A stretch of DNA of 42,370 nt, taken from positions 1-42,370 of IMG/VR virus record IMGVR_UViG_3300030102_001731; one strand, given 5' to 3'. Below, piece by piece: positions 1 through 42,370 of the stretch. The position numbers and the translations under genes are program-made. The DNA comes from a virus. A model generated the notes under the pieces. The model saw nothing but the letters and a program-made list of their open reading frames with translations. It ran no database searches and was not told the DNA's origin. The first letter of the stretch is position 1, and each line of letters opens with the position of its first letter.

Positions 1-65
1 TTTGGTTTATTGTACCCACTAACACCTGCTCTCTTTAAACGAGAATCTTTGGAAGAACGACTCAT
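1..65 (-). CDS. N-terminal fragment of a DUF6321-like phage protein
   Basis: Only the first 21 codons are inside the window; the gene runs leftward off the edge. The visible start, MSRSSKDSRLKRAGVSGYN followed by KP, matches the opening I remember for DUF6321, a small basic protein common in marine phages, where the next residues are usually K-R-T-P. The function of the family is unknown. It starts 6 nt after the stop of the preceding basic repeat protein and belongs to the leftward structural gene run. The assignment rests on recall of the family N-terminus. Confidence 0.6.
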   Translation of the reverse strand, partial: MSRSSKDSRLKRAGVSGYNKP

Positions 66-71
66 TTATTA

Positions 72-281
72 TTAGAGTCTTCCGCCTATTTTCTTTTTAA
101 TTATTTCATTAAAAGTTTTTGGCATAGCTCTAGTTTTAGAGGTTCTACCGGCTTTCATAGTTCTAGTCTTAGCAGTTTTTCCACCTCGCATAGTTCTAGT
201 CTTGGCAGTCTTACCACCTCGCATAGTTTTAGTTTTGGTGTTTTTACCACTTTTCATAGTTTTAGTTTTTGATGTTTTCAT
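72..281 (-). CDS. Very basic protein of tandem 11-residue repeats
   Basis: A 69-residue protein made mostly of four 11-residue units of the form T-K/R-T-M-R/K-x-G-K/R-T-x-K, followed by a short tail (PKTFNEIIKKKIGGRL). There is almost no acidic residue and the positive charge is extreme, so binding to DNA or to another polyanion is a reasonable inference. I do not recognise a family. Its ATG overlaps the TGA of the upstream lysine-rich gene by 4 nt (ATGA), which supports translation by coupling. Location among capsid genes suggests a virion component or an internal DNA-associated protein. The DNA shows the same 33-bp period, so it arose by tandem duplication. Confidence 0.6.
   Translation of the reverse strand: MKTSKTKTMKSGKNTKTKTMRGGKTAKTRTMRGGKTAKTRTMKAGRTSKTRAMPKTFNEIIKKKIGGRL
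123..281. repeat. 33-bp tandem repeat, about 4.8 units
   Basis: On the plus strand, units begin with CATAG at 123, 156, 189, 222 and 255; the last is cut short at 281. The units at 156 and 189 are almost identical, the outer ones more diverged. The period is a multiple of three and encodes the 11-residue repeats of the basic protein. Confidence 0.85.
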
Positions 282-466
282 TTTTTCACCTTTGGTTTTT
301 TAGCTGGTTTTTTTGCAGCTGGTTTCTTTTTTGGTTTAAGTTCTTTAAGCATAGCGTTAGCTTCAGCTTCTCTTAATGGTCCTGCTACTAATTCTTCGCC
401 ATTCCATATAACATAAGCTGGGTCGCCATTTTCATAATGCCCATTTTCTTCTTTTCTAATTGTCAT
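278..466 (-). CDS. Small protein with lysine/proline/alanine-rich tail
   Basis: A 62-residue protein in two parts. Residues 1 to about 43 look like a small folded module (MTIRKEENGHYENGDPAYV, then WNGEELVAGPL). The remainder is a histone-H1-like tail rich in K, P and A (KPKKKPAAKKPAKKPKVKK). Such tails bind nucleic acid in other proteins; here that is inference. A good Shine-Dalgarno is not obvious, though AGGTG lies shortly before the ATG. It is followed with a 4-nt overlap by the basic repeat protein, so two strongly cationic proteins are made side by side in the structural region. No family recognised. Confidence 0.6.
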   Translation of the reverse strand: MTIRKEENGHYENGDPAYVIWNGEELVAGPLREAEANAMLKELKPKKKPAAKKPAKKPKVKK

Positions 467-474
467 AGTTTCAC

Positions 475-879
475 CTATTCGTAAATTTTAGTTAATACTA
501 ATATTATAGAGTATGCATCTCCGCTAGAATGACCAACAGTTGTAAAGTCAATATCTCCAGTTTTACCTGAACCTGCATTGTTAGGAATACCAGTAAATAA
601 ATCGTAATACTCATCACCTGTGCTATCTGCTGGTAATGGCATGGCTAATACATTTGTACTAGCATCAAATTCAATATTTACTCTCATTCCTACACAAGCC
701 CAATATATTCTTGATATTGTTACTGAAGTACATGACTGCCCTAAACTATTAGATTTTAGAGCAGACACATCAACTTTTTTTACTGCTGATTCACCAGTGC
801 CATCACTGACATTAGTAAATTTTAAGACAGCAATTTTATCGCCATCTTGAATGGTTTGTGAAGTTACTGTATCAGCCAT
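475..879 (-). CDS. Putative virion structural protein, 134 aa
   Basis: A 134-residue protein beginning MADTVTSQTIQDGDKIAVL. It is rich in S, T, G and D with alternating hydrophobic stretches, as expected of a beta-rich phage structural protein. It ends in a hydrophobic strand (AYSIILVLTKIYE). It lies 9 nt upstream of the lysine-rich small gene and 9 nt downstream of the 174-residue structural gene, within the leftward head-gene run. Proteins with this opening occur in uncultured marine phages near the capsid gene, but I know of no proven role. A decoration, fibre or head-completion part are all possible. Confidence 0.55.
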   Translation of the reverse strand: MADTVTSQTIQDGDKIAVLKFTNVSDGTGESAVKKVDVSALKSNSLGQSCTSVTISRIYWACVGMRVNIEFDASTNVLAMPLPADSTGDEYYDLFTGIPNNAGSGKTGDIDFTTVGHSSGDAYSIILVLTKIYE

Positions 880-888
880 AATTTACTC

Positions 889-1413
889 CTATGCGTCAGA
901 AAATGCTGGAGCGTCTGCACCTTCTTGATTACCCCAGATATACCAATTAGTACTATCTTTAGCTAATATATTAATTTCAAACAAACCAAAGTCTGTAAGC
1001 GTTAATATAGAGTTAGAGTTACCATCTGAATACACAGATACATTATCTGCATTAGAATCTAAATGTACTATACCGCCTATATAAAAGTTAGTATTAGAAC
1101 CAGTGCTAATAATTAAGTTTTCTGTTTCTTCTGCAGCACCACCATAAATTAATTTAAAGTGAACACCTGCTGATGGGGAAGGTAATGTTAATGTGCAGTT
1201 CGCTGATAAAGCAGGAACAACAGAAACTCTACCACCATGAGTAGTTGCTGTTAAAGAAATAGCTGTTGTGTCAGCTAAAGCTACAGGAGTAACTTGCATA
1301 CCATCACCATTTAAAGTGAACTCTGTAGTTACAGCACCTGTAGTTGAATTTTTAGATACGACTTGAAAGCCGTTCTCGGACCTAACTGGTCCATTAAAGG
1401 TTGAGTTAGCCAT
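889..1413 (-). CDS. Putative virion structural protein, 174 aa
   Basis: A 174-residue, S/T/N/G-rich protein starting MANSTFNGPVRSENGFQVV. The pattern of a short repetitive N-terminus (residues 1-40), a strand-rich centre (GGRVSVVPALSANCTLTLP near residue 60) and an aromatic C-terminal end (TNWYIWGNQEGAD) is like phage decoration or fibre-attachment proteins. It is preceded by AGGAG and is the first gene after the terminator behind the major capsid gene, so its expression is either by read-through or from a promoter I did not identify in 1414-1497. Function unproven. Confidence 0.55.
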   Translation of the reverse strand: MANSTFNGPVRSENGFQVVSKNSTTGAVTTEFTLNGDGMQVTPVALADTTAISLTATTHGGRVSVVPALSANCTLTLPSPSAGVHFKLIYGGAAEETENLIISTGSNTNFYIGGIVHLDSNADNVSVYSDGNSNSILTLTDFGLFEINILAKDSTNWYIWGNQEGADAPAFSDA

Positions 1414-1497
1414 GTATTTCTCCTAAAAGAAAATATCTATCATCTTGGCAAAGTCTGCTAGGGCAGTTGATAGACAATTAATAAATCCCTAGTTACG

Positions 1498-1522
1498 AAA
1501 AAAGGGGAGCACAAGGCTCCCC
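1498..1522 (-). terminator. Intrinsic terminator behind the major capsid gene
   Basis: Read leftward, GGGGAGC pairs with GCTCCCC (plus positions 1516-1522 and 1504-1510) around the 5-nt loop CTTGT, followed directly by six U (plus-strand A run 1498-1503). It begins 8 nt past the capsid stop codon. This is the clearest terminator in the left block. It would cap an abundant capsid message, with some read-through to the distal genes. Confidence 0.88.
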
Positions 1523-1529
1523 ATCAAGT

Positions 1530-2468
1530 TTAGCTTGAACCCGGTGAGCCATAAATACCAAGCGGGTCTGATACTCCAAATGAGTATCTTTCTCTAGCTT
1601 TGTATCTGACATTTCCGGTGTCAAAATCTCCGTCCATAGATGTTTCCATTCCGGTTCTATTGAAATGTTTCATGCCGTTAGGAACATCAGTGATAATGAA
1701 GAAAGCATTAGTATCAGTAAGATAATGATTAATCATATATCCTTCTGGGAAAGACCCATTATTAGATATAGCATTAATATCATTATCAGATGTACCAACT
1801 CTAAATTGAGATTCTAAAAGTCTAGTTGCTGTAAACTGCAAAGCAGATGGAACAATTAATCTTTTAGGTCTAGCTGCTATCTTCAAACCTCTTTGGTCTA
1901 CGAAGTTACTGATATTAATAACAGCATCTTCTAAAGATGTTTCATTAAGGTCTGCAGCAGTAGCAGGTCTATTAGAGTTTTTACCTCCATTTACTAATGG
2001 GTGTCCGTCTCCACCAGTAACACCATCACCATCTGCAGTAAATAAGTTTACTCCGTCTCCTGATTGGAAAGAGTTTGTAAACCCATTATTGAGTGGGAAA
2101 GCAGCTTTGACTTGTTTAGTGTAAGCCATAGCTCTTGCTAATGCTTTAGTATAACGAGCAGAAAGTGAATCATAAAGGTTATCCTCTATCGCTTCTTCTG
2201 TAATCGCAAAACCTAAAGCAATGGTTTCATGGTTGTATCTAGCTGTAAAGCTTTCTTGTGCTGAATCATAAGTGATTGCTGCACCTTCATCTTTTACAAC
2301 TGCTTGATTAAATCCACTTAACTGAACTTCCTCTTCAAAACTTCTATCAGAGTTTTCAGTTTCGTAAATCATAGTATGCTCATCTTCGTACTTTTCGTAC
2401 TCCAATCCAAACAATGCGTTTAGTCCGGGTAGGAGTTCTTTTAACATTTGTGCTCTTGAAATAGCCAT
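1530..2468 (-). CDS. Major capsid protein
   Basis: A 312-residue protein, typical of HK97-fold capsid proteins without a separate delta domain. It opens MAISRAQMLKELLPGLNALF and carries the stretch EEEVQLSGFNQAVVKDEGAA, resembling Mu gpT-like and marine-phage capsid proteins in which a substrate-like loop follows the N-terminal helix. Later there is the expected segment with RPKRLIVPSALQFTATRLLE near residue 200. It sits after scaffold-like and decoration-like genes, in the usual head-gene order, and is followed at once by a strong terminator. AGGAG lies a few bases before the ATG. The family call is from overall pattern and position; no fold prediction was run. Confidence 0.87.
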   Translation of the reverse strand: MAISRAQMLKELLPGLNALFGLEYEKYEDEHTMIYETENSDRSFEEEVQLSGFNQAVVKDEGAAITYDSAQESFTARYNHETIALGFAITEEAIEDNLYDSLSARYTKALARAMAYTKQVKAAFPLNNGFTNSFQSGDGVNLFTADGDGVTGGDGHPLVNGGKNSNRPATAADLNETSLEDAVINISNFVDQRGLKIAARPKRLIVPSALQFTATRLLESQFRVGTSDNDINAISNNGSFPEGYMINHYLTDTNAFFIITDVPNGMKHFNRTGMETSMDGDFDTGNVRYKARERYSFGVSDPLGIYGSPGSS

Positions 2469-2484
2469 AATTTATTCTCCTATA

Positions 2485-3063
2485 TTAAACGCCTGTTGTA
2501 TTAGTTAATTGATGTCCTGCGTTAAAGACAACAATAACATCTGTAAATGAGTCGCCAACTGCACTATCAGGTCCGTTTACGAACTCAATAATTTTAACTG
2601 GCAAAGTATTGGTTGTTGCAATCGTGCTGCTATCAACAGCATTTTTGCTTCGACCTATACTTGTACTACCTGCTGTTTGAACAACAGCAGCATTGTTTCC
2701 TAATGCTGTTTGTGCTAGTGAAGCATCACCTTGCATTTGCATTTCAACAAAAGGGTCATCAACAACATACGCACTAATATCACTTGCACTTGTAGATGCT
2801 GGATATGTTTGTGAGAATGTTAATTGGTTTGTATTTGGGTCAGTGTATGAAACACCTACAAATACTCCTACTGGAGTTAAAGATGTAGTTCCTGTGTCTT
2901 TTTCGACAGTACCAGAACTAACAAGCTTTACAAAATCTCCGTAGAATATAGCAGTGCCGTAACCGGAAGCTATCTTGTAATGTCTAACTTTTCCTGTAAA
3001 AGAGCCATTAGAACTAAGACAACCTACTGGTTCTGCACCCGTTGGGGTAGCTGAAGCAGCCAT
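2485..3063 (-). CDS. Head decoration-like / structural protein
   Basis: A 192-residue protein starting MAASATPTGAEPVGCLSSNG. It contains YGTAIFYGDFVKLVSSGTVEKD, then a segment on PVGVFVGVSY, the kind of small beta-barrel pattern seen in head decoration (gpD-like) proteins and in their marine-phage equivalents. It lies 16 nt before the capsid gene on the leftward transcript, the usual place for a decoration or capsid-stabilising protein. A good AGGAG precedes the start. The decoration role is inferred from position and composition. Confidence 0.6.
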   Translation of the reverse strand: MAASATPTGAEPVGCLSSNGSFTGKVRHYKIASGYGTAIFYGDFVKLVSSGTVEKDTGTTSLTPVGVFVGVSYTDPNTNQLTFSQTYPASTSASDISAYVVDDPFVEMQMQGDASLAQTALGNNAAVVQTAGSTSIGRSKNAVDSSTIATTNTLPVKIIEFVNGPDSAVGDSFTDVIVVFNAGHQLTNTTGV

Positions 3064-3115
3064 ATAATTCTCCTAAAATTTTTAAAAGAGGGCTTCTAGC
3101 TAAATTATTATTTAG

Positions 3116-3595
3116 TTATTTGCCGCCAAATGAGGTTCTCGTTTTGCGGTCTGGTTTTAACATAGGCATACGAGGGTCATTTTCTTTTAAATAGTTATTA
3201 TCAACGGCTTCCATTTGTTCTCTTGCAACTTTTCTGTAGTATTCATCTCTTTGTTCCATAAGCTCTCTAGGAGCTTTGCAAAGTAATAAACCGCCTACTT
3301 CCATGTTACCTTTCTCAGCCCATTCAGAATCCACATCACAAACTAAATGTAATTCAGGGTGGTCTTCTGCTCTAACAGGTTCCCAACCTTCTCTAAATTT
3401 AGAACTAACATTTACATTATTAGGCTTTCCTAATATTGATGTAGCTATCCACCTAAATACCCAGCCATCTTGCGGTGCTGGATTAGGTAGTTTTGATTGT
3501 GGCTCCCAAGGTTGAGTTCTTTTTTCAGACTCTCTGGATTCCGATTCTCTTGCAGCTCTTGTAACTTCTTCTGTTACATTTTCATTATCAGCCAT
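3116..3595 (-). CDS. Conserved phage protein between scaffold and decoration genes
   Basis: I place the start at MADNENVTEEV (159 residues): AAGGAGG lies 6 nt before this ATG, while an upstream in-frame ATG at 3625 lacks such a site. The N-terminal 45 residues are charged and probably disordered. The centre has DGWVFRWIATSILGKPNN and FREGWEPVRAEDHPE, a pattern recurrent in marine phages. It overlaps the end of the scaffold-like gene by 8 nt (ATGGCTGA), so it is probably translationally coupled to it. It might be a head-assembly factor or a part of the scaffold system; nothing in the sequence shows an enzyme. Confidence 0.6.
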   Translation of the reverse strand: MADNENVTEEVTRAARESESRESEKRTQPWEPQSKLPNPAPQDGWVFRWIATSILGKPNNVNVSSKFREGWEPVRAEDHPELHLVCDVDSEWAEKGNMEVGGLLLCKAPRELMEQRDEYYRKVAREQMEAVDNNYLKENDPRMPMLKPDRKTRTSFGGK

Positions 3596-4649
3596 TCTGT
3601 ACCTCCTTGGCAACTTGTTTGGCATATTGTTCTGGTGTTAAACCCAAACGCCTTGCGAGAGCAACTTGGGTTCCTGTCAACTGTACTTTGCGGGGCATAG
3701 CACCATTATTTCTTGTTGCTGGTGCTACGACAGCCGAGGGTTTTTTGGAAATCACAGTTTCAACAACTTCTTGTTCGTTGTCGACAGGGGTTTCTTCTTC
3801 TCCAAAAAACTCAGGAAATTTACTTCGCATACGCTTGTCAACTTCCTGATAATACTGGTCAGTAGTGGGATAGATACCCTCATTTTGTATAAGAGTTTCA
3901 TGTAGCCCATAAGCATAACCAGTCATGTCTTTATGTTCATTACTTCCAAACCAAGTATTTTTTTGTAGCCAATCCACTGCTTTTGGGTCTGGTGGAGTAT
4001 GCTGTTGTACTTGTTGTGGTTGTTGTGGTTGTTGTGCAACATTTTGTTGTTGTTGCATTTGTTGTTGTTGTGCTTCTGTTTGCTTTTGATAGTAGTTTAA
4101 TTTTTCATTAGCACTTTTTGCATCTACTTGTGCAGATAATATTCTTTCGTTAGCAGCTAACATTTTATCAGTATCACCAGCTTCATAGGCTTCTTTAAAT
4201 TCAGCTTTGCCTTGTTCTAGTTCTGCAGCAGCTTTTGCTGATATTTGTCCAAGTAAAGCTTCTTCTCCTTTACTAATTAAAGCAGATAATCTTTTATTTT
4301 CATCTTGGATTTTTTGAGCATAACCCACTGCTTCATCTCTTAATTTTTCTGAAGCTTCTTTTGCTCTTCTTTCTTCGTGATAATCGTATTTAATTTTATC
4401 AATTCTTTTTTGTACTTTATCACTAATACCATCTATTTCTTCTTCAACTGCATTAGTTTTAGTTTCAACTTTAGGTGGTCTCCTGTCCTCTTTAGGTCTA
4501 TCATCAATAACTTCTACTTGAAATTCATTAGTAGTATCTTGTTCAGGTTCTTTTTCAAAGGTGGTTTTAACACCAAAGAATTTTTCTTCTTTAGAAGATT
4601 CTGGAAATTCTTCCCTAACTTCTTGTTTTGCTGTAGTATTTTCACTCAT
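3588..4649 (-). CDS. Putative head scaffolding protein
   Basis: A 353-residue highly charged protein. Residues 1-70 are acidic and low in hydrophobics, about 75-190 are predicted by eye to be long helix or coiled coil (KVQKRIDKIKYDYHEERRAK, then many A/E/K), followed by a glutamine-rich linker near residues 190-215 (QQQQMQQQQ and QQPQQPQQ). The C-terminal 40 residues are basic (TGTQVALARRLGLTPEQYAK), as expected of a capsid-binding end. Length, composition and position between the portal/GroES genes and the capsid gene fit a phage scaffold. No protease gene was recognised nearby, so processing is uncertain. Confidence 0.75.
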   Translation of the reverse strand: MSENTTAKQEVREEFPESSKEEKFFGVKTTFEKEPEQDTTNEFQVEVIDDRPKEDRRPPKVETKTNAVEEEIDGISDKVQKRIDKIKYDYHEERRAKEASEKLRDEAVGYAQKIQDENKRLSALISKGEEALLGQISAKAAAELEQGKAEFKEAYEAGDTDKMLAANERILSAQVDAKSANEKLNYYQKQTEAQQQQMQQQQNVAQQPQQPQQVQQHTPPDPKAVDWLQKNTWFGSNEHKDMTGYAYGLHETLIQNEGIYPTTDQYYQEVDKRMRSKFPEFFGEEETPVDNEQEVVETVISKKPSAVVAPATRNNGAMPRKVQLTGTQVALARRLGLTPEQYAKQVAKEVQNG

Positions 4650-4650
4650 A

Positions 4651-5040
4651 TTAAATTACCTTTACTATACCTCTAGGGTCTTCAACAACAGCTTCTACAC
4701 TGTCATCATTAATTAAACGAAATTCTTTGCCATGCACTTTAAATCTAGTGCCTGAATAAGAACGCATAATAATCCAATCGCCCTCTTTACAATAAGGACC
4801 ATTTGGAAATCTTTTTTCATCTTTATAACAATCATCTCCCATAGAAAGAATAAAACCACAGATAGAACCAACTTCTTCAACTTGTAATGTTTGAGATGCT
4901 TTTATAATTCCACCTTTAGTTTGTTCTTCAGGCTCTGGAAGAGCTATTAAGATTTTGTAACCTTTTGGTATTGGTAATTGTTTTGCTGTTTTTTCTTCAA
5001 CTTGTTCAGTTTCTATAACAGCCTTTGCAGGTTTAGTCAT
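4651..5040 (-). CDS. GroES-like co-chaperonin
   Basis: A 129-residue protein with the Cpn10 barrel pattern: IPKGYKILIALPEPEEQTKG, the mobile-loop region GGIIKASQTLQVEEVGSICG, GDWIIMRSYSGTRFKVHGKEF, and a final strand DPRGIVKVI. It has an N-terminal extension of about 20 residues compared with bacterial GroES. The known role of such phage proteins (T4 gp31 is the model) is to cap the host GroEL cage and help fold the capsid protein. Its location beside the scaffold and capsid genes fits that. It ends 1 nt before the scaffold ATG and is preceded by AAGGAGA. Confidence 0.85.
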   Translation of the reverse strand: MTKPAKAVIETEQVEEKTAKQLPIPKGYKILIALPEPEEQTKGGIIKASQTLQVEEVGSICGFILSMGDDCYKDEKRFPNGPYCKEGDWIIMRSYSGTRFKVHGKEFRLINDDSVEAVVEDPRGIVKVI

Positions 5041-5080
5041 ATTTTTCTCCTTGCACTAGATTAAGGTCTAGGTCCTTGCG

Positions 5081-5281
5081 TCATTGTTGACGATTTGCTA
5101 TTTCCTGTAGGTCGAGTATATCTCTTTCTACTATAGCGAGTCCAGCAATTACACCTGTTAAATGTCTGTACTCTTCAAAATTTTTGCAACCACCTCCTGA
5201 AAGATGGTCTGCATGTTCGTTCATGTGTTCTCTAATTTTTTTTCTTAGAGCATCTATAAAATTTGTATCTGATGCAGCCAT
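5081..5281 (-). CDS. Small conserved phage protein, 66 aa
   Basis: A 66-residue mostly helical protein: MAASDTNFIDALRKKIREHM, a short HLSGGGCKNFEEYRHLTG loop, then a helix IAGLAIVERDILDLQEIANR. Similar small proteins sit between portal and head genes in marine phages; no function is established. Its ATG shares one base with the portal stop codon (TAATG), so it is coupled to the portal gene. A 40-nt gap with a short CTAGA/TCTAG inverted repeat separates it from GroES. Confidence 0.6.
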   Translation of the reverse strand: MAASDTNFIDALRKKIREHMNEHADHLSGGGCKNFEEYRHLTGVIAGLAIVERDILDLQEIANRQQ

Positions 5282-7719
5282 TAATCCTCTTTATCTAATA
5301 AAGTTTCTGCTATATCTTTACCTATCTTAGCACCTTCTATGCGTTCTTTACTAGATATTTTTGCATTATCTGACGCAGCATCATAACCAATCTTAGCACC
5401 AGCTATTCTTTCTTGTGATGCTATTCTTTCTTTTTCTATCTCTTCTGTAGCTTTTGCTTTTTGTAAATCAAGGGCTATTCTTTCTGCATCAGCTTTCATT
5501 TTTCTTTGTACTTCAGCTTCTCTAATAGCTAGTTCTTTTTCTCTTTGTTGTATTACAGGGTCTTCTAGTTTTTCATTTATTTCTTCTGCTCTTTCTTCTG
5601 CTCTACTAGAAGCTAATACTCTTTCTGCTGCTTCAGATACCAGTTCTGATAGGCGTAGTTCAATATCTTCTGGTAGTGGTTCATCAGGCGGTGGTAAAGG
5701 AGCACCCAGTTGTTTTTCAATTTCTTTACGATATTGAAATGCAATATGTTCTGTAACATGCTCTGTAAAAGCACCAAGTATTCTTGAAGCATTAGGACTT
5801 TGACCTACCATTTCTCTAATTTTAGGGTCTTCCATTGTAGCCATGTGTACTTTGATATGTGCTTCATGGTCTTGATACATAAATGCTTTAACAGGTTTAC
5901 CATTAAGCATATTCATATTTTCTGATACAGGGTCTGTTGGTAATATCTCTGTTTCTAGTGGGACAATTTTATCTGCATCTTGTATGCCTAATACATCTAG
6001 CATTTGTCTATGTAGCTCTTGCATATTATACATTTCAGGTGCTTGTGTAGATAACTGTAAAGCTGCTTGATATTGCATAATTTTTTGTGCTTTTGTAGAT
6101 GCGTTAGGGTCTGATACAGGTACTACATCTACTCTGCCATCAAAATCTTCTTTTAATAATTCTTTACCTTTAACTTCATAAGGATATTCTGTAGGTCCAA
6201 AATCAAATATTATTCTGGATAATATTCTTAACTCATGTTTCATAGAGTTATGTATTCTTGATTGCACTGAACCAATAACTTTTAAAGACCTTTCTAACAA
6301 AGCTAGTGTTGTGCCTACAGGAGCTTGACTACTCATGTCAGATACTTTTAAATCAGCTAGTGAAGCAAATCTTCTGCCTTCTTCTACTAAATTTTGTAGC
6401 AAAGTATATAAAGTTCCTGATGGTTCTTTGTATGGTAAGAAAGTAATATTGTCTTTTATAGCACCACCGGGTACATCTACATCTCTAAACTCACCCGGCA
6501 TTATAGGAGTATCATCTCCTTTTATTCTTAAACCTCTGGATTTAAGACCTCCCGGTAAATTACTAAGAGTTCCTGCATCAACCAACTGTCTTAATAAACT
6601 TGTAGCAGATTTAGCAATGCCACCTATCAAATGTATTAATCCAAATCCATAAAAACCTAATCCGGGTAAATATTGATAGTGAACATAGTGTTCTCTTTTC
6701 TTTTTCATAGGGTCATCTGCTAGATAATTCCTACGAATAGCTAGTATTACACCTGACTGTAAATCTAATGTAACTACATAAGGTAGTGCTATTCCTGTTG
6801 GTTTGCCATCTTTTCTATCTTCAAAACCCTTAATATCTAAATCAACTTGCATTTCAAGAATAGTATGCCTTTGGTCATTTTCATAACTTGAACTGTATCC
6901 AGTTATTTCATTGTATTTAGACTGTATGTTACTTAGTGCATCACTAGGAGCTTGTAGTTCAACATCTCTATAAAAACCTATAACTTGTAGCTTTCTAATA
7001 TCATTAGTAGCTTTTTTCATTACATGCGTAGCTCTTTCACAAGTGCTTAAATCAGATGCACCATAGCTAACCACAAAATCTTCAGCTGGTACAAACATAC
7101 TAGCTGGTCTGCCTAGGCTTGGGTCGTAGTATATTTTTCTAAATGCAGAACCTGCTAATGGTAAATTAAATAATAGTTTTTCTGTTTCTGTTCTGTATTC
7201 ACTCATTTTTTCTGTGAGTAAATAATTCAAGTAATCTTTAACTCTTTCTGATTGTTTTTGTTTCTCTCCATCTATTTCACCAACAATCTTTGTATCTACT
7301 GGACCTTTGGCTGGAAATATTTCAGCAACACACTCAGCTTGAAAACGCACTACAGATTCAGTTAATAAAGGGTGGAACACGCCACAAGCACCCTGCCAAG
7401 GCAAGGTTCTTTCTTCAATTTTTAAACCTAACTGGTCTAATCCTTTAGTATATGTATCTTCCCAGTCTTTTCTTGATTCTTTGTCTGAATTAAAATATCC
7501 AATAAGTTCACTAGATAATAGCTGTAGTTCAGCTTCTTCCATAAACTCTGCAATATTATCATCAAAGTTTGGTGTTCCTAATTCTGCACCATCTTCAAAA
7601 TCTATAATTAAACCACCATCTTCTGTTGCTATTGCAACTTCATCAGGATTGGTAACTAAAACTTCTACAGGAGAATCTTTAAATTTTTTTTCTGGGGTTT
7701 GTAATGGTTTTTCTGCCAT
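5281..7719 (-). CDS. Portal (head-tail connector) protein
   Basis: An 812-residue protein, in the size range of P22-like portals. It lies directly after the large terminase gene, as usual. The N-terminal part has LIGYFNSDKESRKDWEDTY and LPWQGACGVFHPLLTESVVR, the centre has the long stem/wing region (RRNYLADDPMKKKREHYVHY), and a conserved segment GFYGFGLIHLIGGIAKSATS near residue 360 matches P22-like portals of marine phages. The last 130 residues are a long, strongly charged helix (EERAEEINEKLEDPVIQQRE onward), like the barrel of P22 portal. The product would form the dodecameric DNA gate at one capsid vertex. Confidence 0.87.
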   Translation of the reverse strand: MAEKPLQTPEKKFKDSPVEVLVTNPDEVAIATEDGGLIIDFEDGAELGTPNFDDNIAEFMEEAELQLLSSELIGYFNSDKESRKDWEDTYTKGLDQLGLKIEERTLPWQGACGVFHPLLTESVVRFQAECVAEIFPAKGPVDTKIVGEIDGEKQKQSERVKDYLNYLLTEKMSEYRTETEKLLFNLPLAGSAFRKIYYDPSLGRPASMFVPAEDFVVSYGASDLSTCERATHVMKKATNDIRKLQVIGFYRDVELQAPSDALSNIQSKYNEITGYSSSYENDQRHTILEMQVDLDIKGFEDRKDGKPTGIALPYVVTLDLQSGVILAIRRNYLADDPMKKKREHYVHYQYLPGLGFYGFGLIHLIGGIAKSATSLLRQLVDAGTLSNLPGGLKSRGLRIKGDDTPIMPGEFRDVDVPGGAIKDNITFLPYKEPSGTLYTLLQNLVEEGRRFASLADLKVSDMSSQAPVGTTLALLERSLKVIGSVQSRIHNSMKHELRILSRIIFDFGPTEYPYEVKGKELLKEDFDGRVDVVPVSDPNASTKAQKIMQYQAALQLSTQAPEMYNMQELHRQMLDVLGIQDADKIVPLETEILPTDPVSENMNMLNGKPVKAFMYQDHEAHIKVHMATMEDPKIREMVGQSPNASRILGAFTEHVTEHIAFQYRKEIEKQLGAPLPPPDEPLPEDIELRLSELVSEAAERVLASSRAEERAEEINEKLEDPVIQQREKELAIREAEVQRKMKADAERIALDLQKAKATEEIEKERIASQERIAGAKIGYDAASDNAKISSKERIEGAKIGKDIAETLLDKED

Positions 7720-7727
7720 TTAATCTC

Positions 7728-9215
7728 CTAATAATAATTGGCTTCTCTAGGCGGTAAATCTTCATCTTCTTCATCAGAATACAAAGGTATAAAACCACCC
7801 TGTCTAAATCTAATTAAAGCTTGGGTTGATGAATCAACTAAATCATCATGGTCTCCGGAAGGAAAAGCAGCAAACTCTTCTATAACTTCTTCTGCATACT
7901 TTCTTTCAGGTGCCCATACAATACCAGATGCAAATAAATCAGCAACAGCATTTACTCTTGCTATCTTATCATTACCACGACTAGGAGTATATTCTGATAC
8001 TGGTATTCCCATTTGCCTTAACTCAAAGATTAAAGGCATACCTGCAGCTTTAGCTTCTACAATAAAAGCTTCTGGCTGCCAGTCTTTATACATTTCAAAA
8101 GCTTTCTTTTTAAGTTCTGGAAACTCTAATCGTTCTTTATACGCATCTAACAGTATTAAGTTAGGTTGTGTTACGCCTGTATCGTCTGGTTGATAAAAAA
8201 CACCCCATGTCGTACACGCAGAGTAGTCAGAACGCTGTGTTTTAAGAAAAGCAGTATCCCAAGACTGTATAATAAAATCGCATTGTGGTGGATTATCATA
8301 CTCCCATATACGCCACCAATCTCGTTTTATAATTGCAGACTCTTCTGCAGTAGGATTTTGTTGATATTGTGCAGACCATTTAGATAAAGGTAGTTCTGCT
8401 CGTAGCTTTTCTAACTCTTTTATATCCCAAAATTCTTGCCACAGACTTTTACCTGATGGCAATATTGCAGGAAACTCTATAACTTTCCAATCATCAGCAC
8501 CATCTCGTTGGGCTGAAGACTTTAGTATTTGCCCTGTCAGGTCCCGTTTGTGCCATCTTGTCATAACAATAATGATTGCACCACCGGGCTGCAAACGCTG
8601 ACGAGGACCAGATGTATAATATTCATACACCTTATCAAATACAGAAGGGTCATTACTTTGACCTTCCTGTTCTGAATGTGGGTCATCAATAATAAGCAAG
8701 TCTGCACCTTTACCGGTTACAGCACCGCCTACACCAATCGCAAAGTACTCTCCGCCTTTATTTGTATTCCAACGACCAGCAGCTTTACTATCAGATTGCA
8801 AACCTACATCTGTAAAAACTTTTTTAAAATCTGCAGAACCAACAAGGTTTCTAACCTTACGACCAAAACCTACAGCTAGTTCTGCAGTGTGAGCCACTTG
8901 GATTATCTTCTTTTCTGGAAAGCAGCCTAAAAACCAAGCGGGTAATAGATAAGAAGCAAACTCTGATTTTGTATGTCTAGGGGGCATATTTATAATCAAA
9001 CGCTTTAACTTGCCGTTTTTAACATCATTAAAAGCATCAGACATAATCTTATGATGATAACCTTCAATAAATGCAGTCCACATTTCTTTAACAAAAGATA
9101 AAAAGTTATCTGAACAATCTTCTTGTCTTTTTGCAGACTCGTATTGAGACAATAAATCTAACAACTCTTTTTGTTGTTCAGGGGGAAGTTTGTTTATCTT
9201 ATCAATATCAAACAT
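7728..9215 (-). CDS. terL: Terminase large subunit (packaging ATPase-nuclease)
   Basis: A 495-residue protein with both terminase domains. ATPase: Walker A-like NMPPRHTKSE at residues 76-85, Walker B LLIIDDP at 173-179, and the coupling motif IVMTRWH at 216-222. RNase H-like nuclease: first acidic strand IIQSWDTAF with D320, and a late DHDDLVDS motif close to the C-terminus. It would cut concatemers and drive DNA into the prohead with the portal as docking site. The start ATG has AAGG 9 nt upstream. It is followed 8 nt later by the portal gene. The 197-nt leader contains palindromic repeats shared with the primase-helicase leader. Confidence 0.95.
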   Translation of the reverse strand: MFDIDKINKLPPEQQKELLDLLSQYESAKRQEDCSDNFLSFVKEMWTAFIEGYHHKIMSDAFNDVKNGKLKRLIINMPPRHTKSEFASYLLPAWFLGCFPEKKIIQVAHTAELAVGFGRKVRNLVGSADFKKVFTDVGLQSDSKAAGRWNTNKGGEYFAIGVGGAVTGKGADLLIIDDPHSEQEGQSNDPSVFDKVYEYYTSGPRQRLQPGGAIIIVMTRWHKRDLTGQILKSSAQRDGADDWKVIEFPAILPSGKSLWQEFWDIKELEKLRAELPLSKWSAQYQQNPTAEESAIIKRDWWRIWEYDNPPQCDFIIQSWDTAFLKTQRSDYSACTTWGVFYQPDDTGVTQPNLILLDAYKERLEFPELKKKAFEMYKDWQPEAFIVEAKAAGMPLIFELRQMGIPVSEYTPSRGNDKIARVNAVADLFASGIVWAPERKYAEEVIEEFAAFPSGDHDDLVDSSTQALIRFRQGGFIPLYSDEEDEDLPPREANYY

Positions 9216-9307
9216 AAATTGCGGTACCTTTTCTTTCTACTGTTGGAGTAAGTATAAAGTAGAGGATTAAATTATGAATAACTAAGTATAAAGATACCGC
9301 AAAACTG

Positions 9308-9341
9308 TCTAGTATATTACTAGCTCTAGTAATAACACTAT
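9308..9341. repeat. CTAG palindromic repeat, copy A (TerL leader)
   Basis: A 34-bp element containing CTAGTA-TAT-TACTAG and TTACTAG-CT-CTAGTAA, two overlapping inverted repeats. It is matched at 20827-20858 with only two one-base gaps. It lies in the TerL leader, 92 nt upstream of the TerL start. It could be an operator array or, in RNA, a CTAGTA/TACTAG hairpin. Confidence 0.85.
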
Positions 9342-9353
9342 ATAAACTAAAAT

Positions 9354-9383
9354 CTAGTGTATTACTATTTAGTAAATCACTAG
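9354..9383. repeat. Second inverted repeat in the TerL leader
   Basis: CTAGTG at 9354-9359 pairs with CACTAG at 9378-9383, and inside them TTACTA (9362-9367) pairs with TAGTAA (9370-9375). It uses the same CTAG/TTACTA vocabulary as the neighbouring 34-bp repeat. The rest of 9216-9412 holds no convincing gene; AGTATAAAG occurs twice, near 9251 and 9285. Confidence 0.7.
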
Positions 9384-9412
9384 GGGCAATATACCCAATT
9401 ATATACATACTT

Positions 9413-9667
9413 TCATATCTTCACTGGTTCGTCAATAGTTTTTTCAACTTTTTTAAATGGACTGTTTCTAGTGCTCATTACTGTACGCCATCTATTAGGT
9501 TGCATAGTAACCCAGCCACCATCTTTAAGTCTATGTATCATAGCGTGTATAGTGCTTTTAGAAGACAATCCTAAAGCATCAGCTAAAGCATCAAGACTAG
9601 GACCGCAGCCAAACTCTTCCCAGTATTCTTCTATGGTTTCTAAAAGTTTTAGTTGTTTACTTGTCAT
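9413..9667 (-). CDS. LexA-type winged-helix DNA-binding protein (no peptidase domain)
   Basis: An 84-residue protein whose residues 1-63 match the LexA N-terminal winged helix: MTSKQLKLLETIEEYWEEFG, GPSLDALADALGLSS as the helix-turn-helix, then STIHAMIHRLKDGGWV as recognition helix and wing. LexA proper continues into a self-cleaving S24 peptidase; here only a 20-residue basic tail follows, so it cannot autoproteolyse. A role as phage transcription regulator is inferred. Its own promoter contains a GTTC-N7-GTTC site over the -10 hexamer, and arrays of palindromes follow it in the TerL leader. It sits between TerS and TerL, an odd place for a regulator. Confidence 0.8.
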   Translation of the reverse strand: MTSKQLKLLETIEEYWEEFGCGPSLDALADALGLSSKSTIHAMIHRLKDGGWVTMQPNRWRTVMSTRNSPFKKVEKTIDEPVKI

Positions 9668-9698
9668 AATATATATCCTATGCCTGTATGGGACCCTA

Positions 9699-9713
9699 GA
9701 ACATTATACGAAC
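9699..9713. promoter_or_regulatory. LexA-box-like site GTTC-N7-GTTC
   Basis: On the plus strand GAAC (9699-9702), 7 nt, GAAC (9710-9713); on the minus strand GTTC-GTATAAT-GTTC. This direct repeat is the published form of the LexA box in Alphaproteobacteria. The 7-nt spacer contains the perfect -10 TATAAT of the promoter for the LexA-type gene, so binding would block it. Either host LexA or the phage protein itself could be the ligand. Confidence 0.6.
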
Positions 9714-9731
9714 ATTCCTATAAATAAGCAA
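9703..9731 (-). promoter_or_regulatory. Sigma70-like promoter for the LexA-type gene
   Basis: Leftward -35 TTGCTT (plus 9726-9731), 17-nt spacer, -10 TATAAT (plus 9703-9708). The -35 matches the consensus at only three positions, but the -10 is perfect and spacing ideal. The expected start near 9696 leaves about 30 nt of leader before the ATG at 9667, with AGGA as ribosome site. Confidence 0.6.
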
Positions 9732-9751
9732 TCTGTAAGTTAGCCGAAAAT

Positions 9752-9770
9752 AAAAAAAGGGGTACCCCCC
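9752..9770 (-). terminator. Short GC hairpin with U run, downstream of TerS
   Basis: Leftward, a run of G (plus-strand C run 9765-9770) can pair with CCCC (plus 9759-9762) over a very small loop, and is followed by seven U (plus A run 9752-9758). It would stop part of the TerS transcript before the LexA-type promoter. The stem is only four GC pairs, so efficiency is doubtful. Confidence 0.45.
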
Positions 9771-9839
9771 TATGAAAATTATGAAATTATATGCGTAAAA
9801 TAGTATGTACCCTAGACACACAAAAATTTTTATATGCGT

Positions 9840-9858
9840 GGGGTAGGGGTAGGTGGGG
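9840..9858 (+). other. G-rich tract in the TerS downstream gap
   Basis: Three GGGG runs and one GG run within 19 nt, exceptional in this AT-rich genome. It lies in the gene-free stretch 9668-9939, next to TerS. It could fold as a two-quartet G-quadruplex or be part of a packaging recognition site; the sequence alone does not decide. Confidence 0.5.
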
Positions 9859-9890
9859 TCAAACCATTATAAAATGCGGTTTCCAGCGAT

Positions 9891-9926
9891 AGTGAGTGCT
9901 TACTTATTAATACAACAGTGAGTGCT
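9891..9926 (+). repeat. Two direct copies of AGTGAGTGCT
   Basis: AGTGAGTGCT occurs at 9891-9900 and 9917-9926, 26 bp apart. TTATATGCGT/TATATGCGT also repeats near 9787 and 9831 in the same gap. Repeats beside a small terminase gene are typical of packaging-start sites, but here this is only a suggestion. Confidence 0.55.
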
Positions 9927-9939
9927 GTTTATTATATTG

Positions 9940-10404
9940 TTAGGCTTTGTTAAACATAGACTGTATTTTTTGTTCCAGTTCCAGTCTAATCTCATCAGAT
10001 GACTTGCTGCTGCTGGTTGTCTCTAGCCTTTCAGTGAACAGTGCCACCTCTGATACTTTACCTAGTAATTCTAATGCCCTGATTCTTGATGATTCATTAT
10101 TGTTTGTATCCAGTGCTTCTTTCTGTAGCTGTTCTAATACCATCTGTCTTAGAGATAGCCCTGTAGTAGCTGCATACTCACTCTTACGCTTCATACCTAA
10201 CTTTACCCTTTGGGATACCTTTGGGTTGCTCATCAACTTAGATGCTTCTGTCCATACGCTGCTATCCTTCATATTCTTAGTGCTGTATGCATTACGATAT
10301 GATTCACTTGCTGTCATACCTGATATAACACCCTGAACGAACTTCTCTTGTTTTGGAGTAAGTCCTGATATATTAGCTACATTGTCCTTGTCTTTACTGC
10401 TCAT
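9940..10404 (-). CDS. terS: Terminase small subunit
   Basis: A 154-residue protein with the Terminase_2-type opening: ISGLTPKQEKFVQGVISGMT, then ASESYRNAYST and a DNA-binding helix-turn-helix around residues 30-60 (SSVWTEASKLMSNPKVSQRV). The middle helix carries MVLEQLQKEALDTNNNESSR and the C-terminus is charged, as needed for oligomer and TerL contact. It recognises the packaging site and hands the DNA to TerL, which lies one gene further on. It is the first gene of the leftward run, behind a -10/-35 pair at 10479-10508, and the leader holds a copy of the nine-fold TATTAA element. Confidence 0.85.
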   Translation of the reverse strand: MSSKDKDNVANISGLTPKQEKFVQGVISGMTASESYRNAYSTKNMKDSSVWTEASKLMSNPKVSQRVKLGMKRKSEYAATTGLSLRQMVLEQLQKEALDTNNNESSRIRALELLGKVSEVALFTERLETTSSSKSSDEIRLELEQKIQSMFNKA

Positions 10405-10410
10405 ATCTAT

Positions 10411-10432
10411 CTATTAATCCTTTAATATTTAA
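10411..10432 (+). repeat. TATTAA-N4-TTAATA element, copy 1
   Basis: Reads C-TATTAA-TCCT-TTAATA-TTTAA. It lies 6 nt upstream of the TerS start, within the leftward leader. The asymmetric TTTAA extension is on the right, as in all nine copies. Confidence 0.8.
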
Positions 10433-10478
10433 AATTATTTTATATCTCTATGTTAGTAATCACTATCACTGCAGACCT

Positions 10479-10508
10479 ATTATACGCTGCTTACAGCAGC
10501 AACAACAA
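10479..10508 (-). promoter_or_regulatory. Leftward sigma70-like promoter for the packaging/head genes
   Basis: Minus strand -35 TTGTTG (plus 10503-10508), 18-nt spacer, -10 TATAAT (plus 10479-10484). The spacer contains a perfect palindrome GCTGCT-TAC-AGCAGC (10486-10500), an obvious candidate operator. The transcript would start near 10472 and enter TerS. Confidence 0.65.
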
Positions 10509-10510
10509 AT

Positions 10511-10524
10511 ATGTTCACGAACAT
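10511..10524. promoter_or_regulatory. Palindrome ATGTTC-AC-GAACAT between divergent promoters
   Basis: A perfect inverted repeat with 6-bp arms, just upstream of both -35 regions. It shares ACGAACATT with the LexA-like site at 9699-9713, so the same regulator may read both. Its position would allow control of both promoters. Confidence 0.65.
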
Positions 10525-10550
10525 TTGTAGAAATTAATTACATTTTTTTA

Positions 10551-10579
10551 TTGACACGATACACCACATAAACTATAGT
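10551..10579 (+). promoter_or_regulatory. Strong rightward sigma70 promoter
   Basis: TTGACA (10551-10556, perfect), 17-nt spacer, TATAGT (10574-10579, five of six). This is the best promoter I see in the window. Transcription should start near 10586 and run through the structured non-coding region into the early genes. Confidence 0.85.
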
Positions 10580-10585
10580 TCGTTT

Positions 10586-11035
10586 TGTTGAGGGATTGAT
10601 GAGACCCAAAAAAGCGAAGAAACAGTAGCTAACTCCCCTTCCCACAACGCCCATAGTGAGACATCTAGTTTCCTTGAAGTTGGGCTTCGCAACGAAGACT
10701 AACGATTTGGGTTGCCTAGAGCAATGCAAGGTATCAAGGAAGCAAACAGAACGGGGTAAACTGGGAATCCCTATCACGAAAAATCCGCTCTTCAAGAGTT
10801 TGTGCGTTTACCCAGTGTCCTGACAGTGTTGCTATTGATGGTTCAATACCTGTCTTGTGGAGAGTGTAGCGGCTCTACCCTTGATGGAGTTTTTAAAACT
10901 GGCTTTAGTTCCCACAGAACATGGAGTAGGGCGTAGCAGCGAAAGTGCTAATTCTCATGGTGTAGCAAAGTCTATCTCTAGGGGCTAATAGGTGTTGTGT
11001 GTAGTGAGAAAATCCCATGCTGTTGTGAGTTTTTG
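10586..11035 (+). ncRNA. Candidate large structured RNA, about 450 nt
   Basis: A gene-free stretch directly behind a strong promoter with 112 G+C in 240 nt (10621-10860), against about 30% in neighbouring genes. Nested helices visible by eye: GGGATT 10592-10597 with AATCCC 11011-11016; CACAACGCC 10643-10651 with GGTGTTGTG 10991-10999 (one G-U); TTCCTTGA 10670-10677 with TCAAGGAA 10734-10741; CTTCG-CAA-CGAAG 10685-10697; GGGTAAAC 10754-10761 with GTTTACCC 10806-10813; CTCT/AGAG 10788-10798; GACAG/CTGTC 10822-10854 enclosing TATTGA-TGGT-TCAATA; GTAG/CTAC 10866-10878; 10888-10900; GTTC/GAAC 10908-10920; TAGCA/TGCTA 10934-10950. I cannot match it to tmRNA, RNase P or a group I intron. Large ornate phage RNAs such as GOLLD and ROOL are the nearest class by size. 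It may also be the leader of the early operon. Confidence 0.65.
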
Positions 11036-11040
11036 CTTAT

Positions 11041-11060
11041 GTATTAACGATTTAATACTT
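11041..11060 (+). repeat. TATTAA-N4-TTAATA element, copy 2
   Basis: Reads G-TATTAA-CGAT-TTAATA-CTT, just after the last helix of the structured RNA region and 74 nt before the first early gene. The C in CTT departs from the usual TTT, as in copy 8. Confidence 0.8.
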
Positions 11061-11091
11061 GATTATGTCCTTGAATTAACAAGCTGAATGA

Positions 11092-11107
11092 GTATCCGCA
11101 AGGATAC
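11092..11107 (+). other. GNRA-capped stem-loop in the early leader
   Basis: GTATCC-GCAA-GGATAC, six pairs with a GCAA tetraloop. It is not followed by a U run, so it is not a terminator. It ends 26 nt before the first early ATG and may stabilise or present the message. Confidence 0.7.
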
Positions 11108-11133
11108 AAGAAACATAATAACTAGGAGTAAAT

Positions 11134-11421
11134 ATGAATAAGATAACTAAAGTAGGTGATTCAAAGTTGGGGCATATAATTAATTATCGTGGTTTTTATT
11201 TCAATGTGCATAGAAACACTACATTTAACGGGAATGTAAGAAGCATTGAGTATCATGGTCTTAATGCTGGTATGAGAAATATGTATTGGAGCAGAGCAGA
11301 CTTAAAGCGTAGTGTTGATAGAAAAATTGACAAAGCTATGAAACTTTATTGTGAACATAACGGAATGAAAACTGAAGATAATCCTAACTTAGAAAATTGG
11401 TTAGCATTTGCTGAAAGATAA
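11134..11421 (+). CDS. Early protein of unknown function, 95 aa
   Basis: A 95-residue protein, first of the rightward genes. The start has the strong cassette TAGGAGTAAATATG. Sequence: MNKITKVGDSKLGHIINYRG, a segment with FYFNVHRNTTFNGNVRSIEY, and a charged C-terminal helix (ADLKRSVDRKIDKAMKLYCE). It is small, fairly basic and has no signal peptide or membrane segment. I recognise no family. The place directly behind the main early promoter suggests an immediate-early product, perhaps a host-takeover or regulatory protein, but that is inference from position. Confidence 0.6.
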   Translation: MNKITKVGDSKLGHIINYRGFYFNVHRNTTFNGNVRSIEYHGLNAGMRNMYWSRADLKRSVDRKIDKAMKLYCEHNGMKTEDNPNLENWLAFAER

Positions 11422-11454
11422 ACCTACTGAAGAGCAACATTGAGAGATGGCGAA

Positions 11455-11477
11455 AACAAGGGTTGTATGCCCTTGTT
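11455..11477 (+). other. 8-bp stem-loop between early genes
   Basis: AACAAGGG (11455-11462), 7-nt loop, CCCTTGTT (11470-11477). No U run follows directly, so it is more likely a processing or stability hairpin, or a weak terminator, in front of the 64-residue gene. Confidence 0.6.
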
Positions 11478-11503
11478 CTAGGTAAATTTTATAAGGAGTA
11501 AGT

Positions 11504-11698
11504 ATGGAAAAGAGAATAATTGTAAGACCTGAAAATGTATATGGAAGAACTTTGTATTATCCAGTATGTGATATTTCAAAAATGTTCTTGAAGATACAAG
11601 GCGGTAAAACATTATCATTCGACACTATCAGCGTTTTAGCAGATGCTGATTTTAATATCGAAGTGGAAGCGATAATGCCAAAACTTAATAATAATTAA
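11504..11698 (+). CDS. Early protein of unknown function, 64 aa
   Basis: A 64-residue protein started by AAGGAGTAAGTATG. It reads MEKRIIVRPENVYGRTLYYP, then VCDISKMFLKIQGGKTLSFD and a final acidic half (DADFNIEVEAIMPKLNNN). The alternation of short strands suggests a small beta-rich fold. No motif is recognised. It lies between two hairpins and just before the MoxR cassette, so it may be cotranscribed with it. Confidence 0.55.
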   Translation: MEKRIIVRPENVYGRTLYYPVCDISKMFLKIQGGKTLSFDTISVLADADFNIEVEAIMPKLNNN

Positions 11699-11702
11699 TA
11701 AA

Positions 11703-11759
11703 GCGGGGGGCTATGGTTATCCTAGTAGTTTTCATATTGACTGTAGCCCCTTTGCTTTT
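11703..11759 (+). terminator. Possible terminator hairpin with long loop
   Basis: GGGGCTA (about 11707-11713) pairs with TAGCCCC (11744-11750), extended by G-U pairs and an outer GC/GC, with TTTTT at 11756-11760. The loop is about 30 nt, longer than usual, and it overlaps a 22-codon ORF. It could reduce transcription into the MoxR cassette. Confidence 0.4.
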
Positions 11760-11781
11760 TGCTGTCGTGCAACATTGGTAG
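11713..11781 (+). CDS. Possible 22-residue membrane micropeptide
   Basis: ATG at 11713 opens a 22-codon ORF, MVILVVFILTVAPLLFAVVQ then HW. The peptide is almost entirely one transmembrane segment. A G-rich run (GGGGGG at 11705-11710) lies right before the ATG and might act as a poor ribosome site, but spacing is short. Four other tiny single-span ORFs occur in the early regions, which makes this one more believable. Against it, the DNA is also explained by a terminator-like hairpin. Confidence 0.35.
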   Translation: MVILVVFILTVAPLLFAVVQHW

Positions 11782-11856
11782 TTGTGCCTGAATGAGATAC
11801 CTCGAAACAGCATTTCATTTTGTAATATTAATTTGTTTCATGGAGTAAGTAATTGT

Positions 11857-12858
11857 ATGAAAGCATTACAATTAGAAAAATCTTTGAACACTTTGATTTC
11901 TCTTAACCAGCCTTCCTTTGTTTGGGGTGGTGTTGGTATTGGTAAATCAGAAATTGTTCATAAAGTTGCTTCCTCACTTGGATACACTGTTAGAGATGTT
12001 AGGGTTGCTTTGCTTGACCCTGTTGATTTAAGGGGTGTGCCTAGTGTTGAAGATGGAATCACTGTATGGAATCCGCCTGTATTTTTACCTACTGAAGATG
12101 ATGGGAAAATATTATTGTTTCTTGATGAGTTGCCGCAAGGTAGCCCATCAGTTCAAAATGCCCTATTTCAGTTGATTAAGGATAGACAGCTCGGCGAATA
12201 CACTTTACCAAAAGATACTGTCATAGTAGCTGCTGGTAATAGAGTTCAAGATAAGGCTGGAGCAAATAGAGTAAACACTGCATTGGGAGATAGGTTTATT
12301 CACTTGAACCTCGACCCTTGTTCAGATGAGTGGATTGAGTGGGGAGCTAAAAGCGGAAGGATAAGACAAGAAGTATTATCTTTTATTGGCTATCAAGGTG
12401 ATGAGTATTTATATCACTTTGATAAAAACAGTCCTGTTAATGCTACCCCTAGAGCATGGGAATACGCATCTAAGATATTGGATACTGACCCTGATATTGA
12501 GATAGAGCAAGAACTTTATGCTGGAACTATTGGCGAAGGTATTGCTGCTGAATTTACCTCTTTTGTTAGAAGATATAGACAGCTACCTAGTATTGATAAA
12601 CTTTTAGATAATCCTGAAAGTATATTTGATGATGTCGAATATCAGTCAGACACTATCTATCTGATTATTGGTGTTCTAGCTAAGAATATGACCAAAGATA
12701 ATATTCAAAAGTTCTATGAATTTATGAAGAATACATCTGATATTCAAGATGAGTTTTTAGTATTGGCTATGACTATGGCTACTGCTAGAGATGAGGGCTT
12801 GAAGAAAACAAAAGCATATATCGACTATGAAGTTGAGTATCAAGATATTGGGGCTTAA
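11857..12858 (+). CDS. MoxR-family AAA+ ATPase
   Basis: A 333-residue AAA+ protein of the MoxR type. Walker A is GGVGIGKS at residues 24-31, Walker B LLFLDE at 86-91, sensor 1 in VAAGNR around N128, and an arginine-finger-like GDRF at 144-147; NATPRAWEYA supplies sensor 2. MoxR ATPases act as ring-shaped chaperones that remodel or insert cofactors into partners, usually with a VWA-domain protein; such a partner lies two genes on. I chose ATG 11857 (GGAG 11 nt upstream) rather than the longer in-frame TTG at 11782, since Walker A position and the leader then fit. A CobS-like ATPase is a close alternative. Confidence 0.85.
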   Translation: MKALQLEKSLNTLISLNQPSFVWGGVGIGKSEIVHKVASSLGYTVRDVRVALLDPVDLRGVPSVEDGITVWNPPVFLPTEDDGKILLFLDELPQGSPSVQNALFQLIKDRQLGEYTLPKDTVIVAAGNRVQDKAGANRVNTALGDRFIHLNLDPCSDEWIEWGAKSGRIRQEVLSFIGYQGDEYLYHFDKNSPVNATPRAWEYASKILDTDPDIEIEQELYAGTIGEGIAAEFTSFVRRYRQLPSIDKLLDNPESIFDDVEYQSDTIYLIIGVLAKNMTKDNIQKFYEFMKNTSDIQDEFLVLAMTMATARDEGLKKTKAYIDYEVEYQDIGA

Positions 12859-12869
12859 TAGCCCCTTAT

Positions 12870-12891
12870 CTATTAACCAATTAATATTTAA
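12870..12891 (+). repeat. TATTAA-N4-TTAATA element, copy 3
   Basis: Reads C-TATTAA-CCAA-TTAATA-TTTAA and runs into the ribosome site AAGGAG of the DUF3150-like gene, between it and the MoxR gene. Confidence 0.85.
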
Positions 12892-12900
12892 GGAGTAAAT

Positions 12901-13782
12901 ATGGCTTTATTACAAGACAAAGCATTACTGATTGAAGTTAATCTTAAAAAGTGGAGTGGAGTTAAATCTGACAAAACATTAAGAAATGAACTTGCTACTA
13001 ATCATTCTGTTGATGAGACAAGGCTTACTGTAAACAAGAAATTGACTAACAGCGAATCTTTGAAAGCTATCAAGAAGATTGATGGTTTGATAAGAACTGA
13101 TTGTATTTACAGTGGGGCTGGATACAGTGGCTTTTGTTTAGCATGGGATAATCAAGGAACTTATCTATTACCTATTGAATTAAAAGATAGGTTTGAGAAA
13201 AGAATCCAGTCTTATCAAAATGATAGAGAAAAAGCTGTTAAACAATTTATCAAGGAATATGACTCTATGATTGCTGGGGCTAAAAGAGATTTAGGCACAG
13301 CATTTAATCCTGAAGATTTTCCTAGTAAAGATGAGATGGAAGGTTTATTCCAATTTGATATTATCAAAAAGCCTATCCCATCTAATGATGATATTAGAAT
13401 CAATTTACCAGCAGATGAGATTGCTGAATTAAAAGCTAATGCAAAAGCATCTGAAGATGCAAAGATACAGCAAATCACTGGGGCTGTAGTTGACAAAGTA
13501 AAGGGTGTGCTTACACACTTTGCAGACAAGGTTGATGCTGGAGAAACATTTAGAGACAAGACTGTTGATAAACTTGTTGAACTTTGTAATGTTTTACCAG
13601 CATTGAATGTTAGCGGAGATTCGCAGATAACAGCAGCACATCAAAAGTGTATGGATTCTTTTTATGGTAAAAACATTACTGCTAACAAAGTTAGAGATGA
13701 TAAAGATTTAGCTAAAGAATTATCTAATACAGCTAAAGACATTGTTTCTGATTTAGATACTAAAGGGGGTTATTTTGACTAA
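12901..13782 (+). CDS. DUF3150-like protein of the MoxR-VWA cassette
   Basis: A 293-residue mostly helical protein starting MALLQDKALLIEVNLKKWSG. Residue order (N-terminal strand with a K-x-W-x-G, K-x-L region, then LLPIELKDRFEKRIQSYQND, then the FQFDIIKKPIP segment and a long coiled-coil-like C-terminal half) resembles DUF3150, found in phages between an AAA+ ATPase and a VWA protein. No enzyme motif is visible. It probably bridges ATPase and VWA protein or presents a substrate; this is inferred from its fixed neighbourhood. Start cassette AAGGAGTAAATATG. Its end overlaps the next gene by 8 nt. Confidence 0.65.
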   Translation: MALLQDKALLIEVNLKKWSGVKSDKTLRNELATNHSVDETRLTVNKKLTNSESLKAIKKIDGLIRTDCIYSGAGYSGFCLAWDNQGTYLLPIELKDRFEKRIQSYQNDREKAVKQFIKEYDSMIAGAKRDLGTAFNPEDFPSKDEMEGLFQFDIIKKPIPSNDDIRINLPADEIAELKANAKASEDAKIQQITGAVVDKVKGVLTHFADKVDAGETFRDKTVDKLVELCNVLPALNVSGDSQITAAHQKCMDSFYGKNITANKVRDDKDLAKELSNTAKDIVSDLDTKGGYFD

Positions 13783-14977
13783 CGATATTGATAAAAAAGC
13801 TGCAAACAAGATGACTAAAGCTAGAGTATATTTGCTGAAGAATAAACCCTTCTTTGGCAAACTTGCTATGGATTTAGATTTTGTTGAGAGCAGTCAGTTT
13901 GATACTATGGCTGTTGATGGACAAAGGATATTCTATAATCCTGACTTCACTAACAAGATAACATTTCTTGAAACAGTTGGAGTGATAGCCCACGAAGTCC
14001 TTCATGTGGTGTTCAAACATCATTTGCGTAGGAACGACAGAGACCCCTTCTATTGGAATGTAGCTGGAGACTATGTAATTAATGATGTTCTTGTAGAAGA
14101 AGGCTTTGAGTTGCCTGAGAATCCATTGTATGACCCTAAATATCACAAGACTACAACAGAGAAAGTCTATGCTGAAGTTTACAAGGGAGATGATTCTGAT
14201 GATTCTAATACTGATTCTGATTCTGATTCTGATGGTTCTGATGGCGACAGCACAAAAGATTCTTTAGCAAAAAGAATGTTTGGAGAAGTAATAGATGCTG
14301 TCTCTGAAGAAGATGGACAGCCTTTATCAAAAGAAGAAGTTGAGAAGTTGGAACAAGAGATAAACGACAAAGTTATTGATGCTAAAACTGTTTCAAAAGA
14401 CTGTGGTAAAGGTGGAGATGCTTTCAAATCTATGATGGATATTGTTAAGCAGCAGTCAGTATCATGGGAAGAGGTGTTGGGTAATCTTGTATTAGAAACT
14501 ACTACTACTAATGATTATAACTTCAACAACGCTAATAGAAGATTCATATATCAGAATATGTATCTACCCAGTGTTGAGAAAAAACCTAGTCCTAAAGGAG
14601 CAGTTGCTTTAGATATTAGTGGGAGTGTATCAAAAGAAGATATGGCTATGATGCAAGATGCAATAAACAGTATCATTCCCGTAGCTAACTTTGAAGAACT
14701 TACTATTCTTTATTGTGATGATGCTGTTAGGCAAGTTGATACTTATTCTAGTGGAGAAGAAGTTGAGTTAGATTATATATGTGGCGGTGGCACAGACTAT
14801 GAGCCAGTGTTTAAGTATGTAAACAAACAACTTGATGATGATATTGCTTTCCTTATATATCTTACTGATGGATATTGTTATCCACCATCAAGCGGAGAGC
14901 CTGACTATCCTGTTATATGGGCTACTACTGGCACATCAAGATACTTCAAGTTTGGAGAAGTGGTTGATGTTGAGTAG
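13775..14977 (+). CDS. Metallopeptidase-like plus VWA-domain protein (DUF2201 type)
   Basis: A 400-residue protein with two domains. N-terminal zincin-like: IAHEVLHVVFKHHLRR has HExxH (H73, E74, H77), and WNVAGDYVIN places D99 where this family has its third zinc ligand. A linker near residues 139-160 is almost pure D/S/G. C-terminal VWA: ALDISGS gives the MIDAS D280-x-S282-x-S284, GGGTDY supplies the threonine and YLTDG the last aspartate. Such proteins are partners of MoxR ATPases. I accept the TTG start at 13775: GGGGG lies 7 nt upstream and it overlaps the preceding gene by 8 nt; the next ATG (13811) has no ribosome site. Confidence 0.85.
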   Translation: MTNDIDKKAANKMTKARVYLLKNKPFFGKLAMDLDFVESSQFDTMAVDGQRIFYNPDFTNKITFLETVGVIAHEVLHVVFKHHLRRNDRDPFYWNVAGDYVINDVLVEEGFELPENPLYDPKYHKTTTEKVYAEVYKGDDSDDSNTDSDSDSDGSDGDSTKDSLAKRMFGEVIDAVSEEDGQPLSKEEVEKLEQEINDKVIDAKTVSKDCGKGGDAFKSMMDIVKQQSVSWEEVLGNLVLETTTTNDYNFNNANRRFIYQNMYLPSVEKKPSPKGAVALDISGSVSKEDMAMMQDAINSIIPVANFEELTILYCDDAVRQVDTYSSGEEVELDYICGGGTDYEPVFKYVNKQLDDDIAFLIYLTDGYCYPPSSGEPDYPVIWATTGTSRYFKFGEVVDVE

Positions 14978-15035
14978 TTAATCTATTTGGCGGAATGAGT
15001 TTGCTTGTTCTCATCTCAATCAAAGACAAGCATAT

Positions 15036-15057
15036 CTATTAACTTATTAATATTTAA
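15036..15057 (+). repeat. TATTAA-N4-TTAATA element, copy 4
   Basis: Reads C-TATTAA-CTTA-TTAATA-TTTAA and runs into AAAAGGAG of the 47-residue gene. It lies 58 nt past the end of the VWA gene. Confidence 0.85.
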
Positions 15058-15068
15058 AAGGAGTAAGT

Positions 15069-15212
15069 ATGAATTTAATAAAAAAAGAATGGAGAATATT
15101 TAAACAAGACTTTGTGCGACAAGCTAACGAAAGTTTTATGTTTAGATTTAATTGGTATGTGCTGAAGCCTGTTGCTTTAGTGCTTGTAATAATTGCTTTT
15201 ATAATTTTATAA
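15069..15212 (+). CDS. Small membrane protein, 47 aa
   Basis: ATG 15069 behind AAGGAGTAAGT opens a 47-codon ORF: MNLIKKEWRIFKQDFVRQAN, a short aromatic part, then VALVLVIIAFIIL at the very end. This is a basic cytoplasmic N-terminus with one C-terminal transmembrane helix, a tail-anchored layout. Function unknown. The stop codon overlaps the ribosome site of the next gene (TAAGGAG). A signal or antiholin role cannot be judged. Confidence 0.65.
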   Translation: MNLIKKEWRIFKQDFVRQANESFMFRFNWYVLKPVALVLVIIAFIIL

Positions 15213-15221
15213 GGAGTAAAT

Positions 15222-15380
15222 ATGGAAAAAGCGTATAGTTATTGTGCAATGACTGGATTTCCTTTGTGTTGCATAAGTTGTGGGAGTAGAAATGTAGATG
15301 CACAAAAAGATTTATGTTTAGACTGTGATGCAGATGAGGGTATTTGTGCAGATGACAGAGAGGAGTATAAAGATGACTAA
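15222..15380 (+). CDS. Small zinc-ribbon protein, 52 aa
   Basis: ATG 15222 with the cassette AAGGAGTAAATATG. The 52 residues include FPLCCISCGSRN and KDLCLDCDAD, two CxxC knuckles 14 residues apart that should bind one zinc; the remainder is very acidic (DEGICADDREEYKDD). Tiny zinc ribbons in phages often contact RNA polymerase or DNA enzymes, but no partner is evident here. It ends in an 8-nt overlap with the next start (ATGACTAA). Confidence 0.6.
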   Translation: MEKAYSYCAMTGFPLCCISCGSRNVDAQKDLCLDCDADEGICADDREEYKDD

Positions 15381-15549
15381 AACATTTAGAGTAGAATTTG
15401 ATGAGATAACCACTCATATAGGAACTATACAAGCTAATAGTATTAAAGAAGCTGAAGAAATTATTTACAGTAAAGGACACTTGATACGAAATGTTGAAGC
15501 TGTAATTGGAGAAACTAAAATACAATCTATTGAGGAGGTGTCAGAATGA
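15373..15549 (+). CDS. Small DpnD/PcfM-like protein, 58 aa
   Basis: I start at ATG 15373 (58 residues), because AGGAG lies about 8 nt upstream; a longer in-frame reading from 15325 would run through the zinc-ribbon gene. MTKTFRVEFDEITTHIGTIQ, then ANSIKEAEEIIYSKGHLIRN is the two-strand, one-helix pattern of DpnD/PcfM-like small proteins, whose function is unknown. A second protein of the same layout is at 24189-24392. It overlaps the following gene by 4 nt. Confidence 0.55.
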   Translation: MTKTFRVEFDEITTHIGTIQANSIKEAEEIIYSKGHLIRNVEAVIGETKIQSIEEVSE

Positions 15550-15839
15550 CAGTAGAGAAACATAAAATAACAATTACTTTTGAAGCTATTGCGGATAAAG
15601 AAGAAATAGAAACAGCTATTGAAAGAGATATAGTTGATAAGGTATCTCAAAGTATTTGGAATGTATCTAACTTTGAAGCAAAAGTAATAGCAAAACAAAA
15701 TGAAGATGTAATAAAAGTTAAGATGAGTGGAGATATACAAAAAAAAAGATATGTTGGCAGCAAGGCAATACAAGATTTAGAGCCAAAAATAATAACGGAA
15801 ATAATGAACAAAGCAAAAGATATGGGGGGCTTAGAATGA
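15546..15839 (+). CDS. Unknown early protein, 97 aa
   Basis: A 97-residue protein starting MTVEKHKITITFEAIADKEE. It alternates a strand (KITITFEAI), a charged helix (EIETAIERDIVDKVSQSI) and a second strand/helix pair, like a small alpha/beta sandwich. It is coupled to both neighbours by ATGA overlaps at each end. No motif or family is recognised. Confidence 0.55.
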   Translation: MTVEKHKITITFEAIADKEEIETAIERDIVDKVSQSIWNVSNFEAKVIAKQNEDVIKVKMSGDIQKKRYVGSKAIQDLEPKIITEIMNKAKDMGGLE

Positions 15840-15925
15840 CAACAATAGAAATAATTAGCTACACAATACTTTCAATAGTATTGATAGCAACAATTTATAT
15901 TAACGAAAAGGAGTTAAGAAAGTGA
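15836..15925 (+). CDS. Single-span membrane micropeptide, 29 aa
   Basis: ATG 15836 overlaps the preceding stop by 4 nt and the stop TGA overlaps the GTG of the next gene by 4 nt. The peptide MTTIEIISYTILSIVLIATI plus YINEKELRK is one transmembrane helix with a charged tail. The tight coupling on both sides and the place for the downstream Shine-Dalgarno inside it argue for a real gene. Function unknown. Confidence 0.55.
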   Translation: MTTIEIISYTILSIVLIATIYINEKELRK

Positions 15926-16659
15926 ACAAAGCAGAACTAAAAAAACATCAAGAAATTACTGATAAGTTTGCTATGGAGAGAGAACAAGAGCAGTTGGAAT
16001 ATCCTGTTGAAGATTATTCTAAAGACAAAGTTGTTCTTTATCATGGAACTAATACAGCTAATCTAAAGAAGATACTCAAAGATGGGCTATGCCCTAGAGG
16101 AAACAACGAGGGTAATTGGACACACACTATAAGAAGTAGAAATGACATGGTGTATCTTACAAACTCTTATGCAGTTTACTTTGCTATGTGTTCAATAAGT
16201 GAAGATGATATGCACAGCATGGTAATTGACCCAGTTGTATTAGAAATAGAAGTTGATACAAAGAATCTTTATCCTGATGAAGATTTTATGGAACAAGCAA
16301 CAAGAACTAATAGTATGTGGCAAGGATATTTTGATAGTATTAATTGTGAAGATATAACAGCTAGAACTGAACACTTTAGAGATAACATATCTGAATACAA
16401 AGAATATTATAACGATAGTTTAAAACATTTAGGTAATGCTTGTTATCTTGGAGAGATTAAACCTGAAAGCATCAAAAGATATTCTGTCTTAAATACTGAT
16501 GTTGTTTGGGATTATTCAGACCCAACAATAACTTTAATGAACTACAAAATTTTAGGTAGCAGATACAGAAAGCTATCCAAAAAATTAATGTGGGAAGAAC
16601 CTTTATCTATTAACGAAGTAATATTTAATAAAATCAATTCTAAGAAGAGGGTAATTTAG
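15922..16659 (+). CDS. ADP-ribosyltransferase-fold protein (Tpt1/PARP-like)
   Basis: A 245-residue protein. VVLYHGTNTANLKKILKDGL holds the YHGT motif (H41) and the following helix with DGL that mark Tpt1/KptA and PARP-like ADP-ribosyltransferases. MVYLTNSYAVYFAM (Y78, Y86) fits the second core strand and PVVLEIEVDTKNLYPDED the next. I cannot place the third catalytic residue, so an active transferase, an RNA 2'-phosphotransferase or an inactive relative are all open. A phage product of this kind could modify a host protein or nucleic acid. GTG start at 15922, with AAAAGGAG 8 nt upstream. A TATTAA element lies inside its 3' end and a terminator follows. Confidence 0.65.
   Translation: MNKAELKKHQEITDKFAMEREQEQLEYPVEDYSKDKVVLYHGTNTANLKKILKDGLCPRGNNEGNWTHTIRSRNDMVYLTNSYAVYFAMCSISEDDMHSMVIDPVVLEIEVDTKNLYPDEDFMEQATRTNSMWQGYFDSINCEDITARTEHFRDNISEYKEYYNDSLKHLGNACYLGEIKPESIKRYSVLNTDVVWDYSDPTITLMNYKILGSRYRKLSKKLMWEEPLSINEVIFNKINSKKRVI
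16607..16628 (+). repeat. TATTAA-N4-TTAATA element, copy 5 (inside a gene)
   Basis: Reads C-TATTAA-CGAA-GTAATA-TTTAA, with one mismatch in the right arm. It lies in the last 50 nt of the ADP-ribosyltransferase-like gene, in the same orientation as the intergenic copies. Confidence 0.75.
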
Positions 16660-16700
16660 GAGATGCTAGACCATTACCTAACCCCAAACTATTTAACCAG

Positions 16701-16724
16701 TGGCTTCTAAGGAAGTCATTTTTT
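16701..16724 (+). terminator. Intrinsic terminator, rightward
   Basis: TGGCTTC (16701-16707), loop TAAG, GAAGTCA (16712-16718) with one G-U pair, followed by six T (16719-16724). It closes the gene run 11134-16659. Genes beyond it need read-through or a promoter I did not identify. Confidence 0.85.
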
Positions 16725-16754
16725 AATAAAACACACTAAAAAAGGAGTAAATAT

Positions 16755-17081
16755 ATGTTTCATTTATATAATAACAAAGAACTTTTGCAAGAGATGGTTG
16801 AATCTAATATGCAAACTTGTAATCAAATCTATACACAAATAGACAGAAACCCTAAAGAAAAAAGTGATGCTGACTTCATGCTAGTCAAATCATTTAATAC
16901 TTTAGTTGAAGTAAATCAAAAGGCTTTAGATGTTTTATATCCTGAACGACATAAGAACGGAGATTTACCTAAACCTAAACACTTGGTATTCAAGCAGATA
17001 CATAATGATAACGAAGATGTCGTTGAGATAGTAGAGGTAGAAGCTGAAACTCTAAAACAAGAATTTAACTGGGAGAAGTAA
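16755..17081 (+). CDS. Unknown early protein, 108 aa
   Basis: A 108-residue protein started by AAGGAGTAAATATATG, first after the terminator. MFHLYNNKELLQEMVESNMQ and the following KSDADFMLVKSFNTLVEVNQ are helical; the C-terminal 30 residues are acidic. It has no membrane segment, no cysteines besides one, and no recognised motif. Its stop shares one base with the next ATG (TAATG). Confidence 0.55.
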   Translation: MFHLYNNKELLQEMVESNMQTCNQIYTQIDRNPKEKSDADFMLVKSFNTLVEVNQKALDVLYPERHKNGDLPKPKHLVFKQIHNDNEDVVEIVEVEAETLKQEFNWEK

Positions 17082-17254
17082 TGGAAATAAAATTTAAAGA
17101 TACATATAAAGATATTGAAGCAAAAAATACTTTAAAACTTTTGAAAGAAGAAACTGGATTTTCTATAAATAAAATTTTGTGTTTAGCTATTAAACATTAT
17201 TACAGTAGCAGAGCCTACCAATTTGATAAGGAGTTTTACAAGCATGGAATATAA
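17081..17254 (+). CDS. Ribbon-helix-helix-like protein, 57 aa
   Basis: ATG 17081 follows GGGAGAAG at close spacing. The 57 residues read MEIKFKDTYKDIEAKNTLKL, then LKEETGFSINKILCLAIKHY and a short tail. The LK-EETGFSINKIL-LAI-HY pattern is the two helices of a ribbon-helix-helix DNA-binding dimer (compare LAEETGRSVSELIREAI in CopG-like proteins), preceded by a possible strand. A role as small repressor or activator is inferred. It overlaps the next gene by 11 nt. Confidence 0.55.
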   Translation: MEIKFKDTYKDIEAKNTLKLLKEETGFSINKILCLAIKHYYSSRAYQFDKEFYKHGI

Positions 17255-18002
17255 ATACCCTATTGAAACTCATAGCAGTATGGGATACCACAACATAGAT
17301 GATTTTAATTATGATGGCTGGTTAGAAGATTCAAAAGTTGCTAAAGACTTTGGCAAAGATGAATTTACAAGACTAAATCAAAGCAGTGCAGTCATTTGCA
17401 GCTATGAAGAATTAAAAAAAGTTTTAGGTAAACCCATTAAGTTATATTCAAAAGTTATGTTTCCAAAAACTAAAAAAGTTTTAAATAAATATGGTTGTTT
17501 AGCAAGTGCATTTACAAGTGTCGAACATGATAGTAATTATCTTGGAAGTATTGATGCTAATTTGTTTTTATCTGATGTCATTTGGCTGGTTGCATTTACT
17601 GATAAAAAATATCAAAACAGAAGATACAAAGACTGGTGTGTAGTTAGAAACTTTGGTAATGGAAACAATACCAGTAGATTTTTAAATTACTTTTCTAACT
17701 TAGACAGTATTAATCTAAACAAAATTAGAGGAAGTTTTGAAGATAAAGTTTCATGGCTTGATAGAAATTTTTCTAAGTATTCAGTTGATTCAAGAACTTA
17801 TGGTAGTGGAGAATCTGTATCTCATATTTGGTTAGATAGAATCATAAAAGAACTAGATGCTAGTTCAACATTTAACCCAGTTAATCTATCTGATAATCAA
17901 CACTGGCTTATATCAAAACTTTATAACCGCCATATTTGTAAGAGAGAAACTTACGAAACTAGCGAACTATTACAACATTACATAAAGGAGATGAAACAAT
18001 GA
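17244..18002 (+). CDS. Unknown early protein, 252 aa
   Basis: I start at ATG 17244 (AAGGAG 10 nt upstream) rather than the in-frame TTG at 17223, giving 252 residues. MEYKYPIETHSSMGYHNIDD, then IKLYSKVMFPKTKKVLNKYG, and a central GCLASAFTSVEHDSNYLGSI near residue 85; the C-terminal half is charged and aromatic. No signal, membrane segment or catalytic motif is evident. The family is not recognised. It ends in an ATGA overlap with the next small gene. Confidence 0.55.
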   Translation: MEYKYPIETHSSMGYHNIDDFNYDGWLEDSKVAKDFGKDEFTRLNQSSAVICSYEELKKVLGKPIKLYSKVMFPKTKKVLNKYGCLASAFTSVEHDSNYLGSIDANLFLSDVIWLVAFTDKKYQNRRYKDWCVVRNFGNGNNTSRFLNYFSNLDSINLNKIRGSFEDKVSWLDRNFSKYSVDSRTYGSGESVSHIWLDRIIKELDASSTFNPVNLSDNQHWLISKLYNRHICKRETYETSELLQHYIKEMKQ

Positions 18003-18187
18003 GTAATCAACATAACGAAGAAGCATTTGAAACATTAATGCAACGAGTAGAAGAAGATGATAAACAAGGTTTACTAGAAGCAGAAGTGCAATATGTTTCT
18101 AGTCAATATGGATTGCACGAAGATGATGATAGAGATGAAATATTATTTCATATCGCTGAATCATTATATGAAAAACATTTAATATAA
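17999..18187 (+). CDS. Small acidic protein, 62 aa
   Basis: A 62-residue acidic helical protein: MSNQHNEEAFETLMQRVEED, then YGLHEDDDRDEILFHIAESL. ATGA overlap with the preceding gene implies coupling. Small acidic early proteins of phages are often inhibitors or DNA mimics; there is no direct evidence of that here. Confidence 0.55.
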   Translation: MSNQHNEEAFETLMQRVEEDDKQGLLEAEVQYVSSQYGLHEDDDRDEILFHIAESLYEKHLI

Positions 18188-18197
18188 GGAGTAAAAA

Positions 18198-18389
18198 ATG
18201 AATGTAGAAAATAAAACACAATTAATAATGGCTATACAAAATGATATAGCGAAAGCTGAAGCTAAATTAAAAGAAGCTAAAGACAGATTAAAAGAGATGC
18301 AAGATACAGTATTTCTTTTAAGAGTAGAAGCTAATGCTCTTATTGAAGAGGCTAAAAACTTACCTAACGGAGTGAATGATGCACACTAA
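18198..18389 (+). CDS. Small coiled-coil protein, 63 aa
   Basis: A 63-residue protein that is one long heptad-like helix (DIAKAEAKLKEAKDRLKEMQ followed by DTVFLLRVEANALIEEAKNL). The start has AAGGAGTAAAAAATG. It overlaps the next gene by 11 nt. Function unknown; it should oligomerise. Confidence 0.6.
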   Translation: MNVENKTQLIMAIQNDIAKAEAKLKEAKDRLKEMQDTVFLLRVEANALIEEAKNLPNGVNDAH

Positions 18390-18555
18390 AACAGCTTTTA
18401 AAAAACCAATAGTAAGTAAGAACTACTTTACGATTCGTATGCCTGATGATTTGCGTAAGCAGATACAAGTTGAAGCTGATAAGAGTTGTAGGAGTTTATC
18501 TATGCAGATAATTTTTATGCTTCAACAACAGATTGAACAGCATAATGACAAGTAG
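18379..18555 (+). CDS. Arc-like ribbon-helix-helix DNA-binding protein, 58 aa
   Basis: A 58-residue Arc/MetJ-type protein: NYFTIRMPDDLRKQIQVEAD supplies the DNA-contacting strand (FTIRM) and first helix, and CRSLSMQIIFMLQQQIEQH the second helix, where Arc-like proteins have G/S-R-S-x-N/S. ATG 18379 is 6 nt after GGAG; ATG 18376 is in frame but too close. It probably binds short palindromic operators as a dimer of dimers. Its last 41 nt overlap, tail to tail, the end of the minus-strand gene 18515-19027. Confidence 0.75.
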   Translation: MHTKTAFKKPIVSKNYFTIRMPDDLRKQIQVEADKSCRSLSMQIIFMLQQQIEQHNDK

Positions 18556-19027
18556 TTTTTGCATTATCTAAATCAGAATGATACAAGCGGTTTGATATTT
18601 GGTGTAGCCCCCTTTTAAAGAGAGCCATATCAGACTGCTTGTTGAGTTCTTTATTATCACTGATAATAGTTATAACATGATTGCAAATAAATCTTTGTTC
18701 CTTCTTGAACATATTTGTGAGTTGTTTTAATCTCATTGACTTTAATAGTTTATATGAAGATTCCTTTTCATCAGTTGACCTACCTACTAAGGACAAATTA
18801 ACCCCACCCTGTCCTAATAATCCTGACTTATAACAAACATATAAAACAAACTGTCCAGCATGATATTCTTTATCATCTATTAACGAGTTAATATATAACT
18901 TGTCTATGATATTTTGTGAGGTGTTTCTACATCTAAGATAATTTTTGCCTAAGTTTTCTATGACAAAAGTATTGTGCTGGTGTAAATATTTTGTGCCTAA
19001 ATCTGTAAATTTAAAATTCAAAGTCAT
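18515..19027 (-). CDS. DUF6456-like protein, possible regulator
   Basis: A 170-residue protein. The order NIIDKLYINSLIDDKEYHAG, then a weakly conserved middle and a final part with HVITIISDNKELNKQ and ALFKRGLHQISNRLYH resembles DUF6456 of alphaproteobacterial phages and chromosomes (LY-x-x-GLID-x-EH-AG ... L-x-x-GLDRLA-H). The resemblance is by eye. I prefer ATG 19027 to the in-frame TTG at 19039. It overlaps the 3' end of the primase-helicase by 17 nt and so is read from the same leftward message. Its gene contains one TATTAA element. Confidence 0.45.
   Translation of the reverse strand: MTLNFKFTDLGTKYLHQHNTFVIENLGKNYLRCRNTSQNIIDKLYINSLIDDKEYHAGQFVLYVCYKSGLLGQGGVNLSLVGRSTDEKESSYKLLKSMRLKQLTNMFKKEQRFICNHVITIISDNKELNKQSDMALFKRGLHQISNRLYHSDLDNAKTTCHYAVQSVVEA
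18877..18898 (+). repeat. TATTAA-N4-TTAATA element, copy 6 (inside a gene)
   Basis: Reads C-TATTAA-CGAG-TTAATA-TATAA. It is in the minus-strand DUF6456-like gene, yet has the same orientation as the others. Confidence 0.8.
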
Positions 19028-20771
19028 ACCTATCTTCAAAGTCTATCGCTTCAATATCTGAATATACTCCAGTTGGTATATCGTAGCTTAACATAGTTTG
19101 TCCTTGTTTACCTATCCATTTAAACCTACATTTCCAGCAGTTGATAGACACCATATTTGATTCTTCTCTATGAACTGTTATTCCTACATCAGCTTTAGAA
19201 AACCACGAAGCAGAACCACTTATATTGTATCCAGTTGGAACAGGTATATTGCCTTTACTATCAGGATAAAGTTTCATGGGGTGTGAAACAAAAAACACAT
19301 GAACATCATGGGCTTTTGCAAACTGGGATATTTTAGTTAGCATACGAGATATACTGTCTGTCTCACTAAAACTTCTATCCATATCAATATAATTATATGG
19401 GTCTATAACTATACCCCTACAGCCCATCTGTCTTACAGCCCCTATACCCTTTTCAATAATACTATCTAATGTTGGACTTTCCCCGCCTGTATAATCTATA
19501 AATAAAAAATGTTCTTCTACAAATCTAAGTGCGTTGTCTCTTTCATCTTCTGTCATTCGTTGCGTTGAGCCACTAAAGAATGACTTACCTACATACTTCT
19601 CCACCAGCTTTGCAATATGCAAGTCAGGGGGATTCTCAAAACTACAAATAGCAAACTTCCAATCCTCATTTCTAGCAAGATTCATCATCATCATATCTAT
19701 AAACTCTGATTTACCTGAACTGGGGATACCAGTAATTATAGATAGTTGTCCACCAGCAATTCTAAATAACTCATCTACATTATCAAAGCCAGTAGAAACT
19801 CCAGTCATAAAACCCTTATCGTATAAGTCAACAACACTATTCTCGTAATGACTACTTGGATACAAAGAGGAAAGAGGATATGGCTTTGCATCATGCACAG
19901 CTTTTTGCAAGAGCTTATCCCCACCTGATAACAAACATTCATTAGCATCTTTGTATTCTTGCGGCATTTGAGCTAACCAAACTTTATTTTTTCCAATTCG
20001 TCTAGCTAATTCTTCAGTAAGTGCTTTACCGCTTTCATCATTATCGCAACACAATACTATCTTTTTAATCTTATCTAGTTGCTCTGCAGCTTCCCAAATA
20101 TAACTAAACTTCTTATCTTCTTCAGGAGATATTTTGTTATTAGATACCTTCATCACTGCTCCATTTGGAACTGATACAGCACAATCAATACCAGCTTCAT
20201 ACAGTGCAAGAGCATCTAACTCCCCTTCACATATAACTATTAAGTCGTTAATATTTAATTTATCTAATCCAAATAGACTTCTCGCTGCTCCATCTTGGGT
20301 AAAACTTTTACCATCTATACTTCTCCACTTTACAGCCTGAAGTTTATCGTTGACATGATATGGAAAGCCTATAGCTTCTTTTGTGCCTACCCCATTGAAC
20401 CCCCTATCTTCCCATAAAACTCCATATTTTTTAGCTGTATCTTCTGAAATGCCCCTAGATTCAAGGAATTTTTTTTGTGTTTGTTTTATTGCCCCAGAAC
20501 CTACTGCTGTGTTTTTGATTTCTGAAGTCTTTAATACTGCTATTGGTGTTGTTTTTTTTGATGTTGATTTAGTTGGTTGTTTGTTCATGTTCACTGCCCC
20601 TGATAGTTGGCAGTGCCAACATTGATATAAAATTTTATCCCCATCTCTTTTTAGAGATAGGGTTTTTTCATGTTTCTTTTTTCTTAAATGACTGCAAGAT
20701 GGACAGACTAACCTTTTACTTTGTCCATCTTCAAGGTATTCATTATTGATATAATGCTCTTGAATTTGCAT
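19011..20771 (-). CDS. Primase-helicase (T7 gp4/Twinkle-like)
   Basis: A 586-residue replication protein with all expected parts. Zinc ribbon: CPSC (C23, C26) and CWHC (C51, C54). TOPRIM: IVICEGELDALAL with E182 and VLCCDNDESGK with D243-x-D245. DnaB-type helicase: SIITGIPSSGKSEF with Walker A G348-S355, GIVIDPYNYID near residue 444 as Walker B, and GYNISGSASWFSKADVGITV as the later motif. It primes and unwinds the fork; the polymerase must come from the host or lie outside the window. It faces leftward against its neighbours. Start cassette AAAAGGAGTAAGTATG, behind a CTAG repeat leader. Confidence 0.92.
   Translation of the reverse strand: MQIQEHYINNEYLEDGQSKRLVCPSCSHLRKKKHEKTLSLKRDGDKILYQCWHCQLSGAVNMNKQPTKSTSKKTTPIAVLKTSEIKNTAVGSGAIKQTQKKFLESRGISEDTAKKYGVLWEDRGFNGVGTKEAIGFPYHVNDKLQAVKWRSIDGKSFTQDGAARSLFGLDKLNINDLIVICEGELDALALYEAGIDCAVSVPNGAVMKVSNNKISPEEDKKFSYIWEAAEQLDKIKKIVLCCDNDESGKALTEELARRIGKNKVWLAQMPQEYKDANECLLSGGDKLLQKAVHDAKPYPLSSLYPSSHYENSVVDLYDKGFMTGVSTGFDNVDELFRIAGGQLSIITGIPSSGKSEFIDMMMMNLARNEDWKFAICSFENPPDLHIAKLVEKYVGKSFFSGSTQRMTEDERDNALRFVEEHFLFIDYTGGESPTLDSIIEKGIGAVRQMGCRGIVIDPYNYIDMDRSFSETDSISRMLTKISQFAKAHDVHVFFVSHPMKLYPDSKGNIPVPTGYNISGSASWFSKADVGITVHREESNMVSINCWKCRFKWIGKQGQTMLSYDIPTGVYSDIEAIDFEDRYDFEF
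20237..20258 (+). repeat. TATTAA-N4-TTAATA element, copy 7 (inside a gene)
   Basis: Reads C-TATTAA-GTCG-TTAATA-TTTAA. It lies within the TOPRIM-coding part of the primase-helicase gene, antisense to that gene but in the common orientation. Confidence 0.8.
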
Positions 20772-20826
20772 ACTTACTCCTTTTATGTTTATACTATTTA
20801 TTCTAGTGAATAACTAATATTAAATA

Positions 20827-20858
20827 TCTAGTATATTACTAGCCTAGTAATACACTAT
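20827..20858. repeat. CTAG palindromic repeat, copy B (primase-helicase leader)
   Basis: A 32-bp element matching 9308-9341 except for two missing single bases. It contains CTAGTA-TAT-TACTAG and TTACTAG-C-CTAGTAA. It ends on the stop codon of the 88-residue gene and lies 55 nt before the primase-helicase start. A further palindrome, TTATTC-TAGT-GAATAA, lies beside it near 20799-20814. Confidence 0.85.
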
Positions 20859-21124
20859 CAATTTAAATTTTCTCTTTGCCAAACTAAAGCAGATATAGAA
20901 GAAATTATATCTTCAGATAGTTTCTTTTTATCTTTACTGTTAAGTAAACCTATTAAAGATTTTCTTATTACATCAGGTTGAATATTAACCATGCTGCATA
21001 CTTCAATAAAATCTTTTGAAACTACCCATGCAATAGCATCTTGATACTTTTTATTATCTTTACTGGCAATATCTCTAATACACTGAATAATAACTTGCAA
21101 ATAAATTTCTTTTAGTTTGTTCAT
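20858..21124 (-). CDS. Unknown helical protein, 88 aa
   Basis: An 88-residue helical protein: MNKLKEIYLQVIIQCIRDIA, then YQDAIAWVVSKDFIEVCSMV, and IRKSLIGLLNSKDKKKLSED. Hydrophobic spacing fits a small bundle, perhaps a helix-turn-helix around DFIEVCSMVNIQPDVIRKSL, like small phage regulators with an N-I-x-P-x-x-I-R turn. It is the first gene of the leftward segment and faces a divergent plus-strand gene, the standard place for an autoregulated repressor; this is inference. The ribosome site is weak. Confidence 0.6.
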   Translation of the reverse strand: MNKLKEIYLQVIIQCIRDIASKDNKKYQDAIAWVVSKDFIEVCSMVNIQPDVIRKSLIGLLNSKDKKKLSEDIISSISALVWQRENLN

Positions 21125-21213
21125 TAAAAAAATAATTTTAAATTCATATTGTATTTAATAATAAAATTCATATAATAACAAGCAGTAAGTATAAAAATTC
21201 AGGATTTAATTTT
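21125..21213. promoter_or_regulatory. Divergent promoter region
   Basis: An 89-nt AT-rich spacer between divergent genes. Rightward, TTGTAT (21149-21154), 16 nt, TATAAT (21171-21176). AAATTCATAT is repeated at 21140-21149 and 21164-21173, a possible operator pair. No clear leftward -35/-10 pair was found, although one must exist nearby. Confidence 0.5.
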
Positions 21214-21465
21214 ATGGAATATAAAATAGAAAACGATATACCAATACCGCCTATTCAAAGGAAGCCTAGAGATAATGCTTTGCTTGATACTTTGTCTAGT
21301 CTAAAAATTGGTCAGTCTTTTGTAATCCCAATACCTGAAGATGGAACTACTGAGGTTCATAAAGTAAGAAACAAATTGAACTATGTAAAATTATTTCTTC
21401 CCAAAAGTTATTCTTTTACTACTAGAGAAATTAGTTTAGGTATTAGGGTATGGCGAACACAATAA
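21214..21465 (+). CDS. Small conserved phage protein ending in R-V-W-R
   Basis: An 83-residue protein: MEYKIENDIPIPPIQRKPRD, NALLDTLSSLKIGQSFVIPI, and a C-terminal SFTTREISLGIRVWRTQ. The IP-x-P ... L-x-x-L-x-x-G-x-SF-x-VP ... R-x-x-x-x-x-x-RVWR layout is a widespread small phage protein of unknown function; the last part resembles a minimal winged or AT-hook-like DNA contact. It leads the rightward recombination operon and overlaps the nuclease gene by 16 nt. Confidence 0.65.
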   Translation: MEYKIENDIPIPPIQRKPRDNALLDTLSSLKIGQSFVIPIPEDGTTEVHKVRNKLNYVKLFLPKSYSFTTREISLGIRVWRTQ

Positions 21466-22331
21466 CCAACAAACATAACCTTCCACAAACTTTAGTTAAC
21501 CTCGCTGAAAGCAGAGACTACAGCAGAGGTAAATCTGATAGGTCAATAACTCAGCTTATTGATTCACCACAAATATCTATATTAAGAATGGCAAATGAAA
21601 ACCGCATCACTGAAGATGTGGTTGATACTTTTTGGGCTAACTTAGGAAGTGCTTTACATCACATAACAGAGAAGGGAGCAGATGATAAACATTTAGTTGA
21701 AGAAAGATTGTTTGTAGATGTAGAAGATTGGACTATATCAGGGGCTATAGATGTGCAAAGGTTAGAAGATGATGGGTCTATTACTATTATGGATTATAAG
21801 TTTACGAGTGTTTGGGCTGTAAAGAATCCTAAAATTGATTGGGAGAGACAGCTTAATTGCTATGCTTATTTAGTTGAAGCTGCTAAGAAAGTAAAGATAA
21901 AAGAACTACAAATTATTTGTTTCTTACGAGACTGGAACAGAAACAATGCCAAAAGAGACAACAGTTATCCACAACAACAAATAATAATAGTGCCTATAAA
22001 ACTATGGGATTTTGATGAACAACAGAGATATGTAATTGATAGGGTTAAAACGCATCAGGAAGCCTTACAAGACTACATTGATGGTAAAGAGATGTCGGAG
22101 TGTAGCTTTGAGGAAATGTGGAAGAGAGAGGACACATACGCAGTTAAAAAGAAAAAGAATGTTAGGGCATTAAAGGTATTTGAAATAGAAGATGAAGCTA
22201 AAAAATTTGCAAAAGATAAGGGAGATGATTACGAGATAGAGTATAGGAGAGGAGTTGCTGTTAGGTGTGAAGATAATTACTGTAAAGTAAACGAGTGGTG
22301 TCCACAATATCAACAAGTATTAAAAGGTTAA
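21450..22331 (+). CDS. PD-(D/E)XK nuclease, RecB/Cas4-like
   Basis: A 293-residue nuclease. GSALHHITEKG (H70/H71) is the N-terminal helix motif, SGAIDVQ gives D101, IMDYKFTS gives D115-x-K117, and QLNCYAYL gives the Q-x-x-x-Y motif at 134-138, the RecB/Cas4 pattern. The C-terminal end has C-x4-C-x5-C (VRCEDNYCKVNEWC); whether it binds iron-sulfur is unclear since the N-terminal cysteine of Cas4 is missing. It probably makes 3' single strands for the annealing protein two genes on. No CRISPR genes are near, so a Cas4 role is unlikely. Confidence 0.82.
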   Translation: MANTITNKHNLPQTLVNLAESRDYSRGKSDRSITQLIDSPQISILRMANENRITEDVVDTFWANLGSALHHITEKGADDKHLVEERLFVDVEDWTISGAIDVQRLEDDGSITIMDYKFTSVWAVKNPKIDWERQLNCYAYLVEAAKKVKIKELQIICFLRDWNRNNAKRDNSYPQQQIIIVPIKLWDFDEQQRYVIDRVKTHQEALQDYIDGKEMSECSFEEMWKREDTYAVKKKKNVRALKVFEIEDEAKKFAKDKGDDYEIEYRRGVAVRCEDNYCKVNEWCPQYQQVLKG

Positions 22332-22334
22332 TAG

Positions 22335-22556
22335 ATGATTAGTGAAATAGAGAGAAAGATTTTAGGTTTTATGCAGTTGCTATCAAGAGAAAACCTATCG
22401 CACATTAAAGTTGTAATGGAAGATGATAGAACTGTATCAATACAAGATTATTCAAATGTGATTGTAAGAACAACACAGATGGGTTTTGACCAGTTTGTAT
22501 CTACTGATACGAAACTTTTAATTCAAATAGCAAGGAGTATGCAAAATGAAAAATGA
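22335..22556 (+). CDS. Unknown small protein, 73 aa
   Basis: A 73-residue protein, MISEIERKILGFMQLLSREN, then a strand-rich part (HIKVVMEDDRTVSIQDYSNV) and a C-terminal helix. It starts 3 nt after the nuclease stop and overlaps the annealing gene by 11 nt. No motif recognised; by position it may assist recombination. Confidence 0.55.
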   Translation: MISEIERKILGFMQLLSRENLSHIKVVMEDDRTVSIQDYSNVIVRTTQMGFDQFVSTDTKLLIQIARSMQNEK

Positions 22557-23205
22557 AAACACTTATAAATCTATATGGGAAACTCTATCTAAAATAGATT
22601 GTTCAGAACATATAGAAGAAATAAAGTATGGCAACAGAAAGCCATTATCATATTTATCTTGGGCTTGGGCTTGGGGTATTTTAATGGAACACTATCCACA
22701 AGCTACATATAAATTTGTGCAACAGCCTGACACTGGAGTTCCATATATACAAATGCCTGATGGAACAGCAGAAGTAAGATGTATAATTAGTATTGATAAT
22801 TGTCAAAGAGAAATGTGGTTAGCTGTCATGGATAACTCAAATAAGTCTGTAGCAAATCCATCATCTACACAAATAAATTATTCCAAAATGAGATGTCTAA
22901 CTAAGTGTTTAGCTATGTTTGGTTTAGGGCATTACATATATGCTGGAGAAGATATTCCAAATGGAGAAGATAAAAAGCCTGAAGCAAAAGATAAGCATGA
23001 TGAAGCATGGGCTAAACTATTTGTTGAGAGCATGGAACTAATGATTAAAAAATCTAAGACAGTCGAGGGATTAGAAAGTCTTTATAAGAGTGATACCAAC
23101 AAACCGCAGTTTAATATTTTAAAAGAGAGATATGCAGATATGTCTGAAGAAATATTAGGTAAATTTAAACTAAAGAAAACAGAACTACAAAACGAGGAGA
23201 GTTAA
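22546..23205 (+). CDS. Sak3-like single-strand annealing protein (DUF1071)
   Basis: A 219-residue protein. LSYLSWAWAWGILMEHYPQA (about residues 33-52) and later YSKMRCLTKCLAMFGLGHYI with YAGEDIP are the signature of DUF1071, the Sak3 family of RAD52-like annealing proteins first studied in lactococcal phages. It should coat 3' tails and pair homologous strands, working with the RecB-like nuclease and the SSB-like protein beside it. The last 60 residues are charged and variable, as in the family. Ribosome site AAGGAG lies upstream within the previous gene. Confidence 0.85.
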   Translation: MKNENTYKSIWETLSKIDCSEHIEEIKYGNRKPLSYLSWAWAWGILMEHYPQATYKFVQQPDTGVPYIQMPDGTAEVRCIISIDNCQREMWLAVMDNSNKSVANPSSTQINYSKMRCLTKCLAMFGLGHYIYAGEDIPNGEDKKPEAKDKHDEAWAKLFVESMELMIKKSKTVEGLESLYKSDTNKPQFNILKERYADMSEEILGKFKLKKTELQNEES

Positions 23206-23206
23206 T

Positions 23207-23560
23207 ATGTCTGATTTTAAAAACGATAAACCAAAACAAGTTTGCTACATCTATAAGAATGGATTTAAGAGCAACGACAAACAGCCTGACTTTAAATCAA
23301 CGATAAAGATTACACCTGACTTCTTACAGCAGATGGTAAATTTTATTAAGAATGATGGTAGGGTTGAGAAGGGAGTTGATATTTCAGTTGCTATGTGGAA
23401 CAGAATATCAAACAACGAAAAGAAAACTGAATACTATTACACTGTTCTTGAAATAGATGATTACCAATTAAAAAAAGAGATGGCATCTCAACAAGCAATA
23501 GACAGTGTTAATGCTGAAAGCAGTGTTAAGTTTGAAGATGATGAGGAGATTCCATTTTGA
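23207..23560 (+). CDS. Single-strand DNA-binding-like protein
   Basis: A 117-residue protein ending FEDDEEIPF, a near-perfect copy of the SSB acidic tip (DDDIPF in E. coli) that docks repair and replication proteins. The body has strands (QVCYIYKNGF, STIKITPDFL, DISVAMWNRI) that could form an OB fold, but I cannot confirm it. Context, directly behind a Sak3-like protein, supports a phage SSB or SSB mimic. The tip might also recruit host SSB partners. Confidence 0.72.
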   Translation: MSDFKNDKPKQVCYIYKNGFKSNDKQPDFKSTIKITPDFLQQMVNFIKNDGRVEKGVDISVAMWNRISNNEKKTEYYYTVLEIDDYQLKKEMASQQAIDSVNAESSVKFEDDEEIPF

Positions 23561-23655
23561 CAATAGATAGAAAGAATATACCTGAACACTTACGATGTTT
23601 GTCTGACAAAAAACTAATGTTGCTTTTCAAATTGTTTCCAGCAGGATATTTTTAA
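23557..23655 (+). CDS. Possible 32-residue protein, TTG start
   Basis: TTG at 23557 overlaps the stop of the SSB-like gene and has AGGAG 9 nt upstream. The ORF reads (M)TIDRKNIPEHLRCLSDKK, then LMLLFKLFPAGYF, and its TAA shares one base with the next ATG (TAATG). The good ribosome site and exact coupling are the evidence; the protein has no known relatives to me. Confidence 0.45.
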   Translation: MTIDRKNIPEHLRCLSDKKLMLLFKLFPAGYF

Positions 23656-23891
23656 TGTCTAAAGGCAGTAGAAATAGAACCAAAGATATAGATAAATTTA
23701 ATGAAAACTTTGATAAGATTTTTGGCAAAAAAGAAAAAGATATAACTAAACTTAAAAATGTTTGGGAAGAAAAATCTTTTAAAAAATGTGTTGGTTGTAA
23801 TAACAAATACCCTAGAGATTATTTTCCAACAAAACAAAAAGAATACAAAGTTTCTAGGTTAGATGTTTGTAAAGAATGTTATAAAAAATAA
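23655..23891 (+). CDS. Zinc-knuckle protein, 78 aa
   Basis: A 78-residue lysine-rich protein. FKKCVGCNNKYPRDYFPTKQ and LDVCKECYKK contain two CxxC pairs about 28 residues apart, a treble-clef or zinc-ribbon arrangement like that in small phage HNH-associated proteins. The first 45 residues are charged helix. Its last base is the first of the HNH gene start. It may bind DNA for the nuclease next to it; inference. Confidence 0.6.
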   Translation: MSKGSRNRTKDIDKFNENFDKIFGKKEKDITKLKNVWEEKSFKKCVGCNNKYPRDYFPTKQKEYKVSRLDVCKECYKK

Positions 23892-24196
23892 TGACAGAAA
23901 GAGTAAGAGATAAAAAATATTTAGCTTATTTAAAAAAAAATGGCTGTTTAGTTTGTGGTAAAAAAAATGTTGATGCACACCATTTACGACACGCACAGCC
24001 TAGAGGTTGGGGGTTAAAAAATGGAGACCAATGGGCAGTGCCTTTATGTAGAGAGCATCACATGGATTGTCATAGAACTGGTAAAGAATCTAGGTGGTGG
24101 GCTTTGCATGGTATAGATGCTATGGCATGGGCTGAAATGAATTATATGGTGTATGGAGAATACACAAGTCAAGAGGAGAATAAAGAAGATGAGTAA
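23891..24196 (+). CDS. HNH-type nuclease (DUF968/Ref-like)
   Basis: A 101-residue protein: C19 and C22 (GCLVCGKK), DAHHLRHAQPRGWG with H30/H31, then VPLCREHHMDCHRTGKE with C53, H56, H57 and H61, and a final WWALHGIDAMAW. This is the zinc-stabilised HNH fold of the DUF968 and P1 Ref-like proteins; Ref cuts at RecA-bound displacement loops. Role in recombination or concatemer resolution is likely. All metal ligands expected for the core are visible. It overlaps the next gene by 8 nt. Confidence 0.8.
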   Translation: MTERVRDKKYLAYLKKNGCLVCGKKNVDAHHLRHAQPRGWGLKNGDQWAVPLCREHHMDCHRTGKESRWWALHGIDAMAWAEMNYMVYGEYTSQEENKEDE

Positions 24197-24392
24197 AACT
24201 TATAGAGTATATACAAAATGGATAGGCTATTCTGAAATAGAAGTTGAAGCTAAATCAGAAGAAGAAGCTGGAGAAAAAGTATTAAATGGAGATTACTCTA
24301 TGTTTAGAGAAGCCTCTACAGGTGGCGACCTTGATTATGGATTTGATGATGAAGAAATCACAGACATAGAAGTAATAAAAGATGATAGCTGA
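24189..24392 (+). CDS. DpnD/PcfM-like small protein, 67 aa
   Basis: Start placed at ATG 24189 (67 residues). MSKTYRVYTKWIGYSEIEVE, then AKSEEEAGEKVLNGDYSMFR, and an acidic end. The strand-strand-helix layout with E-A-K-S-E-E-E-A is that of DpnD/PcfM-like proteins, of unknown function, and mirrors 15373-15549. It overlaps its neighbours by 8 and 11 nt. Confidence 0.6.
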   Translation: MSKTYRVYTKWIGYSEIEVEAKSEEEAGEKVLNGDYSMFREASTGGDLDYGFDDEEITDIEVIKDDS

Positions 24393-24483
24393 TATTTTAA
24401 TTTGGCTTATGTATTTTGGTGGTATATATATTGTGGCAACAATGATGTATTTAATTATTAAAGATGAAATAAACAAGAGGTAA
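24382..24483 (+). CDS. Single-span membrane micropeptide, 33 aa
   Basis: ATG 24382 within the end of the previous gene opens MIADILIWLMYFGGIYIVAT and a tail MMYLIIKDEINKR. It is one hydrophobic helix with a charged C-terminus. Its stop lies 2 nt before the next ATG. No clear Shine-Dalgarno of its own, so coupling is assumed. Confidence 0.5.
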   Translation: MIADILIWLMYFGGIYIVATMMYLIIKDEINKR

Positions 24484-24485
24484 TT

Positions 24486-24956
24486 ATGGATTATGAAAAT
24501 GAAATGAAGAGAGCAACGATTAACTTTGAAGCTGTTAAAATCTCCATGCGACAAGACAAGCATGGATTTATATTAACTTTGTCAGTTCACCCTGAAGATG
24601 TTCCTGAAAGTTTATTTAGGCATTGGGTTGGTTCTAGGTATCAAGTTGCTATGGTTCAATTAGATGATAATGAAGAACCTATAGTTCCAAAACAAAAGAC
24701 AGATGGGGAGAGGGCGATAGCAAGGGCTGGTTTAATGTGTAAAGACAAGGACTTTCAAATTTTTTGTGCAGAAAAATATCAAATGGAAAAAAGTGAAGGG
24801 GCTTTTTACAGAGTTGAAAAAGAATTTGGAGAAAAAGAAACCTCTATTTTTGTAAGAGACTACATTGGAGTTGAAAGTAGAAAAGAATTAATGGACAACA
24901 AAGAAGCTAGAGAGAAACTTCGTGAACTGATAGATATGTTTCAAGAATGGGAATAA
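24486..24956 (+). CDS. Conserved phage protein of unknown function, 156 aa
   Basis: A 156-residue protein. Residues 17-75 (VKISMRQDKHGFILTLSVHP, EDVPESLFRHWVGSRYQVAM, VQLDDNEEP) are a pattern repeatedly met in marine and temperate phages beside nucleases and resolvases. The remainder is helical and charged. It might be a DNA-metabolism accessory factor; no catalytic residues can be named. It overlaps the GIY-YIG gene by 10 nt. Confidence 0.65.
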   Translation: MDYENEMKRATINFEAVKISMRQDKHGFILTLSVHPEDVPESLFRHWVGSRYQVAMVQLDDNEEPIVPKQKTDGERAIARAGLMCKDKDFQIFCAEKYQMEKSEGAFYRVEKEFGEKETSIFVRDYIGVESRKELMDNKEAREKLRELIDMFQEWE

Positions 24957-25432
24957 AACAGTTGGGCATAAATGTAAATAACATTGGTTCAACAGGAAAA
25001 TTAGCAGTAGGAACATTAACACTAGGAAGAACAGCCCTTGGTAATAATATAGCTTTAGGTTCAACAGGAATGTTGACAGACTATTATATTTCAGAAAAGG
25101 AAATACAAGCTAATTATTCTACAACAGCATCACATAGAAGAAAGTTTAAAGTAAACGAAATATTTAAACATGGAGTATATATTTTATTTATGAAAAATGT
25201 TGTTGTTTATGTAGGAGAAAGCATAAATCCTTATGCTAGGGTATGCACTCACATAAAATCTGAAAAAAAATTTGATTCGTTTAGGATTTTATATTGTAAA
25301 GAAAGTAGAAAAAGACATTGGGAAAAAAAATTAATAGAGAGTTATATACCAAAATACAATAAAACTCATAAAATAAGACCCACAAGAAAAGTAATAAATT
25401 TAAACACAGCTAATACAAAGATTTATGTTTAA
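24947..25432 (+). CDS. GIY-YIG endonuclease with repetitive N-terminus
   Basis: A 161-residue protein. Residues 76-138 carry the GIY-YIG core: KHGVYILF (76-78), VVYVGES (88-90), the arginine in NPYARVCTHI (R98), a glutamate in HWEKKLIESY (E126 or E131), and N138. It cuts DNA with one metal ion. Residues 11-45 are a run of short N/G/T/L repeats (STGKLAVGTLTLGRTALGNN), perhaps a beta-solenoid-like segment. Homing, recombination or a host-DNA attack role are possible. The start is inside the previous gene. The next gene overlaps by 8 nt. Confidence 0.75.
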   Translation: MGIKQLGINVNNIGSTGKLAVGTLTLGRTALGNNIALGSTGMLTDYYISEKEIQANYSTTASHRRKFKVNEIFKHGVYILFMKNVVVYVGESINPYARVCTHIKSEKKFDSFRILYCKESRKRHWEKKLIESYIPKYNKTHKIRPTRKVINLNTANTKIYV

Positions 25433-25718
25433 AGATAAACCCACTACTAAACAAAGATGGTGGGCTTGGCACAAAAAGAATCCTAAAGTATGGGTATTGT
25501 TTCAGAAGTTTACTTTTGAAGCTATTCGTTCAGGTAGGAAAAACTATTCTCACTGGGCTGTTATGCAACGCATTAGATGGGAAACAGATGTCAACACTAA
25601 GGGCGATTGCTTTAAAATATCCAACGACTTTATCTGCTACTACGCAAGATACTTCATTCACACCTATCCACAACACGCAAACTTCTTCAGAATAAGACCT
25701 TTAAAAGAAGAAAAGTAA
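25425..25718 (+). CDS. Conserved W-rich phage protein, 97 aa
   Basis: A 97-residue protein: KQRWWAWHKKNPKVWVLFQK, FTFEAIRSGRKNYSHWAVMQ, RIRWETDV and FKISNDFICYYARYFIHTYP. This tryptophan-rich pattern is well conserved across unrelated phages, often near Holliday-junction enzymes, but its function is unknown. It is the last gene of the rightward block and overlaps the GIY-YIG gene by 8 nt. Confidence 0.7.
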   Translation: MFKDKPTTKQRWWAWHKKNPKVWVLFQKFTFEAIRSGRKNYSHWAVMQRIRWETDVNTKGDCFKISNDFICYYARYFIHTYPQHANFFRIRPLKEEK

Positions 25719-25875
25719 TACAGTCATAAACAATAAATACCAACGGCTACAGTAATCTACCAGTAGGATTCATAACTACTGTAAAATAAAACCTTATATC
25801 TATAGGCTTTATTAAGTATATTGACTAAAAAATTTGAAGCAGCAGAGCATGGTTTAAATATTAACCTGTTAATAC
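25719..25875. other. Convergent intergenic region
   Basis: 157 nt between convergent gene blocks. TACAGTA near 25749 can pair with TACTGTA near 25777, and CCTTATA with TATAGG near 25792-25808, but neither has a clean U run, so bidirectional termination is only possible. The TATTAA element copy 8 lies at the right edge. No gene seen. Confidence 0.4.
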
Positions 25876-25879
25876 TTAT
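25858..25879 (+). repeat. TATTAA-N4-TTAATA element, copy 8
   Basis: Reads A-TATTAA-CCTG-TTAATA-CTTAT. It lies over the 3' end of the giant minus-strand gene and the convergent gap. Confidence 0.8.
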
Positions 25880-28800
25880 CTTACTACAGCTTCTGGTTTT
25901 ATATCTTCTAAATATTGTTTTCTAAATTCTGGTATTCCAGAAAGAATTTCATTTTTTATTTCTTTTAGCTCATCTATTTCTGCTTTCTTTTCTGCTGATG
26001 ACATACTGGTATCATTTATTATTTGAGCTTCTCTGTTTCTTATTTCTTTAAGTGTGTCGGCTGTATCTGTTAGTGTAGATTGTAAATCTTTTAAACCCTC
26101 TAAGTATCCAACTTGATATTCTTCAGTCATTCCTAAAGCATATCCATCTCCCTTATCAACAAGATTAGTTTCTATTATTCTTAATGTTTTAACTAAATCG
26201 TCAACATCTCCTTTTAAACTATAAAATTGATTTTCATAGTTGCTTCCCTCTGCTGGTAAAAGAAAAGTTCCTACAACTGGAAGTCTGTCGATACCAAACT
26301 TTACTCTTTCTGCATCTGTTAAACCTTCTCTAATTAAACTATCTGTTGCCATCATTACCCAAGAGCCTAATGTTCCGCTATAACTTCTAAATAAATTTTC
26401 TACATACAAAGGACTTATGTTTAACTCATCTCCTATAACTTTAGATAAAGTATCTGTCTGTGGTCTGTATGCTAAATCTCCAGTGCCTTTTAAATAATCA
26501 GGAACTATCTGTCTGCCTGTAAAAAAGTCATAGTTAAAAAAGTTTTCTAGTAATGGGTCAACTGCTGTTGGTGGTGTTATTGCAAGAGTATGACTTAAAT
26601 TTCTTTTTAAACTATCTACGACATCTTTACCAGCTATATCGTCCATGAAATAAGAGGTAAGTCTTTCGGGTATAGTCATGGTAATTAAGCCTACTTCAAA
26701 AGGTTTGGGTATAGCTACTGGTTGTCCAACTAATTTTTTACTGCCCGGAATAATTAAATAGTTATCTTTTATTTCTTCAGGGGCTTCTTCATATTCCTCT
26801 GAATCTCTTGCTAATAAATAATAAAATACTGATAAAGAAGCTATAGCAGATACTCTCATTAATACAGCTTTAAGTCTTTTACTTCTTGATAACCCTCTAC
26901 CTATGCCATATTTTCCTGTTAGTCCTCTATAAAAAACATCTAGTCCTTGTAGTCTAGGATTTAAAAACATAGTCATTTGTGCATAAGATTGAAATGCACG
27001 ACTATTGCCACGCCTTGTAAAGTTTAAAACTTCTAATGCTTGAAATATAGCTTCAGCTTCGTTGCCTGTTCTTTTTAATGTGTCTTTATATACAGCTACT
27101 CTAGTAGCAGCATCTGTTATAGCTGTGCCTTGTCCTAATATATCCCATACTGTAGATAATAAATCTAAAGGAAACATATAAACTTTTTCTACTAAAGGTC
27201 TTTCACTTTTAAAAGCATTTTTATATAAATTATTTATAAGACTTTCAGTGCTGTCTATATCTCTTACACCTTTATCGTAGCCTGTTATTATTCCTGCGTT
27301 TCTTAATTTTACGAACTCTTCTGGAAGTCTGCCGGTAATCATTCCTTTAGCTATACTCATGCTTTCTTTTATAGAAGATATTATAGGAACATAATTAGCA
27401 CCACTTAAAACATAAGCTGATGCAGAATCTCTTACTATTTGTCTAAACCAAAAGTCAGGAACTCTTGTAATTAAATCACTCACAAAACCTTTAGTTCCTC
27501 TAAGAATACTCATAAACAAACCTTGTGGTGCAAAGTCTCCTTGATTCATAACACTAAAAGATTGATACAACATTGGGTCATCTACTTTAAAGTTAACATT
27601 TTTTCCTTTAACTCTTATGGTAACTATGTCTGGTCCTTTAACATTACCTTTAACTTTTTGTGCAATACCCATGTCAACAAAGTTACGCATTACTCTATTG
27701 GCTGCTATATTTTTCATACCTAAATTTATAGCTGCTCTTAAATTATTTGTAATACCTGTTATTGGGTCAACAATATCTTTTTCTTCACTACCTTTTGCTC
27801 TTTGAAATGGGGTTACAGATAAGCCTTGAAATATTTGTGGTCCTTTAAATCCTTCTACTCCTTCTAGTGGTCTGTAAAAAGGTATATAGTCTGCATTTTC
27901 TAACCATGTTTTACCTGTTTGTTCATCTAATACACCAGTGTCAACTAAAAACTGAACTGTATGTTCATTAGTTCTGTTGTATTCATCAATCATAGTTTGT
28001 AATTCAGGATAATCTTGCAAAACTTGTTTGGCTTTTTTTCTATCTGCTGCTGTTACTTTTACTTTTCTACCTTCTCTATTAAATCTTGTTTCTCTTTTTA
28101 CTCTCATTACAGATTGAAATGCCCAAAGCAAATTAGGATTTTCATAAGCTGGTTTAAACACATCAAAGAATGGTGTTATAGGTTTATTATCTATGGGAGA
28201 TATATTAGTTACATAAGTGTATCCTTTGTTTTTATCATATACAGGTACACCTCTTAAAAATGCTTGTTGAAATATATCACCTGACCTATCAGAAAAATAT
28301 AAAGCTGCACCTGCTGACATACTAGCAAGTAACATTTTATCTCCGTATTTATTCTTTCTACCTGCTTTGTAATCTGTTTCTGCTAATCTTGCATACTGGT
28401 CTAAAAAAGCTTCTCTAAATGCTAGTGGGTCAACAGATTTAAAACCCTCTAATACAAGTTGACCGGTAGTTTTATTTTCAATAGTGTCATCTCTTACTGT
28501 TAAATTTTCTATTAACTCTTCAGCATTTTTATTTAAAGGTTTATTACTTTTATTAAATGAATATTTAATTTTAGTTTCATTAGGTATGTCTGCAAGAATA
28601 GTATTTACATCTGCGTTGTTTTCAGCTGGACTATTTTTTATTTCTTGTTGTGTTTTTACTGCAGTTGCCACAGCATTAGGAGAAGCATCAGTATTTATTA
28701 CAGGAGTAACACCTGCTGCTATTGAATTTTGTTTTTGTTCTTCAGCAATTCGTAAGAGGGCGTTATCTTGTTCTGTGATTTCCTCTTCTCGTAAAGTTTT

Positions 28801-31800
28801 CTCCCTTCCTCCTCTGCTTCTGATTCTATTTTCATCAACGATTCTATCGTCTTGAAATAATTCGGTGGTATCTTCTTCGACAATTTCTTCTCCTATTTTG
28901 TAGTTGTTATTAATATAAGCAAAACCAATATTTTTAAAAGTAGGTTCTTCTTTTGCTATTTCTTTTAATAAATTATAAGTATCTCTTACTGAATTATCTA
29001 TTGATAATAAATAATTAAGATTTACAAACCTTCCTGTTTCAGCAAACCTAGTAACATTTCTAACAATAGCTTGGTTAATATCAGCATCTGGATAAACAAT
29101 ATCTACTTTGTATCCATTGTTTATTAAATCAAATATTAATTTTTTTGTTGTATATAAACCAGTTTTTTGTTTTGCCCTGCCAGTAACTTTTGGAATTATT
29201 AAGTTTGCACCTTCAGATATAAATTGTCTATTTAAACTAGCAGCAAGTATTTTAGAAAACTTATGTGTAGCATTAGCACCAATTCCATTTTTAAATTCAG
29301 GCATTTGTTTTTTAACATCATCTGCATCAACTATTGCATAACCTTTTCTTGCTGCTATATCTTCTGCAAATGTTGACTTACCTGCTCCGGGTGGTCCAAT
29401 TACAATTACTGCTTTCTTTTCGTATTTTAAATTTCCACCAGCATAATCGGCTGCAGTTTTAACTGCATCATCAGCCATGTCATCTATTCTTTTTTCTATT
29501 TGTGAAGCTGTTAAATTATCGTAAACATCTGGAATTGTTAATGCTTCTTTTTGTGTAGAAAGCATAGCTGGGTGCAATACTAATTCATATATATCATCTA
29601 TGGATATGTTTTCTCTTTGAAATCTTGGTTGAGTTGCCAGTCTAAATAAATCTTGTCTTGCTTCTATTAATTCTTTTTGTGTTAAAGTAGGCTTAGGACT
29701 TATTTCTGTATCTTCTTCAAATCTTTGACTTAATATTATTTTTTCTTGTAACTCATTAGCAACACTAGAAAGATGTGTAGTTATTACTTCTTTACCTAAA
29801 TTAGTTAATGTTTCAGGGTCTATTAAAAATTGTTTAGGAATTAAAAGTTCTGCTTCTCCTCTAAAATTATACGCATTATTAAATACATTAAATAAAGGAT
29901 TATATGGAAACATTGAAGAACCTCTATATAAAGCTTCCATGTTTGCTGCTACAGCTTCTTTTGGTAAAAGAAATTTTTTAACATTAAATCCATACTTAGC
30001 TATGTCTCTTGGACTAGCATCTAAAGATTCTATTTGTGCTTTAAATTCAGAAAAACTAATGCCTTCCTCTTCTAATTTTCTATTGTAATATTGTCTTGCT
30101 ATTCTTTCTTCTCTTCTAGTTGTATTCATTCCAAATGATTCAGCTATTGATTTGTCAACAGTAACAGGTATTAAGTTAAATTCTTTACTTATATCACTAC
30201 CTCTATAAACCAATATTTCATCAGGAAATAATGCTATAGATTGTTCTGTTACAATATTTATTGCGTCATAAATTTGTTGTGCTTCTTGAACATTTAAATC
30301 TTTTGGATATTCAAAAGGACCATAAATTAAAGTATCTGCTAATAATGGTGGTGATTTAAAAATATCAGATTGTATAAATGCTTCAGGACCAAGGTCCATT
30401 AATGGTGCTATGTATTCTGAACCATTACCTCTACCTACTGTTAAAAATCTTTTTATGTTTGTTGGAATTCTATTAGTGCTTCCATATAATTGTCTAAAGT
30501 ACCCCTCTAATGTGGGTGCACCTGATTGTATTTCTAAATTTTCTTTTGTTTCTTGTGTTAATCTAGCGTTGGTTTCTCTTAGTTTATATTTATTAGTAAC
30601 TGGAGCAACATCTATAAATGTTTCTGATATTTTTCTACTATCTAAAAAGACATCATCATTAACTAAAAGATAAGGTTTATTACCATAAGTTTTATTTAAA
30701 GCTCTTTGTAATGGTTCTATATAACCTGTTCTTAAATCTGGTTGATAACTAAAAGTTACATTGTTACCTAATAACATAGGATTAAATACTATATCATCTG
30801 CTCTAAATCTTACTTTTGTTATTTTTTGTGTATTACCTTGTTTTACTTGATAAGGTCTTTTAGTTGATTGAGCTGCTATTTGTGCTAATCTTTCAACACT
30901 ATATATTATAGGGTTAGCATATTTTTTATTGTTAATTGCATTTGGTCTTTCACCAACTATGTAACCCTCATAAAAACTTGGGTCAATTTGATTTGATTCT
31001 TTATTAAATCTTTGTAACTGAAATAAATTTTTATTACTATTTGTAATAGTATTATCGTTATAACTATTTATTGTTTCTACAAACATTTGTTGACTTGTAA
31101 ATTGCAAATTTGTTAATAACTTATTCATTTTATTACTTGGCAAATTAGTTATTTGTTTTGCTTCGTTAGGATTTTTTACTAAATCAATAATATCTAAATA
31201 CACTTGACTTAAATCATTTAGTTCAGAAGATAAATTTGATGCAGTAAATCTACTTAAAAAACTTTGTAACTCAGAAGTTATTTGAGGTGTCCAATCAAAC
31301 TTATTTGTTTCTGTTCTTGAAGCAGTTACTTTTTCAGCATCTTTTTTTATTCTTATTCCATCAGGTGATTTAGCAACTTGCTCACTATTTATTTTGTATT
31401 TAACACTTGGTTCATCAACTACAATAGTTTCATCTATGGTTGGTATATCTATAGCTTTTTCTGTTTCTAGTAAACCTCTTGTTTTACCTGTAGTTCTTTC
31501 TGCTATTTTGCCTTGTAAAGTTTTTTCTACTATATCTTCTACTGTAAAAAATCCGTTATCTAATAAAGCATTACCAAATGCTTTTGCAAAGTTAGATATT
31601 TTTTCTAAAGCTGTTCTTGGTCTGCCAGTAATTTTTGGTTTTGGATTGTGTAATATATAGTCTTCAAATATTAAAGCCATTCCCTCTTCTAATATATCAA
31701 CAGGATTTTCATATCCTTGTCGCCCTGTATATTGTTCAGTAGCAAATTCAAGATATGTTTTATCTGAATAATTTTCTTCTGTGTTTAATTCTTCTTTTAA

Positions 31801-34653
31801 TGCTTCTGATAGTTCAGGACTTATTTTTTTATTGTTTGCTGTATTTCTTAAAGCTTGTATTTCTTGTTGTGTAAAAGCACCTGCTTGTATTAATGCGTGA
31901 AAATTTTCATGTCCTTGTGTTCTAGCATAATTATTTAAAAATGCTTTTTCACCTTGTTCTTCTAATATTTTTATATCTGATTCTGTTATTGTATAAAGTA
32001 TTTTATTAAATGTAGCATTATAACTACCAGCTGCTTCTAATAATTGTGGGTCTTTTACTTCATCTAAAAAAGTTGCCCATTTTTCTTTTACATTTTTAGT
32101 AATAATATTATTTTTTAAAATACTTTGTTTTAATTTTTCAAACTTTTTATTTTTTTCTATGTCTGTACTTAATTTACGAGTGCCATCTGCGTTATATATT
32201 TGATTGTCTGTTCCAACAAAATCAAAATTGTTACCTTTTTTATTTACATAACCAGCAGTAACAAAGTACTCCATGATTCTTTTTGCAGATACTTTATTTA
32301 ATCCTGTTGCATCTTGTATTATTTTTAGTGTAGCTTTACCTTGTTTTTCTATTTCAGCTTTTGCTTTGGCATAGTCGTTAGTATCAAAACTTCTGGGAGT
32401 AAAGTCTGGTAAAGCTATTAATTCTGGAGAAGCTGGTAAATTTTCTAATAAAGTAAACAATACTCTTTTTTGAGCTATGCTCATTTTATTTACATTTTGC
32501 TCTCCAACAAATTGTAATCCTAATCTTTTAAAAGAATCTGTATTTACATTACTGTCAATATTTTTATTATTTAACAAAGTATCAAATGCTTTGCTTGATA
32601 TAAATTTTTTAGGTTTAGCATTTAATGTGTCTGCTTTTATTCGCATGACTGCATCAAATTGTTTTTTAGGTAAGTTTGCTTTTAAAACTTCAGGAGATAT
32701 AAAGTATTTACTTTGAGCTATATCTTTTAATAGATTAATTGTTTCTACTGAAACTCCTGCATCTTCTATATTTCCAAAAGTTATTCCATCAATTACAGTA
32801 TTTAATACTTCGTTAGCAAATGATTCTACAAATGGATTAGTAATGTCTAAGTTTTGCATTACTCCATCTTCTAAAAATGTTTGTTGATTTACATAAGTAT
32901 TAACTTTATTGTTTAACTCTTGTTGTATTTTTACTGCTCTTTCATTGTTATCATAACTAGCAAAAGTTTTAAATCCACTAGGTTCATTTCTGTCTAATGT
33001 TACAATGTCAAAAGTTCCATCTGTATTTGTTCTAACTTCAAATTCATTTCTTGTACCAAGCTCGTTATATGCAATATCTTCGTAACCATTTTCTTTTATA
33101 ATTCTTTGAGCTTCTAAAATTTCATCTGTGGTTCCAATTTCTTTTAAAGTTAAATCTAATATTTCTTCATTAGATTTTTCTGGATTATTATTTTTTAACC
33201 TATTAAATGTTTCTTCGGTTTTTGCATCAATAATTTTTTGTTCTTGTTCAGAAAGATTATTGTAGTCATTTTTAAAATTTGTAAATCTTGTTCTTTGGTC
33301 ATTAATAGCTTGTTGTTGTATATTTTTATAATCTGCAAATCTTGTACCTGCTTGTGCTAGTATCGTTTCTACAGGAGCAAAAGCTAATTCACCTATAGCT
33401 TCCATAAATACTTCACCAACTCGTATTTCTTCTCCTTCTTCTAAAGTGCTTCTTTGAGCAAAGTATTCTCCTCCTCCACCTAATGAAGGTTGTAATAGTG
33501 GTTGTGTTACTAAAGAATTAAATAATCTTCTATTACTAGCAGAACCTAATCTAGCAGGTGCTATTATTTTAGAACCAAGACCAAAAGATAATGCATCAAA
33601 AGCAAATATACGCTTTGCTCTTGTCATTGCATATTCTTTTGTCTTTTCTACATTTTCTTTATCAGATAAAAACCTTGCAACAGCTTCTGCATCATTTATA
33701 TTTACACCTTGTTTTTGCATATACTCTATGAAAGAGTAACTGTAGTCTACCGAACCAGAAGCAACACCTGTTGCTATTGCACCTGCTGCTAAATTACCAG
33801 TAAGAAGAGTTGTTCCAACACCAGCACCTAAAGAAACAGACATTGGTGCAGCACTTGAAGCTAATACCTGAAGTGCTAAATTAAAAGGGTCAGATAAAAA
33901 TATTTCCATAGCTTCATCAACAGATATTGATGGGTCATTTAAATCTTCGTAAGATTTAGAGTATGTTATACCTGATTGAAACTCTACAGATTTATCTATG
34001 GCTTTTTGTTCATCATCAATAAGTGCATCTAATCCTAGTCCTAGTTTGTCATATACATAACTAGCATCTATAGTTCCAGTTCTTTTGTATAAAGGGTCAG
34101 TTATAAGTTCGTAAGTACTAATACCTTTTTGTATATCTTCATCTGTTAAATCATCTTTACCTTTTATTAATCTATCTATTTCAACTAATCTATTTGTATC
34201 TTCTTTGGTTAAAGAAACTTTAGATAAAATTTTATTTCTTTCATCTTGTAATTGAAATTTTAAAACAAGTAAATCTTGTTGATTATATCTTGCAGGTAGT
34301 TCTCTAAATACTTTAGAACCACCACCTCTTATTTGTAATCCATAACCGCTGCTTTCTTTATCTTCTTCAGTATAATCTCTTCTACCAAAAAATCTTCCTT
34401 CGTTTTCTTCAACACGATTTAAAAGACTTTCACCAATTAATGCAGAACCGGTAAAAGGTATGTTTGTAGATATTTCAGGTTGAGGTTCGGGTTGAGGTTC
34501 AGATTGAGGTTGGGGTTGGGGTTGTGAAGTGAAATCTTCGGCAGTTGCTATAAGTTTATTATGTTTTTCTAAAAATGCTTGAACATCTTTATCTGTTGCA
34601 TCATCAGGCAACTCATATACTGTTCCAGAACTTGTGGTAACTAACCTAGCCAT
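25876..34653 (-). CDS. Giant polyvalent ejection protein: zincin, ART and zeta-kinase domains
   Basis: A 2,925-residue protein, a fifth of the window. Visible parts in order: P/Q/E repeats near 43-60; a G/A-rich hydrophobic region about 255-310; a zinc metallopeptidase motif QGHENFHAL (H915, E916, H919) with EEG at 989-991; an ADP-ribosyltransferase triad with VYRG (R1484), TVDKS (S1502) and GEAELLIP (E1600-x-E1602); a zeta-toxin-like P-loop kinase GPPGAGKST at 1753-1761 with IVDADD (1774-1779); and a C-terminal part (about 2100-2900) like LPD38, with RLQGLDVFYRG, a membrane segment near 2596-2614 and IPKPFEVG. Polyvalent proteins of phages and plasmids enter the cell with the DNA. Last gene of the virion block, so probably packaged in the head and ejected. 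Confidence 0.82.
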   Translation of the reverse strand: MARLVTTSSGTVYELPDDATDKDVQAFLEKHNKLIATAEDFTSQPQPQPQSEPQPEPQPEISTNIPFTGSALIGESLLNRVEENEGRFFGRRDYTEEDKESSGYGLQIRGGGSKVFRELPARYNQQDLLVLKFQLQDERNKILSKVSLTKEDTNRLVEIDRLIKGKDDLTDEDIQKGISTYELITDPLYKRTGTIDASYVYDKLGLGLDALIDDEQKAIDKSVEFQSGITYSKSYEDLNDPSISVDEAMEIFLSDPFNLALQVLASSAAPMSVSLGAGVGTTLLTGNLAAGAIATGVASGSVDYSYSFIEYMQKQGVNINDAEAVARFLSDKENVEKTKEYAMTRAKRIFAFDALSFGLGSKIIAPARLGSASNRRLFNSLVTQPLLQPSLGGGGEYFAQRSTLEEGEEIRVGEVFMEAIGELAFAPVETILAQAGTRFADYKNIQQQAINDQRTRFTNFKNDYNNLSEQEQKIIDAKTEETFNRLKNNNPEKSNEEILDLTLKEIGTTDEILEAQRIIKENGYEDIAYNELGTRNEFEVRTNTDGTFDIVTLDRNEPSGFKTFASYDNNERAVKIQQELNNKVNTYVNQQTFLEDGVMQNLDITNPFVESFANEVLNTVIDGITFGNIEDAGVSVETINLLKDIAQSKYFISPEVLKANLPKKQFDAVMRIKADTLNAKPKKFISSKAFDTLLNNKNIDSNVNTDSFKRLGLQFVGEQNVNKMSIAQKRVLFTLLENLPASPELIALPDFTPRSFDTNDYAKAKAEIEKQGKATLKIIQDATGLNKVSAKRIMEYFVTAGYVNKKGNNFDFVGTDNQIYNADGTRKLSTDIEKNKKFEKLKQSILKNNIITKNVKEKWATFLDEVKDPQLLEAAGSYNATFNKILYTITESDIKILEEQGEKAFLNNYARTQGHENFHALIQAGAFTQQEIQALRNTANNKKISPELSEALKEELNTEENYSDKTYLEFATEQYTGRQGYENPVDILEEGMALIFEDYILHNPKPKITGRPRTALEKISNFAKAFGNALLDNGFFTVEDIVEKTLQGKIAERTTGKTRGLLETEKAIDIPTIDETIVVDEPSVKYKINSEQVAKSPDGIRIKKDAEKVTASRTETNKFDWTPQITSELQSFLSRFTASNLSSELNDLSQVYLDIIDLVKNPNEAKQITNLPSNKMNKLLTNLQFTSQQMFVETINSYNDNTITNSNKNLFQLQRFNKESNQIDPSFYEGYIVGERPNAINNKKYANPIIYSVERLAQIAAQSTKRPYQVKQGNTQKITKVRFRADDIVFNPMLLGNNVTFSYQPDLRTGYIEPLQRALNKTYGNKPYLLVNDDVFLDSRKISETFIDVAPVTNKYKLRETNARLTQETKENLEIQSGAPTLEGYFRQLYGSTNRIPTNIKRFLTVGRGNGSEYIAPLMDLGPEAFIQSDIFKSPPLLADTLIYGPFEYPKDLNVQEAQQIYDAINIVTEQSIALFPDEILVYRGSDISKEFNLIPVTVDKSIAESFGMNTTRREERIARQYYNRKLEEEGISFSEFKAQIESLDASPRDIAKYGFNVKKFLLPKEAVAANMEALYRGSSMFPYNPLFNVFNNAYNFRGEAELLIPKQFLIDPETLTNLGKEVITTHLSSVANELQEKIILSQRFEEDTEISPKPTLTQKELIEARQDLFRLATQPRFQRENISIDDIYELVLHPAMLSTQKEALTIPDVYDNLTASQIEKRIDDMADDAVKTAADYAGGNLKYEKKAVIVIGPPGAGKSTFAEDIAARKGYAIVDADDVKKQMPEFKNGIGANATHKFSKILAASLNRQFISEGANLIIPKVTGRAKQKTGLYTTKKLIFDLINNGYKVDIVYPDADINQAIVRNVTRFAETGRFVNLNYLLSIDNSVRDTYNLLKEIAKEEPTFKNIGFAYINNNYKIGEEIVEEDTTELFQDDRIVDENRIRSRGGREKTLREEEITEQDNALLRIAEEQKQNSIAAGVTPVINTDASPNAVATAVKTQQEIKNSPAENNADVNTILADIPNETKIKYSFNKSNKPLNKNAEELIENLTVRDDTIENKTTGQLVLEGFKSVDPLAFREAFLDQYARLAETDYKAGRKNKYGDKMLLASMSAGAALYFSDRSGDIFQQAFLRGVPVYDKNKGYTYVTNISPIDNKPITPFFDVFKPAYENPNLLWAFQSVMRVKRETRFNREGRKVKVTAADRKKAKQVLQDYPELQTMIDEYNRTNEHTVQFLVDTGVLDEQTGKTWLENADYIPFYRPLEGVEGFKGPQIFQGLSVTPFQRAKGSEEKDIVDPITGITNNLRAAINLGMKNIAANRVMRNFVDMGIAQKVKGNVKGPDIVTIRVKGKNVNFKVDDPMLYQSFSVMNQGDFAPQGLFMSILRGTKGFVSDLITRVPDFWFRQIVRDSASAYVLSGANYVPIISSIKESMSIAKGMITGRLPEEFVKLRNAGIITGYDKGVRDIDSTESLINNLYKNAFKSERPLVEKVYMFPLDLLSTVWDILGQGTAITDAATRVAVYKDTLKRTGNEAEAIFQALEVLNFTRRGNSRAFQSYAQMTMFLNPRLQGLDVFYRGLTGKYGIGRGLSRSKRLKAVLMRVSAIASLSVFYYLLARDSEEYEEAPEEIKDNYLIIPGSKKLVGQPVAIPKPFEVGLITMTIPERLTSYFMDDIAGKDVVDSLKRNLSHTLAITPPTAVDPLLENFFNYDFFTGRQIVPDYLKGTGDLAYRPQTDTLSKVIGDELNISPLYVENLFRSYSGTLGSWVMMATDSLIREGLTDAERVKFGIDRLPVVGTFLLPAEGSNYENQFYSLKGDVDDLVKTLRIIETNLVDKGDGYALGMTEEYQVGYLEGLKDLQSTLTDTADTLKEIRNREAQIINDTSMSSAEKKAEIDELKEIKNEILSGIPEFRKQYLEDIKPEAVVR

Positions 34654-35896
34654 TTATAATTTTAATTACATCATTAAAATTTTTAGTTGATTTACCAACT
34701 ACTCCACCAGAATATTTTTCTTCTGGAGCTTTAGCTTCTAAAAGTTCTAATTCTGGAATTTCTTCTTTAAGGAAATTTATTTGAAATTCAAGTTGTGGTC
34801 TAACTAAATCTTTTACTATTGATTGTCTATTTTGTGGAGTATCTTTTAATCCTTGTTCTTCTAAAATTTTTGTAACTTGTGAATATCCTGCACCAAACCT
34901 AGAAATATAAGGTTGCATAAGTTCAAATTGCGTATTAGCTTTTAATCTAGTAAACCAATCACTACCAGAAGTAGCACCTTTTTTAAGACTTTGCATAACT
35001 ATATTATACAATTCAGGATTATTTGTTTTTAAAGATTGACCTTCTGGACTGTTTAAATACTCTGCAGTTTTTACTGCAGTAGATTTATACATATCTTTCA
35101 TATATTCTGAAGTCTTTTCTTTATATTCTCTATCAGTTTTTATTTTAGATAAGTCCATTAATTTTTTATCTTTTAAAGCATCTGCACTAGCTACTGCTTT
35201 AGCCTTATCTAATGCTGCTTTTTTCAAATCATCTTCTTTTTTAGATATAGCCTTATTACTTGCATCTATACTGTCTATAGTTTTTTCTAATCCTTTACTT
35301 AAATCTTTAAATGTACCAGCTGTGCCTAATGTAAGACCAGCTTTCATAAGATTAATACCCTGATTAAAACTTCTTTCTTTTGCTATTTTTTCAGGTTGTT
35401 CTGTTTGTAAAGTATTGTAATAATCTGATATAGCTTTTTCGAGTTCTGTTTGTGTTTCATCTTCTTCTGTTGTTGGGTCATCATACAAATTAACTGACTT
35501 TAATTCTTCTTCGGTTAAGTCATATACAGTGCTACCAGTATTCATACTAACAACTCCACCACCATACATAGGCATTACATCAGGACTAGCGGACATAGTT
35601 GGTGGTATTGGTGCTCCTTGTGGTTGAGCTGGTAGTAGTCCTGCTATGCCGCTGTCCTGCATCATTGGTTGTGGTTGTGTTATACCCATCATCATTTCTT
35701 CTCGCATAGATGGTCTTGGTGGTGTCTTTTCATTAGCTGCCATACGACCTTGATAGTCATTACGCATTTCTTCTCTGCGTTGTATTTCAGACATAACTAA
35801 ATATTGCGGGAACATACCCGTAGGGTTAATCATTTCATTTTGTAAGTTACTATCTGGTAAACTTTTTAAATTATCTTCTAATTGTATTATATTCAT
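34646..35896 (-). CDS. Putative internal virion protein, 416 aa
   Basis: A 416-residue protein. The first 35 residues (LEDNLKSLPDSNLQNEMINP, then FPQYLVMSEIQRREEMRNDY) and TPPRPSMREEMMMGI are a hallmark of internal proteins of marine podoviruses. Residues 70-130 are proline, methionine and glycine rich; the remainder is helical and charged. It overlaps the giant gene by 8 nt, so both are coupled and probably go into the same core or ejection machine. No enzyme motif. Confidence 0.68.
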   Translation of the reverse strand: MNIIQLEDNLKSLPDSNLQNEMINPTGMFPQYLVMSEIQRREEMRNDYQGRMAANEKTPPRPSMREEMMMGITQPQPMMQDSGIAGLLPAQPQGAPIPPTMSASPDVMPMYGGGVVSMNTGSTVYDLTEEELKSVNLYDDPTTEEDETQTELEKAISDYYNTLQTEQPEKIAKERSFNQGINLMKAGLTLGTAGTFKDLSKGLEKTIDSIDASNKAISKKEDDLKKAALDKAKAVASADALKDKKLMDLSKIKTDREYKEKTSEYMKDMYKSTAVKTAEYLNSPEGQSLKTNNPELYNIVMQSLKKGATSGSDWFTRLKANTQFELMQPYISRFGAGYSQVTKILEEQGLKDTPQNRQSIVKDLVRPQLEFQINFLKEEIPELELLEAKAPEEKYSGGVVGKSTKNFNDVIKIING

Positions 35897-35918
35897 ATAT
35901 TAACCCTTTAATATTTAT
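35897..35918 (+). repeat. TATTAA-N4-TTAATA element, copy 9
   Basis: Reads A-TATTAA-CCCT-TTAATA-TTTAT. It fills the 21-nt gap between the 304-residue and 416-residue virion genes and is the right-most copy. Confidence 0.8.
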
Positions 35919-36832
35919 TATCCCATGCCACCTTGTAAAGCTCTGTATAAACCTAATCCACCTAAACCAAGACCTAATAATTGTTGTGTACCTGAAGGTG
36001 TTGGTGCATATTGTGAAACTTGTGTTCCCGGTGTTACTGGTAAACCTTGCAGTACTTGTCCATAAAAACCTAACTGCTGTCTTGGGTAAGCTATTTGATT
36101 TAAAAAATCTTTATAAGCCATATCTAATCCAGCTTGTCTAAAGTTTCTACCAACTTCTTGTGCTTGTTGTGCTTGTCTTAGTCTATCAAAAGCCAATCGT
36201 TGTTGCATTGGAGCTTGGGAACCTAAAAATTGTGCAGACGCTAATTGTTGTCTTGCAGCATTTAATTGATTAGCCCTATCTCTTTCAAACTGTTGTTGTG
36301 CTTGTGCAAAAGAATCTCTTTGTCCTCTAGCTTGTATATCTCCAAGTTGTTGTCCTAAATTTCTTTCTCTTTCTGCTTGTAATATAGCTTCACGATAACC
36401 ACCTAAACCACCTGATTGTGCTGCTCTTGATTCTATTTGTTCTCCTCTTATATCAGATGCTCTTTGTGCTTCTCGTTTTTCTACATCTGTTACTAATTTT
36501 TGAAAAGGATTCATATACATATTAGCTATTCCAGTATCAAATGTTTGTGGAGCTACAACACTTGTTCTAGCTAACTGTGATGCTTCTGCTGCTTCTCTTG
36601 GAGCACCTGCTAATCCTAATGCAGTTTGTCTTGCTGATACTTGTTCAGCTAATGGACTTCTTTCTGCAAGTCTTTGTCCAGTATAAGTTCTATAAGGATT
36701 TAAAGACTCATATTCTGTTCTACCTAATAATCTAGTAAAATATGGCTGTGCATAATCTGGCAGATTAGTAGTTGTTTGTGTTACTTCTGTTTGTTGTGGA
36801 GCACTGCTTCCACTACTTCTTCCTTTACCCAT
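35918..36832 (-). CDS. Putative internal virion / injection protein, 304 aa
   Basis: Start placed at MGKGRSSGSSAPQQTEV (ATG 36832, AGAGG 7 nt upstream); an upstream ATG at 36850 lies in the neighbour. The N-terminus has TTTNLPDYAQPYFTRLLGRT and YRTYTGQRLAERSPLAEQ, common in marine phage virion proteins. Residues 120-240 are a long helix rich in Q, R and A (QAERERNLGQQLGDIQARGQ), able to form a coiled coil, and the end is G/L-rich (GLGLGGLGLYRALQGG). Role as an ejected channel or core protein is inferred. It overlaps the GNAT-like gene by 8 nt. Confidence 0.65.
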   Translation of the reverse strand: MGKGRSSGSSAPQQTEVTQTTTNLPDYAQPYFTRLLGRTEYESLNPYRTYTGQRLAERSPLAEQVSARQTALGLAGAPREAAEASQLARTSVVAPQTFDTGIANMYMNPFQKLVTDVEKREAQRASDIRGEQIESRAAQSGGLGGYREAILQAERERNLGQQLGDIQARGQRDSFAQAQQQFERDRANQLNAARQQLASAQFLGSQAPMQQRLAFDRLRQAQQAQEVGRNFRQAGLDMAYKDFLNQIAYPRQQLGFYGQVLQGLPVTPGTQVSQYAPTPSGTQQLLGLGLGGLGLYRALQGGMG

Positions 36833-37304
36833 TGTTAAACCTCTTTTCAAATATTGTATAAGATTTTTCCCAACCAGATTTACCTAACCATTTCCACATA
36901 CCAAATCTAGCTGTGCACTCTATACCATCACATTTATTATCTTTAGCCCAAGCTTCTACTGTCGTTAAATAATTCCATGCCCAATCAGGTAAATTTTCTC
37001 CACCTAAATATTGCACTGCAACTTTTTTAGAATTTGGATAGTAAACAAATTCAGTAGTAGCTGCACCTATTATATCGTTATCTTCTTCTGTAAAAACTAC
37101 CCAAAGCTCTTGTTCTGCTTTTTTAATTGCATTTTTTAAATAATCAATAGTCCATCTACCTTTAGACCTTTTAACTGCTTTTTGTAAATATTTTTCTACA
37201 TCACTCCAAATAGTTTCCATATAATGATGTGGAACTAATGTAACAATATAATTATTATTCACTTTATAAGTATTTTTTTCTTGTATTTTAACTACATTAT
37301 TCAT
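36825..37304 (-). CDS. GNAT-like / T7 gp13-like virion-cluster protein
   Basis: A 159-residue protein with the pattern of a degenerate GNAT fold: AEQELWVVFTEEDNDIIGAA, TTEFVYYPNSKKVAVQYLGG, WAWNYLTTVEAWAKDNKCDG and FGMWKWLGKSGWEK. Such proteins occur in many podoviruses among internal-protein genes (T7 gp13 is a relative by place and shape), and acetyl-transfer has not been shown. The acetyl-CoA loop Q/R-x-x-G-x-G/A is not visible, so it may be structural. It has ATGA overlap with the preceding large gene and 8-nt overlap with the next. Confidence 0.65.
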   Translation of the reverse strand: MNNVVKIQEKNTYKVNNNYIVTLVPHHYMETIWSDVEKYLQKAVKRSKGRWTIDYLKNAIKKAEQELWVVFTEEDNDIIGAATTEFVYYPNSKKVAVQYLGGENLPDWAWNYLTTVEAWAKDNKCDGIECTARFGMWKWLGKSGWEKSYTIFEKRFNNG

Positions 37305-39856
37305 TTAGGTAACACCTTTCCTTTATTAAGTTCTTTTGGCTGTCTAGTAGTATTAGTTCTTTCTTGTCTAACTCTATCTAATAAATTATCAAGTTCTTTT
37401 GCACCAGCATCAGAAGAACCATCTCCTAATCCTGATACTACATCTGCTGGAACAATGTATTCACCCGGAGATACAGCTACTCGTTGTTGACTTCCAATCA
37501 TACCTAATACTAAATCGTCCATTCCTCCTCCCATACCTTTTATCATGCCTTGTGTTTGTGCACTTCCATCTGAATTTAACACTTGTTGTCTAATCATATT
37601 AAATATTTCGTTACCATATTTTTGTACAAACATATCAATAACTTGTGTGTTGTTTGGTACTTCTCCTAGTATAGCCATTTGAACTTCTCTTATTTCATCT
37701 GGGCTAGGTGTTAAACCTCCTGCTTGTAATTCAAATCCCATTTGTCTTACAGCATCTTTGCCTTTTTCTGTTTTAGCTAAAGCTTGTAATCCTTTTGCAT
37801 CATCAGGAATTTGTTTACCTTCTTCCATTCCAAATGGTAAATTATTTAATCTTTCTATAGACATAAAATCATTTGTCAAAGGAGACATTGGTAATTGAAT
37901 AAAAGGATTTTGCACTGCACTTATGCCACCTATAGGAGTATCTGGAATTTGCATACCTATATTTGTTGGTGATGCTACTGGTCCTGAAGGATTAACTGTT
38001 TGCATTTCACCTAATAAATTAGGTGTAGTTATAGTGGTCATTTCTACAGGTTCTTGTACAGGTCTAGGTGTTTGAGCTATAGGCTGTGGTGTTATTACTG
38101 ATTGAACAGGGTTTGGAATTATAGGTGGTATTACTGATGGTGTAGTTACTGGTGGTGTAACTGTTGATATAACTGGTGGTGTAACTGGTGATGACATCAT
38201 TAAATTTTCTGGTTCAAAAAAATCTTCTGAACGCCTAACACCGGGACCAAAACCAAAATCTTCTGGAGGAACTTCTCTCATTGGTGGTATAAATAATGGT
38301 TCTGGTGTTCGATTAGCTATTGATGGTTCAAATACTGGCATATTTATATCCATCATATTATTATTCATATTTATTATATCTTCATTTTCTCTATCTACAG
38401 AAAATCTAGGAGGTGTTCTAAAATCATTTATAGGAAAATTTATTGGTAAATCTTGTTCAAAAATATTTATTGGATTTCTATTTATTAATTCTTGATTTGT
38501 AAAATTCATCATTCCAAAAGGACTTCCAATAGGATTCATCATGGCAAAAGGATTTCCAGTAGGATTCATCATATTAAAATAATAATTTGATAATGCTGCT
38601 TGTTCATTACCATCTGCTCCTCCTGCTCCTCCTGCTTCTCCTGTTTGATTTAAGTAAGAACCTAAAAATGAAGCAGGTCTATTACCTCCGGGTAAATAAT
38701 TAAACTCTGGGTCAATACCGGGTCTGTAATTAGCAGATGGTTTAAATTGACCTGATGGTATAGGCATACCTGTGTTTGGGTCTATCATTGGAGCACCTGT
38801 TGTTGGGTCTATTAAAGGTACAGATTCTGCTGTTATTGGACCACTAAGTTGTTTAGGTGGTGTGTAATAAGCATCAAGACCACCAGACATAGCAGCTTCA
38901 AAACTACTTAAAGGTGGTAATTCTTTCTCTTCTTGTCTTTCTTTCATTAATCTATCTATAGGAACTTTGTTATCTTTTTTTAATCTTCCTTTTCCCGGTA
39001 AAAAACTTACACTTCTTTCTTCATCGGGTATCTTTCTACCTTCTTCCATATTAACAACTCCACCTTCTTTACTATAAAAATATGGACTACTCATAGGTAT
39101 TTGTTCTGGATACATAGCCATTATTTCTTCTTGTCTTTTTTGTTGTCCAAGTTCATATTCTCTCATAGCTTTTTCAAAATCTTCTTGTGCCTGTATAGTT
39201 CCTGTTGTTCCCTCTCCTAAAGCTATTGGTATATATGAACTAGGTTTAGCTAGTTGTGATGCAAATGCATCTAATCCACCTTTAGCTACAGCATCAGCAG
39301 TGCTACCTACAGTGGGTGTTACTGGTCCTGAAAGTGCCCCAAATCCACCTGTTGCTCCTTGTCCAAATGTATCAGCTGCAGCACTACCAACAACTTCTGT
39401 ACCTGTTAATGCACCCATTCCACCTGTTGCTCCTTGTCCAAATGTATCAGCTGCAACATCAGCAACTACTTCTGCTCCAGTTGTTGCTGCATCAGAAGCA
39501 GCTCTACCAGCTTCTCCAATACCAGCAGCCCCAAATGCTTTACCTAAACCAAACCCTGTTATACCAGATATAATGCCTTGTTTTAAATCTCCTGATTGTA
39601 TTGCACTTGCTATGCCAGAACCTATTGCTCCAGCAACAGGTGCTGATAATCCTGTAAATAAAGCAGTACCAGCCATGCTACCTAATAGCGGTGCTAAGAA
39701 AGGCAAGAAAGCTTCAGGCTGTCCTGTTTCTGGATTTTTTGTTAATGGCATTATAGATGCTAAACCTTGAACTTCAGCTGGATTAACATGCAATAACATA
39801 CTGTCGCCATAACGACCTTGTGCTGCTACATTTTGGGTTTGTTGTTTTATATCCAT
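37301..39856 (-). CDS. Large internal virion protein, 851 aa
   Basis: An 851-residue protein. GDSMLLHVNPAEVQGLASIM at residues 17-36 followed by TKNPETGQPEAFLPFLAPLL is a typical marine-podovirus opening. Residues 55-175 are G/A-rich and hydrophobic, with the unit ADTFGQGATGG-x-GAL repeated at about 136 and 161. The centre (380-650) is low-complexity P/N/M/T. The C-terminal region, DDLVLGMIGSQQRVAVSPGE then YIVPADVVSGLGDGSSDAGA, is conserved in similar proteins. An ejected membrane-channel role like T7 gp15/gp16 is a guess from layout. It starts on the base next to the upstream stop. Confidence 0.68.
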   Translation of the reverse strand: MDIKQQTQNVAAQGRYGDSMLLHVNPAEVQGLASIMPLTKNPETGQPEAFLPFLAPLLGSMAGTALFTGLSAPVAGAIGSGIASAIQSGDLKQGIISGITGFGLGKAFGAAGIGEAGRAASDAATTGAEVVADVAADTFGQGATGGMGALTGTEVVGSAAADTFGQGATGGFGALSGPVTPTVGSTADAVAKGGLDAFASQLAKPSSYIPIALGEGTTGTIQAQEDFEKAMREYELGQQKRQEEIMAMYPEQIPMSSPYFYSKEGGVVNMEEGRKIPDEERSVSFLPGKGRLKKDNKVPIDRLMKERQEEKELPPLSSFEAAMSGGLDAYYTPPKQLSGPITAESVPLIDPTTGAPMIDPNTGMPIPSGQFKPSANYRPGIDPEFNYLPGGNRPASFLGSYLNQTGEAGGAGGADGNEQAALSNYYFNMMNPTGNPFAMMNPIGSPFGMMNFTNQELINRNPINIFEQDLPINFPINDFRTPPRFSVDRENEDIINMNNNMMDINMPVFEPSIANRTPEPLFIPPMREVPPEDFGFGPGVRRSEDFFEPENLMMSSPVTPPVISTVTPPVTTPSVIPPIIPNPVQSVITPQPIAQTPRPVQEPVEMTTITTPNLLGEMQTVNPSGPVASPTNIGMQIPDTPIGGISAVQNPFIQLPMSPLTNDFMSIERLNNLPFGMEEGKQIPDDAKGLQALAKTEKGKDAVRQMGFELQAGGLTPSPDEIREVQMAILGEVPNNTQVIDMFVQKYGNEIFNMIRQQVLNSDGSAQTQGMIKGMGGGMDDLVLGMIGSQQRVAVSPGEYIVPADVVSGLGDGSSDAGAKELDNLLDRVRQERTNTTRQPKELNKGKVLPK
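39344..39455. repeat. Direct repeat, 37 bp twice at 75-bp spacing
   Basis: Positions 39344-39380 and 39419-39455 are identical by eye (TCCACCTGTTG...CAGCTGCA). The 75-bp step is in frame and encodes the repeated 25-residue unit of the 851-residue protein, showing a recent duplication. Confidence 0.85.
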
Positions 39857-40195
39857 TTATCTTTCCTCGGTTGTTTCACAACCAAATATATTAAAACTCA
39901 TATCTACTGCACTGGTATAAACTTTTATTACATCAGTTTGGTCAAGTGTTATACCTATTACAATACTTAATGAATCATTTGCTGCTACAGATTTATCATA
40001 AAATAAAAACTGTTTATCATCTGCAGTTGCTCCGCCAACATGAACACTTAATCTAAATGTTATTGCAGAACCTGTTCTATTTGCAGCTACTATAGAACTT
40101 ACTGTTGTTTGAGTTTTATCTGGCACAGTATAAAGTACTGTAGTAGTAGTAGCTGCTGGGTCAACTTGTCCTAATACTTTTAAACTATCAGCCAC
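39857..40195 (-). CDS. Small virion structural protein, 112 aa
   Basis: A 112-residue beta-rich protein: LGQVDPAATTTTVLYTVPDK, QTTVSSIVAANRTGSAITFR, then VAANDSLSIVIGITLDQTDV. This opening (L-G-Q-x-x-P-x-A-x-x-x-T-x-L-Y-T-V-P) is widely seen in marine phages as a small head or tail protein. Function within the particle is not known. The upstream gene overlaps by 8 nt and the 851-residue gene follows with no gap. Confidence 0.65.
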   Translation of the reverse strand: MADSLKVLGQVDPAATTTTVLYTVPDKTQTTVSSIVAANRTGSAITFRLSVHVGGATADDKQFLFYDKSVAANDSLSIVIGITLDQTDVIKVYTSAVDMSFNIFGCETTEER

Positions 40196-40391
40196 CTGTA
40201 ACTCCCATTAATAAAAATTGATGTCTTCGCATAGCTTTACTGCTTACGCTATCTTGTTTTCTTTTAGCATTACCTATGTCTGAGTTTATATCTTGAAAAG
40301 TTTGTTCTATTGTTCTTCTAGTTATAGTTTCATTTAACTCTTCATACTCAGGTGTTGCTATAGGTAAAGGTACTGAGCTTTTATCTGCCAT
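40188..40391 (-). CDS. Small conserved phage protein, 67 aa
   Basis: A 67-residue protein: MADKSSVPLPIATPEYEELN, ETITRRTIEQTFQDINSDIG and KAMRRHQFLLMGVTGG. Short proteins of this form precede small tail genes in marine phages. It is helical in the middle and has no motif. It shares one base with the upstream stop (TAATG) and overlaps the next gene by 8 nt. Confidence 0.62.
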   Translation of the reverse strand: MADKSSVPLPIATPEYEELNETITRRTIEQTFQDINSDIGNAKRKQDSVSSKAMRRHQFLLMGVTGG

Positions 40392-42259
40392 TATCTTTTA
40401 CCATCTTGTCTTAATTCTAATCTTATGTCTCCTAATCTCCAACCAAAATTACCAGTAGAGTTACTTACTCTTATAGCACTTTGTCTGCTTCTACCTCTAA
40501 TATTTGCAAAGGTAGAACTAGGTGTAACAGATGTTGTAGATAGTGTAGATAAATCTTGTAAAGGATAATCTCTACCTTTAATTATAAAATCAACTGTGTT
40601 GCCTGTATCTGAAGATTTTCTAAACTCTAAATCTGGTATTAACTTAGAAATAAACATAAACTTTTCTCCAGCTGGGTCTAAATCAAAATCTGCAGATTCT
40701 ATAAAAGCAGTAAAACCACTACCATCTGCTAAACACCCAAACTCTTGGTTATATAAATAATTTAATCCAGAGTCATCATTTTTACTAGCAGCTATAGGAT
40801 AGTCTAAACTATAAGCTGGATTCCAAGCTGTTCTAACAAAACCATCGCTTGTTGTTCCTATACTCCAACTGTTTTCTAAATAGTTATAAGTTACATATCT
40901 ATCTATTTCTATTGAATTAGCACTAGGATAAAACCAAATAATTTCATTATATTTAGGATTAGGTGCTGCAAAAACTTTATATGCTTGTCCTTTATTAAAA
41001 TCACTAAATATATAATCTAATACTGTGCATGGTAATTTTTGCACTGAACCTGCATATTGATAAAAAGCTCCATCGTCCATAAAGTAAACTACTCCACCTG
41101 CAGTAGCTGCACCATTTGGAGATATTAAAGACATACCTGTTGCTATTTCATTAAAACTAAATATAAAAGGTTGTCCAACAAAACGCATTGAAACTACTCC
41201 TACATCTGTCCATATAAGTATTTCTTGTCTTGTTTGTAAACCACCTATTATTAAACTTCCTGTAGATAATCTTACACCACCAGCAGAATTTGTTGCTGTT
41301 GGTGTCCAATCTACTGCATTTTCTGCATCTGAAAATCTAACTAACAAAGGGTCAATCGTAGATGAACCTATTGGATTACAACCTAAAGCTATAACATGGC
41401 GGTCAACATCTGACATTAATAATTGAGATACTGCAACTGGTGTATTACTTGCACCACTTCTGCTACTAGCTAATACTGCTCTTGTTCCCAAACCACTAGA
41501 CTCGTCCCAGTAATATATGGGTCCACCTCTAGGTGCTGCTATAACATCATCTCCAAAATTATCTATTGTCCATAATCTTAATTGATTATTTAAAGACAAA
41601 GCTGTTGAAGAACCCCATGTTCCTGCACCCCATGTATCTACACCCCAACCTGTTGATGATACAAAAACATCTAGCCCTACATTTATTTGATAAGTACCTA
41701 CTGTAGAACTACCTCCATTACCACTATCACTACCATTTGCAGTTACTTCAGTTCCGCTTGTATCTTTAGCTACAAATGTAAATGTATTAGAAGTAGGTAT
41801 AGAAACTATTTCATATTCTTGATTTAAAACTGTTGCTGTAATATTTCCACCTAAACTAGCAGCATCACTAAATGTAACAAAATCTCCTGCTACTGCACCA
41901 TGAGAAGTATCTGTTGCCGTAATAGTTGAACTTCCATTAGTTGCTGCAAAAGTTACATCTCCTGCAGATGTTGTGCTTCTAATGGGAGTTATATCGTTAT
42001 ACACATCTCCTTCTAATGCATAAAGTTTTTTATGTGTACCTAATATTTTATATTGACTTTGCTCTATATTTTTATATACATGAATTTTTCTGCAAGTTCC
42101 TTGAAAAGTATTAGAAGAATATTTTTCCCAGCCACCTATTTTTTCTGGTCTACCTTTTCTAAATCTTATTTTATCGGCGTCAAACCAACCATTTTCATTA
42201 GAATAATTAGTTCCTTCTTTGTTTATTCCGGGTTTAAATTTAAACTTTGCAAACGGCAT
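40391..42259 (-). CDS. Tail/stabilisation protein (P22 gp10-like candidate), 622 aa
   Basis: A 622-residue protein. The opening KFKFKPGINKEGTNYSNENG and WFDADKIRFRKGRPEKIGGW is a widespread motif of podovirus tail/packaged-DNA stabilisation proteins. The remainder shows repeated strand motifs like a beta-propeller (WTIDNFGDDVIAAPRGGPIY, then YWDESSGLG; VVYFMDDGAFYQYAG; YVTYNYLENSWSIGTTSDGF). It likely forms part of the tail hub or tube below the portal. S/T-rich inserts near residues 100-190 could be surface loops. GAGG precedes the ATG. The P22 gp10 link is by pattern only. Confidence 0.7.
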   Translation of the reverse strand: MPFAKFKFKPGINKEGTNYSNENGWFDADKIRFRKGRPEKIGGWEKYSSNTFQGTCRKIHVYKNIEQSQYKILGTHKKLYALEGDVYNDITPIRSTTSAGDVTFAATNGSSTITATDTSHGAVAGDFVTFSDAASLGGNITATVLNQEYEIVSIPTSNTFTFVAKDTSGTEVTANGSDSGNGGSSTVGTYQINVGLDVFVSSTGWGVDTWGAGTWGSSTALSLNNQLRLWTIDNFGDDVIAAPRGGPIYYWDESSGLGTRAVLASSRSGASNTPVAVSQLLMSDVDRHVIALGCNPIGSSTIDPLLVRFSDAENAVDWTPTATNSAGGVRLSTGSLIIGGLQTRQEILIWTDVGVVSMRFVGQPFIFSFNEIATGMSLISPNGAATAGGVVYFMDDGAFYQYAGSVQKLPCTVLDYIFSDFNKGQAYKVFAAPNPKYNEIIWFYPSANSIEIDRYVTYNYLENSWSIGTTSDGFVRTAWNPAYSLDYPIAASKNDDSGLNYLYNQEFGCLADGSGFTAFIESADFDLDPAGEKFMFISKLIPDLEFRKSSDTGNTVDFIIKGRDYPLQDLSTLSTTSVTPSSTFANIRGRSRQSAIRVSNSTGNFGWRLGDIRLELRQDGKR

Positions 42260-42261
42260 AG

Positions 42262-42370
42262 TTATACCTCATGCCATTCTTTGCCTTCAAACAATAAGGC
42301 TTCTGCTTCTCTTCTTCTAACTAAACCCTCTAATACTTGTCTTTCACCATCAACAGTTGCTTTATTCCAG
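42262..42370 (-). CDS. C-terminal fragment of an upstream phage gene
   Basis: The last 35 codons of a gene entering from the right edge: residues read WNKATVDGERQVLEGLVRRR, then EAEALLFEGKEWHEV and a TAA stop. The end is helical and charged. Two bases separate it from the 622-residue gene start. No family can be named from this piece. Confidence 0.55.
   Translation of the reverse strand, partial: WNKATVDGERQVLEGLVRRREAEALLFEGKEWHEV

Follow-up and report, generated by a model that had tools for sequence, protein, structure and literature searches.

Between the small terminase gene on the minus strand and a 95-aa ORF on the plus strand, the viral DNA analyzed here holds about 440 nt directly behind a promoter-like site (10586-11024, + strand), which raises the question of whether this stretch is made as a structured RNA and what such an RNA would do. 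Coordinates refer to the window, namely the whole stretch of 42,370 nt (IMG/VR record IMGVR_UViG_3300030102_001731, positions 1 to 42,370). A preliminary description made from the letters alone had suggested either a new ornate RNA or an elaborate early leader, and both parts of that idea are supported by our analysis: the fold covaries among homologs, and it sits where an early leader would.

Promoter, coding potential and folding energy

The promoter TTGACA-N17-TATAGT lies directly before the region, as the preliminary description had it, and is the only plus-strand promoter-like site in 10300-11800. Other clades also have a recognizable -35 element at this position, e.g., TTGACA in contigs L014, L016, L037 and L039. 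We took the start of the RNA from this promoter and its end from the end of helix HL (Table 1). The 3' end of the RNA showed no intrinsic terminator, and the next start codon follows 30-50 nt past the RNA in several homologs, L020, L014 and L025 among them, which indicates that the RNA is made as the head of a longer transcript, probably the main early one. We infer early timing and transcription by the host RNA polymerase from three points, namely the type of promoter, the divergent arrangement, and a study in which the related phage HTVC027P is reported to encode no RNA polymerase itself (PMC12753301). Downstream of the RNA, the first ORF is a different protein from genome to genome (starting, e.g., MNKITKVGD, MSFNTA, MYKEKVRVSK, MKNKNNIFLS or MKINKIIEHL), so the RNA is not a gene-specific riboswitch, and its conservation is independent of the gene that follows. 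Between the promoter hexamers (10557-10573), the spacer is CACCACA-like in the clade of the window and TTTGTGGGG in other clades, a possible operator in opposite orientation.

The G+C content is 46.1% over 10590-11025 against 30-34% just downstream. The raised G+C without coding had been described correctly, yet parts of the left-arm genes reach 43%, making the contrast a local one, and taking high G+C by itself as a strong sign of RNA structure was an error. The absence of a credible ORF held up well: the plus strand has no ORF of at least 60 aa, and an 85-aa TTG ORF on the minus strand of the window is not kept in the homologs. These carry 1-nt and other non-triplet indels, their longest stop-free stretches vary between 43 and 77 aa, and no reading frame common to them was found, which excludes the conserved open reading frame that had been named as refuting an RNA.

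A folding energy no better than that of shuffled sequence had likewise been named beforehand as refuting, and this is what we obtained. The single-sequence fold of the window does not improve on dinucleotide shuffles (z -0.58; 26 of 100 shuffles were as good), and six homologs including the window range from z -1.7 to +2.2. Since the energy result thus speaks against the idea by the preliminary description's own measure, the question was settled by comparing homologs, and the non-significant folding energy was dropped as evidence for structure. The shuffle test is weak for a pseudoknotted RNA, and the covariation reported below overrides it; with helix HA crossing HB and Hc, nested folding would be expected to return an unremarkable energy.

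Homologs and compensatory base changes

Among named phages, the large terminase of the window is closest to those of 023Pt_psg01, HTVC027P, DSL-LC04 and HTVC023P, at 54-58% identity. Other genes of the window include a 2925-aa polyvalent protein with a zeta-toxin-like kinase domain and LPD38 (25876-34653, -), a three-gene module of a MoxR-like AAA ATPase, a DUF3150-like protein and a DUF2201 metallopeptidase/VWA protein (11782-14977, +), and a 245-aa protein with a short PARP catalytic domain match, a possible ADP-ribosyltransferase (15922-16659, +).

We searched contigs with related large terminases with an nhmmer profile and matched the RNA region in 24 contigs, at 94% down to about 60% identity. 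Within the clade whose large terminases are at least 86% identical, all 24 contigs that reach the locus have the RNA, with sequence divergence among relatives of up to about 40%. Two pattern scans over 2.9 million viral contigs confirmed no carrier beyond this set: contigs L103, L104 and L106, found by the 3' motif, were chance matches with no similarity around it, and L105 bore a faint likeness by eye with no covariance-model match behind it. Scanning the genomes of 84,980 bacterial and archaeal species yielded chance matches only, including seven pattern matches in bacterial genomes that the covariance model did not confirm, and the search of GenBank phage records gave no homolog. The carriers are probably a group of marine phages infecting SAR11, the bacteria that dominate the ocean surface.

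The covariation set comprised 17 homologs from about six clades. This comparison revealed compensatory changes in at least ten helices. Nine of these withstand strict controls, and two cross each other to give the core a pseudoknot; the absence of covariation, also named as refuting, is thereby excluded. In the central 180 nt, the eight proposed helices have standard pairs in 91% of cells, an underestimate because hairpin HG is out of register in the central alignment. Double-change cells in these helices number 115 against 35 in shuffled alignments (0 of 500 shuffles reach the observed count), and sliding the partner strands by 1-3 positions lowers pairing to 40-51%. Counted over the central helices, there are 80 G-U pairs but only 2 A-C mismatches, which identifies the plus strand as the RNA.

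We then compared duplex energies after exchanging one helix strand between clades. In this strand-swap test the energy fell significantly for Hc, HF, HG, HE, HB, HA, HD, HL and HJ (p ≤0.0004), for P2 (p 0.0012) and for HH (p 0.0038), with a weak p 0.096 for P1. As swapping treats related sequences as exchangeable, we made a tree-based null in which each column's own substitutions were replayed at random places on the tree (400 replicates; floor p 0.0025). Eight helices, namely P2, Hc, HE, HB, HA, HD, HL and HJ, exceeded all 400 replicates (p 0.0025). P1 (p 0.005) and HF (p 0.010) are supported as well, HH is not (p 0.07 on MAFFT columns). Per-pair tree-corrected statistics, whose power is limited with about six clades, gave one pair at E<0.05; the top ten are mostly helix pairs, and among 86,320 pairs the strongest covariation is that of 10789-10797 in HD.

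The resulting RNA body is pseudoknotted. From 5' to 3' it consists of P1, P2, the array Hc-HF-HG-HE, the HB/HA pseudoknot with HD, the variable domain closed by HH, and the 3' domain HL-HJ. Helix HA crosses both HB and Hc, so the helices are not simply nested, as the preliminary description had them (at least eleven). Its 9-bp long-range helix, CACAACGCC/GGTGTTGTG (P2), is borne out by both tests, with weak support in the L036-L039 clade. The GGGATT/AATCCC helix that it had closing the whole region fails: it has no double change, is broken in L003 and L010, and gives a swap p of 0.65. Helix HI (10827-10833/10935-10941) was rejected, as it overlaps the better supported HL. The invariant CCCCU could, by complementarity, pair with an invariant AGGGG at 10980-10984.

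Table 1. Positions of the RNA, its helices and neighboring features in the window, and of structured RNAs in related phages
Feature	Position	Strand	Observations
Small terminase gene	9940..10404	-	PF03592 (3.2e-10), phrog_51; divergent from the RNA
Sigma-70 type promoter TTGACA-N17-TATAGT	10551..10579	+	consensus matches 11/12
5' hairpin P1	10592-10595/10640-10643, inner stem 10601-10603/10633-10635	+	kept in 17/17; variants GGGA/UCCC, GGGG/CUCU, AAAG/CUUU, UUGA/UUGA
CCCCU	10635..10639	+	invariant columns
Long-range helix P2	10643-10651/10991-10999	+	CACAACGCC/GGTGTTGTG; p 0.0012 swap, 0.0025 tree
Helix Hc	10656-10659/10774-10777	+	100% paired; p 0.0002 swap, 0.0025 tree; variants GUGA/UCAC, GCGA/UCGC, ACGA/UCGU, GUGG/CCAC, GAGA/UCUC
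Helix HF	10669-10677/10734-10742	+	p 0.0002 swap, 0.010 tree
Hairpin HG	10679-10683/10699-10703 and 10687-10689/10693-10695	+	p 0.0002 swap; variants GUUGG/CUAAC, GUGAG/CUCAC, GUAGCC/GGCUAC, GAGCCA/UGGUUC
Hairpin HE	10706-10715/10721-10730	+	98% paired; p 0.0002 swap, 0.0025 tree
Helix HB	10753-10756/10769-10772	+	100% paired; p 0.0004 swap, 0.0025 tree; variants GGGG/CCCU, GAGG/CCUC, GGGC/GCCC
Pseudoknot helix HA	10760-10765/10811-10816	+	100% paired; p 0.0002 swap, 0.0025 tree; variants ACUGGG/CCCAGU, ACUAGG/CCUAGU, ACAGAA/UUCUGU, CCUGAA/UUCAGG, CCAAGA/UCUUGG
Near-invariant AAAAAUCCG	10779-10787	+	invariant columns in A1 and A2
Hairpin HD	10788-10790/10796-10798	+	p 0.0002 swap
Near-invariant GNGCGUUUA	after HD, within 10779..10809	+	invariant columns in A1 and A2
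Helix HH, closing the variable domain	10817-10822/10927-10932	+	weaker support; UUGAG/CUCAA in L025
Helix HL, closing the 3' domain	10935-10940/11019-11024	+	p 0.0002 swap, 0.0025 tree; variants GCAGC/GCUGU, UCAAC/GUUGA, UAUCG/CGAUA
Helix HJ	10952-10957/11005-11010	+	98.6% paired, 0/500 shuffles; variants UUCUCA/UGAGAA, UUCUGA/UCAGAA, GGAU/AUCU, GGCUA/UAGCU
Near-invariant AAUCCC near the 3' end	11011..11016	+	all full-length homologs, first base excepted
First ORF after the RNA, 95 aa	11134..11421	+	not conserved among RNA carriers
B RNA, sister clade	L052 7900-8480, L057 3758-4291, L059 1802-2354, others	-	apparently new structured RNA family
Flavobacterium-1 (RF02976), 90 bits	HTVC027P (L083, MN698241.1) 3283-3403	-	inside GC-rich noncoding leader

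Known RNA classes and the same locus in relatives

The preliminary description had recognized no known class in this RNA, and neither did Rfam 15, which gave no match at or near threshold for the window and three divergent homologs; below threshold there were only eukaryotic or archaeal snoRNA or lncRNA models at chance level (E about 1 or worse). The covariance models of GOLLD, ROOL and OLE do not match the RNA, nor do the Rfam core models of group I or II introns and RNase P RNA, and ARAGORN finds no tRNA in the window that could point to a tRNA- or tmRNA-like domain. In the literature searched, we found no description of such an RNA in pelagiphages.

GOLLD, ROOL and OLE form homo-oligomers or cages, and GOLLD and ROOL measure about 600-800 nt or more and often lie near tRNA islands. 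The RNA described here differs from GOLLD and ROOL in its length of about 440 nt, the lack of a tRNA in the window, its early-leader position and the absence of an Rfam match. What it has in common with these ornate RNAs, which occur in phages and prophages, is large size and elaborate structure (PMC12286853). It is best described as a new class within this known kind of large structured phage RNAs.

At the same locus, all 11 contigs of a sister clade (terminase about 80%) carry a different GC-rich structured RNA of about 450-550 nt, which we call B, as opposed to A in the window and its homologs. B lies between the small terminase and early genes with its promoter on the same side as that of A, and both have covarying hairpins; one in B stands just before the ribosome-binding site (p 0.0008). 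Some motifs (GGGGC-AA...GTAGYGAG) look alike by eye in A and B, but profile HMM scores are no better than for shuffled sequence and covariance models give no match between the two, so homology is not supported. The 3' part of B is duplicated in L052 and L053. Terminase relatives at 65% (L074, L075 and L077) match neither A nor B. In 023Pt_psg01, HTVC023P and DSL-LC04, neither inspection by eye nor the models revealed a comparable RNA in the equivalent stretches.

In HTVC027P, a GC-rich noncoding stretch of ~480 nt lies behind a TTGACA promoter and folds far better than shuffles (z -4.65). It contains a Flavobacterium-1 RNA, a 121-nt family with no Rfam match in the window or the homologs tested. 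The stretch that holds this domain matches elsewhere and on the other strand in related contigs L129, L133, L135, L138 and L140; the data suggest a mobile RNA domain. Directly after the HTVC027P leader come gp33 and gp34, which form a separate temporal cluster in the infection time course of that phage (PMC12753301). We put forward, as a doubtful reading, that the early transcript of HTVC027P relatives, probably all on SAR11, begins with a fixed slot for a large structured RNA. Sister clades would occupy this slot with RNAs that are unrelated or have diverged greatly, i.e., A, B and the Flavobacterium-1-containing one.

Possible functions of the RNA

The explanation we favor, with about an even chance of being right, is a noncoding RNA in its own right that acts in trans on a host component during takeover. 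Transcribed from the sigma-70 type promoter, it would form the first ~440 nt of the main, probably early, transcript and would be either released from it or kept on it. The pseudoknotted RNA would then work as RNA, independent of whichever gene comes next; we infer both its action in trans and its target. We favor this explanation because size and fold complexity exceed the needs of known gene-independent leaders (put has about 70 nt), while the missing terminator, the nearby start codon in several homologs and the unremarkable folding energy are points against it. After infection by pelagiphages, among them HTVC027P, cells can be devoid of detectable ribosomes (PMC11066056), and GOLLD was reported to bind ribosomes in pull-downs (PMC12286853), so the ribosome may be named as a speculative target.

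The main rival is a cis-acting leader that is likewise independent of the next gene. In such a case, the nascent RNA would bind the polymerase or a factor so that pauses and terminators are ignored, as with put, or would protect the early mRNA from decay. This is possible, and we hold it tentatively: the RNA stands directly behind the early promoter, neither a promoter nor a terminator separates it from the varying genes that come next, every relative reaching the locus has it, and terminator-like hairpins follow at 11627 and 12850 (7 found in 11000-18800 vs 2.7 expected). Phage HK022 offers a precedent, as its putL, a structured RNA not tied to the next gene, also directly follows an early promoter, PL, and suppresses termination within the early genes; however, put RNA is described as about 70 nt with two stem-loops (PMC9378689), whereas the RNA described here has six times that length, at least ten helices, a pseudoknot and a different fold.

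Less probable still are readings that tie the RNA to a neighboring gene. A conventional regulatory leader, be it a riboswitch, an attenuator or an autoregulatory mRNA structure, would fit the position, and a switch would be feasible with CCCCU and AAUCCC as potential competing partners of the only conserved AGGGG; such leaders normally travel with the gene they control, and here the next gene is not conserved, which makes this reading unlikely. A packaging RNA or packaging site is very unlikely. The RNA adjoins the small terminase gene in the window and in relatives lies equally far from the large terminase gene, and this neighborhood is the only pointer towards phi29-type packaging RNA, which binds the portal and packaging motor. 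Against it, the RNA is transcribed away from the terminase from an early-type promoter, its covariation is of the RNA type with G-U pairs, and the structured RNA of HTVC027P does not adjoin the small terminase gene. Chance structure, a decayed gene or a DNA-level element would agree with the unremarkable folding energy and is refuted, as far as computation can, by all covariation tests and by the 80 to 2 strand asymmetry, leaving it a negligible prospect.

To our knowledge, phages have only a small number of large structured RNAs, and the function of none of them is settled. The RNA reported here adds a well-supported new class from relatives of the SAR11 phages, and their cultured relative HTVC027P (on HTCC1062) has a published infection time course (PMC12753301). 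If the fixed-slot reading is true, RNA rather than protein would perform an early step of host takeover in these phages, perhaps on ribosomes or on RNA polymerase. If the RNAs do act in takeover, they would represent a testable RNA-based step of host control in viruses that rank among the most abundant on Earth.
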